The notes under the pieces: generated by a model
What the model saw: only the letters and a program-made list of their open reading frames with translations
Told to the model about the DNA's origin: nothing
Database searches by the model: none
Translations under genes and position numbers: made by a program
Shown here: piece by piece, positions 1 to 39,258 of the stretch
How positions within the stretch are numbered: the first letter of the stretch is position 1
Layout of the letters: every line of letters starts with the position of its first letter
IMG/VR virus record: IMGVR_UViG_3300028920_000149
Span: 1 to 39,258 of that record
Reading direction: 5' to 3' (one strand)
Length of the DNA: 39,258 bases
Origin: a virus

Positions 1-243
1 ACTTATACCTGCCTCACAATCGAACTCATACTCATCTATTGACCCGAAAAAATCTGCTATACTGAAATCATTTTTGCCAAAATTACCTGTAGACCGATGA
101 TGCCGTATACTCGTATCCACTAAATGAGCTACCACATCAGCATCATCAATATGTAACGTTATTGTCGTTTCCCCTCTGCACCACCTCCCAAACGGACCGA
201 AGTAATGATTGTTAAATTCTACATTGGCTACAGCAAAGTACAT
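1..243 (-). CDS. Hypothetical protein, 3' end cut by window edge
   Basis: An open frame of 81 codons starts at ATG 243 and runs off the left edge without a stop. The product starts MYFAVANVEF and contains a short NDFSIADFF stretch near residue 60, which loosely recalls the MNNFSI motif of the array near 16-17 kb. An AGGTAGGG sequence sits just before the ATG, and the gene directly follows the stop of the upstream gene. I do not recognise a family. Confidence 0.65.
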   Translation of the reverse strand, partial: MYFAVANVEFNNHYFGPFGRWCRGETTITLHIDDADVVAHLVDTSIRHHRSTGNFGKNDFSIADFFGSIDEYEFDCEAGIS

Positions 244-246
244 ACC

Positions 247-603
247 CTACCTGTATCTCATTAGAATATTATACTCTTTTGGTACTACTTTCCCATCAAC
301 ATCCCCGTACTTTGGCCTATATGAAATTGCAGTATACCAGTATAAAGGTATCCTTGTTACTGAGAAACTATTATACACTGGAAACCCCGCAAGATACAAA
401 GCAGCTTTTTCAATTTCTTCAGTATCCAAACTGCGTACATGCACCCCAACACTCCTAAACTCACCAGATTTTACATGCCATCCAACACCTGTCCAGATAA
501 TAGCATCCTTTATAGGTTTTATCTCTACCTTAATATGCTTTGGGTCCACATATCTAAGGTTTAGCACATCTGCAAGCTTGTACATAAACTGATCTATTGT
601 CAT
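247..603 (-). CDS. Hypothetical protein, 118 aa
   Basis: The start is set at ATG 603, whose ATGA overlaps the TGA stop of the preceding gene; a GTG at 615 would add four residues but is less attractive. The protein is mixed alpha/beta in composition, with no cysteine motif, signal peptide or membrane segment visible. The tight overlap suggests translational coupling with the zinc-ribbon-like gene before it. No family recognised. Confidence 0.65.
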   Translation of the reverse strand: MTIDQFMYKLADVLNLRYVDPKHIKVEIKPIKDAIIWTGVGWHVKSGEFRSVGVHVRSLDTEEIEKAALYLAGFPVYNSFSVTRIPLYWYTAISYRPKYGDVDGKVVPKEYNILMRYR

Positions 604-998
604 AAGTATGGACACTTATTATATACATACTTACCAGAAAATACCGGGCTCATGTAATTTACCCCATCTATCTCCCGAAAAAAGAGATGCTTGTCTGCTC
701 TCACGTAACACCCCCTATACTCCCTACCGGATACTCTCGGATTAACTGAATACACCTTATCTTGTATCATAACTACCGTTGGAGGATTCTTTATACACTC
801 AACACAATCCCAACTAATAGAATCCCTACTATGGTACTCCGAATATTCACATTTTCTAGCATATCTACAGGTACAACAATTACCTATACTGCTCTCATAA
901 TTTTTGCAGTTATAACAATAATCTAACAAGAACGGGTGGTAGCTACCATTATAATACCCGCATTCAGGACACAGGTTCAGTGTGAAAAGATTATTCAT
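600..998 (-). CDS. Cys-rich zinc-ribbon-like protein, 132 aa
   Basis: The N-terminal half carries CPECG (about residue 10), CYNC, CCTC and CVEC pairs, enough to bind two or more zinc ions, so a zinc-ribbon or treble-clef fold is likely. The C-terminal half is not recognisable. Its ATG overlaps the TGA of the upstream gene (TGATG). Many small zinc ribbons are scattered through this window and this is one of the larger ones. Function unknown; nucleic-acid or protein binding is only inferred. Confidence 0.65.
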   Translation of the reverse strand: MNNLFTLNLCPECGYYNGSYHPFLLDYCYNCKNYESSIGNCCTCRYARKCEYSEYHSRDSISWDCVECIKNPPTVVMIQDKVYSVNPRVSGREYRGCYVRADKHLFFREIDGVNYMSPVFSGKYVYNKCPYL

Positions 999-1489
999 CA
1001 GTTATCAAACCAAAACACTATCCGAACTTCATCCGGATCACCAAAGGTATTCAGTACTGGCATAACTTCTGATATAAATGTACCTACATCTGAATAGTCA
1101 TACTTATCCCAATCAACAGAATTCAATTCTGCTAACGTAAAATAGCTATGGCTATGTCCATCTCCAACCCAATAGTCAATCTCAGCTTGGATACCTACAG
1201 ACACACCATCTGGTACACCTTTTGGGACTGATATTGGCTCCCTATAGAACTCCCCACCCCTTTTTTCATTCCTCACATCAGCAAGAATAGAGAAAAAATT
1301 GTAATTGCTATATACGTAGGGTCCATGTACCCTAATGCTGTTTAACGAATCATCCCACTGACATAGGGTTATATTGTTAAACCTAGTATATCTATTGTCC
1401 CAGTGATAGGGGTCAGGGAACTGGTTCTTTATCATTTCCCACTTATTCCCCACCTTTCGCTCAACGTACATGTGTATATCACAGCCCAA
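998..1489 (-). CDS. GCDIH-type conserved phage protein, 163 aa
   Basis: I place the start at TTG 1489, preceded by AGGAGAG four bases upstream, giving an N terminus reading MGCDIHMYVE. This MGCDIH-x-x-VE beginning is shared by a family of phage and bacterial proteins of unknown function, recalled from general knowledge rather than searched. A longer frame back to 1558 would read through the 3' end of the tmRNA gene and is rejected. The middle contains a GDGHSHSYFTLAEL segment, possibly metal binding. The gene lies immediately downstream of the tmRNA and could share its transcript. Confidence 0.75.
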   Translation of the reverse strand: MGCDIHMYVERKVGNKWEMIKNQFPDPYHWDNRYTRFNNITLCQWDDSLNSIRVHGPYVYSNYNFFSILADVRNEKRGGEFYREPISVPKGVPDGVSVGIQAEIDYWVGDGHSHSYFTLAELNSVDWDKYDYSDVGTFISEVMPVLNTFGDPDEVRIVFWFDN

Positions 1490-1507
1490 TTTTCTCTCCT
1501 CTTGTAA

Positions 1508-1857
1508 TGGAGGTGGGGGGAATCGAACCCCCGTCCAGTAGCACATCTGCAATGGCATCTACGGTCATAGTCAGCACATTTAGTTGTCACCCTTTCTCGT
1601 CTCCGCACTGACAGGATACTTAGGGGTCACCCGCATGTTAGTGCAATCCCTCCGTCCACACGAGAAGTCCAAAAGGGACCGGCCTGATGCTTTCGTCCCT
1701 ATCCCCTATCAGACATCAGAGTAGGAACGTGACTGCTCTAAGCAGCCATTTTGTATTGGCTTTTGCCAGTTATTGTTTTGCAGGGTTTTACGAGGCCACC
1801 TGCAACCTCGAATCGCAACCAGAACTTCAAGAGCCCTGTCGATACCTTAACACCCCC
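1508..1857 (-). ncRNA. ssrA: Transfer-messenger RNA (tmRNA)
   Basis: tmRNA rescues stalled ribosomes by acting first as alanine tRNA and then as a short message. The 5' end GGGGGTG (1857-1851) pairs with the 3' CACCTCC ending at 1509, with a G-U at the third pair, the alanine identity element. The 5' half has the typical GGTATCGACAGGG, and the 3' end has a T-arm GGGGG-TTCGATT-CCCCC. The 3' CCA is not encoded. The internal message reads GGC at 1767 through TAG at 1738, giving the tag GKSQYKMAA, whose end -MAA resembles the usual -LAA/-VAA degradation tags. At 350 nt the size is normal. It lies between a strong promoter/tRNA-like gene and the GCDIH gene. No smpB is visible in the window. Confidence 0.93.
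1738..1767 (-). other. tmRNA tag reading frame (GKSQYKMAA-stop)
   Basis: Ten codons inside the tmRNA, GGC to TAG, encode GKSQYKMAA. The Gly resume codon followed by Lys resembles the GKT-type beginning of Bacillus-like tags, while the C-terminal Ala-Ala suits ClpXP/ClpAP recognition. The resume codon is inferred from this similarity; a GCA a few codons upstream is out of frame with this stop and meets a TAA at once. Confidence 0.75.
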
Positions 1858-1870
1858 ATTTTCAAAGAAC
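1854..1870 (-). repeat. 17-nt leader repeat, copy at the tmRNA 5' end
   Basis: GTTCTTTGAAAATGGGG on the minus strand precedes and overlaps the tmRNA 5' end by four Gs. An identical copy lies at 2025-2041 before the tRNA-like RNA. It may be a shared processing signal or the trace of a duplication. Confidence 0.8.
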
Positions 1871-1874
1871 CAAA

Positions 1875-2027
1875 GGGATGAGGCAGGGATTCGCACCCTG
1901 CATAACTGGGTAACGGTGCGGGGGCCAATCCGCCCTGAGGCTTACAGACGTTATCCTGATAGCCATCCGTAGGGGTGTTCCCAGTCTACCCCGACTCGTA
2001 GCGTCTACCTATTCCGCCACTCATCCC
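1875..2027 (-). tRNA. tRNA-like RNA with interrupted anticodon region (Leu/Ser-like 5' half)
   Basis: The 5' half carries TGGCGGAATAGGTAGACGC, a near-textbook D-arm of a tRNA-Leu. The 3' end has a T-arm GCAGGG-TGCGAAT-CCCTGC. GGGATGAG at 2027-2020 pairs with CTCATCCC at 1882-1875 as an acceptor stem. Between D-arm and T-arm lie roughly 100 nt rather than about 30-40, and I cannot fold a normal anticodon arm from the flanks. No CCA is encoded. It could be a tRNA with an insertion or small intron, a decayed tRNA, or a tRNA-like RNA with another role. It shares an identical 5' leader with the tmRNA. Confidence 0.45.
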
Positions 2028-2041
2028 CATTTTCAAAGAAC
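2025..2041 (-). repeat. 17-nt leader repeat, copy at the tRNA-like 5' end
   Basis: This is the second identical copy of GTTCTTTGAAAATGGGG, positioned relative to the tRNA-like RNA as the first copy is to the tmRNA. Confidence 0.8.
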
Positions 2042-2079
2042 ATAAACGCTGACTGATTATTCCAGATCAGACCTTACTT

Positions 2080-2109
2080 ATTATAACACCCTTTTTGCCG
2101 TCTTGTAAA
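2080..2109 (-). promoter_or_regulatory. Sigma70-type promoter for the tRNA-like/tmRNA genes
   Basis: On the minus strand, TTTACA (2109-2104) is separated by 18 nt from a perfect TATAAT (2085-2080). Transcription would start near 2073, about 45 nt before the tRNA-like gene. The element overlaps the 3' end of the preceding coding gene. It matches the 18-nt spacing of the three other promoters called here. Confidence 0.75.
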
Positions 2110-2299
2110 ATTCTTTCTCCTCCTCCTGTATTACCTCAGCAATAAACATATCCCAAGATGTACTGTCAAGAGCCTCCCTCTCGGATAAAACCTCTCCACT
2201 CTGTCTATACCAGTACCTTGTATATTCTTTTGTTGCCCTTATGGTAAATTCATTGTGGTATCGTGCCCTTAATAGGTTCCCGCTTATAGGCCACTTCAT
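2081..2299 (-). CDS. Small protein of the N-x-F-T family, 72 aa
   Basis: The start is set at ATG 2299, overlapping the TGA stop of the preceding 51-codon gene (ATGA), rather than the longer frame to 2320. The N-terminal half contains NEFTIRATKEYTRYW, matching NFFTVRYTEDYHYLY in its neighbour and NYFTIYLTRAYWSLW at 3.6 kb. The C-terminal half is acidic and helical (FIAEVIQEEEKEF). A promoter for the downstream RNA genes lies within its last codons. Function unknown. Confidence 0.6.
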   Translation of the reverse strand: MKWPISGNLLRARYHNEFTIRATKEYTRYWYRQSGEVLSEREALDSTSWDMFIAEVIQEEEKEFYKTAKRVL

Positions 2300-2451
2300 T
2301 TTATTCTCTCGCCCTTCCATGTACCCAAATCATACTTTCTATTCCAGTTCTCCACAAACCTAGCAAACCAAGCATCATACAAGTAATGGTAGTCCTCAGT
2401 ATACCTTACGGTAAAGAAGTTTCCCCTACAACCATATACCTTTGGTTTCAT
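2296..2451 (-). CDS. Small protein of the N-x-F-T family, 51 aa
   Basis: A short gene from ATG 2451 (preceded by GAGGACTGAGGG) to a TGA that overlaps the next ATG. The product begins MKPKVYGCRG and carries NFFTVRYTEDYHYLYDAWF. The same N-[FEY]-F-T-[IV]-x-x-T-x-x-Y pattern is found in the next gene and at 3554-3715, which supports that it is translated. Aromatic-rich; no fold assigned. Confidence 0.55.
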   Translation of the reverse strand: MKPKVYGCRGNFFTVRYTEDYHYLYDAWFARFVENWNRKYDLGTWKGERIK

Positions 2452-2474
2452 CCCTCAGTCCTCTACCCCCATAT

Positions 2475-2675
2475 CTACTTCCAACCTTTACCGTCACTGT
2501 ACTGAATATCTTCTTCAGACAATCCATGACCTCTAGGCCATCTTATGCCTATCATCTGTCCTTCAGAGAAATAAATATAGATATAATCCCCCACCTCAGG
2601 AAATTCTGATATCGATATCTCAATCGATCTGATATTACTATCACCTATATCCTTTACCATATCTTTCAGTTCCAT
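2475..2675 (-). CDS. Hypothetical protein, 66 aa
   Basis: The product begins MELKDMVKDIG and is acidic, with a central beta-rich stretch (VGDYIYIYFSEGQMIGIRW). There is no cysteine pair or membrane segment. It is separated by only about 12 bases from the coiled-coil gene upstream, so it is likely cotranscribed. No family recognised. Confidence 0.6.
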   Translation of the reverse strand: MELKDMVKDIGDSNIRSIEISISEFPEVGDYIYIYFSEGQMIGIRWPRGHGLSEEDIQYSDGKGWK

Positions 2676-2687
2676 TAATCTATATCC

Positions 2688-3026
2688 TCATTTCTTAGAA
2701 ATCTTCACCCTATCGGTCTCTGAGGTAAGCTCCTTTTCCTTCCGCTTCATAGCCTTACGATCCTCTTTCTCCAACCGGTCATATGCATCCTCATAGAGTG
2801 CTTTCCACTTGGTTGATTTCTGAGTATACTCTGTTACAATGACCTCTTGGTTGTTCTCAAGGATAAGTGGAGTCTTCCTCTCCCGCATTACCTCAACCAA
2901 CTCATCCTTTGCCTCATCCAACTCTCGCTTAAGTGCATCCACCTGCTCCTTAAGCTCAAAGTACCTTACCGCTTTTGCATCTGCACCGTTCTTAGTCATC
3001 ATATCTCTTTCAAATAAAGTGACCAT
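2688..3026 (-). CDS. Coiled-coil protein, about 112 aa
   Basis: Heptad-like charged helix from about residue 15 to 45 (FELKEQVDALKRELDEAKDE) and a basic C-terminal tail. The start is uncertain: ATG 3026 overlaps the upstream gene by 17 bases, while ATG 3002 follows GAAAGAGAT without overlap. Coiled-coil content and small size suggest a structural or adaptor role, but nothing specific can be assigned. Confidence 0.6.
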   Translation of the reverse strand: MVTLFERDMMTKNGADAKAVRYFELKEQVDALKRELDEAKDELVEVMRERKTPLILENNQEVIVTEYTQKSTKWKALYEDAYDRLEKEDRKAMKRKEKELTSETDRVKISKK

Positions 3027-3216
3027 CAGTCCTACTTGCAAGTACCTCAGTCAATGCCCTTACCTCAGAATTGGGGCTACCATCCTGATGCACAGTATAA
3101 TCACCCCGCCTTAGAATGCACAGCAGTGCCTTCATTATTAACTGCTCATTACTAAGCTTCTCAAACCCCTCCATCTCTTCTTCAATCCGTTTATTAATGG
3201 CCTCTAAGTCAATCAT
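3010..3216 (-). CDS. Hypothetical helical protein, 68 aa
   Basis: ATG 3216 follows GAGGAGAGA and overlaps the TGA of the upstream gene. The N terminus MIDLEAINKRIEEEMEGF is an amphipathic helix that faintly resembles the LID-motif N termini between 7.6 and 12.1 kb. The C-terminal half has no recognisable motif. Confidence 0.6.
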   Translation of the reverse strand: MIDLEAINKRIEEEMEGFEKLSNEQLIMKALLCILRRGDYTVHQDGSPNSEVRALTEVLASRTDGHFI

Positions 3217-3560
3217 TCTCTCTCCTCGTGAATGTCTTTAAGATTATCCCACATCTCCCCGAATAAACTAGTTATCCGTTTCTTCTCCTTTGGTTCCTTA
3301 AACGGGGTTGAATATGCCCACCATTCAGCCCCGTCATACTCACCCCTCCACATCTTTGTACCGTCCTCAAAAACAACAATAAAGTCTGTAGCAACCTTAG
3401 CCGCACCATATCCAGCGTCATACTCAACATTGGCTAAACGGGTAAACTCTTTCCACGTACAACTGTACCCAGACTCCTCAGAACCCATAAAAACAATATC
3501 AGATATTTTATGTCCAGAGTTCCTTATACATCTCTTTGTTTCTTCTAACAAATTCACCAC
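3213..3560 (-). CDS. Conserved phage-type hypothetical protein, 115 aa
   Basis: GTG start at 3560, overlapping the stop of the 53-residue gene upstream; GAGAGGGAGAG provides a ribosome site. The product has a central beta-rich region (DFIVVFEDGTKMWRGEYDG) followed by EWWAYSTPF. This type of small protein occurs in phage accessory regions, but I cannot name a family. Confidence 0.6.
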   Translation of the reverse strand: MVNLLEETKRCIRNSGHKISDIVFMGSEESGYSCTWKEFTRLANVEYDAGYGAAKVATDFIVVFEDGTKMWRGEYDGAEWWAYSTPFKEPKEKKRITSLFGEMWDNLKDIHEERE

Positions 3561-3715
3561 CGCTTCTCTCCCTCTCCAAATATGTCACCCTGTGACCAAG
3601 GCGTAAAAAGTTTTGTTCTCCATAAACTCCAATATGCTCTAGTAAGATATATCGTAAAATAGTTATTGCTACACCAACAAACAGGTACCCTTATCCTTGA
3701 ACCCCAAGGTTTCAT
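3554..3715 (-). CDS. Small protein of the N-x-F-T family, 53 aa
   Basis: ATG 3715 to TGA 3554, filling what would otherwise be an unexplained gap. The product starts MKPWGSRIRV and contains NYFTIYLTRAYWSLWRTKLF, matching the two paralogues at 2081-2451. Its stop overlaps the next gene's GTG start. Aromatic and basic, with a Cys-x-Cys near residue 14. Function unknown. Confidence 0.5.
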   Translation of the reverse strand: MKPWGSRIRVPVCWCSNNYFTIYLTRAYWSLWRTKLFTPWSQGDIFGEGEKRW

Positions 3716-3719
3716 TTTA

Positions 3720-3953
3720 TCATGCCTGCTTTATAACAAAATCCATAATCCTCTCCCCCCGGTCTAAGTCTAGAATATCACGTAGTTCCTCGTGTAGTAA
3801 CTCCCAATAGGTAGAATCATCAATAGGCTTTTTAACCCTCATTGTAAAGGATACCTCAACAACTTCAAACTTTTCCATAACAGATACCGCATCCCCACTA
3901 AAAATAACAGTACCTTTCTTCCTATCCACCCCCTTAGCTTTCTTCTTACCCAT
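3720..3953 (-). CDS. Hypothetical protein, 77 aa
   Basis: Starts MGKKKAKG after an AAAGGA site. The basic N terminus is followed by a predicted beta-strand region (KFEVVEVSFTMRVKKP) and a C-terminal acidic helix. It lies two bases from the upstream gene's stop. No family recognised. Confidence 0.6.
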   Translation of the reverse strand: MGKKKAKGVDRKKGTVIFSGDAVSVMEKFEVVEVSFTMRVKKPIDDSTYWELLHEELRDILDLDRGERIMDFVIKQA

Positions 3954-3955
3954 AA

Positions 3956-4294
3956 CTACATCCTTTCATTGATTTCATCTTCTGTCCATTCGAACATCCG
4001 CTTACCGTCTACTTCAAGGCATAGGAAACCCATAGGCCCACTGGACCAAGGCTCTGCCTGCAATACCACTTTTACTACCCCACCATTTTTCATATTGTAG
4101 ATACTAAGGAAGGGACCATCCCCCATAAAACAATCAACCTGCTCATGATCCACCAAATCCCACACTTCTTTGGTGTCTACATGTCCACACTTTGAACAAG
4201 TATGCTCAGGGACAGGTACCCTTGCTACATTCTCGTCCAACCACTTTTCTGCCCCCTCCTTCAGGCCTACATGTTGATAGCATCTAATACCCAT
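3956..4294 (-). CDS. Zinc-motif hypothetical protein, 112 aa
   Basis: ATG 4294 follows AAAGGACGTAGAC. A CSKCG at about residue 33, with HTC just before it and a later DHEQVDC, may form a zinc site. The C-terminal half reads like a small beta sandwich (GFLCLEVDGKRMFEW). It belongs to the run of small zinc-binding proteins in this region; function unknown. Confidence 0.6.
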   Translation of the reverse strand: MGIRCYQHVGLKEGAEKWLDENVARVPVPEHTCSKCGHVDTKEVWDLVDHEQVDCFMGDGPFLSIYNMKNGGVVKVVLQAEPWSSGPMGFLCLEVDGKRMFEWTEDEINERM

Positions 4295-4296
4295 GT

Positions 4297-4539
4297 CTAC
4301 GTCCTTTCTACTGTCTCATGAATCTCACCACATTTAGTACATTTTAGTATGCAGATATAGGTACCTACTGAACTCATGTTACCTTTATAGCTCCTAAGAC
4401 CCTTACCAGCCAACCGCTCAAGGTCTGATTCAATAAACCTCTCCGTCACCATCTCCCACTCATGTACGCACTTCTTCTTTGGTATCAATATTACTATTGC
4501 AGCTACTAAGACTATGACTGAGACTACTGCACCCCACAT
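4297..4539 (-). CDS. Membrane-anchored zinc-motif protein, 80 aa
   Basis: The N terminus has a single hydrophobic segment (about residues 2-20, VVSVIVLVAAIVILI) followed by basic residues, so the rest probably faces the cytoplasm. CVHEWE near residue 24 and CTKCGEIH near residue 70 make a C-x-H...C-x-x-C zinc-ribbon pattern common in small phage proteins. GGAGG precedes the ATG. Function unknown. Confidence 0.65.
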   Translation of the reverse strand: MWGAVVSVIVLVAAIVILIPKKKCVHEWEMVTERFIESDLERLAGKGLRSYKGNMSSVGTYICILKCTKCGEIHETVERT

Positions 4540-4980
4540 TTAATTATCCTCCAATTTGATCTTGCACTTTTTACACTTCTTTACATGGTATTTCATCTTA
4601 CGTGCACTGTGCCTCTCACCACATTTTGGGCACACAAGAAAACCACCCGTTCTCTGATATCGGCCTCTTAGATTCGCCATCATTCTCTCTCCCTTCTTGA
4701 GTCCATCAAGGAATATGCGGGTTTTTTCTCTCCATGCCGCCAAGTCAACGGAGTTGTGGTGTCCCTCAAATGCTTCCGTCAACAAATCCACGGCCTTGTC
4801 TCGCTCCTCCTCCTCAATCTCAAGCCTGTCACAGCTATTGCAACACTCCTCTAACATCTCGACCTCTGTATTCAGCCGCTCCACCTCCTCCCGCAGTGCG
4901 TCTCGCTCGGCCTCGAGTTCGCCAACACACATGCCGCATACCCACTGCTTCTTCATGCCGTGCTTGCAGACTTCCATCAT
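4540..4980 (-). CDS. Coiled-coil protein with C-terminal zinc finger, 146 aa (cassette gene)
   Basis: Starts MMEVCKHG directly behind an SDGE element (4985-5003). A Cys-containing N terminus is followed by a coiled coil (about residues 20-65), then FLDGLKKGE near residue 95, and a C-terminal CPKCGERHSARKMKYHVKKC zinc finger. The DNA for IFLDGL (gagtccatcaaggaat) is identical to that in the gene at 6055-6420, where the protein ends soon after. This copy instead continues into the zinc finger, so it looks like a fusion of two modules. The region is GC-richer than its surroundings. Confidence 0.65.
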   Translation of the reverse strand: MMEVCKHGMKKQWVCGMCVGELEAERDALREEVERLNTEVEMLEECCNSCDRLEIEEEERDKAVDLLTEAFEGHHNSVDLAAWREKTRIFLDGLKKGERMMANLRGRYQRTGGFLVCPKCGERHSARKMKYHVKKCKKCKIKLEDN

Positions 4981-5288
4981 TCGCCCTCCCCGTCAGATTT
5001 GGCCGCACGGTAAAACGCAGGAGCCGTGGCCTCCTCGTATACGGCCCACGCAGGAGCCGTGGCCTCCTCGTATACGGCCCACGCAGGAGCCTCGGCCTCC
5101 ATGTATGCGGCCCTCGCAGGAGCGGACAGGATGTGTCCTACCGCCCAGTTCAGGTCAAGGCCAAGTTCGACCGCTCTGCGGCACGCCTTCAGCGTCACGC
5201 GGCAGCCTTGAGGCCATTCCTTCTCAAATATCTCCACTTGCTCCTTGCACGCCTTGAGCTTGCGCAGCTTCTTTGCTGTTATCTTCAT
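4977..5288 (-). CDS. Repeat-containing cassette protein, 103 aa, SDGE tail
   Basis: The N-terminal half (about residues 1-60) reads LRKLKACKEQVEIFEKEW...GLDLNWAVGHIL, a pattern seen in small phage proteins of unknown function. The C-terminal half consists of three 11-residue repeats of APAWAVYEEAT type encoded by tandem 33-bp units. The protein ends AKSDGEGE, encoded by the conserved element that also supplies the ribosome site for the next gene. Higher GC than the phage core suggests transfer or recent cassette exchange. Confidence 0.65.
   Translation of the reverse strand: MKITAKKLRKLKACKEQVEIFEKEWPQGCRVTLKACRRAVELGLDLNWAVGHILSAPARAAYMEAEAPAWAVYEEATAPAWAVYEEATAPAFYRAAKSDGEGE
4985..5003 (-). 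repeat. SDGE element, copy A
   Basis: The plus-strand sequence CCTCCCCGTCAGATTTGGC is exact in copies A, B and C. On the coding strand it encodes A-K-S-D-G-E at the end of one gene and provides GGGGAGG as the ribosome site of the next, starting at 4980. Confidence 0.9.
5017..5115 (-). repeat. Three tandem 33-bp repeats
   Basis: Units 5017-5049 and 5050-5082 are identical; 5083-5115 differs at a few positions. The 33-bp length preserves the reading frame, giving 11-residue repeats. Such units can expand or contract by slippage without a frameshift. Confidence 0.9.
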
Positions 5289-5289
5289 C

Positions 5290-5748
5290 CTATTCCTCCC
5301 CGTCAGATTTGGCAGCTTGAATTGCTCTATGCGCCTCTCCCAATCGGGCTGCTACAACTTGCCAGCGAGTACCCTCGGGCATCTCGGCGTTTGCCTTTGT
5401 GTCCAGTATCGCTTTGTCGGCCTTCTCCAACGCCTCCTCCAGCTCCTTGATGCGCTCCCGCAGTGCGTCCTGTTCGCCCTGCGCCAACTTGACCGCAGTG
5501 TATAGCCCGTCATTTTGCTCCCGCAGTGCGTCCTCGATGGGCCGGGTGCGGCCATTCCAGTGTTCAATCAGCATCTTTTCTTTGTCTAAGCCGTATTCTG
5601 CCGTTTCCTCAAACGGGCAATCATCTTCGTACCAGCCCTCGTCTTGTTCATCACCGTCTGCGTGCATAACGTGGACATGTTGCATAACCTTGTTACGATA
5701 TAGGGCTACCTTGCCCCCACAAAACGGACACGGTTTCAGGTCACTCAT
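5290..5748 (-). CDS. Lar-like zinc ribbon fused to a coiled coil, 152 aa, SDGE tail
   Basis: The N terminus MSDLKPCPFCGGKVAL, with a later C and IEHWNGR near residue 62, matches the Lar restriction-alleviation zinc-ribbon family (LKPCPFCGG...AIEAWNRR). These proteins are linked to reducing type I restriction, though many phage copies are untested. From about residue 75 to 115 a coiled coil (ALRERIKELEEALEKADKAI) follows. The protein ends AAKSDGEE. The coiled-coil DNA is shared with two other cassette genes. Restriction alleviation is a family-level inference only. Confidence 0.65.
   Translation of the reverse strand: MSDLKPCPFCGGKVALYRNKVMQHVHVMHADGDEQDEGWYEDDCPFEETAEYGLDKEKMLIEHWNGRTRPIEDALREQNDGLYTAVKLAQGEQDALRERIKELEEALEKADKAILDTKANAEMPEGTRWQVVAARLGEAHRAIQAAKSDGEE
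5295..5313 (-). repeat. SDGE element, copy B
   Basis: Exact CCTCCCCGTCAGATTTGGC on the plus strand. It ends the Lar-like gene and supplies the ribosome site for the start at 5288. Confidence 0.9.
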
Positions 5749-6061
5749 CTTTTGCCTCCCCGTCAGATTTGGCTACATTCCGTATCACTGTAAGCAAATC
5801 GGTTAGACCGTCTGAGCAGGACATTTTTTTGTATGTGCGAATGATAACATCCAAGTCTTTGCACCGCTCCTCCAGCTCCTTGATGCGCTCTACCTGCTCA
5901 TCTGATATTGCCCTCGCATCAAGTGCAAGCCGCAATGCCTTCGTGTAGTCTGCCTTCAGCCGCTCGTTCTCGTCGCTCAACAGCTCCACGCAGTTACAGT
6001 TTCCGTCCGTGTACTTGACCGCGTTGCACTCATTCAAATGCAGTTTGTCGTCTATCACCAT
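5741..6061 (-). CDS. Coiled-coil cassette protein, 106 aa, SDGE tail
   Basis: A short Cys-containing N terminus (NECNAVKYTDGNCNC) precedes a long coiled coil (about residues 25-75), including VERIKELEERCKDLD, whose DNA matches the coiled-coil part of the neighbouring Lar-like gene. It ends VAKSDGEAKDE. It starts at ATG 6061 behind SDGE copy D and overlaps the next gene by eight bases. No enzymatic motif is visible. Confidence 0.65.
   Translation of the reverse strand: MVIDDKLHLNECNAVKYTDGNCNCVELLSDENERLKADYTKALRLALDARAISDEQVERIKELEERCKDLDVIIRTYKKMSCSDGLTDLLTVIRNVAKSDGEAKDE
5755..5773 (-). repeat. SDGE element, copy C
   Basis: Exact CCTCCCCGTCAGATTTGGC on the plus strand, at the end of the 106-residue gene and just before the start at 5748. 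Confidence 0.9.
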
Positions 6062-6420
6062 CGCTCTTCCTCCCCGTCAGATTTGAGTCCATCAAGGAAT
6101 GCATGTCCGGCATCCACCGCAAACTTCTGGTTGCTGTTAGGATGCTGAATAACATATAGCAAACACTTCACAGCCCCCACCCCCACAGCCTTGTCACGTT
6201 GCTCCTGTTCCACCGCACAGCGTTCACCTTTCAACTGCTCTTTTAGCTCCTCGATCTCTTCTTTCAGTTTCTTGTTCTCTTTGTCCCTCCAGCCTATTTC
6301 CATAGCAAGGTACAGAGGAGTACCGGTATTCTCAGCAAACTTGGCAGCAGTAATCTTTCCCTCACACCACTTCGGGTACTCTGTGTTCCAGCATACTTCT
6401 TCATTCGATTTACTCATCAT
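6055..6420 (-). CDS. Coiled-coil cassette protein, about 121 aa, SDGE tail
   Basis: I choose ATG 6420 (or 6417), which overlaps the stop of the membrane peptide upstream, over the longer frame to 6453. The N-terminal part (MSKSNEEVCWNTEYPKWCEG) could bind a partner or metal; a charged coiled coil follows (KLKEEIEELKEQLKGE). The C terminus AFLDGLKSDGEEERW contains the IFLDGL-like segment shared with the gene at 4540 and the SDGE element. First gene of the GC-richer cassette run. Confidence 0.65.
   Translation of the reverse strand: MMSKSNEEVCWNTEYPKWCEGKITAAKFAENTGTPLYLAMEIGWRDKENKKLKEEIEELKEQLKGERCAVEQEQRDKAVGVGAVKCLLYVIQHPNSNQKFAVDAGHAFLDGLKSDGEEERW
6069..6087 (-). repeat. SDGE element, copy D
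   Basis: CCTCCCCGTCAGATTTGAG on the plus strand, differing from copies A-C in the last two bases. It provides the ribosome site for the start at 6061. Confidence 0.85.
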
Positions 6421-6577
6421 CTTTCTCTGACTTAAGGTAATTGAATATAACAAAATACAGTATCAAGTCCAACATGCCGTATTCGTAGACAAAGTTCTCA
6501 GACAGTGCTGAAAGTATACCAAGCAGTACTACAAAAAACAGTGTTATGCCTATCGCTTGGTAGTGTGTCTTTTTCAA
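6410..6577 (-). CDS. Small membrane protein with two hydrophobic segments, 55 aa
   Basis: TTG start at 6577 with GGAGAG six bases upstream, ending in TAA at 6410 overlapping the next start. Residues about 10-25 (AIGITLFFVVLLGIL) and 38-49 (LDLILYFVIFNYL) are hydrophobic, so it probably spans the membrane twice. It is the first gene behind the promoter at 6606-6635. A holin-like role is possible from size alone but there is no lysis gene beside it. Confidence 0.6.
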   Translation of the reverse strand: MKKTHYQAIGITLFFVVLLGILSALSENFVYEYGMLDLILYFVIFNYLKSEKDDE

Positions 6578-6605
6578 GATTCTCTCCTTAGTGTTGCCTA
6601 CACAT

Positions 6606-6635
6606 GTTATAACACCTGTAGTGCCTGTTTGTCAA
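6606..6635 (-). promoter_or_regulatory. Sigma70-type promoter for the cassette run
   Basis: Perfect TTGACA (6635-6630), then 18 nt, then TATAAC (6611-6606); a 17-nt spacing to TTATAA is also possible. It lies in the only sizeable gap here, after the glycosyltransferase stop, and would start transcription about 20 nt before the TTG at 6577. This suggests the SDGE cassette genes form a separate transcription unit. Confidence 0.8.
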
Positions 6636-6751
6636 CCTGTTTTTAAATGTTTTTCTGGTATGTGTACGACCACTATAGCCCCGCTACAGACATTCTCGTA
6701 TAAACTGAGTAACCTTACCCCTACCGGTAACTTTAGGGCCGTAAAAGTGGA
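6636..6751. other. Intergenic region downstream of the glycosyltransferase
   Basis: No gene is seen. It contains an 8-bp palindrome TACCGGTA (6722-6729) within an imperfect inverted repeat, which may form a weak hairpin. No run of Ts follows, so a terminator is not supported. Confidence 0.5.
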
Positions 6752-7621
6752 CTACAGTGCTGCTACCCCACTACTGCGCTTTACCACAACAGGTTCTCTC
6801 CGTACAGGTGGTACTACCCTCTTTGCCCTTTTTATCTTTTCAGCACGTATGTTTCTTTTTATAGCCTTTTTTTGCTTGTTGGTCTCTCTCTTTATCTTCC
6901 TTCTATCCCCTTCATGCAGCTTGCGCCACTTGAAACGTAGCTCATCGAAACACCACCGCTGCTTACGCCTTTTCGAGTTTGACATATTTGTTGGTCTGCG
7001 GGACCGGTACCAATACAATGCCCGTGGAATATATACACACTCACACCCGCTCTCTGCCATACAGATAGCAAGGTTGTAATCTACTGCATATTCGTAATGT
7101 AATCTCAACCCCCGTGACTGCAGATACCACGACCTTTTAAACGTCCTGAAGTGCTGTGCCTTCCACCAACCACTGTCCATAAAGGCTGAATACAGATCAG
7201 TATATTGCTCTACAGGACCTCCCCGTAGCTTACCGGTATCCATCATTACAAGTGACCAAGTAAACCCAACCTTTTTACTTCTTGCCTGCTCAGCCACTGA
7301 AGAGGTTATTGCATCCTCATATATCTGATCGTCTGAATCAAGTACACCTATTATATCTGCACTTGCCTGTGCTATCCCATAATTAGTTACAAACTGCAGC
7401 CCATGTTTTGGTGATTCTATTATACGTATCTTGTGACCTTGGTTTACTGAATTCTTCAGCAACGTTGCCTCATAATACGTCTCTCCATCCGATTCCGGGT
7501 CCATCACTACAAGCAGTTCCCAGTTCCTGTAGTTCTGGTTGCATACGCTAAGCATTGCACTAGCTATGTAAGGTGCGGTATTGTATGCTGGCATCAAAAC
7601 CGTAAAAGGGGGTTCTTTCAA
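6752..7621 (-). CDS. Family 2 glycosyltransferase, 289 aa
   Basis: TTG start at 7621 with AAAGGA upstream. The N-terminal part (FTVLMPAYNTAPYIASAMLS) is the nucleotide-sugar binding start of a GT-A fold, and VLDSDD near residue 92 is the DxD metal-binding motif. YWYRSRRPTNMS near residue 203 ends the catalytic domain. The last 65 residues are strongly basic (KRETNKQKKAIKRN...) and could bind nucleic acid or an acidic partner. Substrate is unknown; phage GT2 enzymes modify DNA bases, capsid or tail proteins, or host surface sugars. One of three glycosyltransferases here. Confidence 0.85.
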   Translation of the reverse strand: MKEPPFTVLMPAYNTAPYIASAMLSVCNQNYRNWELLVVMDPESDGETYYEATLLKNSVNQGHKIRIIESPKHGLQFVTNYGIAQASADIIGVLDSDDQIYEDAITSSVAEQARSKKVGFTWSLVMMDTGKLRGGPVEQYTDLYSAFMDSGWWKAQHFRTFKRSWYLQSRGLRLHYEYAVDYNLAICMAESGCECVYIPRALYWYRSRRPTNMSNSKRRKQRWCFDELRFKWRKLHEGDRRKIKRETNKQKKAIKRNIRAEKIKRAKRVVPPVRREPVVVKRSSGVAAL

Positions 7622-7633
7622 ATATAGTCCTTT

Positions 7634-7846
7634 CTAGTCAACGTACAGGGCCAACACCTGCCCCCGCATCTCTGAATCAAGTACATCAGCATAGGTAATT
7701 GAATACTGCCTGCCATTTTTATTTATGACTAGTACTTCTGCCTCCGGTGAAAGAGTAGACATCTCTGCGTATAGTTGTCTTACATTCAACCCTACCCTTG
7801 CCTCAGACTGCATACGCTCATTTATGAGCTTGTCTATATCAGCCAT
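7634..7846 (-). CDS. LID-motif small protein, 70 aa
   Basis: The N terminus MADIDKLINERMQSE is the short amphipathic helix (pattern D-x-L-I-[DEN]-x-[KR]-[LM]) repeated in the 1011-residue protein and other small genes nearby. The rest (LYAEMSTLSPEAEVLVINKN) looks like a small alpha/beta domain. Possible head-packaged or structure-associated protein, by inference only. Confidence 0.65.
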   Translation of the reverse strand: MADIDKLINERMQSEARVGLNVRQLYAEMSTLSPEAEVLVINKNGRQYSITYADVLDSEMRGQVLALYVD

Positions 7847-7933
7847 CTAAGCATCTCCGTTTCTACCAAGTAAAATTACCCAAATACCTAGGATTATTAC
7901 TATCAACCCTATTATTACAAACTCACTCGCCAC
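7847..7933 (-). CDS. Single-pass membrane micropeptide, 28 aa
   Basis: A GTG at 7933, inside the last codons of the upstream gene, opens a frame to TAG 7847. It encodes a short polar start, then a hydrophobic segment (FVIIGLIVIILGIWVILLG) and RNGDA. Its position in an otherwise empty gap and its clean membrane-helix composition favour translation, but no clear ribosome site is seen. Confidence 0.4.
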   Translation of the reverse strand: MASEFVIIGLIVIILGIWVILLGRNGDA

Positions 7934-8186
7934 CGCCAAGTACCTTCTTTGCAATACCGGTAGATGCATCACTCAGAGCCTTCATAAATTCATTGCTCTT
8001 GGGATCATCAGATAATGCCAAACCCTTCAGCAACTGTACTGCCTTCATCTGAGCGTCATTATCTGACCCCCAATTAGTCTTACCCAAATCACCGATGAGC
8101 TTTTTTACGTCTGGCTTTTCTTCCTCGATAACCTCAGCCAAAAAACTATCAACCGCTTCCTTCACCTTGTTAGTCTTATTACCCAT
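7923..8186 (-). CDS. Hypothetical helical protein, 87 aa
   Basis: The start at ATG 8186 follows GGGAGATAATA, so the in-frame extension to 8204 is rejected. The N terminus MGNKTNKVKEAVDSFLAEV is a lysine/glutamate-rich amphipathic helix, a looser version of the LID motif. The remainder contains a helical ALSDDPKSNEFMKALSDAS and a glycine-rich end (LGGGE). No family recognised. Confidence 0.6.
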   Translation of the reverse strand: MGNKTNKVKEAVDSFLAEVIEEEKPDVKKLIGDLGKTNWGSDNDAQMKAVQLLKGLALSDDPKSNEFMKALSDASTGIAKKVLGGGE

Positions 8187-8204
8187 TATTATCTCCCATA
8201 TCAC

Positions 8205-8459
8205 TTAATAATCTTTACCCGCATCGTATATTTCCGGCATAGTATAATCTATAGCCACAAAATTATGCACAAAGCTTGCCCACTCTGAAGACTCCCTACT
8301 TAGATCAAATATTTGCTCAGCTACATACCATACTGCCATTCTCTTACTACTTGCCCTAACAAGATATTCTTTTCCCCTAGCCAATACTTTAAAAACCCTA
8401 CCTCTAGATGCTTCACATTTTAGCTTATCTTCTATTAACTTATCTGCCGCAGTATCCAT
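8205..8459 (-). CDS. LID-motif small protein, 84 aa
   Basis: ATG 8459 overlaps the TGA of the zinc-ribbon gene upstream. The N terminus MDTAADKLIEDKLKCE is a clear LID-motif helix, followed by a small domain starting GRVFKVLARGKEYLVRASS. The conserved N terminus with a variable body suggests a sorting or attachment tag on different small proteins. Confidence 0.65.
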   Translation of the reverse strand: MDTAADKLIEDKLKCEASRGRVFKVLARGKEYLVRASSKRMAVWYVAEQIFDLSRESSEWASFVHNFVAIDYTMPEIYDAGKDY

Positions 8460-8629
8460 CACACTTGCCCCCTATTAGCTAACTGTCTTGGCATCTTGCC
8501 ACATGAAACGCAGGGTACCGCCTTGCAGTATGGACACGTTGCCTGCTTGTGGGTCAAGTTACTCCTGAAAATCTTATCACACTTGTAACAAAGGTACCTG
8601 TACTGTCCCTTGCCCCGCTCCTTAACCAT
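8459..8629 (-). CDS. Zinc-ribbon protein, 56 aa
   Basis: ATG 8629 to TGA 8459. CYKC, CPYC and CVSCG pairs with an intervening LTHKQATC form a rubredoxin-like zinc ribbon. It resembles the 45-residue protein at 15253-15390 in the RYL-x-C-Y-x-C-D-K-x-F beginning, indicating paralogues. It sits in an overlapping chain between a membrane protein and a LID-motif gene. Function unknown. Confidence 0.65.
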   Translation of the reverse strand: MVKERGKGQYRYLCYKCDKIFRSNLTHKQATCPYCKAVPCVSCGKMPRQLANRGQV

Positions 8630-8773
8630 TTATGTATCCTCCGAACGGCCCCCGTGGCCCTTCTCAGATACGTCTATCTTTTCGGTATTGTGCACCCGCT
8701 TCGATCTCAGCAGGGTATACACAACTAGGGTATAGATGAAACAGACTATCAGGGCTACTATGAACTTAAACAT
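8630..8773 (-). CDS. Single-pass membrane protein, 47 aa
   Basis: ATG 8773 overlaps the previous TGA (TGATG). Residues about 3-22 (KFIVALIVCFIYTLVVYTLL) form a membrane helix followed by RSKR, then a polar tail of about 22 residues. The positive-inside rule puts the tail in the cytoplasm. No recognisable holin or spanin features beyond size. Confidence 0.6.
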   Translation of the reverse strand: MFKFIVALIVCFIYTLVVYTLLRSKRVHNTEKIDVSEKGHGGRSEDT

Positions 8774-9027
8774 CAGTCCTGCATCTGCCCTTCATCTACT
8801 TCCGAACCATCTATCGCATCACTCAAATCCTGCCACGTACGGCGAGAGTATCCTTTATTTTTCATAATGTCTTGCAACTGTATCAGTACTGTAGAGGCAC
8901 CGAATCGTAACACTAAAGCCTCAAGCCTACCGCTCATTGCAGTATCCCACGGTTCGAAAAACACCCCGCCCTCTTCTATGCTCTCTTTATTTAACTTCTC
9001 ATCTATCATCTTCTCTACATCTACCAT
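8773..9027 (-). CDS. LID-motif small protein, 84 aa
   Basis: The N terminus MVDVEKMIDEKLNKESIEEGG follows the LID pattern closely. The body contains ALVLRFGASTVLIQLQDIM and an acidic C terminus. It is flanked by overlapping genes and has no cysteine motif. Function unknown; see the finding on the LID family. Confidence 0.65.
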   Translation of the reverse strand: MVDVEKMIDEKLNKESIEEGGVFFEPWDTAMSGRLEALVLRFGASTVLIQLQDIMKNKGYSRRTWQDLSDAIDGSEVDEGQMQD

Positions 9028-9336
9028 TTAGTTCTCCTCCTTTACCCCAACTACCAACATACACCAATGTCCGGGCATTGACATAATCTGCCTAAACGTT
9101 ATCATGTTACCGAACGTATCACAGCACCGCATCTTTGCCTCGTTTATATCGTTTATATTCATCTTTGGATAATGCCACCTGTACAGAATAATGGGGCACT
9201 TATATCTTTTTGCCCAAACAACAGCCCATGTTTTTGATTTTGCATATATCTTCGTGTACCCTTCCTTGTAAGCCACCATTCTGCATATAGGGCAATTCTC
9301 TAGATTAAATTTCTCCACTACGTTTCTTTTCGTCAA
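9028..9336 (-). CDS. Hypothetical protein with CPIC motif, 102 aa
   Basis: The reading frame extends back to TTG 9336, but GTG 9318 is also possible since the upstream gene stops at 9305. CPICRMVAY near residue 15, YRWHYPKM near residue 53, two cysteines at RCCD and GHWC near the end may bind a metal. The layout is slightly like HIT-type proteins, but the histidine triad is absent, so I do not assign it. Confidence 0.6.
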   Translation of the reverse strand: MTKRNVVEKFNLENCPICRMVAYKEGYTKIYAKSKTWAVVWAKRYKCPIILYRWHYPKMNINDINEAKMRCCDTFGNMITFRQIMSMPGHWCMLVVGVKEEN

Positions 9337-9550
9337 TTATCCTACGGTACTCTGTCCAAAGCTCCAGCTTCGCATCCTCTACTATACCGACAGATTCAGT
9401 CATTGAATCACTGGCCCAATTGGCTATAGTAAAAATGAACATAGAAGCGGCATATTTCTTCAACTCAGCAGTAGGCAACATGTTCATGTATCTGGTCAAC
9501 TCGTCATTCTTCTTTCTCACCGCCTGCTTCGTTATGTTCGTCTTCGACAT
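9305..9550 (-). CDS. Hypothetical helical protein, 81 aa
   Basis: ATG 9550 lies within the 3' end of the upstream gene with GAGG upstream. The protein is largely helical and charged at both ends, with a central aliphatic stretch (AASMFIFTIANWASD) too short and polar to be a sure membrane segment. It overlaps both neighbours. No family recognised. Confidence 0.55.
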   Translation of the reverse strand: MSKTNITKQAVRKKNDELTRYMNMLPTAELKKYAASMFIFTIANWASDSMTESVGIVEDAKLELWTEYRRIIDEKKRSGEI

Positions 9551-9788
9551 CTACCGTTACCTCTCTGGCAGGTCTAGCAGGTACCCTTACCTCTACAATT
9601 TCCTTCTTCATAAAGTACGTCTCTTTTGTATCAGGATTAACTGAAGTAGTGTACTCAACCCGCCTGATATACCAACCAAATCTACAAGAAGTGAGCAGGA
9701 GCAGTACATAGAGGAGGCAAACTAAGGCCCATCCAGAGTTGAAGGAGGTTGACTCTTGATGGATTATTTTGTACTGCTCCCTACTCAT
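9504..9788 (-). CDS. Membrane protein, possible lipoprotein, 94 aa
   Basis: A hydrophobic stretch at about residues 20-34 (ALVCLLYVLLLLTSC) ends in L-T-S-C, which fits a lipobox, and is followed by a polar, acidic C-terminal domain. The preceding 19 residues are long and not strongly basic for a signal peptide, so a plain membrane anchor is equally possible. If a lipoprotein, it could be an outer-membrane spanin or a superinfection-exclusion factor, but no partner is seen. Confidence 0.6.
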   Translation of the reverse strand: MSREQYKIIHQESTSFNSGWALVCLLYVLLLLTSCRFGWYIRRVEYTTSVNPDTKETYFMKKEIVEVRVPARPAREVTVDVEDEHNEAGGEKEE

Positions 9789-10002
9789 CTTTATATTTCC
9801 TATCTGAAGGTCGCGACATCCTTGTAAGAATACTCTCGGTAAGCTTGACTGCTTCTTCGTATCTAGCGCTCTTCAACTGATCTATATCTTCTATACTAAA
9901 ATTGTTTGGGTGTCTACCCCCCTCCAAAACAGTACCTATAGTATTTACAAGATTTGCAAAGCCAATGGGGCTAACCACCTTAAGATAACTACCTACGGAC
10001 AT
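9781..10002 (-). CDS. Hypothetical protein, 73 aa
   Basis: ATG 10002 overlaps the upstream TAA (TAATG). Contains HPNNFSIEDIDQLK near residue 31, sharing NNFSI-x-D with the N termini of the tiny paralogues at 15.8-17 kb, here at an internal position. The rest is helical and charged. No family recognised. Confidence 0.6.
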   Translation of the reverse strand: MSVGSYLKVVSPIGFANLVNTIGTVLEGGRHPNNFSIEDIDQLKSARYEEAVKLTESILTRMSRPSDRKYKDE

Positions 10003-10304
10003 TACACATCCTCCGGATTCTCATCCAACATGCTCAACAGGTTACGTACCACAGCGTCACTCACCTTATCCTCCCTTGTAAGCAGCTCCATAGCCAGACC
10101 TACCCTATCCTCCATGGAATACATGTAGTTGAACATCTTTACAAGCGCATATGCCTTTTCTCTGGATGTAAAATCTTCCAGTGCGTTTGCCAAATCTATC
10201 AATGCCTTCTTTGAACCAAGGGCACACTGAAGATCATCCACAATAGACATTAACCTGTCTATCCTATCCCCATCAACTTCCAGCATATCAAGTGTCTTAT
10301 TCAT
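10002..10304 (-). CDS. Hypothetical helical protein, 100 aa
   Basis: Starts MNKTLDMLEVDGDRIDRLMS. The sequence is almost wholly helical with acidic and basic patches, and contains repeated leucine-rich turns (ALEDFTSREKAYALVKMF and AMELLTREDKVSDAVVRNLL). It could be a small helical-repeat adaptor. No family recognised. Confidence 0.6.
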   Translation of the reverse strand: MNKTLDMLEVDGDRIDRLMSIVDDLQCALGSKKALIDLANALEDFTSREKAYALVKMFNYMYSMEDRVGLAMELLTREDKVSDAVVRNLLSMLDENPEDV

Positions 10305-10313
10305 TTAGCATCT

Positions 10314-10598
10314 CTACTTTTTATTACATAGAACTCTTAGCATACGCAATGCAACATCAACCCTTGGCTCCGTCAAACAAAAACTATTTGAAGCATCGTA
10401 AACCTGCTCTACTATAAACAAAAAGACTTTATCGCTCAAGCCCAAGGATACGTTCCGTAACTGCTCCCATACTGAAGGGCGTTCCGTCTCCCAAACTAAA
10501 CCGGGCGTAAAATCATTAACGCTTACCCCCCTACTCCTTTCTCTAACAGCCCTCAATACATAAGAGTAGTTATAAACATCACCCGTTAGTAAATGCAT
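10314..10598 (-). CDS. Hypothetical protein, 94 aa
   Basis: Starts MHLLTGDVYNYSYVLRAVRE. Predominantly helical, with PSVWEQLRNVSLGLSDKVFL in the middle and a C terminus DVALRMLRVLCNKK. It has the same neighbourhood and size as the flanking helical genes and may be a diverged relative of the 100-residue protein, but identity is too low to be sure. Confidence 0.6.
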   Translation of the reverse strand: MHLLTGDVYNYSYVLRAVRERSRGVSVNDFTPGLVWETERPSVWEQLRNVSLGLSDKVFLFIVEQVYDASNSFCLTEPRVDVALRMLRVLCNKK

Positions 10599-10602
10599 GT
10601 TA

Positions 10603-10827
10603 CTACCTCAAATAGCTATCCAAATAACCCATAAACTCTTCAAGAGTTATCTTGTTTTTCCTATAAAGAACACTCCATATAGTTTCCAACAACCCCAGTA
10701 TCTTTAAGCGGTCACCTGCATTCACAAAATCCTTCAAGTCAGAATAAACTTGGGCTGAAGAAATGGTGCCACCCTCCTGTTTAACGGCAACCAAATTATC
10801 AACGGCCTCTTTAATCCTATCTCCCAT
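10603..10827 (-). CDS. Hypothetical helical protein, 74 aa
   Basis: Starts MGDRIKEAVDNLVAVKQEGG, an amphipathic helix only loosely like the LID motif. The body (SAQVYSDLKDFVNAGDRLKI) is helical. It is the first coding gene downstream of tRNA-Pro. No family recognised. Confidence 0.6.
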   Translation of the reverse strand: MGDRIKEAVDNLVAVKQEGGTISSAQVYSDLKDFVNAGDRLKILGLLETIWSVLYRKNKITLEEFMGYLDSYLR

Positions 10828-10847
10828 CTTAAACCCCTTTTATAGTT

Positions 10848-10926
10848 TGGTCTAGGCGGGTGGATTCGAACCACCGATCCCGTGCTTCCAAAACACGTGA
10901 GGACAACCAAACTCCTCTACGCCTAG
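10848..10926 (-). tRNA. tRNA-Pro (anticodon TGG)
   Basis: Acceptor CTAGGCG (10926-10920) pairs with CGCCTAG near the 3' end. D-arm GAGG...CCTC, anticodon arm CGTGT-TTTGGAA-GCACG with TGG in the loop, T-arm GGTGG-TTCGAAT-CCACC, discriminator A and an encoded CCA. All stems fold. UGG can read most or all Pro codons by wobble. It lies between two coding genes on the same strand and so is probably cut from a polycistronic transcript. Confidence 0.95.
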
Positions 10927-10945
10927 AATTATTTTCGGTGGTATA

Positions 10946-11824
10946 TCATCCACGAACTACTGCCCTATTTATATTACCGTTATGTGCCCTGCGCTCTTTG
11001 AATATAGCCCTGAAGGCCCTCTCCTTCTGTCTATCATCCCGTGACATCAACTTGCCGCCTGACTGCCCCTTCGCTGGATGATAGACATATGCTCCACCAT
11101 CAAATGCAACCTGCGGTGGTGTTGGGTGACCCCATGTAATGGCTACTTTCTTCCAAGGCTCCCTCTTTGTATTCTCCGGGGTATATGAACCTATATTCTT
11201 TACCCCCAACCCAGTACTGTATGTCAACATACTTATCCACAAATCGTCACTTATTGGTGTACCCAACACGTCCAGATAAGGCTCCTTGAAATACCCTTTC
11301 TGCCTAAATGTCCGTATGCCCTCCTTTGTCAACACCATCATCGCACCCAACACACTCCTACCTTTTTCATACCCCTCAGGTAGAGTAATGTGCTTTGTTA
11401 TCTTGGACCAATACTTGTTTATCACCCGCACCCAATTATCGTGCGGATGCTGCATTGCACCCATAAGACCTACACCCTTATCTATCTCACTGAGCAGCAT
11501 CGCATCTGCACCCTGCCTGATAAAAAGAGTATCATAGTCTATAACGCAATAATGGTCAAACCTTTTCTCCCCGTTACCCCATTCGAGTGCACCGACAAAC
11601 AGCCTATAAAGACCTTTACCCCACCCACATCTACGGGGAGAAATATATACGCCTACGTCAGGATGTGATCTACTAATCAACCCCGCTATATTATTCTCAT
11701 CCTTCAAATCTATTGCCACCATGATATAGGGATTCGTAGTACTGTAGTATTTCACCGAATCTATAGTATCTATTACAGATTCCGCATAGTCATGGCAACG
11801 AATACAAATACAAAGTTTGTCCAT
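10946..11824 (-). CDS. GT-A-fold glycosyltransferase-like protein, 292 aa
   Basis: The N terminus (KLCICIRCHDYAESVIDTID) resembles a GT2 nucleotide-sugar binding strand-helix. FDHYCVIDYDTLFI near residue 95 carries a D-x-D metal-binding motif. Later segments SDDLWISML and YVYHPAKGQ fit the acceptor side of the fold. It differs clearly from the enzymes at 6752 and 20959. The C-terminal 40 residues are basic. Its start overlaps the previous stop (TAATG). The substrate cannot be told. Confidence 0.7.
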   Translation of the reverse strand: MDKLCICIRCHDYAESVIDTIDSVKYYSTTNPYIMVAIDLKDENNIAGLISRSHPDVGVYISPRRCGWGKGLYRLFVGALEWGNGEKRFDHYCVIDYDTLFIRQGADAMLLSEIDKGVGLMGAMQHPHDNWVRVINKYWSKITKHITLPEGYEKGRSVLGAMMVLTKEGIRTFRQKGYFKEPYLDVLGTPISDDLWISMLTYSTGLGVKNIGSYTPENTKREPWKKVAITWGHPTPPQVAFDGGAYVYHPAKGQSGGKLMSRDDRQKERAFRAIFKERRAHNGNINRAVVRG

Positions 11825-12078
11825 TACATGTTATCAATCAGATCAGCACCTGCGTATTCCATTATATGGTTCGTCCTACCCCCACACTTATCACACCTAG
11901 CAGCTAAAACAGCACTACTACCCCGCAACAATACATCGTACACTCTCTGTGACCTATGCACCCCACAATACCCGCAGGCTATTTCCGGAATAGTAAGCCC
12001 AATAACAGTCACCCTACCCTCTGTCTTGACAGTTTTAAGTTTAGTACTTATAAGGTACTCTGCTTGCTTCTCAGACAC
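11824..12078 (-). CDS. LID-motif protein with zinc ribbon, 84 aa
   Basis: GTG start at 12078 with GAGGAGGG upstream. N terminus MSEKQAEYLISTKLKTVKTEG is a LID-type helix. CGYC near residue 36 and CDKCGG near residue 62 form a zinc ribbon. It is the first gene behind the promoter at 12097-12126. It combines two themes of this region: the LID tag and a small zinc module. Confidence 0.7.
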   Translation of the reverse strand: MSEKQAEYLISTKLKTVKTEGRVTVIGLTIPEIACGYCGVHRSQRVYDVLLRGSSAVLAARCDKCGGRTNHIMEYAGADLIDNM

Positions 12079-12096
12079 TCATTACCCTCCTCACGT

Positions 12097-12126
12097 ATAC
12101 TAACACATAAAACCGTTATTTGTCAA
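12097..12126 (-). promoter_or_regulatory. Sigma70-type promoter for the 12.1-7.6 kb unit
   Basis: Perfect TTGACA (12126-12121), 18-nt spacer, TAGTAT (12102-12097). It lies in the gap between the 1011-residue protein and the gene starting at 12078, with a leader of about 13 nt including a strong ribosome site. Confidence 0.75.
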
Positions 12127-12154
12127 CCCTAACCTACGCCTTCTTAATATATTT

Positions 12155-12168
12155 GGCATCTATATGCC
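12155..12168 (-). terminator. Small hairpin after the 1011-residue gene, weak terminator candidate
   Basis: GGCAT-ATAG-ATGCC forms a 5-bp stem directly after the stop codon, followed by AAATATATT rather than a clean T run. Its place between a gene end and the next promoter is right for a terminator, but the structure is weak. Confidence 0.3.
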
Positions 12169-15100
12169 TACCTACCCAACTCCCTAGCAGTCTTGGCCTT
12201 TTTCTGCCAGAAGGGAGTGTAGGCAAACGGAACGTCCAGCCACATCTCCTTGTCTATCTGTGACCGGAACGGCTTACTCTTAAGGTTGAAATTTTTCAGT
12301 ATCTTCCGGGCCTCAGGGGTATCCTTCACGTACAAGTCAGATTCATGGCTATCTACCTGTATGCCAGCCTTTACCAATGCACTGACTACATCATCGTCCC
12401 GCTCGGACAGCTTCTTCTCAATAAGCCCCTCCGCAGACTCTTTCTTTTTCTTACCTTTTACTTTTTTCATACCCCGCATAAACTTATCCTCTACATCCTT
12501 ATTGCCTGCATGACCTGCCCTCTTTGCCATCTTCTTCGCCGCAGTACGCATATGTGGAGTTTCGTCTGCTTCCATCTTATCTTTTATCAAACTCTCTGCA
12601 TCCGCTTTCATAGATTCCTTTCTTACCTTACGGGCACCCTTCACCAACTTCTTCATCTGCTTGGGGCTTACCGTAACAGCAACACCGTCACCCTCCAGAC
12701 TACGGTATATGCACCCCATTTTCGAGTCAGGATAAAACTTATCCTCAAGAACAGAAAGTACTGCCCACTGAGGCACCTCGCATTCTTCCTGCTCCCCAAA
12801 CCCAACCGCATCAAGACAGTACTCCCCTGAACGGTAATTTATGTACATTGTCAGATAATCATCCATGTGCATACGTATATCGTCAAGTATAGCAGAACAC
12901 TCATCGTTACTTAGCTCTGAGAACCCACCTATATCATCCCCTTTGATTTCCCCATAGTTCACCATACGCTGCACTAAAGATTTAAGCTCCTCTTTAACAG
13001 AATAATCATTCAACAACATATAAACATAAGGTTCCTTAAAATCATCGGTCTCATAATACTCAATAAGCCCATTAACATATTCCTCTGTTCTTCTCTCATA
13101 CTCTCTAACTATATCAGCGTATGCTTTATAGTTAGACCCTACGTACTCTTCTATCAAATTCAACATACGCTCACGGATACCGTCACCCCAATGCACCTCT
13201 TCAAAACACCGCCGCGTATACTCTTTTATGAGGTCTTCCCAACGCCTATCTTTTAGGATATCCCGCTTCTTCAACCCCAAAAAAGTAAGGTCTTTCCATT
13301 TCTTATCAAGCTCATAGTTTATCTCTGTTTCAAGATCAGGGTATCTCACTTCCAATAATTTTCTTTCTATCTCCATTGCAACTACAGCCTTCGACTCTTT
13401 AGACGTCTTTTGCCTGTTGTACCTGTTCAAGGCTAACTTTGATACAAACTTTATCTTTGCATCTACTAATTGCTTCAATTGTTCTTTAGTAAGCCCGTCC
13501 AACAGGTCAGTCAGTTTCTTATATGCAGGCTTACTGGGATCAACCCTGTTCAGTTTACCGTAGTCATTCCGTAACTTATCTAGCATATCTTTTGTAAATG
13601 CCCCCTTTGGAGAGGTAAGAGCTATCTCATTAAACCCATACCCTGCTTCAATCTTCTTCTCAACCTTTGCATCTATTAGGCTATCTGCAGATTCCTTTTC
13701 CATCTTGAACTTCTTAATGGACTCTTTAAGAAATACATCCACACTACTATCAGTCTGATCCATATCGTTTCCACCGAATCTTTCCATATTCTGTTTCATA
13801 TAGTTATAGACTCTTTTACGGTCATATGAATCATCCAATATATCTGCTGATACGTAGAACGTATCACCTATACTCTTAACGCTAACATCTACATTAGGAA
13901 ATTTCTTACTAACCATATCTGCAAATGCTCGAGCTCTATCCTGCTGAGAGGATTCTATAATCTCATTATCTATCAAACTCTCTGCCTTGGTTGATTCGGC
14001 AGGTATACACTTGCCCTGCTCCTGTGACCACACCTCACCCTGCTTACATACCTGTTTGGTGTTAGGGTCATTTGAGAACCTACCTGACTTACCGGACGGG
14101 TCTACAGCCCATCTACCCCCACGCATAAACGGCCTACCTTGACCCTTACCAAGACCACTACCGTCCCTACGACCACCACCGGGACCCATACCACGGCCTA
14201 CACCGCCCGGAGGACCAGTACCATCACCACCTGCTTCTTTAATCTTACTATCTATAAGCTCATCTGCTTTCATTTTGGTCTCCATACTTTCTCTTATCTT
14301 ATAGTCAACTGCTGATCTTGCCAGTGCAACCATAGCATCTGTACGCAGCCTACGCCAATTATTGTAATCGGGATAAACTGTGTATCCCCTTACTTCAGCA
14401 CTAACCCCTATACCAACAAGTATATCCCTTACCTCATTTGCATCTGGAATGCTATTCACTTCTATCTGCGGACCAACACCTTCTGTACTAGTTGACGCAG
14501 GTGCTGCTGCACTCATATCTTTCCTGATTATACTGCCCTGTTTTGCCCCCGGTAGCTTCTTTGAACTTCTCAACGTACCCTTCCCACAATTAGGGCACTT
14601 TTTACCATCACATCCGCTCTCCTGTACTGCATACCCGCAAAAGTCACAATCACAGGTATCAACAGACTCATACACTTTCTTTATTCGATAAAGTTCCATG
14701 TCTTTAGTTACCTTAAACCCACCCTGAAGCTCAGTAGACGCCTGAACTTTACTTCCCTCAAACCCATACTTAGCACCATAAGCAGTGACTACAACATAGG
14801 TATCTTTCTGGTAATTATGTGCAGTCTTAGCCGCAGCCAATACAACCGCCTCAAGATCACTGGCAGATACCCTAGACTTAACTCCCTTAAACCCAGTATC
14901 CGCAAATCGTTTCAGCTTATAGGTCTCACTACTCATCAATTCATAACTAAGCCTGCTTTCCTTTACAGACTCATGTATAAGTATAGCATCCCCATCCCAA
15001 CCCTTACGGTCTATCTGTTTCATCATATACTCAAAGTCTGCATTCTGCAGGACATAATATTCTTCCCCACGCAGATCATACGTCTCTGGATTTTTAAACT

Positions 15101-15203
15101 CCCGCACAAACCATTTTTCTATAGCGGGGTCATCTATCTGAAAGGCAACAGTATCTCCCCCATATCCGGTCATTTTTTCATCTATAAGCTCATCTGCTTT
15201 CAC
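12168..15203 (-). CDS. 1011-aa modular protein with six LID motifs
   Basis: GTG start at 15203 with GGAGA upstream. A short helix motif occurs at about residues 2-11 (KADELIDEKM), 312 (KADELIDSKI), 407 (AESLIDNEI), 506 (ADSLIDAKV), 869 (AESLIKDKM) and 924 (AEGLIEKKL), usually preceded by a K/E/S-rich run such as KES. The modules between differ. The first includes a CDFC...CPNCGKG zinc ribbon (about 185-205); the second is Gly/Arg-rich low complexity; the fourth contains LTDLLDGLTKEQLKQLVDAK and a long charged helical region; the last two are short and basic. It looks like tagged small proteins fused in a chain. Packaged head protein, scaffold or cleaved polyprotein are all conceivable; no protease or catalytic site is seen. 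Confidence 0.8.
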   Translation of the reverse strand: MKADELIDEKMTGYGGDTVAFQIDDPAIEKWFVREFKNPETYDLRGEEYYVLQNADFEYMMKQIDRKGWDGDAILIHESVKESRLSYELMSSETYKLKRFADTGFKGVKSRVSASDLEAVVLAAAKTAHNYQKDTYVVVTAYGAKYGFEGSKVQASTELQGGFKVTKDMELYRIKKVYESVDTCDCDFCGYAVQESGCDGKKCPNCGKGTLRSSKKLPGAKQGSIIRKDMSAAAPASTSTEGVGPQIEVNSIPDANEVRDILVGIGVSAEVRGYTVYPDYNNWRRLRTDAMVALARSAVDYKIRESMETKMKADELIDSKIKEAGGDGTGPPGGVGRGMGPGGGRRDGSGLGKGQGRPFMRGGRWAVDPSGKSGRFSNDPNTKQVCKQGEVWSQEQGKCIPAESTKAESLIDNEIIESSQQDRARAFADMVSKKFPNVDVSVKSIGDTFYVSADILDDSYDRKRVYNYMKQNMERFGGNDMDQTDSSVDVFLKESIKKFKMEKESADSLIDAKVEKKIEAGYGFNEIALTSPKGAFTKDMLDKLRNDYGKLNRVDPSKPAYKKLTDLLDGLTKEQLKQLVDAKIKFVSKLALNRYNRQKTSKESKAVVAMEIERKLLEVRYPDLETEINYELDKKWKDLTFLGLKKRDILKDRRWEDLIKEYTRRCFEEVHWGDGIRERMLNLIEEYVGSNYKAYADIVREYERRTEEYVNGLIEYYETDDFKEPYVYMLLNDYSVKEELKSLVQRMVNYGEIKGDDIGGFSELSNDECSAILDDIRMHMDDYLTMYINYRSGEYCLDAVGFGEQEECEVPQWAVLSVLEDKFYPDSKMGCIYRSLEGDGVAVTVSPKQMKKLVKGARKVRKESMKADAESLIKDKMEADETPHMRTAAKKMAKRAGHAGNKDVEDKFMRGMKKVKGKKKKESAEGLIEKKLSERDDDVVSALVKAGIQVDSHESDLYVKDTPEARKILKNFNLKSKPFRSQIDKEMWLDVPFAYTPFWQKKAKTARELGR
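14251..14272 (-). repeat. LID-motif DNA repeat, second copy
   Basis: The 22-nt stretch encoding KADELID is identical in the plus-strand sequence to 15181-15202, pointing to recent duplication or conversion between module starts 1 and 2. Confidence 0.85.
15181..15202 (-). repeat. LID-motif DNA repeat, first copy
   Basis: This is the partner of 14251-14272, covering the first codons of the 1011-residue gene. Confidence 0.85.
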
Positions 15204-15252
15204 TTCATTCTCCGTTTATACCTGTGGGACCCACAAGCCTATGTTTCCCGCA

Positions 15253-15390
15253 TCACCTAGACCGCTTTAAACAGAAAGGGCATATAGCCCTTTGTGGTGT
15301 CTCTGCGGCTGATTCAAAGTACTTATCACAATTATAGCACTGGTATAAGTACCTCTGCCTTTTTCTACCCACATTAGATACTTGCCTCAT
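15253..15390 (-). CDS. Zinc-ribbon protein, 45 aa
   Basis: ATG 15390 overlaps the preceding TAA (TAATG) and follows GGGAGG. The product starts MRQVSNVGRKRQRYLYQCYNC and has CYNC...CPFC, a minimal zinc ribbon with a basic N terminus. It is a paralogue of the protein at 8459-8629. Function unknown. Confidence 0.65.
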   Translation of the reverse strand: MRQVSNVGRKRQRYLYQCYNCDKYFESAAETPQRAICPFCLKRSR

Positions 15391-15689
15391 TAGTACCTCC
15401 CAAGCACCCTTCTCAAAAGCTTATTTTCTATCAACTGCTCTACTCTATCAACCTTATGCTCCTCATTAAACCTATCTAAAAGGTTCTCATATGCGTCTAT
15501 TAAATCCTTCTCTGTACGATGATGCCCTGACCATGTTTCAGTCTCACCATTGTCGTATATTGCTTGTATGGCCATATCCCGCAGGTTCATGTACAGCCAG
15601 CCCTCCTCGTATCCGGGTGCACCAGTGCCCTTGAACCTAGACCGTTTGTCATAATCCCGACTATAGTTCTTCTTTGGCCTCGCCATCAT
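15390..15689 (-). CDS. Hypothetical protein with C-terminal LID motif, about 99 aa
   Basis: Start placed at ATG 15689 (MMARPKKN) or 15686; a longer frame to 15698 exists. The basic N terminus is followed by a segment with YMNLRDMAIQAIYDNGETE and a C-terminal helix VEQLIENKLLRRVLGRY, the LID pattern at the opposite end from its neighbours. It directly precedes the zinc ribbon and the 1011-residue gene. Confidence 0.65.
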   Translation of the reverse strand: MMARPKKNYSRDYDKRSRFKGTGAPGYEEGWLYMNLRDMAIQAIYDNGETETWSGHHRTEKDLIDAYENLLDRFNEEHKVDRVEQLIENKLLRRVLGRY

Positions 15690-15825
15690 TTCCTCCATCT
15701 AAATATATCTCGACTATCTCAAAGTTATTATGTCTTCTAGGAGTAAACATAATGGAACGTATCCTGCTAATCAAATACTGCATTATCTCTTCCGGAAACG
15801 AATCTACATGTAGGGTAAAATACAT
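15661..15825 (-). CDS. Small hypothetical protein, 54 aa
   Basis: ATG 15825 directly follows the TAG of the MNNFSI paralogue. The product begins MYFTLHVDSFPEEIMQYLIS and ends GGNDGEAKEEL, overlapping the next gene by about 29 bases; GGAGG near its end serves the next start. The coherent amphipathic sequence favours a real gene, but it has no known relative. Confidence 0.45.
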   Translation of the reverse strand: MYFTLHVDSFPEEIMQYLISRIRSIMFTPRRHNNFEIVEIYLDGGNDGEAKEEL

Positions 15826-15981
15826 CTATACCACCCCGTATCCCATTTCCTTGTTCCACAGATACCACATCATAGCAGTAGTCCACTCTTCCTCCTGTGA
15901 CGGGAAAACTGATATCCAATCACCCGTACCCTCACAGTATTCCATGTAGAAGATTACGTCCTTAATACTAAAATTGTTCAT
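15826..15981 (-). CDS. MNNFSI-family small protein 1, 51 aa
   Basis: ATG 15981 overlaps the TGA of the peptide upstream. N terminus MNNFSIKDVIFYMEYC, then EEEWTTAMMWYLWNKEMG, matching the family pattern MNNFSI-x-D-[VA] ... W-T ... K. Three paralogues lie at 16557-16973. The conserved start and W-T core with a variable middle suggest a small fold or binding module. Function unknown. Confidence 0.65.
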   Translation of the reverse strand: MNNFSIKDVIFYMEYCEGTGDWISVFPSQEEEWTTAMMWYLWNKEMGYGVV

Positions 15982-16052
15982 TCCTGATCCATATCCCTAA
16001 CTACCCTTAGAGCGGCACGTTCATCAAAGGTACAAGAGTACATTAAGTACAT
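15978..16052 (-). CDS. Putative leader-like peptide, 24 aa
   Basis: ATG 16052 follows AGGGG and ends in TGA overlapping the next ATG. The product starts MYLMYSCTFDERAALRVV. It could be a real micropeptide or a translated leader coupling expression of the MNNFSI gene. Short length keeps confidence low. Confidence 0.3.
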   Translation of the reverse strand: MYLMYSCTFDERAALRVVRDMDQE

Positions 16053-16060
16053 CCCCTACA

Positions 16061-16156
16061 TCAGGAAGGCATTATTCCTGCAAGAAAATCAGCTAAAGTA
16101 CTGGCAGTAACGCTCAGGCCCACAGTCTCATCTATCTTTATCGGTTGGTCCCGCAT
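16061..16156 (-). CDS. Putative small peptide, 31 aa
   Basis: ATG 16156 lies inside the 3' end of the preceding gene and the frame closes at TGA 16061. The product starts MRDQPIKIDETVGLSVTAS, then ADFLAGIMPS. It fills an otherwise empty stretch and reads like protein, but no family or strong ribosome site supports it. Confidence 0.3.
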   Translation of the reverse strand: MRDQPIKIDETVGLSVTASTLADFLAGIMPS

Positions 16157-16337
16157 CTTTAAGTACCCTGCGTAGCCTGTCTGAAGTAGTTATCTTTTCT
16201 ATCTGCGGTGCGGGTATATCTGCTACTGCTTTGAGGTTGTTATATTCCTCTTTGAGTTCATTGAGTAGCTTTGATTCATCCTTTGAAAGGTACCCCTCTG
16301 CAAGGTCCTTCTCCAACTGTGCCCACTTATCCAACAA
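16128..16337 (-). CDS. Coiled-coil/helical hypothetical protein, 69 aa
   Basis: TTG start at 16337 with GAAGGAGG upstream, a strong ribosome site. The product is charged and helical (LDKWAQLEKDLAEGYLSKDE) with a C-terminal SDRLRRVLKDAG. It begins a run of tiny overlapping genes after a roughly 220-base stretch without a confident gene. Confidence 0.6.
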   Translation of the reverse strand: MLDKWAQLEKDLAEGYLSKDESKLLNELKEEYNNLKAVADIPAPQIEKITTSDRLRRVLKDAGPTDKDR

Positions 16338-16556
16338 TAACCTCCTTCAAAGCAATATATGTTAGTCTCTATAGTTATTAACTCTTATTAAGTGCCCCTT
16401 TATACTATATAGCCTATAAGGTTAAGTTTATACGTAGGTGGAAAGTTGGTACGCACTTTATCTTTTCTGTCCCTGTTCAAGTTATCAAAAGTAATCAGCT
16501 AATAACATCTTCCCTACCATTTTTCTACAAAAAGCCATCCGTTGAAATTGTAGTTA
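16338..16556. other. AT-rich stretch without a confident gene
   Basis: Only very short frames exist; the best is a 20-codon GTG frame (16576-16514) with an aromatic NYNFNGWLFVEKW end but no ribosome site. An imperfect 25-bp palindrome centred on CTATATAG (16397-16421) could be an operator or weak promoter region. No terminator or RNA gene is recognised. Confidence 0.5.
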
Positions 16557-16718
16557 TCATTCTGTACATTTCCCACTATCCAGCATAACCTTGGTATAGG
16601 TTAGATGCATTATTGTCCACTCCGGTATGTAGGTACCTATCCTACTACCTCTCCAATAAACTAGAAATAGGTCTACATAAGCATAGTATAAGGCATCAAG
16701 TATACTGAAATTATTCAC
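16557..16718 (-). CDS. MNNFSI-family small protein 2, 53 aa
   Basis: GTG start at 16718 overlaps the TAG of the preceding paralogue by one base. N terminus MNNFSILDALYYAYVD, then IPEWTIMHLTYTKVMLDSG, very close in its second half to the pattern of paralogue 4. No separate ribosome site is needed if translation is coupled. Function unknown. Confidence 0.65.
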   Translation of the reverse strand: MNNFSILDALYYAYVDLFLVYWRGSRIGTYIPEWTIMHLTYTKVMLDSGKCTE

Positions 16719-16858
16719 TAAAGGAGTCCACTACGCTTTGCTATGTGTATCTTACACGCCCTAGTCCATTGGGGCATACTGGGTATTATGTCCCCCTCGA
16801 TTAAACGGTAATGACATGCCCTATACCACTTGACATCTCTAATACTAAAGTTGTTCAT
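16718..16858 (-). CDS. MNNFSI-family small protein 3, 46 aa
   Basis: ATG 16858 lies inside the last codons of paralogue 4, in another frame. N terminus MNNFSIRDVKWYRACHY, then MPQWTRACKIHIAKRSG. The shared MNNFSI and P-x-W-T signatures across different middles argue strongly that this short frame is real. Function unknown. Confidence 0.65.
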   Translation of the reverse strand: MNNFSIRDVKWYRACHYRLIEGDIIPSMPQWTRACKIHIAKRSGLL

Positions 16859-16973
16859 GCCATCCCTTATCTAGACAAAACTTATACCAGATATATGCCC
16901 CTGTCCACTCCGGTATGTCCGTCCCACCCGTACCTATATAAGCTAAAACATCTCTAATACTGAAATTATTCAT
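16845..16973 (-). CDS. MNNFSI-family small protein 4, 42 aa
   Basis: Start set at ATG 16973 because MNNFSIRDVLAYIG aligns with the other three paralogues; an in-frame extension to 17036 would overlap the upstream gene. The second half IPEWTGAYIWYKFCLDKG matches the family core. It is the first member of the tandem array in transcription order. Confidence 0.65.
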   Translation of the reverse strand: MNNFSIRDVLAYIGTGGTDIPEWTGAYIWYKFCLDKGWHEQL

Positions 16974-17223
16974 TACCTGTCCACCACTTGGGCTTTGGAA
17001 AGCGATCAGTAAACTGTATACTATCCCTACCCTCAAACTCTATATCCTCTGCCTCAGGCCAATATTTACGTATATCCTCCCCCTCAGGTAAATATGCCGC
17101 TATTATTGCCCTCTCCCAATCATCCCCAGTGTACCCTGTGCACCACCACGGTCCGGAAGGTGGAAATATAACGGGTCTATAATCCTCCTCACAGGTATAG
17201 AACCTATATCTCTTCCATGGCAT
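16966..17223 (-). CDS. Hypothetical Trp-rich protein, 85 aa
   Basis: ATG 17223, with GAGGAG upstream, is preferred over the frame back to 17256. The product starts MPWKRYRFYTCEEDYRPV and is rich in Trp and Pro, with DDWERAIIAAYLPEGEDI and a C-terminal PKPKWWTGNE. It overlaps both neighbours by 8-20 bases. No family recognised. Confidence 0.6.
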   Translation of the reverse strand: MPWKRYRFYTCEEDYRPVIFPPSGPWWCTGYTGDDWERAIIAAYLPEGEDIRKYWPEAEDIEFEGRDSIQFTDRFPKPKWWTGNE

Positions 17224-17545
17224 ATCCACACTCCTCACAAACCTCCCCACAATCATCCGGTGTCATTGGATACCCACATCTTGAGCAGAACCTATCCTCC
17301 TCCTGCACCAAAGCTGTATCACCGGTTATATACTCAAATGCCTTGACCAGATTAATATCTTCCAGACGGGATATGAGAGAACTCAGTATATGATCCCCTA
17401 CTAGAATTATCAGAAGCTTTGCCGGTATATGTATTTCCTCCTCTGATCCCTCCTTCCGTATAAACACCCCCTCCATCCCTCCGCGTGTCCAAAGTTTCCA
17501 TTCCGGATTTTTAGGTAAATCGTGTGCTGACCAACCCATATTCAT
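17204..17545 (-). CDS. Hypothetical protein with C-terminal zinc ribbon, 113 aa
   Basis: Starts MNMGWSAHDLPKNPEWKLW. A central hydrophobic helix (AKLLIILVGDHILSSLI) is followed from about residue 86 by CSRCG...CGEVCEECG, a four-to-five cysteine zinc ribbon. The gene overlaps the next one. It may bind nucleic acid, but this is inference from the ribbon alone. Confidence 0.6.
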   Translation of the reverse strand: MNMGWSAHDLPKNPEWKLWTRGGMEGVFIRKEGSEEEIHIPAKLLIILVGDHILSSLISRLEDINLVKAFEYITGDTALVQEEDRFCSRCGYPMTPDDCGEVCEECGYAMEEI

Positions 17546-17596
17546 GCCTCCTGCTCACAACGTACAGGTAGCTTCTTTAGCTCTTTTAAAGTGAGT

Positions 17597-17938
17597 TTAG
17601 TTATCCTCATCTACCCTCTCCTTTTTATCGTGCCACGCAATCATAGCAGCACAGCACATTAAGTGTGCTGAGTGTAAATTACCATCCCCCTTTGGCCCAT
17701 CATCAAGCACATTACCTACAAACATTTCTTTTAAGTGCCGCATAGCCGCACCTAAATAATACCGTCTAGCGTCTTCCTTTGTGTGCTTTTTCCAGTTATC
17801 CCTAGGATACTTACCTCCATTTTCATCGCAGTTATCGTGTAAAATCCTACACATGTCTTCTATCTCATCCCAAGGTATCAATGTCCAATCAAGCTTACCT
17901 GTATCATCCTTAATTGCCTTCATCTTAATTGCCTTCAT
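17597..17938 (-). CDS. DUF5664 / dATP-dGTP diphosphohydrolase N-domain-like protein, 113 aa
   Basis: KDDTGKLDWTLIPWDEIEDM, then KYPRDNWKK near residue 43, RRYYLGAAMRHLKEM near residue 59 and NLHSAHLMCCAAMIAW near residue 86 match the DUF5664 family, whose relatives include MazZ, the dGTP-processing enzyme of 2-aminoadenine phages. It follows the HD phosphohydrolase with a TAATG overlap, so the two are probably coexpressed. The start has a 15-bp tandem duplication. Family membership is well supported by motifs; MazZ-like activity is a hypothesis. Confidence 0.7.
   Translation of the reverse strand: MKAIKMKAIKDDTGKLDWTLIPWDEIEDMCRILHDNCDENGGKYPRDNWKKHTKEDARRYYLGAAMRHLKEMFVGNVLDDGPKGDGNLHSAHLMCCAAMIAWHDKKERVDEDN
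17909..17938 (-). repeat. 15-bp tandem duplication at the DUF5664 gene start
   Basis: ATGAAGGCAATTAAG occurs twice in a row, giving MKAIKMKAIK. AGGAG precedes only the first ATG at proper distance, so the first is the likelier start. It looks like a recent slippage event. Confidence 0.9.
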
Positions 17939-18474
17939 TAAACAAGCTCCTGATATCTACAATAAAATCGCTCTTTAGCTGCCTTAGGAACAGACTCGGT
18001 ATACCCCGTAATAAGTTCATCCTGACCCATAAACTGAAACGCCCAACCATCTATTATCTCGTCAAAAAAGGTATCAGCTTCGCTTGCAAGACATAAATCA
18101 TCCGCTCTCTGTATGATACTTTGCTCTTCTTCCGTAAGCTCTTTTAAATCAAAGGCTTCATAGATAACTCCCAAAACCTCCTGTTCTAACTTATCGTACT
18201 CGTTATTCAAAAACTTGCGTAGTGGTCTGGGCACATCGGCCATATAAACCTCTGCTGCATCATGCAATAACCCATGCATAGCTATAGGTTTAGGTACAAG
18301 CTCAGATACCTGCACCGAATGGTCTGCAACCGAATAAAACTCATTGAGGTGTCCGTTATAACGACATTTCATAGATAGTGCATGTGCTATGTCCGCAATC
18401 AATATCATTTCCGGTTTAGGATCATCATAACAAAACTTTATACCTGAATAAGTCTGCATCCAATATTTACACAT
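17938..18474 (-). CDS. HD-domain phosphohydrolase (YfbR/DatZ-like), 178 aa
   Basis: IADIAHALSMKCRYNGH near residue 26, FYSVADHSVQVSELV near residue 46 and HGLLHDAAEVYMADVPRPLR near residue 67 are the signature of small HD nucleotide phosphohydrolases related to YfbR. H71-D72 is the HD pair, and ADDLCLASEAD near residue 124 provides the later Asp. Family enzymes remove phosphate from dNMPs or dNTPs; DatZ in phage S-2L destroys dATP. Length fits. It overlaps the upstream gene by eight bases and is coupled to the DUF5664 gene. Confidence 0.8.
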   Translation of the reverse strand: MCKYWMQTYSGIKFCYDDPKPEMILIADIAHALSMKCRYNGHLNEFYSVADHSVQVSELVPKPIAMHGLLHDAAEVYMADVPRPLRKFLNNEYDKLEQEVLGVIYEAFDLKELTEEEQSIIQRADDLCLASEADTFFDEIIDGWAFQFMGQDELITGYTESVPKAAKERFYCRYQELV

Positions 18475-18679
18475 TCCAACCGGCCCCCCAACTATCCTTC
18501 AAAAACTCTACACTGTTTAGCGAACTAGATATGGTCCTACCGTTAAACAATCCCTGCCTGATTACAGCCTCACCGATAGTAAACCGGTTCCTATAATACC
18601 TAGAACAAATACTATCAAAACTTACAATCCTTTTGCGTACAACCCTACTTACAGAACCTAATACTACTTTATCTGGCAA
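18467..18679 (-). CDS. Hypothetical basic protein, 70 aa
   Basis: TTG start at 18679 with AAGGAG seven bases upstream. The product is arginine-rich in its first half (VSRVVRKRIVSFDSICSRYY) and ends SWGAGWNV. It could bind nucleic acid, but no fold is recognised. It overlaps both neighbours. Confidence 0.55.
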   Translation of the reverse strand: MPDKVVLGSVSRVVRKRIVSFDSICSRYYRNRFTIGEAVIRQGLFNGRTISSSLNSVEFLKDSWGAGWNV

Positions 18680-18851
18680 AGCAGTCTCTCCTTGCCCCCA
18701 TCTCCCTTTTCAGATTAAGCTCATACTCAAGGTGATTGATACCATACTTCTTCTCTACCTGAATCAAATGCCTTACTTTCTTAAGCTCAGACTTTACCTC
18801 AGTTATAGGCATCCTACCTATTTGCTTTTTTGTCTTTGTTCTTACTATCAT
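18669..18851 (-). CDS. Hypothetical basic helical protein, 60 aa
   Basis: ATG 18851 lies within the end of the upstream gene. The product starts MIVRTKTKKQIGRM and is helical and basic (VKSELKKVRHLIQVEKKYG). Small size and basic charge suggest nucleic-acid or protein contact. No family recognised. Confidence 0.55.
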   Translation of the reverse strand: MIVRTKTKKQIGRMPITEVKSELKKVRHLIQVEKKYGINHLEYELNLKREMGARRDCFAR

Positions 18852-19014
18852 CAAGTCTCTCCATCTTGAAGTTATCGGCTATCCAGTAAACGCTTTTTCC
18901 TTCCATCCACCTGAATATGGGGCAAGAGTAAGCAACCCTACCTTTCCTTACTTTTATACCACCACAACCCCTACCCGCATCTACCCAATACCAACCATCA
19001 CGCATCAGGTACAT
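18814..19014 (-). CDS. Hypothetical protein, 66 aa
   Basis: Starts MYLMRDGWYWVDAGRGCGG; ATG 19005 is an alternative. Beta-rich in the first half (VRKGRVAYSCPIFRWMEGK) with a lysine-rich C-terminal tail. It overlaps the genes on both sides. No family recognised. Confidence 0.55.
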   Translation of the reverse strand: MYLMRDGWYWVDAGRGCGGIKVRKGRVAYSCPIFRWMEGKSVYWIADNFKMERLDDSKNKDKKANR

Positions 19015-19339
19015 TTTCTACGTTGAAGTATACGGGTATACCTATATTGTGCGCTCTTGCAATCTCCTTATTTGTTCCAATAGAGTCTTCACTATCAGGA
19101 CACACATACATTATGTCACTCACATCCAACCAAGGTTGGCTGTTATTAAAGTAATCCTCATATGTCTCCCATCCTAAGATCAGACCAAGAACAATATCCA
19201 AAGCAGGCACAAATACGGAATACCCCTTCTGCCGTACTTTCTCAGCCTCGATACACATAGCCCTAACGTTACCTATATAACCTACAGCATCTGAATTAAG
19301 CTTACCGGCTATATACGCCCTCTTTTTAGGTTCTTTCAT
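18998..19339 (-). CDS. DUF4406 / nucleoside deoxyribosyltransferase-like protein, 113 aa
   Basis: RAYIAGKLNSDAVGYIGNV at the start, KGYSVFVPALD near residue 38, WLDVSDIMYVCPDSEDSIGTNKEIA near residue 70 and IGIPVYF near the end match the Rossmann-like fold of nucleoside 2-deoxyribosyltransferases and the phage DUF4406 family. These act on, or sense, nucleosides and their derivatives. It belongs to the block of putative nucleotide-metabolism genes with the HD and DUF5664 proteins. Substrate not known. Confidence 0.7.
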   Translation of the reverse strand: MKEPKKRAYIAGKLNSDAVGYIGNVRAMCIEAEKVRQKGYSVFVPALDIVLGLILGWETYEDYFNNSQPWLDVSDIMYVCPDSEDSIGTNKEIARAHNIGIPVYFNVENVPDA

Positions 19340-19482
19340 TTACAGCTACTCCTACTAAGGTTAGGCCTGTTACCACACCACGTTCTACCGCAATCGTTAC
19401 AGCGATACCAAGTTTTATTGTCCGGTGCCTTACGTTCATAACACCACTTAACGTTAGGGCTGTTGCAGTTCCTACAGGTCAT
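19336..19482 (-). CDS. Zinc-ribbon protein, 48 aa
   Basis: ATG 19482 follows GGAGAGAGTC, and the TGA overlaps the next ATG (ATGA). CRNC at residue 3 and CNDCGRTWC near residue 28 make a zinc ribbon of the kind found in transcription-factor-like small proteins. Function unknown. Confidence 0.65.
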   Translation of the reverse strand: MTCRNCNSPNVKWCYERKAPDNKTWYRCNDCGRTWCGNRPNLSRSSCK

Positions 19483-19500
19483 TGACTCTCTCCTAACAAA

Positions 19501-19797
19501 TTAACCACCCATCCTCTTAGCATACTTCTCAGGGTCTAACAACATACAATTATCGAACATAGTCCTAGCAAGTATCTGTGCTTCCAAGTCCAACTGATTA
19601 TGATCCTTTTCTGTGAACAGCAAATGGTTCAATTCATGCATCAACCACATCCAGTAAGCTAATCCCTCAAGATCATCAGCCAACCATACCTTATTACCAT
19701 CTGTCTTACCAAATATACCTGACTCATCAAAGAAGTCAGCGGGTACGTGCTCAACAGGTACATCCCTACCGTTTATCTCAATAGTATAGTCTCTCAC
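19501..19797 (-). CDS. Small HExxH zinc metallopeptidase-like protein, 98 aa
   Basis: WMWLMHELNHLLFTEKDHN near residue 50 contains HELNH, the HExxH zincin motif, and LDLEAQILARTM follows with a glutamate placed as the third zinc ligand of a gluzincin. The arrangement resembles ImmA/IrrE or SprT-like minimal peptidases, though the protein is short. GTG 19797 overlaps the TGA of the metallophosphoesterase. If active it might cleave a repressor or phage structural protein; that is inference. Confidence 0.65.
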   Translation of the reverse strand: MRDYTIEINGRDVPVEHVPADFFDESGIFGKTDGNKVWLADDLEGLAYWMWLMHELNHLLFTEKDHNQLDLEAQILARTMFDNCMLLDPEKYAKRMGG

Positions 19798-20681
19798 CTA
19801 TAATCCCTTTCCTTCATCTTATAGAAAGGTACATACTCAAACCCCACACTTACTTTATTACCTTTTCTGCCTCTATTGTTTACAGTAAAGTGCAATATCC
19901 ATCCACCAACCTCCGGATACAAACCCTTTCTCTTCAAATAGTCTGTCTGTCCTTGAAAACACCCCAACTGCAACCCAACCACGTTCCTATATTCGGGTAA
20001 AAGACAGTTGCAGTGATAATGGCCTAAAAGAAGTACATCTGGTTTTGATTTTGGTGTAAACTGCTCTATTATCTTCTGCATCTTATATGAACGTGCGTAT
20101 GCATTACCTCCCGCCCCATGCATCAATCCTATTATGACCCCCATAATCTCAACATCAGCACTATATGCACCAAGATACTCTATATCCTCTCGCTCTTTTG
20201 CTATCTCTGAAACTATGTCGTATCCAGAAGTCTTGTAAAAAGACAAATCATGATTACCACTAATCATGTAGGTTTTCACGCCCTTTTCATACGGATAGGT
20301 ATCTGTTGCATAGTCCCTCTGAGCATCCGCTCCATGCTTGTGTACTTCATACTCTTGACCTCTATATATCTTTTCTCCGTCATTTACATCACCTGTATGA
20401 AGTACAGTATCAATACCCCGATCTGCTAATAGCTTATAATAATCCCTCAACGCAGTAAGCTGTTGATAATTACTGCTAAGATGAGTACAACTTATAGAAC
20501 CCACACTGAAATTCTTGCCATTAAACTTAGTTTTATTGAACTTATACTTTTTGCCCGGAGCCCCCGGTTTAGGTTTTTCTACACTGTATCCTTTATTTGA
20601 TAGAAACTCCGCTGCCTCCTTTTCTGTTATCTCTTTTTCCTGCGCAGCTTCTATGGCCTTATTTATCTCACTTTTTTTCAT
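19794..20681 (-). CDS. Calcineurin-like metallophosphoesterase, 295 aa
   Basis: ATG 20681 follows GGAGGGCGTA, so the frame to 20693 is rejected. About 60 N-terminal residues form a helical region with TEKEAAEFLSNKGYSVEKP, possibly DNA binding. Then come the phosphoesterase motifs: ISCTHL, HTGDVND, ISGNHDLSF, LMHGAGG and LLGHYHCN. Such enzymes hydrolyse nucleic acids or phosphoester metabolites using two metals. It is distinct from the gp47-like protein at 30640. A role in nucleic-acid processing is likely but unspecified. Confidence 0.8.
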   Translation of the reverse strand: MKKSEINKAIEAAQEKEITEKEAAEFLSNKGYSVEKPKPGAPGKKYKFNKTKFNGKNFSVGSISCTHLSSNYQQLTALRDYYKLLADRGIDTVLHTGDVNDGEKIYRGQEYEVHKHGADAQRDYATDTYPYEKGVKTYMISGNHDLSFYKTSGYDIVSEIAKEREDIEYLGAYSADVEIMGVIIGLMHGAGGNAYARSYKMQKIIEQFTPKSKPDVLLLGHYHCNCLLPEYRNVVGLQLGCFQGQTDYLKRKGLYPEVGGWILHFTVNNRGRKGNKVSVGFEYVPFYKMKERDYR

Positions 20682-20958
20682 TACGCCCTCCAAATAGTTT
20701 CTTCTTGTTTTCAGGCAAATAATACATAAACTTAAGGCTCTTCCTATTTTTTAGGCGCACCCTAGTCCTCTCAAGTTTACCCTCACCTGCTAGCCTTGAT
20801 AACACATCCCGCATAGCTCTTTCGGTAATTTTACATATATCAGCAAGCTCAAAATCTATATACCCTAAGTCTGCTCCCTTTTTATTGAACTCCTCAAATA
20901 CCCTCTCTTCATACGTCTTATCACTGATATACTCAACATCCTTCTTCACATCTACCAC
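20668..20958 (-). CDS. Winged-helix DNA-binding-like protein, 96 aa
   Basis: GTG 20958 with GGAGAG just upstream. The middle reads LGYIDFELADICKITERAMRDVLSRLAGEGKLERTRV, with helix-turn-helix spacing and a wing, then basic residues. A regulator or replication-linked wHTH is plausible. It is coupled to the metallophosphoesterase gene, which has an N-terminal helical region of its own. Confidence 0.6.
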   Translation of the reverse strand: MVDVKKDVEYISDKTYEERVFEEFNKKGADLGYIDFELADICKITERAMRDVLSRLAGEGKLERTRVRLKNRKSLKFMYYLPENKKKLFGGRNEKK

Positions 20959-21759
20959 CTACTCTCCCTCCAATATACCCTTACCGTAATTAACTATCAA
21001 CTTATCTCTCAACTCATCTATAACATCACTAGCATTGTCTAAAGTCTCATTGTATATGACCTTACTAGCTTCTGGCTTTTCCCAATTGGGAGAAGTCAAA
21101 GGGTGCCAAAGATGCCTCAGCGTCTGCAACACGTACTTCATCCTGTGACCAAGATACTCAAGTCTTCTAGAGAACTCATCATCTTCAAGACCCCACCCAA
21201 TAAACCCCTCATGCCAACCACCGGCCTTGCAAAATAAAGACCTCTGTATAGTACAGGATAGTTTTGTCCAACCCTCACCCTGCTTCTCTACCTTACCGCT
21301 AACGGTACCTAAATTATAAGCATCTCTCCCAGAAAACACTTTATCGCTATCGTGACTACTCATTCTAAGAAACCTATAAAAATTAGAAAAGGCAAGTGCA
21401 CCGTCACTAATAGCTACATCTAAGGCAACAAAAAAATCTTTAGGTAGCGGTACATCCACATCATGAAACACTAACCAATCGTGCTTTGCAAGTGAAACAC
21501 CAACATTAAACAACCTGCTACGCTCATATGAAGCAAAACTCTTTACGATCTTATATTTACAGGTTGGTGGTATTAGGTGATTATAAAAAGTATTACCGTC
21601 TGGATGAACCATCTCTACTACAATAAGCTCTATAGGTTCCACATCCCCAGACTGCATTACCGTTTTGTAGTGTTTACCTGCCCGTCTATAACTATCCAAA
21701 AAAACCTTGAAGTACTCTACCCTGCTTATACCAAATACAGGTATTATAATAGAGAACAC
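20959..21759 (-). CDS. Family 2/7-type glycosyltransferase, 266 aa
   Basis: GTG start at 21759. FSIIIPVFGISRVEYFKVFL begins a GT-A fold, HDVDVPLPKDFF near residue 98 has the DxD metal site, and FIGWGLEDDEFSRRLEYLGH near residue 186 is the G-W-G-x-E-D-x-[DE] motif typical of galactosyltransferase-like C-terminal domains (Glyco_transf_7C type). It is the clearest catalytic candidate among the three glycosyltransferases. Acceptor unknown: DNA, capsid or tail protein. Confidence 0.8.
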   Translation of the reverse strand: MFSIIIPVFGISRVEYFKVFLDSYRRAGKHYKTVMQSGDVEPIELIVVEMVHPDGNTFYNHLIPPTCKYKIVKSFASYERSRLFNVGVSLAKHDWLVFHDVDVPLPKDFFVALDVAISDGALAFSNFYRFLRMSSHDSDKVFSGRDAYNLGTVSGKVEKQGEGWTKLSCTIQRSLFCKAGGWHEGFIGWGLEDDEFSRRLEYLGHRMKYVLQTLRHLWHPLTSPNWEKPEASKVIYNETLDNASDVIDELRDKLIVNYGKGILEGE

Positions 21760-21965
21760 TTGTCATTATCCTTTTTAATGTTCACTGTCTTTTTTACCTG
21801 TTCCTTTATGCTCTCCATCACCTCAACATCTACCCTCTGTTCAAGCAAGAACACATCTCTCATCTGTTGGTAGCAATCACACTTCTTAAATTTCTTCCCT
21901 GAGTCACAATACGGACATACCATATTACGCATCTTACCCATTTTATTACTCTTAAGCGTATCCAT
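21744..21965 (-). CDS. SEC-C-like zinc motif protein, 73 aa
   Basis: CPYCDSGKKFKKCDCYQQMR near residue 17 is close to the SEC-C zinc motif (C-x-C-x-S-G-K-K-[FY]-K-K-C-C), found at the C terminus of SecA and in many small proteins. The remaining 40 residues are helical. The annotated ATG 21965 has no ribosome site and lies only a few bases from the predicted transcript start; ATG 21941 (MGKMRN) is an alternative. Confidence 0.65.
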   Translation of the reverse strand: MDTLKSNKMGKMRNMVCPYCDSGKKFKKCDCYQQMRDVFLLEQRVDVEVMESIKEQVKKTVNIKKDNDKCSLL

Positions 21966-21975
21966 ATATATATAT

Positions 21976-22005
21976 AGTATAACCCCTAGGACCCTAAAGC
22001 GTAAA
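21976..22005 (-). promoter_or_regulatory. Promoter candidate before the SEC-C-like gene
   Basis: TTTACG (22005-22000), 18-nt spacer, TATACT (21981-21976), in the gap after the MuF-like gene. Transcription would begin around 21969, making the downstream message nearly leaderless. The 18-nt spacer matches the other promoters called here. Confidence 0.6.
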
Positions 22006-22012
22006 TTATAAA

Positions 22013-22891
22013 TTACAAAAAATCTGTTATATTCAGGGCTGGTATATCCGTATAAGCCTCGATACTCTCCTTTTTTGACTTACGCCTACGTTTCTTTATT
22101 TTAGCTAAGTCTTTAAGCATCGTCTCTTTTTTTGGTAATTGTTTGTTTCTTTTTTCCCATTTATCATAATCTACATTCTTTATAACAAGCCTGCACCTAC
22201 AATTAGATAAACATATCGAAGACCCGTCTCTGGGCACTACCGGAATAGTCTGTTTGGTAAAAGGAGACTTACTTGCCATATATTTACAGCTATCACAAAT
22301 TTTATTGTCGCCCCTAGTAACCCAAACCAATAACACGTTAGCAGGGGTAGCTAATACCCTAGCAGCATCATAAACAGACCTTACAGTATCTGCATACATG
22401 CGTACCCTACGTTGTGCATTTCTACTACTTAACTTACCTGTTTTAGCATCATCAAGTAGCTTTTTCCAGTACCTAAGCTCTGCATTTATAGCAGTCTTTA
22501 ACCACCGCTTCTCTTCCGATGTGACTATATCCCCCTCTCCAACCATCGCAACCTTAGCCGAATCCATTGCAGCATCAAATACTTTTTTGTAGGTATCGCG
22601 TATAATAAACTCAGACCCCCTTTTCAGTTTTTTAAAAGTTACATCCCCCTCCTTATCTATATACCCATTAACTAAACCCAACAAGTCCTTATACAACCTG
22701 TCTGCCAAACTCTTTTGAAGCTTACTAGCCCGTGACAACCGTTTCTTTTTCCTTACTTGCGCTCTTCTCGGTAACCTACGTAAGGATAACGCAAGCTCTC
22801 TAGCCGTAAGAGGCTGATCGAGTGTACCTAATGCCTTACTCTCCTCTAGCGTAAAGTACTCTGGGGTAAGGTCTTCAATACGAACAATCAT
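22013..22891 (-). CDS. MuF-like minor head protein, 292 aa
   Basis: After a basic helical N terminus, residues about 205-260 read [20 protein letters not shown]...[19 protein letters not shown], the MuF/SPP1 gp7-type minor head signature with paired Cys residues that may bind zinc. The protein acts in head assembly near the portal, which fits its place three genes after the portal. The C terminus is strongly basic ([11 protein letters not shown]) and ends [15 protein letters not shown], faintly like the KES-preceded LID motif. Confidence 0.8.
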
Positions 22892-23043
22892 CCTAAAATT
22901 GTTTTCTTCTTTGGCTTAAAGTTATCTTGTTTGTTTGACTTATCATCCTTATTAAACTTCTCCTTTATGCGATACCCGCACGAAGGACAGGATAAGGCCT
23001 CACTAGAAACCTTCTTATTGCACTCAGGACACCTAACTAACAT
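22888..23043 (-). CDS. Zinc-ribbon protein, 51 aa
   Basis: The start at ATG 23043 follows AAGGAGAATGATA; the longer frame to 23109 overlaps the HU-like gene and is rejected. [29 protein letters not shown] is a classic double C-x-x-C zinc ribbon, followed by a Lys/Asn/Asp-rich tail. It overlaps the MuF-like gene start. Located among head genes, so an assembly or DNA-related role is possible. Confidence 0.7.
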
Positions 23044-23356
23044 TATCATTCTCCTTAAAGACTTTTGGAAATACAGAACTCCCCCAAAGATGCTTTTTCC
23101 TAGACTCAAACTGGGTAAAAGATATCAAAATCTTACCGTGCGACATCACCTCACCCCCTACAAAATGACTGTGCATTTTTTTAGGTGGCTTAACTTGGGC
23201 TGAAAACTTACCGAAACCATTAAGGGAAACCTCTGTACCGTCTATAGTTTCTGCCTCTATAAGTCCAATAAGTTCCCTTAACACGTCTCTTACGTAGGAA
23301 GACTTCAATCTTGTTTTTTTAGCTATTTGCCTCACTACATCCTTAGTCCTCAACAT
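23033..23356 (-). CDS. HU/IHF-family DNA-binding protein, 107 aa
   Basis: ATG 23356 overlaps the portal gene's TGA (TGATG). [26 protein letters not shown] is the helical dimer half and [19 protein letters not shown]...[14 protein letters not shown] is the saddle with the G-F-G-x-F signature. HU-type proteins bend and compact DNA as dimers. The usual proline-tipped arm is altered. Its place between portal and MuF-like genes suggests a late role such as packaging or internal DNA organisation. Confidence 0.75.
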
Positions 23357-25074
23357 CAATCAATACCTTCTGTTATCTGCTTGTAGGGTTTACTCATATA
23401 TCTATGTATCTCCTCATTAAGACGAAGTACTTCTTCCTTATCCCCCTTCTTAGAGGCCACCACCTTTTCTAACTTCATGGTCTCTATATCACCTTTCCAC
23501 TTACCGATATCCTCAACAACACTATCTTGCAGGTACCCGTTTGAGTATTTGGAATCAGCCACATACTCTATATCTTTTACTATACTTTCTACCCGTTCTT
23601 TTATTTCCTCCACAGATTTCTGCAACCCCGTATTGTTCTCATATTCTTTAGTTAAGTCCCTTTTCATATCTGCAGTAATAGGCTTACTGGCTGCTGTACT
23701 CTCCTCACCATCCTCTTCACTACTAAAAAGGATGTCCAACATTTCATTAGTAAAACCACCAAAAGTAACCAGTAAATACTCAGTCCACTTAGGCCCCTCA
23801 AGACTCAAATCTCTAGACAGTCTAGTAAAAGAATCTATAATCCTCAACCTAGCATCATATAGATCAGCCCTTTGCATTTCATCCAAAAAGCTTATAGGGT
23901 CTCCACAGACCTTAAAAGCATTGTCCTTTTTTCTGGGGTCTATATTATGTAAACACAGCTCGATCTCGCAGGTTGCAACTATTCCCCGCAATGCGGACCT
24001 CTGCAGCTTTTTAATCATCCTAGAGTACTTAACGTCTTGCTGCACAAGACTCTGGTTAGACTCAAACCGAATGCCTGTAGAGAAATCAAGACCTAGGTAC
24101 TCAGGAGGTATTCTACACACAGAACAAAACCTCCGCAGGAAATACTCAAGGTCGTATACATCCTGTACCCTAGAATTAGCACTGACCTCTTCTATCCTGT
24201 CCTCTCTACCCTGTATTACAGGAACTATAACTATACCTGTTGCAGACCCCGGAGCACTAAACTCTTTCTTTAACTGTTGGTTATTTGAATCCACAAAAAT
24301 CTGCTTGTTTATAATGTGCTCCATGCTCTTTATTCGCTCAGATGCCTGTGGAGCAGTCAATCCAGTACAATCTACGTACAAATGTGTCCTATCTGGGTGT
24401 TTAAGTATACGGTATACCGCCGCCGCATCCTCCATCATATTCAATCTGGTAGTCACCCGTATAAGGGGTTCAAGCATGGAGGTTCCGTACTTTCTATCCC
24501 TAGCCTTGCCTATCAGCTTAAAGTGCACAAAATCCCACGGCAACGAATAGGCCTTATCGTTCTCACCATCAAACGAGTACCCCAATAACCTACCCGTATC
24601 TTTATCCATTACCTTATATACCATACCTTGTTTCGGTTCCCAAGAAAATATATGATCTTCATCCAAGATAAGCTCATCAAACTCCTCACCATGCTTAGCA
24701 ACATCTCTTGCTATGGAGTACAGGTAATCTTCCACCATCAACCGCTTCAACAAAGCATCCAATACATTCTTTACCTCAGAATTACTAGTCTCAATCCATA
24801 CCGTAGCGTTTTCCTTCAGGTTAAACTGAGTTGCGTCCTCAGCATACACATCCAAAACAGATGCAACCAAGTCCACATCCATATCATTATACAGCTCCCA
24901 CCGCTCCATTCTGGTGCGGGGCATCATCATCCTCTTAGAAAACCACTCCCCTAATTTATCGTTTCCAACAAAACCACTGAACTTTGAAAGGTTATCTAAA
25001 TCGTGCCCACCTTTCTTTTCGCTATCTTTTGGAGTAGACTTAAATAGACCACCCAACTTTCCAAATATACTCAT
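23356..25074 (-). CDS. Portal protein, T4 gp20-like, 572 aa
   Basis: RWELYNDMDVDLVASVLDVYAEDATQ near residue 58, a conserved region around RDVAKHGEEFDELIL, WDFVHFKLIG near residue 180 and KYGTSMLEPLIRV match T4 gp20-type portal proteins. The C-terminal quarter is acidic and helical. The portal forms the dodecameric DNA channel and binds the terminase. Gene order large terminase, portal, then head genes is the usual late module. It lacks the first methionine-rich extension of T4 gp20 but length is comparable. Confidence 0.88.
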   Translation of the reverse strand: MSIFGKLGGLFKSTPKDSEKKGGHDLDNLSKFSGFVGNDKLGEWFSKRMMMPRTRMERWELYNDMDVDLVASVLDVYAEDATQFNLKENATVWIETSNSEVKNVLDALLKRLMVEDYLYSIARDVAKHGEEFDELILDEDHIFSWEPKQGMVYKVMDKDTGRLLGYSFDGENDKAYSLPWDFVHFKLIGKARDRKYGTSMLEPLIRVTTRLNMMEDAAAVYRILKHPDRTHLYVDCTGLTAPQASERIKSMEHIINKQIFVDSNNQQLKKEFSAPGSATGIVIVPVIQGREDRIEEVSANSRVQDVYDLEYFLRRFCSVCRIPPEYLGLDFSTGIRFESNQSLVQQDVKYSRMIKKLQRSALRGIVATCEIELCLHNIDPRKKDNAFKVCGDPISFLDEMQRADLYDARLRIIDSFTRLSRDLSLEGPKWTEYLLVTFGGFTNEMLDILFSSEEDGEESTAASKPITADMKRDLTKEYENNTGLQKSVEEIKERVESIVKDIEYVADSKYSNGYLQDSVVEDIGKWKGDIETMKLEKVVASKKGDKEEVLRLNEEIHRYMSKPYKQITEGID

Positions 25075-25075
25075 T

Positions 25076-26977
25076 TCAAACTCCTGTTATTTTTGGTATT
25101 GTTATTCCCTCATACAACATTCTATCATTTGTAGCAGCGTGGTAAGCTACACCCGCAAAGGCATCTGACACATCCTTCAACAGATCACCACGCACCACTT
25201 TCTTTTTTTCTCTATCGTGCCTTACAGATATCAACTGACTTATTAGCGGATAGTAGTTATATACTGAACAGCTCTTATTGTCTATAAACGCCTTCGCATG
25301 TAGGTAAGCTTCATCAGTCCTATCAACCGACAAAACATCTATATCTACAGCCTGCTTACCCTGTTTTTTTCTCTTCTTTGTCTCACCAAAATACTGCCTA
25401 AGCCTCTGTATTGAATCCTTAGATTCATACCCATCATAGGAAATTACACCTATAAGAAAGTTATACTGCTTTAGGTGCTTTATAAATTGTCGTATCTTCT
25501 CAAAATCTATTACCCCCTCTTCAGGCGGCTTAATTTCAAGTATCAAATCTATATACAGTTTAGGTAGCATGCTTTTTTCTTTTTCTCTATACACATGCCC
25601 CATACAAAATCCCGCGCTGCACTGACTCTCTGCCAAGTCAACATGTATTATCCTGTAAGCACTACTGCGTACTTTCGGTACATAGCCACTTCCACGTATA
25701 GTAACAAGGTCTTTCAGGTTAAGGTATTCTGTTAACTGTATCCTGTCATCGGTTGATAACGATATTTCCCTCTTAGTAAAAGGATAGGGTCTATCCCCAT
25801 CAACAATATATTTAATGTTCTCTCTACGCCTAATCAAAGGGCTAACGGCAACAGTAGCAACTCCCGCTTCGTCTCTAAGAAAAGTCTCCGGGTCTTCCTT
25901 AGCAGCTTCATAATACTCAATAGGTGCCTCTACTATATGTGCACCCTTTGGTGCTATCTCACCCTCATCAAGTATTTTGCTATCAGTAAATTCGTCTCCT
26001 AGCAAAACATAAAACCTCTTACCTGAATACTGCATGTTAGGCTTAGTAACATCCCAAATAGCCCTAGATACAATCTTCACTCCCGGTTTCCCGTATATCT
26101 CCTCCTTATGCTTCTCAAGCCAAGCAGTCTCAGCACCCTTAGAAGAAATCAATATAACGATTCCCGGTATCTCCCCTCCAGTCCTTTCAAACCTAGACCT
26201 TAAACGTGTTCTAGTTGCTGTATATAATTTCTGAGCCTGCCCCTGATTATAAGCCAACTTCTCAGTACTGTGTGAAGATTTTGCCTCACGCATAAAGTTA
26301 ACCTCATCCATAACTATTGTTAACAGGTCATCCCCCAAAGCAGATAACTCACTCGACCCCTGCATTATTACTATGTTGTTTGGAAATTCCATCGTTTTAG
26401 GTTTAAGTGAGGGAAAGTGCTCTTGAAAATAGGGCGATCCGTCTACTACGTTCCTTAAAGCTACGTACGCCTTATCTGTCCTGTGTACAAAAACACTATA
26501 GATGCCAAACGCAATTCTGGACACAGCACCCATAAGCCCAAAAAACTCTGAGGGGTTACGTAAACAGGATAGCCTATATAACCTATACACCAAACACATT
26601 ACAGCAATTGAGGTTTTCCCCCAACCAATACTGCCTTCACAAATCAACTCCGTTATCTCACTATTTGGGTCCAAAACCTCAAGTAGCAACTCCCTGTTCT
26701 CTGGGTACAAACCACCTGCAAACTTACCTACAAAATAGTCTTCATCTAAAAATTCTTTGGGTCCAACGGGCTCTCTTAAGTAGTCCTGCCTGATCAGCTC
26801 CTTATATAATCTACCAGACTTCGCATCCCCCGTCTCAACGTACTCACTAAGCATTCTCTTAAGAAGACTTTTGGAGTCCCTAGACAGGTTACTAGTACCC
26901 CTCTTTATAACCTTCTCAATTGAAGGTATATCTTTTACTAGTATCTTGTTTCCCTCTCTATCCACTAAATCAACCAC
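25076..26977 (-). CDS. Terminase large subunit, 633 aa
   Basis: GTG start at 26977. Walker A is CEGSIGWGKTS at about residues 113-123; Walker B is LTIVMDEVNF with D224 and E225. The C-terminal half carries a nuclease-like fold beginning RIIHVDLAESQCSAGFCMGH near residue 445, with Asp and Glu placed for metal binding. It drives DNA packaging by ATP hydrolysis and cuts concatemers. It directly precedes the portal gene in transcription and overlaps the probable small subunit gene by eight bases. Confidence 0.9.
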   Translation of the reverse strand: MVDLVDREGNKILVKDIPSIEKVIKRGTSNLSRDSKSLLKRMLSEYVETGDAKSGRLYKELIRQDYLREPVGPKEFLDEDYFVGKFAGGLYPENRELLLEVLDPNSEITELICEGSIGWGKTSIAVMCLVYRLYRLSCLRNPSEFFGLMGAVSRIAFGIYSVFVHRTDKAYVALRNVVDGSPYFQEHFPSLKPKTMEFPNNIVIMQGSSELSALGDDLLTIVMDEVNFMREAKSSHSTEKLAYNQGQAQKLYTATRTRLRSRFERTGGEIPGIVILISSKGAETAWLEKHKEEIYGKPGVKIVSRAIWDVTKPNMQYSGKRFYVLLGDEFTDSKILDEGEIAPKGAHIVEAPIEYYEAAKEDPETFLRDEAGVATVAVSPLIRRRENIKYIVDGDRPYPFTKREISLSTDDRIQLTEYLNLKDLVTIRGSGYVPKVRSSAYRIIHVDLAESQCSAGFCMGHVYREKEKSMLPKLYIDLILEIKPPEEGVIDFEKIRQFIKHLKQYNFLIGVISYDGYESKDSIQRLRQYFGETKKRKKQGKQAVDIDVLSVDRTDEAYLHAKAFIDNKSCSVYNYYPLISQLISVRHDREKKKVVRGDLLKDVSDAFAGVAYHAATNDRMLYEGITIPKITGV

Positions 26978-27743
26978 GTACCTTCTCTAACATAGACACT
27001 ATTTTGTTATACAGTTTAGCTACCTTCTCCCTTTCATATGCACTTTCAGGTATATCCTTATCCCTTTCACTAAGGTTCATTATATTATACACATCACCCT
27101 GTTTTAAGTTAACATTAGGATTTAGTCCACCTAAATCCTTAAATAAAGATACTATCTTATCCAACTCCACACTAAGCACTTTCAATAGTTGCATTTTACC
27201 GGTTGCTGTTAGCTTATTAAAAGTAGCCTCATCACAAAGCTTTGTGTCTAGATCATCTATTGCACCCATCAACTTAGGCAGCCTCTCCATTTTACGCATT
27301 GCCAAAGCGGTAACCATTGCCTTAAATTCAAACTCTTTTGATTCAAACAAAGACTGCATAACGTTCCGTGCCTGCTCTGACAACGTACCTCTACGTAAAA
27401 TAGAATCTTTTATAAAGGGAACAAGTCTATCTATCGTAGCATCATCCAACCTTACCTGCTCACCATCCTCTCCTACAAACTCGATACTCTTGGTCTCCAT
27501 CCCAAACGGAGGAAGCTCATAATACTCCTCTACTGTTCTACCGTGAAGATGTTTTTTACTCAACCGCCTATAGGGTTCCCCACAAACACGACATACTTTA
27601 TCACTGCTCTTACTTATCTCTATTACAGTAGGGGTAGTATCATCTTTAAGCTTTTTATACTGCCTAAAAGATAACCCATGTGTGTTAAGGTGCGATTGAG
27701 TTATTTTCCTATATAGCTTACCGCATACCTTACACTTCACCAT
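26970..27743 (-). CDS. Probable terminase small subunit with tandem Ros/MucR-like zinc motifs, 257 aa
   Basis: Two N-terminal copies of the pattern C-x-x-CG-x-x-Y-x-x-[IL]-x-x-HL occur at residues 4-20 and about 51-68, as in Ros/MucR regulators, followed by sequences like HGLSFRQYKKL. The C-terminal 170 residues are helical. Its position immediately before the large terminase suggests it recognises the packaging site. A transcription regulator role is an alternative. Small-subunit identity is positional inference. Confidence 0.6.
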   Translation of the reverse strand: MVKCKVCGKLYRKITQSHLNTHGLSFRQYKKLKDDTTPTVIEISKSSDKVCRVCGEPYRRLSKKHLHGRTVEEYYELPPFGMETKSIEFVGEDGEQVRLDDATIDRLVPFIKDSILRRGTLSEQARNVMQSLFESKEFEFKAMVTALAMRKMERLPKLMGAIDDLDTKLCDEATFNKLTATGKMQLLKVLSVELDKIVSLFKDLGGLNPNVNLKQGDVYNIMNLSERDKDIPESAYEREKVAKLYNKIVSMLEKVRG

Positions 27744-28081
27744 TAAGAGATTCCTAACTTTTTCATCTTTTTATCTACTTCTTTATACACACCTCTAACC
27801 TCTTCTTCCTCTAAACACAAATCTTCGGCAAGTTCCTTTACGGTCCTCTCTTTAGTCTTAATACTTCTCCATATAATAACGTACTTAACACTAGTAGTTA
27901 ACTCCTGTTCTGACGGTACACGGATAACCTGACCCTCAAAAATATCAAGAAACTTCAGCAAAGACTCCTTACCAAATATCTCTCCCAACTCAAAAAGGTA
28001 CTCCACTTCAGAGTGTAAAAAAAGAGCTGTCTGTAATAAATCTACGTCTATATCTAACTTTTCATTGTACAGGTACAACAT
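27743..28081 (-). CDS. HTH-containing protein, 112 aa
   Basis: ATG 28081 follows CAGGAGGGCT, overlapping the end of the sigma-like gene. The C-terminal half reads KTKERTVKELAEDLCLEEEEVRGVYKEVDKKM, with helix-turn-helix spacing like sigma region 4 or a small regulator. The N-terminal half is helical and acidic. Coming straight after a sigma-region-2-like protein, it might be the separated region 4 partner; that is speculative. Confidence 0.6.
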   Translation of the reverse strand: MLYLYNEKLDIDVDLLQTALFLHSEVEYLFELGEIFGKESLLKFLDIFEGQVIRVPSEQELTTSVKYVIIWRSIKTKERTVKELAEDLCLEEEEVRGVYKEVDKKMKKLGIS

Positions 28082-28784
28082 AGCCCTCCTGATTAGCAAG
28101 CAACTCAATACAACGATTAAAGGACATAAAGTTATACTCTACACAAACCTCGTACATTGCCCACTTATAAAGGAACCTCAAATTATCCAAAGTGGCAGAA
28201 TAGTTTTCACACCCAAAAAGTTTCTTAATAAAAGTTTTTGGCGGGTTTTTTCCTTCTAAAGTTAGGTACGTGTAATACTTAATGACCTTTGCATCTAAAT
28301 CAAACCTATTATGCTTAGAAATAAAACCTATTATCTTGCTGGCAAGATAATCATACATTTCTTTTACGTCATATAAGTACTCTGAAGAACAAGCCACTTT
28401 ATTATCCCACATGGTTTTTTCCCATGTAGAATTGTTTGCCACTGTAAGATCAAACTTTGTCAAAAATGTCTTCATGGCATTATACATAACGGTATAGGTA
28501 TAATTATATACTTTTCTGTATTGAGTATCCTGTGACTCTGGATTAAAAACCCCCTGTTGTTTATTGATAGCGTTTAATACCCGCTCAATAGCAACAGCAA
28601 TAAGGTCCTCTTTATCGAAAGAGTAAACCTTGTTAAACTTTACTGCCACAATATAGTGAGCTAGTCCAATAAAAGCATCAACAATCATATCGGGATTTGC
28701 TTTACCTTCCCGGTAGGCAGTGTATACAGCGTATGCCGTATCCGCGTTGTATACCTTCTTTTTTGACCAGTCTAGTGTACTCAT
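28062..28784 (-). CDS. Sigma-factor-like protein (region 2), 240 aa
   Basis: FDKEDLIAVAIERVLNAINKQQGVFNPE (about residues 56-83) and YNYTYTVMYNAMKTFL (about 93-108) have the layout of sigma70 region 2.1-2.4. Hydrophobic positions in the DLIAVAIERVLNAI helix match those that contact the beta-prime clamp. A region 4 is not evident, as in T4 gp55, the late sigma factor. Its place just before the terminase/head module suggests control of late transcription. Moderate confidence without a profile search. Confidence 0.55.
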   Translation of the reverse strand: MSTLDWSKKKVYNADTAYAVYTAYREGKANPDMIVDAFIGLAHYIVAVKFNKVYSFDKEDLIAVAIERVLNAINKQQGVFNPESQDTQYRKVYNYTYTVMYNAMKTFLTKFDLTVANNSTWEKTMWDNKVACSSEYLYDVKEMYDYLASKIIGFISKHNRFDLDAKVIKYYTYLTLEGKNPPKTFIKKLFGCENYSATLDNLRFLYKWAMYEVCVEYNFMSFNRCIELLANQEGYVVPVQ

Positions 28785-28813
28785 AAATCCCTTGAAAGCT
28801 CGAAAACCACTAC

Positions 28814-30643
28814 CTAGCTAAAGGCAGTTATGCCATCCTCTTTGACGGCTATTATACTTTCATCACCAAAGAACTCAAATTCATTCTTATGTGAGGCAAC
28901 ATATACTTCTATGTCCTTAGAAAATTTTTTCAACAATTCTTTAATATACTCTATGCTTACTGAATCAAAACTTGCAAATACCTCATCCAAGAACAAGACA
29001 TTAAATTTATCACCTGAAAACTCCTCTGCAAGGTCCCGTAACCCAAGATGTACTATAAAGTTAACCTTAGCCTTTTCACTATCAGATAGCCTTATATACT
29101 CCCGGCCATTGTAATCAACGTTAAGCTCTATAGAGTTTCGCTTATCTCCAGACTTAAGTTCCTTATCTGGTCTAAGCTCTACTACCATATCGTCACCGAA
29201 CACCTGATCTATGTACTTCCGCATATCCTCATTCAACCAAGACAGTACAGTATCCAGTTTATAGGACCTTATACCCCTTGACGAAAACCCTACCCCCCAG
29301 AACTCATAGTATTTCAATTCATCCTTAAGCTTATCTAACCCTTTGCCTATTTTCCCCTTTTCGGAAGTTAGCTTCTTCATCTTACCCTGTATTTTGTTAA
29401 GCTGCTCTACCCTAGTATTAAGAGAACCTACTATAGAATCAGAACTTTGTTTAGTAAGGTCCTCAACGTTTTTTAACTCATTTCTTAATGAGCTTACCTT
29501 GCTCAAACGCCTTAGCTTAGCTTCTGCTTCCCTTATCTTTTTAGTTATAGCATTTGCAACATAAGTGTTTGTTTCATGAACTTTTTCATTCTCTTCTACG
29601 ATAGCCCTACAATCCTCGATCTTAGCTTCTCTTTTCCCTATTATATCCTCCTTGAAATCCCCTGAAATTTCCTGCATACAAGTAGGACACTTATCGTCAA
29701 GCTCTTTTATCTCCTCTATTTCTTTTGTCAATCTAGATATCTCAGATTCATTTGTATGTACTACCTTTGCAGCATCAGAAGCTATAGCATTAGCCCCGTC
29801 TAGTTTTTTATAATCTTCCTGCATCGACCTTTCTATGTCCTCTTCATCTCCCAGTTGTTCCAATTCATCTATCTCAGCTCTCAGATTATCAACATACTTT
29901 TTATTCTCTACTATAGTCTCTTCAAATACCTCCAACTTCTCATTCAGCTCTTCTATGTTCTCCTGTATAGTATCTGCCTTCCCTTCTTCAACCCTAATAG
30001 AAGTCTCTATTTCATCATATTCATCCTGAGCCTCATCTATAGATACCTTTATCTTCTTAATCTTACTCAAGGTATACTCATGTGCAAGGTCATACATACT
30101 AAAATCTATAAGACTCTCCATAGCAACAGTGCGCTGCTTTGCATTCCAACCAGAAAACCTAAAAGGACCCCGCTCACCTATATACACCATTGTACAAAAC
30201 AAACCTATCGGGGGAAACAGGTTAAATATCCTCTCCTCAGTACCAAGTTTATCCCTATCGTATTGCTCACCGTCTATCAATAACTTCGTTGACGTTATTG
30301 TGCGATCTATCTGATATTCACTTTCTCCATCATACCAAGTAGTAACCACCCTTGCCTTACCGTTTTTCTTACCCTTAGTATATACGTTCTGTACACCCTT
30401 ATCCACTCTTCCACGCCAAGAAACATCTGGTACACTACCCATGGACGACAGACCGCGCATAGTCTGACCATATACACCCCACATTATAGCTTCAAATAAA
30501 GAAGTCTTACCTGATCCATTATTACTTGCAGACTCTACATCCTCATTCCTGCCAGTAACTCTTACTATACCAGATACACCAAACTCCCTCTCAACATGCC
30601 CTATTGAAAGGACATTATCTATAACGGCACTCTTAAGTATCAT
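28814..30643 (-). CDS. Recombination nuclease ATPase subunit, gp46/SbcC/Rad50-like, 609 aa
   Basis: Walker A NNGSGKTS at residues 41-48, long coiled coils at about 190-320 and 330-430 separated by a zinc-hook DKCPTCMQEI (CPTC at 319-322), and Walker B VLFLDEVFASFD near residue 549. With its Mre11-like partner it resects and processes DNA ends for recombination-dependent replication. Length is close to T4 gp46. Its ATG overlaps the partner's TGA. No residue important for ATP binding is missing. Confidence 0.92.
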   Translation of the reverse strand: MILKSAVIDNVLSIGHVEREFGVSGIVRVTGRNEDVESASNNGSGKTSLFEAIMWGVYGQTMRGLSSMGSVPDVSWRGRVDKGVQNVYTKGKKNGKARVVTTWYDGESEYQIDRTITSTKLLIDGEQYDRDKLGTEERIFNLFPPIGLFCTMVYIGERGPFRFSGWNAKQRTVAMESLIDFSMYDLAHEYTLSKIKKIKVSIDEAQDEYDEIETSIRVEEGKADTIQENIEELNEKLEVFEETIVENKKYVDNLRAEIDELEQLGDEEDIERSMQEDYKKLDGANAIASDAAKVVHTNESEISRLTKEIEEIKELDDKCPTCMQEISGDFKEDIIGKREAKIEDCRAIVEENEKVHETNTYVANAITKKIREAEAKLRRLSKVSSLRNELKNVEDLTKQSSDSIVGSLNTRVEQLNKIQGKMKKLTSEKGKIGKGLDKLKDELKYYEFWGVGFSSRGIRSYKLDTVLSWLNEDMRKYIDQVFGDDMVVELRPDKELKSGDKRNSIELNVDYNGREYIRLSDSEKAKVNFIVHLGLRDLAEEFSGDKFNVLFLDEVFASFDSVSIEYIKELLKKFSKDIEVYVASHKNEFEFFGDESIIAVKEDGITAFS

Positions 30644-31689
30644 TTAGCTTCCCTCACAGTCTGTATACCAATAGCACTTAACCTATCATTGTCCAGTTCT
30701 TCCGGACATTCCCTATCAACGTACATTGGTATCTCCTCTTCAAAAGAGGTATCTATAGACATACCTTTTACTCTCTGTGTTTCAACTATCTTTTTTGACG
30801 GTAATACCCTCAGACTTGCAAAATTCCTCTTCTCCAAAATCTTCTTTGTACGCTTTATGTCCTCCGTAATTGCCCTTACATGCAAACCACCCACTGCACG
30901 TTCTTCAGCAAGACTCAATTTAGCCTTTTCATCTGGGTAGGATACTTTTATATACCTACTGGTATAGGGATTAACAGCCCATTCTACCTCACCACTATCT
31001 TTTAACAATAAAATACCCCTCTCAGAATCCCACTCATCCCTGAAATCATGATACATCGGTGCACCAACAGTAATTAGTGTGGGACTCCAATCAGTGTAAA
31101 TATAGGGTTTGTGGTAATGGCCCGATATAACAACTTTATCCTTAAACACCTTACCAGTTAGATCAACCCCAGTGTCCTCTGTGTACCCCGTTGTAAACTG
31201 CATACCTTTTATCGGCATATGCATAACTACGGTTTCCCACTTCTGATGATTTAGTATACTCATATACTGATCCGTATCTTCAGTGTAGCTAGTTATCAAA
31301 AGATCGTCTACTTTAACAAACTGCCCCGGTAACACTACCTGTACATTATCCTTATTAGGTAAAAGTATATGACTATTGCACACACCTGCAGGGTCCTTTA
31401 TGTCATGATTACCTAACATAAAGATATATCGCCTGTTATCGTCTATCAACATTTCCATACCCTGCTTAATCGCATATATAGAAAATAGAGACAACTTACC
31501 TAACTCTTCATTTAGATCACCTGTAAATACAACAGTATCCGGGTTTTTCTTATCTATCATCTCTGCAATCCAGTACAGTGTTTTACACATCTCTCCTACT
31601 ATATCATGAGAGGGTTTATCTAAATCCCAATCATCCATATGTATTGGTCTATCTGCCTGTAATTGAGTATCACCGAAAAATAGAATCAT
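30640..31689 (-). CDS. Recombination nuclease subunit, gp47/SbcD/Mre11-like, 349 aa
   Basis: Phosphoesterase motifs in order: ILFFGDTQL (D7), VVFTGDLNE (57-58), MLGNHD (93-96), VVMHMP near residue 175 and ISGHYHKP near residue 208. The C-terminal part would contact the coiled-coil base of the SbcC-like partner encoded next. The enzyme is a Mn-dependent nuclease of the Mre11 family. ATG overlaps the previous stop. Confidence 0.92.
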   Translation of the reverse strand: MILFFGDTQLQADRPIHMDDWDLDKPSHDIVGEMCKTLYWIAEMIDKKNPDTVVFTGDLNEELGKLSLFSIYAIKQGMEMLIDDNRRYIFMLGNHDIKDPAGVCNSHILLPNKDNVQVVLPGQFVKVDDLLITSYTEDTDQYMSILNHQKWETVVMHMPIKGMQFTTGYTEDTGVDLTGKVFKDKVVISGHYHKPYIYTDWSPTLITVGAPMYHDFRDEWDSERGILLLKDSGEVEWAVNPYTSRYIKVSYPDEKAKLSLAEERAVGGLHVRAITEDIKRTKKILEKRNFASLRVLPSKKIVETQRVKGMSIDTSFEEEIPMYVDRECPEELDNDRLSAIGIQTVREAK

Positions 31690-31934
31690 CCTTTCTCCTT
31701 TTTAGCCTTTTTACTGCTATGACTTATCTCTTTTCCTTTCTCGTCAGATTCACCCATCTGGACTGCAATCACATTATTTGCCACTATCGCAAACACAACC
31801 CGAAAACACCTTGCGCACCAATAGGCAACACACGGCTCACCCGCAAGCATTGCCGGACGTTCATCGAATTTGTTTGGGTCCATTTCCTCACACAGTGAAC
31901 CACACTGGCACCATACGTCACGCACGGCTTTCAT
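31686..31934 (-). CDS. Zinc-motif cassette protein, 82 aa
   Basis: ATG 31934 behind SDGE copy E. Cysteines at VWCQCGSLC near residue 7 and CVAYWCARC near residue 34 can form a zinc site. The C terminus GESDEKGKEISHSSKKAKKEKG contains a partial SDGE-like sequence and a basic tail. It looks like the first cassette downstream, reworked. Function unknown. Confidence 0.6.
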   Translation of the reverse strand: MKAVRDVWCQCGSLCEEMDPNKFDERPAMLAGEPCVAYWCARCFRVVFAIVANNVIAVQMGESDEKGKEISHSSKKAKKEKG

Positions 31935-32125
31935 CACGCACCCTCCCCGTCAGATTTGGGCTTGTCAAACCGCTCTTGCGGTGGAGTTACTATACCAAGC
32001 TGTACCTCATCCATGTGTGTAGCCTTCTCTTTTTGGGCCGCATACCATTTTTTAAGCGCATACGACTCTGTTGGTGTCTCGGCTGTAATCCACAAACAAC
32101 CACTAGCTTGTATCTCCGCTTTCAT
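31934..32125 (-). CDS. SDGE-cassette protein, 63 aa
   Basis: ATG 32125 behind SDGE copy F; an extended frame to 32236 would read into the previous gene and is rejected. The product starts MKAEIQASGCLWITAETPTE and continues YALKKWYAAQKEKATHMDEV, ending PKSDGEGA. The N terminus resembles small phage proteins in which a beta-hairpin W-I-x-A-E-T-x-x-E-x-Y-A-L-K-x-W occurs. Function unknown. Confidence 0.65.
   Translation of the reverse strand: MKAEIQASGCLWITAETPTESYALKKWYAAQKEKATHMDEVQLGIVTPPQERFDKPKSDGEGA
31942..31960 (-). repeat. SDGE element, copy E
   Basis: CCTCCCCGTCAGATTTGGG on the plus strand, one base different from copies A-C although about 26 kb away. It ends the 63-residue gene and provides the ribosome site for the start at 31934. 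Confidence 0.9.
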
Positions 32126-32126
32126 C

Positions 32127-32609
32127 CTATTTCTCCCCGTCAGATATATAGGGATCATACAAAAACCGCACCCAAACACACCTGTAGCCAGACCTCCGGC
32201 GCAACCTCCTCCAATCCCTACGGTAGTCCTTGTCACATTCGGGCCACCCGTCCATAAACCGCCTGATACACTCAGACCTCGTGGAAAACGCCGTTGGATA
32301 AATCAGGATATCCTCCGTCGCAATCATCCAACAACCATCGTGTTTCATACTATGTGTTCCTTCACATCTTACAGCCTCCAATACCCTATCCAGCTCCTTG
32401 ATGCGCTTGCGGGCCTCATACAGCGCGTCCTCTAGATTGGCGACCTCGCTGGTGAAAGTATCGACCTGTGCCTCTAGCCCACCGACCGCCTGTAGTGCAT
32501 TGTCTCGCTCGGCTTGCAGTGCATCCAACGCATCATATAGTCCGTCTGGACCACATATCATTTCAATCATTGCCTCTATCGTTTTGTTGCTGCAATCTTC
32601 ACGCTTCAT
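32127..32609 (-). CDS. Coiled-coil cassette protein, 160 aa, SDGE-type end
   Basis: Start at ATG 32609 (GGGAGGGTGAGTAGG upstream) rather than 32666. The N-terminal helix KTIEAMIEMICGPDGLYDAL leads to a coiled coil (about residues 25-75) that includes RKRIKELDRVL, with DNA closely matching the coiled-coil segments in the 5-6 kb cassettes. The C-terminal part contains Trp and Arg-rich segments and ends SDGEK. Evidence that the two cassette loci share modules. Confidence 0.65.
   Translation of the reverse strand: MKREDCSNKTIEAMIEMICGPDGLYDALDALQAERDNALQAVGGLEAQVDTFTSEVANLEDALYEARKRIKELDRVLEAVRCEGTHSMKHDGCWMIATEDILIYPTAFSTRSECIRRFMDGWPECDKDYRRDWRRLRRRSGYRCVWVRFLYDPYISDGEK
32133..32145 (-). repeat. 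SDGE element, copy F (shorter)
   Basis: The core CTCCCCGTCAGAT is kept on the plus strand, while the outer bases diverge. It is still placed between the end of one gene and the start of the next (32125). Confidence 0.8.
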
Positions 32610-32614
32610 CCTAC

Positions 32615-32779
32615 TCACCCTCCCATTAACAACACACCTACGTTTACAATAGCAGCACCTAACCAATACACGCCCTTAGCATAATTATGAGATAAGAAAA
32701 ACAGAACAGATAATACAAAAAAGATTCCTACTAACACACCTACGGAATATTGACCTACAAGATAAAGAGCATCACGCAT
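32615..32779 (-). CDS. Small membrane protein with two segments, 54 aa
   Basis: ATG 32779 overlaps the recA stop (TAATG). Residues about 13-29 (VGVLVGIFFVLSVLFFL) and 37-53 (VYWLGAAIVNVGVLLMG) are hydrophobic, with a short turn between, so the protein is likely a membrane hairpin. The last codons (GGGAGGG) serve as the ribosome site for the next gene. It resembles in layout the 55-residue gene at 6410, which also precedes a cassette run. Confidence 0.6.
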   Translation of the reverse strand: MRDALYLVGQYSVGVLVGIFFVLSVLFFLSHNYAKGVYWLGAAIVNVGVLLMGG

Positions 32780-33783
32780 TATTTATTTACCTCCAACTTC
32801 TGTAGTACCCTTTTTTTCAATGAGGCAAAAACCTTACTGTTCGTTTCCTGCTCAAGGAAAGCAATTGAATTCATATACCCTTGTCCTAATTTGGTACTAC
32901 CAAAATAATACCATGCCCCCTTTTTCGCAAGTATGTTATATGTTTCAGCCAACCCTAACAACTCTCCTGTCTCACAAATACCCTTACCGTATACTATTTC
33001 AAACTCAGCTTCCTTAAACGGAGCAGCAACTTTATTCTTAACAACCTTTACTCTGGTCTTATTGCCTATTATTTTTGCCCCATCTTTCTGAGAACCGATA
33101 CGGGATATTTGCAACCGTACCGAAGAATAAAACTTCAATGCTCTACCTCCGGGGGTAACTAAAGGACTACCAAATACAACCCCGATCTTTTCCCTTACCT
33201 GATTTATAAAAACAACACAAGTATTGCTTTTACTTATAGACCCCGATAGCTTACGCATAGCCTGCGACATCAACCTTGCCTGCAAGCCAATATGAGACTC
33301 ACCCATACTACCTTCTAACTCTGCAAGCGGCACAAGAGCGGCAACAGAATCCACAACAATAATACCTACTATTCCGCTACGCACCATCATATCCACTATT
33401 TCTAATCCCTCTTCCCCGCTACTTGGTTGAGATATACACAGCCTATTAACATCCACCCCTATACTTTTTGCATACTTAGGGTCTACGGCATTCTCAGCAT
33501 CTATATAAGCAGCAATACCCCCCACCTTCTGACAATTAGCTACAAGGTGTAGTCCTAAAGTTGTCTTACCTGAAGATTCAGAACCGTATATTTCTGTTAT
33601 CCTGCCCTTTGGAACACCTCCAACACCTATAGCGTAGTCTAAGGACAATGAACCTGTGGAAATAACCTCTACATCCTGCACTACCCCACCACACAACTGC
33701 ATTACGGAACCCTTTCCAAACTCCTTTTCTATTGCCTCCATCATCTTTTTCAGGTCATCTGACTTATCCGCTTTCTTAACCAT
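32779..33783 (-). CDS. recA: RecA recombinase, 334 aa
   Basis: Bacterial-type RecA: GSESSGKT Walker A at residues 67-74, DAENAVD near residue 97 with the catalytic Glu, [11 protein letters not shown] as Walker [11 protein letters not shown] and [11 protein letters not shown] for loop L1/L2 signalling, and [20 protein letters not shown] near residue 265. The protein lacks the long acidic tail of E. coli RecA. It catalyses strand exchange together with the nearby gp46/47-like pair and resolvase. More like host RecA than T4 UvsX. Confidence 0.95.
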
Positions 33784-34309
33784 TACGTAGCATCCTTAGA
33801 ATCTGATCATCTTTAATTGCCTCTGATACCCCTATAGCATCTGCAATGTGCTCCATTTTATTCTTTGCCTCCGGAAACCCCCCATAAGTTGAATACCGAA
33901 CTCTCGCCGCTTCAACCATATCCTCTTTACTTGCCCTTTTAGAACCACATAAAGCAAACTTAGCGTCCTCAGGAGATACGTATACAAAGGGTATATCCTT
34001 CCATGTGGCCTCCAAACACGCCACTACTGCAGTAGCGTAGGCCATCGCCCTAACGGCTTTTGCACTCTTACCACCCCCGTGCGGTAACTCAACCCCAACA
34101 ACACTAATACCAAAAAAGGTCTTCAACCAAACATACAATTCTTTACATCCCCTCACAGCACTAACCGCATACCTCATAGTCTTAGACTTAACTGGTTTAG
34201 TTGTAAAACATTCAGCAGAAACAATACCTCCGTACCCGCTAGGAGTAATATCAATAACTACCGCACCTGTGTTTGCATAACCGATATCTAAAAACAGCCC
34301 CCTGTTCAT
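33776..34309 (-). CDS. RuvC-like Holliday junction resolvase, 177 aa
   Basis: Start at ATG 34309, whose ATGA overlaps the upstream stop. RNase-H-like motifs: [12 protein letters not shown] at the start (first Asp), [12 protein letters not shown] near residue 67 (Glu), [21 protein letters not shown] near residue 116, and [15 protein letters not shown] near residue 150 (last Asp). This is the RuvC acid tetrad arrangement. It would resolve recombination intermediates and overlaps recA by eight bases. Confidence 0.8.
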
Positions 34310-35244
34310 TTTAACCGTTTGAACGGCAGACTCCATAAACTGTACCCCTTAAGCATTGATTTAAACTGTAACTCAGTTATCCTCTTTATAAACATCTTCT
34401 CATTATATTCAAGCTTCTCTTGTACCTGCGCACCCAAACCTATAAGCTCACCTGTAGACCACTCTTCAAAACTGCAATCAACCATCCACAAATTACGTTC
34501 AACTATATGCAGGTTTTCCAGAATCAACTTACCCCTACGATCTAACTCTAGCTCTTTTAGCTTATCCAAAATACAACTAAGCACCTCCCTATTAGCACTA
34601 CCGGTATCTATACCTGTAACCTGTTCTAATATCCCATCTATTGTCTTCTTTCCTGCCCCCCTTACGCCTTTTATGTTGTCAGACGAATCACCCTCAATAA
34701 CCTTACGGAATAGGTACTCTCCGGGAGTATATCCCGTCACCTTCTTACAGTTAGCTAAAGTAACATACTCATTTGCCATTGGACGAAAAATATCAGTTCC
34801 TTCTTTCAACATCAAAATATAATCCCTATCATCAGAGACTACGATACTTTCCCCATCTAAAATTCTACTCAATTGGTAACAAACATCATCTCCTTCTTTA
34901 CCCCCAACAGATATAGAATGTACGTTTATATACCCTAACAACTCCTCTAACAGCCTAACTTGACTGTAAAATATCCTCATGTACTCATTATGTTCTTTTT
35001 CATCAACTACCCGTTTGTGTTTATAATCAGGGTACAGTATTCTACGCCGTTTGGATATTCCCTTATCCCAAACATAAAGACATTTCGTAGGCTTAAACTG
35101 CATAACTGCATTACGTACTATCCTTAATGCCCCAAAACACCCACCTGTAATGTCACCCCCGTCTGTAGACAGCTCTTTCGAAAAAGCTGCATGCAACACC
35201 CTATGTAGCAGGTAATTTCCGTCTAGGATCAAGTATTTATCCAT
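34306..35244 (-). CDS. 5'-3' exonuclease / flap nuclease, 312 aa
   Basis: LILDGNYLLHR begins the FEN/PIN fold (first Asp). LYVWDKGISKRRRILYPDYKHKR near residue 55 holds the substrate-arch Lys/Arg. GKEGDDVCYQL near residue 114, VVSDDRDYILM near residue 135 and VIEGDSSDNIKGVRGAGKKT near residue 182 are the metal-binding acidic motifs and helix-hairpin-helix. It removes RNA primers or flaps, as the separated 5' nuclease of a PolA-type polymerase would. Confidence 0.9.
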   Translation of the reverse strand: MDKYLILDGNYLLHRVLHAAFSKELSTDGGDITGGCFGALRIVRNAVMQFKPTKCLYVWDKGISKRRRILYPDYKHKRVVDEKEHNEYMRIFYSQVRLLEELLGYINVHSISVGGKEGDDVCYQLSRILDGESIVVSDDRDYILMLKEGTDIFRPMANEYVTLANCKKVTGYTPGEYLFRKVIEGDSSDNIKGVRGAGKKTIDGILEQVTGIDTGSANREVLSCILDKLKELELDRRGKLILENLHIVERNLWMVDCSFEEWSTGELIGLGAQVQEKLEYNEKMFIKRITELQFKSMLKGYSLWSLPFKRLK

Positions 35245-35312
35245 AGATAGCTTACCCTATTCATCCAGTAGTACGTAGCCTTAAACTCAAAATAACAGCC
35301 TCTCAGACACCT

Positions 35313-35822
35313 TTACAGCCCTGTTTTTCTCTGTTGGCAAAGGTCTTCAACACAAGATATCACATCATCATCTGAAATCTTGCTATCCCGCATAACTACG
35401 GTCAGAACCCCTACACAATCCGACATAACCCTAGTGAGTGTTTCTGCCTTTGCAAGCTTAGCCTGACCACCGGTATCAATTCCATACTTCTTCATTTTGT
35501 CAATATCCATATAGTCAAGCTTCAACACCTCCACAAATCCCGCAATCAGCTTGAATATCTTTGCTGAATAATTCTCTTTCCTAGCCTTAGGCATACGTGG
35601 TATAATAGCTGATTCTACAACCCCCTCAGTAAAACACATGCGCTTCATGTTCAATAACACCTTAGCAACACTGTTTACAGTATTACCCTTACCTACAACC
35701 GATACCCCAATAGTAGCCAACTCATCTACCGTATCAAGTATCAATCGTTCCGTTGTATCCAACTTATCCTTAGACACATCGTATACCATATACTCATTTG
35801 ACAAATTTCGATTGATTATCAA
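35313..35822 (-). CDS. Hypothetical protein in the replication module, 169 aa
   Basis: TTG 35822 has AAAGGAG five bases upstream and is preferred over the TTG at 35837. The sequence is helical and mildly basic (LNMKRMCFTEGVVESAII, ENYSAKIFKLIAGFVEVL) and ends SDDDVISCVEDLCQQRK. It lies between exonuclease and HNHc genes, so a replication or recombination accessory role is likely by context. No family recognised. Confidence 0.65.
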   Translation of the reverse strand: MIINRNLSNEYMVYDVSKDKLDTTERLILDTVDELATIGVSVVGKGNTVNSVAKVLLNMKRMCFTEGVVESAIIPRMPKARKENYSAKIFKLIAGFVEVLKLDYMDIDKMKKYGIDTGGQAKLAKAETLTRVMSDCVGVLTVVMRDSKISDDDVISCVEDLCQQRKTGL

Positions 35823-36435
35823 CTTTACTCCTTTCAAAGTACTGCTTGTAATCTTCTAAGTGATGCTTCTTTATAAACGTACTCACCCCACTTGCTTCTA
35901 CTTCAGTATGGTGCTCCCTACACAGTGGTATTTTTTTAAGGTAAGGGTACTGAATATCAACACTCACTCGATCCCTACCCATACCTATAACATCAACATG
36001 GTGGCTATCGGCAGCCTTACCACAAAGCAAACACACCTTATAGTGCAAACAAATATCTACATGCTTATCCGCATCCATCTGGTGGATAGTCTTTTTGCTT
36101 AACGGAATTTCGTGTTTCTTACAGAACTCTATCGCAAGCTCTATCAACTCTATCATTTCGTTCCGCGTAGCGTACTTCAACGTCTCCACACCAATGGTTT
36201 TTTTGAAGGAAGCCTTTATATCTTCAAAGTGCTCTCCTATATGTTTCCCTATATCCTTACAGATAGCGTAGAAAAAGTTTAGCTGCTTTAACGTCTTCAA
36301 AGAAGGATCAGTAAGCAAAAAAACGTGCTTATCGGTAGGAACATACTTTCCATTAATCTCTACAACCATTCGAGTCTTACCCCCCCTACGCACACAGGAG
36401 ACAATTAAACCCTCTACTCGTATTGTTTGATCCAA
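35794..36435 (-). CDS. Putative HNHc nuclease, 213 aa
   Basis: TTG start at 36435. The N-terminal part resembles YqaJ-neighbour/phage recombination proteins (PSLKTLKQLNFFYAICKDIG). The C-terminal part has CLLCGKAADSHHVDVIGMGRDR near residue 140 and KKIPLCREHHTEVEASG near residue 170, a His-Cys zinc-binding nuclease domain of the putative HNHc family found in Firmicute phages. It lies between SSB and replication genes and likely acts on recombination intermediates. Confidence 0.75.
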   Translation of the reverse strand: MDQTIRVEGLIVSCVRRGGKTRMVVEINGKYVPTDKHVFLLTDPSLKTLKQLNFFYAICKDIGKHIGEHFEDIKASFKKTIGVETLKYATRNEMIELIELAIEFCKKHEIPLSKKTIHQMDADKHVDICLHYKVCLLCGKAADSHHVDVIGMGRDRVSVDIQYPYLKKIPLCREHHTEVEASGVSTFIKKHHLEDYKQYFERSKVDNQSKFVK

Positions 36436-36439
36436 AAGC

Positions 36440-37783
36440 TCACTCTGTATGTTCTTTGCAGATATTTACATAGGCACAAATCTTACGCTTTCTCGGAGGA
36501 CACAACTCATCATCCCCATGGTGACCAAAATTTTCACAATCAACAGGTATTTCAATACCATTAACTTTTACCTTGCGTATACCATTTTCATCCGGTTTAG
36601 ATACCGCAGCGGCTTCAGACTTCTTCCCCTTTTTACCTGTTTTGCTTTTCTTACCTACCTTACTTTTAGTTGTACCCTCATCCTTCTTAACACTTTCCTC
36701 CTTATGTTTACCCACATGCCTCTTAGCAAACGCCACGGACTTAAAAATCTTATTCCTGCACTGATCACAAGCATACTTTGTCTCACCTTCTTCATCTTCA
36801 AGTATAAGCACACCTTCATCTACTGCAACTTCCAAGTACTCAACATCCGCTATCTCGACAAAAGTTGATTCACTCCCCTCCGATTCCTTAGACTCCGTAG
36901 GTTCTACCTCAACCTCTTCTTCGTTAGAGTCAGCTTCTTCGTTAGAGTCAGCCTCTCCTTCAGGATCAAGCGGAGATTCTTCTTCCTCTTCCTCTATACT
37001 GTCAATTTCAATAACAATAGATTCTGACTGCTTATAAAACTCAATCAATCCCCTTGCCTTTGCAGTCAAGTCAACCATTCGCTCCTCATCTACATCCTTG
37101 ATTATTTTATCAAGATCGTGTACCTGACCCAACATCTTCTCAATAAACTCATCGGGGTCAATACCGTCCTTGACAGGTATCCGACACCTAGTATACCCCT
37201 CCACTACAGTAACGGTATAGTTATTACCACCCGTAAATGTCGCTGGCCTATTTACCTTAATCGGAAAACCGGCATTAGGATCAGTTACATCCAACACTCT
37301 AGGAGAAGCCATCAACAAAATCAACCCATCTCGAATCGTAGGAGCTACACAGTAAATCTTAGGTCTAGGGTCTTCGGCGTACAACTCACCCGTTTCACTA
37401 TCCTCTTTCAACGGAACAGCATTGATGTAATACCTAGCCCGTTCTGACATCTTGGAGATATCAACATTGAAGGTAGCTAGCTCAAGCAACACATCACATA
37501 CAGGACACCTACCGCCCTCAGACATGTTTGCAGCACAACTACACACACCTAACTTACCATTAACATCCGGTATACTCCAATGGGTACCTGCATACTTTCC
37601 CGGAAAGGCCAATCCCTCTTTCCACGGAGGACAAAGCCAAAAAAAGTGATCACCCTCTCTCGGAAAGGGCTTTTTAACAATATCCCCATCACCGTCATAT
37701 GCTTCTTTTCTGCGCTGCTGCTCTGCCTTAATACTCTGAGCCTGCTTCAAAATCTCATCCATATTCAACTTACCGTAAACCAT
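36440..37783 (-). CDS. gp32-like single-strand DNA-binding protein with C-terminal zinc finger, 447 aa
   Basis: Residues 1-230 look like a T4 gp32-type SSB: KPFPREGDHFFWLCPPW near residue 38 and CSCAANMSEGGRCPVC near residue 81 as the zinc subdomain. A long acidic segment (about 262-312, including the doubled EADSN unit) resembles the acidic interaction tail of SSBs. Unusually, the protein continues with a C2H2-like CDQCRNKIFKSVAFAKRHVGKH, a Lys/Gly-rich linker and a Cys-containing end. It starts after AGGAG, next to the polymerase gene. Confidence 0.75.
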   Translation of the reverse strand: MVYGKLNMDEILKQAQSIKAEQQRRKEAYDGDGDIVKKPFPREGDHFFWLCPPWKEGLAFPGKYAGTHWSIPDVNGKLGVCSCAANMSEGGRCPVCDVLLELATFNVDISKMSERARYYINAVPLKEDSETGELYAEDPRPKIYCVAPTIRDGLILLMASPRVLDVTDPNAGFPIKVNRPATFTGGNNYTVTVVEGYTRCRIPVKDGIDPDEFIEKMLGQVHDLDKIIKDVDEERMVDLTAKARGLIEFYKQSESIVIEIDSIEEEEEESPLDPEGEADSNEEADSNEEEVEVEPTESKESEGSESTFVEIADVEYLEVAVDEGVLILEDEEGETKYACDQCRNKIFKSVAFAKRHVGKHKEESVKKDEGTTKSKVGKKSKTGKKGKKSEAAAVSKPDENGIRKVKVNGIEIPVDCENFGHHGDDELCPPRKRKICAYVNICKEHTE

Positions 37784-37806
37784 AACATCTCCTAAATCTA
37801 ATAAGC

Positions 37807-39258
37807 TTAGGTTCTTTCACCCACACGAATTACCCATCTAACTTCATCTTCCTCTACTGCCTCTCTTTCCTCCATATAATCAACGGTAAAATACTGCAAC
37901 AGAGACAGCCCCGCTTTTTGAAAGCTCTCAGGAGTTCCCGTAACATCAAAAATTACGCTATCCCCATCTATAGTATACGAATCTGCCTTTAACAACTCAC
38001 CCCAACTGGTACCAAACTCAAAACCTACTTCCAAAGGTACACCAAATTGAAAATCTTTTATTCTATCGCTTACCTTTATTACCATATTCTCATGCATCAA
38101 TCTTATCAACCGTAAAAACTCAGCAGGGTTGGTATCGTTCTCTATCGAATCGTGTATTATAGCAAATATCCTGCTCAACATTTTGTACTTCTCAAGGTCC
38201 CTACATAAATACATCATGCCCAACTGGTTTATGTCAGAAGCCATACCCTGTATAGGAGTATTTACTGCTTTACGCTCCCCGGCTGATTTCAAGTCTTGCG
38301 CCCTATCTGCGTTTCTCTCAACTTCGGCCTCTGCAAAATCAGGTAAATATCTTATTTTCCCAAACGGAGAATAAATAAACCCGCTTTCAGCAGCGAAATC
38401 CATCTGTTGCTTCTTCCATACCGCTATCTCAGGAAAACGATCATACAGGTTATCTATCATCTCCTGTGCTTCCTCTTTCGACATCTTACAAACCCTGCCT
38501 AGGTGCTTAGCTCCAATACTGTATATAATGCCAAAACTAACCGTCTTAGCTCTAAACCTCTCCTCACCAGTTACATCTTTCAAGTCTTTAGAGAAAATAC
38601 GAGCTGCCATAGACCTATGCACATCCTCCCCACTCAAAAATAGGTCCTTCATACCCTTACATTCAGAGACCATAGATATACATCTCAGCTCTAGTTGAGA
38701 ATAGTCCGCTAAAGTAATCAAGCCGCCCGGAAACCTCGATACAATCATTTTTTTAATTGACGATTTTCGAGGCAACTGTTGAAGGTTAGGCTCTTTATTT
38801 CTCCACCTACCTGTTTCTGCAAGCCCTATAAGAAAGTTTGAGTGAAGAAAATAATCATCGTGTCTAACTTTTTCACCTGTAAGGTGTTTCCAAAAATCCG
38901 GAGTACCTTCTACCGTCCACACATTAGGAAGATTCTTAACAAAAGCACTATGCAACGTTGATGTGGTTGTATACTCCTGTAACCCCACAAGTATATTAGA
39001 TTCTTCTACAGACAGCTTATCGGAACCCTCACCCCCCAACAGCAACTCCAAAGTTTCCTTGTCTGTTGACGGCTGCTTATGTGCTGTCTTTTTCAAGACA
39101 GGCAACCCCATAACATCATACAATAAACAGGCTTTTTGAGCATAAGAATTCAAGTTAATATCATCAACCTCACTCTTTTCCTTAAAGGCATCAAAGTACT
39201 TTGACTGCCGTATTTCATCCGTATACAGCTCCATAAGGTTTTTATACTCTTCATCCAA
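37807..39258 (-). CDS. DNA polymerase family A, polymerase domain, N terminus beyond the window
   Basis: The visible 483 residues cover the palm, fingers and thumb remnants; the gene continues past the right edge, and the TTG at 39258 is not taken as the start. STDKETLELL (thumb), TGRWRNKEPNLQQLPR, motif A ADYSQLELR (D185 of this segment), motif B RAKTVSFGIIYS (K238, F242, Y246) and motif C IIHDSIEND (D370) are present. Motif C has Ser where Pol I has Glu (HDE), and the YG after motif B is YS. It is the replicative polymerase; the 5' nuclease is encoded separately at 34306. Confidence 0.93.
   Translation of the reverse strand: MDEEYKNLMELYTDEIRQSKYFDAFKEKSEVDDINLNSYAQKACLLYDVMGLPVLKKTAHKQPSTDKETLELLLGGEGSDKLSVEESNILVGLQEYTTTSTLHSAFVKNLPNVWTVEGTPDFWKHLTGEKVRHDDYFLHSNFLIGLAETGRWRNKEPNLQQLPRKSSIKKMIVSRFPGGLITLADYSQLELRCISMVSECKGMKDLFLSGEDVHRSMAARIFSKDLKDVTGEERFRAKTVSFGIIYSIGAKHLGRVCKMSKEEAQEMIDNLYDRFPEIAVWKKQQMDFAAESGFIYSPFGKIRYLPDFAEAEVERNADRAQDLKSAGERKAVNTPIQGMASDINQLGMMYLCRDLEKYKMLSRIFAIIHDSIENDTNPAEFLRLIRLMHENMVIKVSDRIKDFQFGVPLEVGFEFGTSWGELLKADSYTIDGDSVIFDVTGTPESFQKAGLSLLQYFTVDYMEEREAVEEDEVRWVIRVGERT

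Follow-up and report, generated by a model that had tools for sequence, protein, structure and literature searches.

Phage mosaicism is usually put down to illegitimate recombination combined with selection for intact genes. In the modular theory of lambdoid phages, short sequences shared at gene borders were proposed to target homologous exchange (discussed in PMC3029335), and the adjacent genes 67 and 68 of Island3, compared with Brujita, share a C-terminal coding segment, which was read as a recombination site of gene gain or loss (PMC3029335). Start-Associated Sequences (SAS) are known from cluster K mycobacteriophages and from cluster EF Microbacterium phages; they are 13 nt long and present in 10–19 copies, and those of cluster K are located mostly past large intergenic gaps, many of them with an upstream ESAS (PMC3203893, PMC7302621). 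The repeat described here, designated J, has its nearest known kinds among these elements, the SAS by position and the Island3 67/68 segment by mechanism.

The window, i.e. the whole stretch of DNA analysed, is a contig of 39,258 nt from an unclassified bacterial virus encoding a T4-like portal, a UvsX/RecA-like recombinase, SbcC/SbcD-like genes, an exonuclease and a DNA polymerase. The contig is probably a fragment, because the DNA polymerase ORF is cut off by the right-hand contig end. A gp32-like protein gave a weak match, just under the cut-off. The preliminary description had reported a repeat at 4985, 5295, 5755 and 6069 as well as at 31942, with a shorter core at 32133, and all of these copies were present; it had placed them on the plus strand, but the genes are actually on the minus strand. 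The 17-mer CAAATCTGACGGGGAGG (minus strand) was identical at five sites, where the common 17-mer CCTCCCCGTCAGATTTG was exact in each copy, and the core TCTGACGGGGAG occurred at the sixth, which retains only 12–13 nt (32132/32133). The longer 19-mer matched perfectly at 4985, 5295 and 5755, the copy at 6069 deviated at two terminal positions and that at 31942 at one; about 0.01 matches to it were expected by chance from dinucleotide shuffles.

Like the SAS, J is a short asymmetric repeat with a Shine-Dalgarno core a few nucleotides before gene starts, conserved beyond ribosome pairing, and like them it stands before non-structural genes of different families. Unlike the SAS, J is 12–19 nt long and present in six copies; it always encodes the end of the upstream gene in a single frame, it is associated with compositionally foreign genes, and its sequence differs from the published SAS consensus (GGGATAGGAGCCC or GGGAAAGGACCCC). 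Since J shares two features with the SAS and lacks their intergenic placement and consensus, it was not classed as one. The Island3 67/68 case is one event of about 50 bp, derived from two compared genomes, whereas J forms six shorter joints in one genome. The boundary sequences of the modular theory are common to different phages at one locus, whereas the copies of J all lie in one genome, each serving as coding sequence and ribosome site at once.

The first array was composed of genes g1–g5, all on the minus strand. The coiled-coil ORF g1 (6055–6417), ending with FLDGLKSDGEEERW, is joined at J1 (6069–6085, CAAATCTGACGGGGAGG) to g2 (5741–6061), which contains the ERIKELEE segment and ends with AKSDGEAKDE. 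J2 (5755–5773, GCCAAATCTGACGGGGAGG) connects g2 with g3 (5290–5748), encoding a Lar-like zinc N-terminus with a coiled coil and ending with AKSDGEE. J3 (5295–5313) and J4 (4985–5003), both exact copies of the 19-mer, form the g3/g4 and g4/g5 joints, g4 (4977–5288) ending with AKSDGEGE and g5 (4540–4980) combining a GC-rich N-part with an in-frame C-part that is richer in A+T and zinc-ribbon-like. The g4 ORF carries a tandem repeat (5015–5123, minus strand) with a 33-nt unit encoding EEATAPAWAVY, two copies of which are identical. In the second array, also on the minus strand, the coiled-coil ORF h1 with a RIKEL island (32127–32609, ending with YISDGEK) is linked at J5 (32133–32144, core TCTGACGGGGAG only) to the 63-aa ORF h2 (31934–32125, ending with PKSDGEGA), and J6 (31942–31959, the 19-mer with one mismatch) links h2 to the Cys-rich ORF h3 (31686–31934), which has its own end without J.

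The array genes had been called coiled-coil or zinc protein genes, and this stood for g1, g2, g5 and h1, which are coiled-coil-like, and for g3, with its sub-threshold Lar-like match, but not for the repeat protein g4 or for h2 and h3, for which no match was found. The g3 protein matched PF14354 at 2.8e-6, just under the curated cut-off, and phrog_599 at 5.8e-7. No useful match was obtained for the other array genes, and PADLOC gave weak matches only. Lar proteins act in restriction alleviation, and the g3 N-terminus hints that the arrays may hold host-takeover or anti-restriction genes.

All six copies of J were located within the upstream ORF, at its 3' end and in one reading frame, and none of the six followed an intergenic gap of more than 50 bp. 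As had been claimed, each encodes SDGE at the C-terminus of the upstream protein, followed by one to four codons and a stop, and each places GGGGAG(G) 5–8 nt (core end to ATG) before the next start. A viable end of the upstream gene would be possible in all three frames, one of which even gives TGA, and the probability of a single frame in six copies by chance is about (1/3)^5, i.e. about 0.004.

Comparison with the surrounding codons, named in the preliminary description as a possible refutation, showed J to be the more conserved. The codons TCT GAC were present in all six copies, the chance of which was about 2e-6 with backbone codon usage and about 2e-4 with the usage of the cassette genes, J copies included. 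In a control SDGE within the glycosyltransferase ORF at 7492, the peptide is encoded by TCG GAT GGA GAG, and a second control, four MNNFSI paralogues (15826–16973), carries silent differences. Because the codon identity of J exceeds the need of the peptide and both controls differ, conservation at the DNA or RNA level was concluded. Anti-Shine-Dalgarno pairing is possible for GGAGG only. The 10 bases 5' of GGGGAGG (CAAATCTGAC) were invariant in five copies, past the need of 16S rRNA pairing. RNA folding revealed no conserved structure around the six copies, and promoters and terminators were at or below the shuffle level.

The array genes are mosaics, in which exact islands of 15–24 nt lie amid unrelated sequence and J, with its six joints, is the commonest island; the earlier claim of exchanged segments was borne out in this form. 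Exact repeats of at least 14 nt numbered 18 in the array genes; 192 random pairs of equally large regions had 0.7 on average and never more than 5. The ERIKELEE island GAGCGCATCAAGGAGCTGGAGGAG was found in g2 (5867–5890, minus strand) and g3 (5434–5457, minus strand), with a 19-nt version in h1 (32389–32407, minus strand). The DALRE island AGGACGCACTGCGGGAGC occurred twice in g3 (5517–5534 and 5454–5471, minus strand) and in a 15-nt version in g5 (4888–4902, minus strand), so that GACGCACTGCGGGAG is present two times in g3 and once in g5. The FLDGLK island ATTCCTTGATGGACTCAA runs into J1 in g1 (6083–6100, minus strand) and recurs in g5 (4697–4714, minus strand) just before an internal ribosome-site-like sequence. 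These mid-gene islands are not ribosome sites, and outside them almost nothing could be aligned between the array genes at the DNA level.

Both blocks are GC-rich relative to the phage backbone. Block A (4683–6090) had a GC content of 0.553, same-size windows elsewhere not exceeding 0.46, and block B (31934–32609) one of 0.506, barely above the next-highest same-size window (0.505); GC3 was also raised in g2–g5. A break in composition falls within g5 at the ribosome-site-like AAGGGAGAGAGA-ATG (4681–4695, minus strand). At this AAGGGAGAGAGA-ATG-ATG, directly past the FLDGLK island, GC decreased from 0.54 to 0.41 and GC3 from 0.68 to 0.46 (codon permutation p = 0.0034 for the GC drop, with the split point picked by eye at the ATG). 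Gene g5 seems to combine imported sequence with a resident zinc-ribbon ORF, the two being joined in frame at the latter's ribosome site. The two accessory blocks (4683–6417 and 31934–32609) look like GC-rich imports, although their GC richness may come in part from coiled-coil and Ala-rich amino-acid usage.

The reading preferred here, which was judged to have about an even chance of being correct, is that two blocks of mosaic small genes were imported, that their joints and islands were spread by short-homology recombination and that J preserved translational coupling. J would provide an in-frame SDGE C-terminus and, inside the upstream gene, a Shine-Dalgarno-like site serving the next ATG. 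The islands would have spread as small genes were duplicated and recombined through short homologies, in this phage or in some unsampled donor; a previous duplication is required, since a crossover at existing islands swaps the flanks and makes no new copies. In silico crossovers between J copies left the upstream ORF closed in 30 of 30 ordered pairs and, together with the single frame, these agree with the earlier view of the copies as uniform junctions. J would survive because any crossover there keeps the upstream ORF closed and the ribosome site properly spaced; genes could consequently enter, leave or be exchanged with the coupling intact. The RecA/UvsX-like, SbcCD-like and weakly gp32-like proteins of the phage could carry out such recombination; stretches of 17–24 nt are short for recombination of the RecA type. 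J resembles a scar, or a hinge, of putative gene shuffling by cassette swapping, and the term "system" used previously was too strong, as no sign of dedicated machinery was found. A stronger version was considered improbable: J would be kept by the lineage as a standard joint, its uniformity due to continual exchange, and new small, perhaps anti-defence genes would be loaded into the operon by short-homology recombination.

J accompanies the ribosome sites of six genes and is conserved far past the need of such a site, CAAATCTGAC being retained although pairing is limited to GGAGG; this would also be expected of an SAS-like control site, i.e. an extended ribosome-binding element recognised by a phage or host protein or RNA and co-regulating the accessory genes. 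The SAS repeats of clusters K and EF are of just this kind (PMC3203893, PMC7302621). Such a site leaves the exact mid-gene islands and the common frame of all six copies unexplained, however, no conserved RNA structure accompanies the copies, and SAS are found mainly at genes after gaps of more than 50 bp, whereas J is always inside the upstream ORF. This explanation is possible, though on the unlikely side, and it could hold together with recombination.

Plain tandem duplication, in which the genes are old paralogues with C-termini and joints as their last conserved remnants and J has no role in recombination, would account for the order shared by g2, g3 and h1, from an ERIKELEE-like segment to the SDGE end. 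Old paralogues would be expected to show alignable similarity over whole genes, but at the DNA level only short exact islands aligned, with abrupt edges, identity at silent sites (at which the MNNFSI paralogues differ) and nothing alignable between them, and g4, g5 and h2 have other or no further common islands; the explanation is accordingly improbable. It is very improbable that SDGE is a functional peptide tag, acting in partner binding or turnover, with the DNA identity being incidental: the same acidic tail ends six proteins, but the residues after SDGE vary from one to four and the codon identity is far above what the protein needs.

A search for J in other phages and hosts, which the preliminary description had suggested, covered IMG/VR, the GenBank phages and 85k prokaryote genomes and gave no match in the same role; nor did it yield a relative with the cassettes, whether present, absent or swapped. 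The exact 16-mer of J had only two unrelated single matches in IMG/VR, and a scan for the core followed by ATG returned at least 120 single-copy stretches, which are thus mostly due to chance. In the prokaryote genomes, 12 single matches in mixed frames were obtained, compared with about 17 expected by chance (a rough estimate). Three cassette proteins had no relative among GenBank phages, blastn of the cassettes gave a sole match of 32 nt in the Lar-type start of g3, and contigs carrying the ERIKELEE island elsewhere encode ordinary coiled coils without J. Scans of IMG/VR with the portal, gp32-like and g3 proteins gave no match. Relatives of RecA reached 57% identity, and the contigs encoding them shared no gene order with the window except for a distant resemblance of replication genes in one (L151). 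The base rate was taken from about 160 other loci, which yielded one further start-associated repeat, found in L113. In this 135-kb viral contig, TAGGCACTAAGGAGGTGA precedes three small genes at 579, 1334 and 4018, and it is retained at the first two of them in two relatives (L175 and L176). As the same two genes stand behind TAGGCACTAAGGAGGTGA in both relatives, no exchange is indicated there.

Several other features of the window were recorded. A phage-borne tmRNA was located at 1505–1857 (minus strand; Rfam 147 bits, ARAGORN tag GKSQYKMAA). The adjacent stretch of about 145 nt (1882–2030, minus strand) has tRNA-like ends by eye (GGGGATGAGTGGCGGAATAGGTAGACGC ... GGTGCGAATCCCTGCCTCATCCC), is flanked by a 31-nt direct repeat (1851–1881 and 2022–2052) and gave no call from Rfam or from ARAGORN with introns. 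A 1011-aa protein (12168–15203, minus strand) carries the motif A(D/E)xLI(D/E)xK N-terminally and at five internal sites; the motif also lies near the N-termini of the proteins encoded at 11824–12078 and 8205–8462 (minus strand) and may be a common signal for targeting or processing. The MNNFSI group comprises four tiny proteins (15826–15981, 16557–16718, 16718–16858 and 16845–16973, minus strand) which begin with MNNFSI(R/K)D and contain PEWT further on, clear in three of the four; their silent differences are those of ordinary paralogues.

A repeated joint of the J type would provide a signature with which other genomes can be searched. If the recombination reading is true, a frame-fixed joint combining a coding end with a ribosome site would represent a concrete and testable route by which a phage stacks accessory genes undamaged.

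Follow-up and report, generated by a model that had tools for sequence, protein, structure and literature searches.

A repeated tag peptide inside a 1011-residue phage protein suggests a cargo polyprotein

Why should a phage encode as one long polypeptide a series of unrelated modules, most of them headed by the same short motif? The question is raised by a gene in the window analysed here, which is an entire IMG/VR record, a linear fragment of 39,258 bases. A preliminary description of this DNA had placed an open reading frame of 1011 residues at 12168-15203. The frame is borne out: it starts with GTG at position 15203, runs on the minus strand and has no internal stop codon. The phage's own codon bias is present across all modules of the product, P0001, in the coding frame and absent from the other forward frames, and P0001 is therefore a single genuine coding sequence.

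An amphipathic tag of the form [A][DE]xLI[DEK]x[KE][hydrophobic] occurs six times in P0001 (Table 1). The six copies had been claimed before, and their number lies far above that in shuffled P0001, where the mean was 0.03 matches for a loose pattern and 0.0002 for a strict pattern; the copy at residue 869 (...LIKDK...) falls outside the strict one. The tag core, ADxLIDxK, is presumably not the capsid-targeting sequence of T4. The DNA of copies 1 and 2 is identical over 23 nucleotides, one more than had been reported, and copies 3 and 5 have 15 nucleotides in common. These identities could be taken to mean that the repeats are a feature of the DNA, arising from recombination or a mobile repeat, and play no role in the protein. 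We give this almost no credence, since the other pairs have at most 11 nucleotides in common while the peptide is kept by different codons, and every copy is in frame. The differing codons argue for conservation of the peptide itself.

Table 1. Coordinates of P0001, its tags and modules, and other features of the window. Positions refer to the window; ↓ marks a proposed cut.
Feature	Positions	Strand	Residues and sequence	Remarks
Multi-module protein (P0001)	12168..15203	-	1011 aa	ORF and frame check
Tag 1	15171..15197	-	ADELIDEKM, 3-11 (N-terminus)	
Tag 2	14241..14267	-	ADELIDSKI, 313-321	then KE↓A
Tag 3	13959..13985	-	AESLIDNEI, 407-415	AE↓S before, IIE↓S after
Tag 4	13662..13688	-	ADSLIDAKV, 506-514	KE↓S before, KKIE↓A after
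Tag 5	12573..12599	-	AESLIKDKM, 869-877	KE↓S before
Tag 6	12408..12434	-	AEGLIEKKL, 924-932	KE↓S before
Module 1	14292..15170	-	12-304	ends IRE↓S; no database match
Module 2	13995..14240	-	322-403	Gly/Arg-rich; net +6 over 320-403
Module 3	13722..13952	-	418-494	small alpha/beta
Module 4	13395..13646	-	520-603	basic helical
Module 5	12615..13394	-	604-863	long acidic helical; opens with KE↓S
Module 6	12438..12572	-	878-922	45 aa, basic, net +9 over 878-921
Module 7	12171..12401	-	935-1011	undescribed small phage protein family (SDLY..TPE...W.D.PFAY)
Tag of gene 11824-12078	12037..12063	-	AEYLISTKL, 6-14	zinc-finger-like, 84 aa
Tag of gene 8773-9027	8992..9018	-	VEKMIDEKL, 4-12	84 aa; then NKE↓S
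Tag of gene 8205-8462	8421..8447	-	ADKLIEDKL, 6-14	85 aa; then KCE↓A
Tag of gene 7634-7846	7811..7837	-	IDKLINERM, 4-12	70 aa; then QSE↓A
Tag-like segment of upstream gene 15390-15698	15417..15443	-	VEQLIENKL, 86-94 of 102 (C-terminus)	
MuF-like head protein	22013-22891	-		KES near C-terminus at 22064..22072, possible tail-removal site
T4-type portal protein	23356..25074	-		Pfam Portal_T4, E 3e-24
Terminase large subunit	25076..26977	-		context gene

The tag is not confined to P0001. A profile trained on the six P0001 copies alone was applied to all proteins encoded in this DNA, in 11,597 windows. Its top-scoring other sites fall at residues 6, 6, 4 and 4, respectively, of four small genes (8205, 11824, 8773 and 7634), which the preliminary description had not mentioned in this regard, and at the C-terminus of the upstream gene 15390-15698, among others. 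All four small genes lie on the same strand as P0001 and at most 5 kb downstream of it. Few chance sites, such as those in SbcC and in a glycosyltransferase, reach similar scores, and a candidate seventh tag of P0001 (VAMEIERKL, residues 608-616) ranked 214th, was not significant and was rejected. With P0001 included, five proteins of the window carry the tag at their extreme N-terminus (residues 3-6). The tag is thus an N-terminal element of phage-wide use that recurs within one long chain. The small tagged genes had no match in the phages searched. Two Pfam-supported glycosyltransferases (6752-7621 and 20959-21759) are encoded close to tagged genes, as is a product (10946-11824) that is glycosyltransferase-like by eye, without a Pfam match.

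The modules had been called unrelated to each other, and they do differ in composition and in charge, which ranges from -16 to +9; two of them have unrelated relatives outside this phage. In module 4, residues 536-597 share 60% identity with the N-terminus (residues 3-64) of a protein of Rhizobium phage N46 whose gene follows the major capsid gene. Module 7 belongs to a family with members in 50 viral contigs, most of which are free-standing proteins some 70-90 residues long (consensus DHHESDLYV..TP...SQIDG..W.DIPFAY.P.W; loci L017-L066). In none of these 50 relatives is the domain preceded by the tag, and in the alignment the free-standing relatives have a methionine at about the point where the P0001 tag KESAEGLIEKKLSERD ends. 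The family members tested gave no curated Pfam or NCBIfam match. A structure model of module 7, built with 33 aligned relatives, reached a pLDDT of about 80-92 for the domain and left the tag outside the fold, for which the PDB offered no convincing match and viral structures weak matches only. Folding of each module on its own, a check put forward in the preliminary description, is therefore supported for module 7, and the model of the whole of P0001, calculated without an alignment, was uninformative in this respect (mean pLDDT 37). Module 1 consists of an N-terminal domain, a zinc-ribbon-like CxxC..CxxC segment (about residues 183-206) and a C-terminal domain. Apart from modules 4 and 7, no module gave a convincing match or one reaching the curated cut-off in Pfam, NCBIfam or PADLOC: DUF5832 on module 3 (E 0.0018) and a chitin-binding domain on module 2 remained below it. 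For tag 4, a match to the PHROG family phrog_7197 was discarded, as it spans 21 residues and was also obtained in 4 control genomes.

One could still regard the tag as a helix that recurs within a single continuous structural protein, for example of a scaffold or tape-measure-like type. The long helical stretches at residues 604-790 in the low-confidence model of P0001 would be in keeping with this, but a tag that starts separate genes, modules that vary as described, two modules with independent untagged relatives and a module 7 fold that excludes the tag make it highly improbable. The earlier characterisation of P0001 as a chain of fused tagged cargo, by comparison, is well supported by the sequence: the tag heads four separate genes, and the untagged relatives of two modules begin at the module boundary.

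The residues around the tags follow a pattern of their own. The preliminary description had noted a Lys/Glu/Ser run ahead of the motif, which we can specify as [K/R/A]-E-S ahead of all five internal tags. In each of the five, E-S stands 2-8 residues before the tag, where chance would place it at about 12% of positions (~3e-5 for all five), and E[ASG] occurs within 6 residues after eight of ten tags, the C-terminal one being left out, against about 14% per position; the p-values for these flanking sites are post hoc. Counter to the pattern, there is no E[ASG] close to tag 1, and SE↓R comes after tag 6. Among the about 12,100 residues of proteins in the window, [KR]ES occurs 12 times, seven of them in P0001; of the rest, one follows the tag of gene 8773 and another is 19 residues short of the C-terminus of the MuF-like head protein. 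The prohead protease gp21 of T4 cuts after glutamate at L/I-x-E (PMC9026906) and gp245 of SPN3US at A-x-E with serine preferred in the next position (PMC10052503). In the present phage, [LIV]xE is found in or right after 8 of 11 tags, in part as a consequence of the tag sequence itself, and most of the E-A/S/G sites behind tags have no L/I at P3. The sites of glutamate and a small residue that bracket the tags form a plausible prohead-protease pattern; their consensus is not exactly that of T4, and the cleavage site is put forward as a proposal.

We assign a probability of about 0.5 to the reading that P0001 is a phage cargo polyprotein in which the tag of each module is a targeting signal that is excised by the prohead protease. 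About seven small unrelated proteins would then be encoded as one chain, and the tag would act as a lineage-specific signal that brings these modules, together with at least four separate small proteins, into the growing prohead. There, the protease would cut after glutamate on both sides, at xKE↓S before the tag and at xxE↓A/S/G after it. These cuts would remove the tags and free the modules, which would stay inside the head and pass into the next host along with the DNA. The repeats, the N-terminal tags elsewhere, the two independent modules, the Glu-small-residue sites and the T4-type portal are observed; we infer from them head targeting, cleavage and delivery into the host.

The genomic setting can be described as follows. 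The same strand of the window encodes a DNA polymerase, a gp32-like single-strand binding protein, RecA, SbcC/SbcD-like proteins, the terminase, the T4-type portal and the MuF-like head protein. Some of these circumstances speak against the cargo reading: the P0001 gene is several kb away from portal and terminase and is surrounded by non-structural genes, the 39,258 nucleotides yielded no gene for capsid, scaffold or prohead protease, and P0001 itself no peptidase domain. In its favour, the T4-type portal and the gp21 protease share one phyletic pattern in jumbo phages (PMC7824862). The phage also carries its own tmRNA gene at 1508-1857 (Rfam RF00023, 147 bits; tag peptide GKSQYKMAA) and a tRNA-Pro gene at 10848-10926.

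Alternatively, the tag could be a docking helix for one common phage partner, be it the scaffold, a portal-proximal body or another compartment. It would then not be removed, and several copies would bind strongly in a chain that stays intact. A compact, amphipathic tag that heads separate genes too would suit this role, and the copies at residues 506-520 and 925-931 are predicted to be helical in the low-confidence model. Moreover, in DarB of phage P1 the N-terminal 30 residues direct the protein into the head (PMC9024508). However, a docking function leaves the E↓S and E↓A/S/G sites on either side of the tag without explanation, and we consider it unlikely.

The same sites have another possible origin. 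If separate tagged genes had been fused through loss of stop codons, KES would be a leftover of ribosome-binding sites, and P0001 an ordinary multi-domain (polyvalent) protein, or else some of its modules could be made from internal starts. Such a history would agree with the occurrence of the same N-terminal tag on neighbouring genes. An ATG with a Shine-Dalgarno-like sequence precedes tag 2 (GGAGA, ATG at residue 311) and tag 5 (AAGGA, residue 865), these two ATGs rank 4th and 8th among the 64 internal start codons, and the KES codons at tags 4 and 5 are AAGGAATCT. However, three of the five junctions have no start codon adjoining the tag and keep E-S with other codons (GCCGAATCA, AGAGAAAGT), KES is also present, without a start site, after the tag of gene 8773 and in the tail of the MuF-like protein, and the energies of the internal start sites are moderate and only suggestive. 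As a full account of P0001, fusion alone is in our view distinctly unlikely. A fusion origin is nevertheless compatible with the cargo polyprotein and still allows processing.

Several known systems resemble parts of this arrangement, and between them the T4 internal proteins, DarB and polyvalent proteins offer a precedent for every proposed step. The capsid-targeting sequences of the T4 internal proteins IPI, IPII and IPIII (PMC9026906) are likewise short N-terminal amphipathic peptides on unrelated small proteins with glutamate at the proposed cut, and the present phage has a T4-type portal. In T4, a ten-residue propeptide is cut at L/I-x-E, whereas the core ADxLIDxK of this phage is present in six copies inside one chain. 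Given the T4-type portal and the Glu-Ser/Glu-Ala sites around the tags, the analogy with a T4-type capsid-targeting sequence and protease is plausible. In SPN3US and phiKZ, the proteases gp245 and gp175 also cleave after glutamate, prefer serine next and make several cuts per protein (PMC10052503). However, those cuts strip propeptides off single head proteins, and the published account mentions no chain of tagged modules. DarB of P1 is a large cargo protein taken into the head by an N-terminal signal (PMC9024508), as proposed for P0001, but that signal is present once and has no consensus among the Dar proteins, whereas the P0001 tag is found six times. Polyvalent proteins also combine several unrelated domains in one phage polypeptide; they are predicted to be packaged and injected, have recognisable enzymatic domains and have been proposed to be processed by a zincin peptidase (Iyer et al. 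2017; PMC5512222). Unlike in these, we found in P0001 no zincin peptidase, ART, methylase, ArdC or other known domain, and instead a repeated tag stands before most of its modules and on separate genes too.

Parallels in architecture come from two other phages. Eggerthella phage LE2-3 encodes two uncharacterised multi-module proteins, gp73 and gp74, whose genes lie between those for the portal and the major capsid protein, and the domain of module 7 of P0001 also forms the end of gp73. In gp74 (949 aa; 6221-9067 of locus L014), eight KTA linkers stand between the modules, compared with two in 29 nearby proteins, one in gp71 and one in gp76. The KTA linker is unrelated in sequence to the P0001 tag. 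In Rhizobium phage N46, the head-region protein related to module 4, QXV73823 (7995-8684 of locus L002), contains L[ST]PLKALMVE twice, at a spacing of about 70 residues, with no further match among the open reading frames of that genome. These cases suggest, as far as sequences can tell, that multi-module head-region proteins with repeated linkers may have arisen more than once. It is conceivable, though we hold it tentatively, that some phages package the cargo of their heads as genuine polyproteins in which every module has its own peptide for targeting and excision, that modules move between single-gene and chain form, and that gp74 of LE2-3 and QXV73823 of N46 are independent inventions of the same kind. 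What is new in the present phage is the combination: a phage-wide N-terminal tag that is also repeated within one chain, ahead of its modules. Should the cargo polyprotein reading be correct, the tag would offer a sequence-level means to list head cargo, including small proteins without recognisable homology. The same reading would supply directly testable cut sites and would join the ideas of capsid targeting in T4 and of polyvalent proteins. A natural way to load several cargo proteins in equal amounts would be suggested, and the module 7 family, with members in at least 50 viral contigs, would be a candidate early-infection factor. Apart from these parallels, two intein-like insertions were noted by eye, one in the portal of a viral contig (L004 12013-15084) and one in gp71 of LE2-3, which is annotated as a tRNA synthetase (L014 271-3384).

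The searches run in 2.9 million viral contigs and 85,000 genomes turned up no relative. With the whole of P0001 as query, tblastn against 50,697 phage records returned two partial module matches only, and searches of viral and bacterial collections returned no relative. Scans with the portal, the polymerase and module 4 were equally negative. Terminase relatives reach no more than about 35% identity, and those that were searched whole contained no match. Exact DNA patterns in the shape of the tag, which cover some of its forms, gave isolated chance matches and no multi-tag locus in viral contigs and GTDB genomes. A second repeat in the window, of 16 nucleotides (CAAATCTGACGGGGAG on the coding strand), ends six genes at their 3' side (4986-5001, 5296-5311, 5756-5771, 6070-6085, 31943-31958 and 32133-32148), with 0.01 copies expected by chance. 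It encodes the C-terminal peptide KSDGE in five of these genes and ISDGE in the sixth, and it contains a Shine-Dalgarno-like GGGGAG immediately ahead of the next gene.

Follow-up and report, generated by a model that had tools for sequence, protein, structure and literature searches.

Four tandem paralogous genes for putative microproteins of 42 to 53 residues in a divergent phage genome

The window analyzed here is the whole 39,258-base stretch of the IMG/VR virus record IMGVR_UViG_3300028920_000149, whose identifiable genes lie on the minus strand. Within it, four short open reading frames (ORFs) of 42, 46, 53 and 51 codons, all on the minus strand, were confirmed at the positions given in a preliminary description of this DNA. 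The first, g1 (16845..16973), encodes a 42-aa paralogue (MNNFSIRDVLAYIGTGGTDIPEWTGAYIWYKFCLDKGWHEQL), and its start overlaps the 3' end of a 96-aa ORF (16966..17256, minus strand) by 8 nt. The second, g2 (16718..16858), encodes a basic 46-aa paralogue with a pI of 9.9, and its initial 14 nt overlap the end of g1, while the GTG start of g3 (16557..16718; 53 aa) overlaps the g2 stop codon by 1 nt (TAGTG), so that the described chaining of three genes through stop/start overlaps holds. The fourth, g4 (15826..15981), encodes an acidic 51-aa paralogue with a pI of 4.1 and stands apart from the other three, about 580 nt downstream of g3. An unrelated 69-aa ORF (16128..16337, minus strand) with a strong Shine-Dalgarno match (-13.6 kcal/mol) separates g3 from g4, and a possible 24-codon ORF (15978..16052, minus strand), an uncertain entry of the mechanical ORF table only, ends in a TGA that overlaps the ATG of g4; if real, it would couple the translation of g4. 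The 96-aa ORF upstream of g1 is not a family member, has no assigned function and had no relative in the viral contigs. The four genes are spread over three reading frames of the minus strand. Touching or overlapping junctions account for 54 of the 78 in our working gene list of the window, a fraction that is approximate because the genes of that list were chosen by hand from the mechanical ORF table; stop/start chaining is thus nothing peculiar to this family.

The window also encodes a PolA-type DNA polymerase, a UvsX-like recombinase, SbcC and SbcD subunits, a terminase large subunit and a portal protein. Because relatives of the terminase reach an identity of only about 35% in IMG/VR and 31% in known phages, the phage is, by sequence, far from anything characterized. 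The polymerase and the 292-aa head protein returned no relatives when used as scan queries, and promoter and terminator scans of the window stayed at chance level. The phage genome carries a full-length tmRNA gene (1505-1857, minus strand; tag GKSQYKMAA; ARAGORN and Rfam RF00023, 147 bits), which overlaps the first possible start of the ORF at 998-1558, and a tRNA-Pro (TGG) gene (10848-10926, minus strand). At 17597-18474 (minus strand) a dATP/dGTP diphosphohydrolase-like gene (PF18909) adjoins a YfbR-like HD nucleotidase gene, possibly forming a dNTP-pool or modified-base module, and two family-2-like glycosyltransferases are encoded at 6752-7621 and 20959-21759 (minus strand). In a 1011-aa protein (12168-15203, minus strand), a [K/S]A[D/E]xLI[D/E]xK-like motif recurs at least five times at intervals, once at the extreme N-terminus (MKADELIDEKM), with differing segments between the copies; the protein looks modular, and its only similarity to known phages lies in residues 536-597 (58-60% identity, to Rhizobium phages).

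All four predicted products begin with [M/V]NNFSI-x-D-[V/A], g3 from its GTG codon, in agreement with the shared start noted in the preliminary description. The alignment has invariant columns at M1, N2, N3, F4, S5, I6, D8 and Y12, at a loop Gly, at P, W and T, and at a late Gly. The later core was described as [IM]-P-x-W-T or E-W-T followed by a Lys; of this, P...WT is common to all four, and the Lys, which aligns in no single column, is not shared. Leave-one-out profiles built from any three members recovered the fourth among the 703 ORFs of the window with E values of 2e-9, 1e-6, 1e-4 and 6e-7, while the next-best ORF reached about 0.13 and nothing else fell below 0.1; no fifth member was found among these ORFs. 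Four in-frame start codons are followed by the pentapeptide NNFSI, and none of 100 codon-block shuffles placed any pentapeptide behind more than two. By these sequence measures, the similarity among the four is beyond chance. Two other similar pairs occur in the window, namely the small ORFs 15253-15390 and 8459-8629 (minus strand; 47% over 32 aa, E 4e-7), the first of which is Cys-rich and zinc-ribbon-like by eye, and the weakly paralogous 4540-4980 and 6055-6453 (minus strand; 29% over 84 aa, E 7e-4).

Echoes of the motif elsewhere in the window proved to be of a different kind. The strings NNFSIED in the protein at 9781-10002 and NDFSIAD in the partial gene at 1-243 are present, as previously reported, but both are internal, match by motif only and are ruled out as family members by the profile (E 0.15 and 4.3, respectively). 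Since F-S-x-x-D-h, which combines a hydrophobic staple with a capping box, commonly caps the N-terminus of helices, convergence would be enough to explain these two occurrences. A further resemblance in the 1011-aa protein, NDYSVKEEL...EVPQWA, was rejected at E 67.

The profile search proposed in the preliminary description found no homologue in the collections searched, and internal paralogy has to stand in for homologues. In the IMG/VR viral contigs, the family profile scan gave 106 pattern matches, none confirmed; three DNA-pattern matches to MNNFSIxD shared the N-terminal motif only and were discarded as chance, and a relaxed pattern that included the P-x-W core found nothing there. When all four were used as tblastn queries on 50,697 phage records with an E cutoff of 10, the only matches had an E of 3 or worse. 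Neither Pfam nor the PDB sequences gave a match at E up to 10, the viral fold-model library gave no fold match, and PHROGs returned only phrog_11377 (E 0.04 over 21 residues of g3), which does not amount to family membership. The GTDB genome contigs held no credible relative, their single match being 20 residues near the N-terminus of a 474-aa protein in a Woesearchaeota assembly (L016), which presumably is a CBS-domain/epimerase fusion; this match was rejected as chance. The profile found no member in the distantly related virus records identified by terminase or HD phosphatase, nor in three named phages, and on its own record it found all four genes and only these. Judged by these searches, the family is an orphan within the collections covered (IMG/VR, phage records, GTDB genome contigs, Pfam, PHROGs and PDB), and its conservation rests on four sequences, all from one record.

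The pattern of nucleotide differences indicates the level at which the similarity is maintained. Over the six pairwise comparisons of the four genes, codons 2-6 contain 14 differences, and 14/14 are at third positions. Because all of these differences are third-position, selection appears to act on the protein, which disfavors the repeated DNA regulatory element that the preliminary description had named as the reading that would overturn its own. In codons 1-12, pN is 0.15-0.27 against a pS of 0.63-1.36, compared with 0.41-0.56 against 0.48-0.81 in the C-terminal half; from this contrast, the first helix would be strongly constrained at the protein level and the second more weakly. Codon scores were higher in frame than in the other frames of the same DNA for all four genes, and higher than that of any of the 72 spurious plus-strand ORFs of comparable length, with small margins (g2, -0.08 bits per codon, versus -0.14 for the best spurious ORF). 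The four genes have moderate Shine-Dalgarno matches (-3.8 to -7.9, against a median of -4.3 at random sites). Since members detect each other by profile and their conserved sites vary mainly synonymously, the set behaves as a self-consistent paralogous family. The leave-one-out profiles, the third-position-only variation of NNFSI and the codon scores together lend good support to the earlier view of the four as paralogous, translated genes, and we consider a real translated family very probable on these grounds.

AlphaFold2 models of g1 (helices 6-14 and 22-36; mean pLDDT 70.5) and g4 (helices 6-19 and 30-46; mean pLDDT 62.6) suggest a pair of short helices with a variable loop between them; the models are of low confidence (pLDDT 63-71, pTM 0.35-0.37) and were built from four-row alignments. 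In both models, helix 1 begins where the capping motif predicts, at F4-S5-x-x-D8-[V/A]9, which we take to be a hydrophobic staple plus capping box. The pI values of g1, g2, g3 and g4 are 4.8, 9.9, 5.6 and 4.1, with net charges of +4.7 for g2 and -6.5 for g4. Because a range of 4.1 to 9.9 is carried on one scaffold, one shared charge-driven ligand such as DNA is argued against.

These observations can be assembled into a reading in which the four are orphan, tandem-duplicated microproteins that form a helical hairpin and whose diverged faces would bind different partners; to this chain as a whole we assign a probability of about 40%. One gene of about 45 codons would have been duplicated in tandem inside a polycistronic, translationally coupled accessory segment, and the four paralogues are, by their sequences, subject to purifying selection at the protein level that is strongest over the first 12 residues. 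Each protein is predicted to fold as two short helices, the first capped by F-S-x-x-D with S5 at the N-cap and D8 at N3, and the second beginning near the W-T of P...WT, with a loop of variable length joining them. The conserved residues would keep the hairpin, helix 1 possibly with a shared docking face, while the variable loop and helix faces may give each copy a binding partner of its own, in the simplest case a host or rival-element protein during infection, and the overlapping genes would yield similar amounts of each protein. The putative role as inhibitors of variable host targets, suggested in the preliminary description, would be compatible with a conserved scaffold of very different net charges, and binding to such targets is plausible. 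The more far-reaching proposal, of an undescribed minimal helical-hairpin family that the phage has multiplied and diversified, in chained overlapping genes, as interchangeable binders of host or defense proteins, is tentative, and we would put it at rather long odds.

Among the alternatives, the one that survives best, although we think it improbable, is that the four proteins assemble into one hetero-oligomer with a single target, duplicated two-helix subunits having diverged to pack together. The common scaffold, the aromatic-rich composition and the length of 42-53 residues would suit such an assembly, coupled genes would give near-equal amounts, and the opposite charges of g2 and g4 could pair; however, about 580 nt, including an unrelated ORF that has a strong ribosome site of its own, lie between g4 and the other three.

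Somewhat less probable still is that MNNFSIxD[V/A]xxY is an N-terminal targeting segment of packaged or localized proteins, as in the T4 internal proteins, with the remainder free to vary. The N-terminus is indeed the most constrained part, but P...WT and the late Gly are shared beyond it, and both models contain a second predicted helix. The alignment shows no evident conserved maturation-protease site, and the mature parts, as predicted, would comprise no more than about 30 residues. Because the similarity extends past the N-terminus, packaging fits less well than the hetero-oligomer.

Very improbable, in our estimation, is that the shared 5' ends represent a repeated operator in the mRNA that spans the start codons and binds a translational repressor, with the protein similarity incidental. 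The similarity is strongest around the starts, a 46-nt DNA repeat family (63-72% identity) covers three of the four, and the Ser codon is AGT in 4/4 although AGT makes up 31% of Ser codons; shared descent can explain this fixed codon. An operator does not predict that variation in codons 2-6 be wholly synonymous, Y12, P...WT and the late Gly are located well away from the start, and no other gene start of the window carries the element: a degenerate start-element search was exact only at the four starts, with three more sites at 3 mismatches versus 2.25 expected by chance. Equally improbable is a drifting, non-functional residue of a recent duplication, with which the missing homologues and the weak codon scores of small ORFs would agree, but against which stand synonymous sites near saturation with the N-terminus and W-T core kept, four open frames and a pN far below pS in codons 1-12.

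Proteins of fewer than 55 residues without a homologue are usually hard to separate from noise; here, four internal paralogues attest independently to translation and selection and point to the residues that matter. If the copies do bind different partners, as in the reading we prefer, they would show how a very small binding scaffold can be diversified in nature; otherwise, the locus is still a clean annotation case of a kind that tends to escape homology-based gene callers.

No direct precedent for tandem paralogous phage microproteins was found in the literature searched. Small phage proteins with no assigned function are very common (PMC11323111), and the four genes resemble the small accessory and host-takeover genes reviewed there in encoding proteins of fewer than 100 aa with no assigned function and in lying in dense overlapping operons. 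They are an orphan example of this common phage accessory gene type. Most such small-protein orphans are single-copy, whereas these form a four-member paralogous set in one genome segment. The nearest functional analogy, as an analogy only, is offered by the T4 internal proteins IPI, IPII and IPIII, small phage proteins with a common N-terminal capsid targeting sequence and differing remainders, which likewise form a small set with a shared N-terminal segment (PMC3012670). In the T4 pattern only the N-terminal segment is shared and the bodies are unrelated, whereas in the present family, with members of 42-53 aa, the similarity spans both predicted helices, P...WT and the late Gly are also invariant, profiles recover each member and no protease site is evident.
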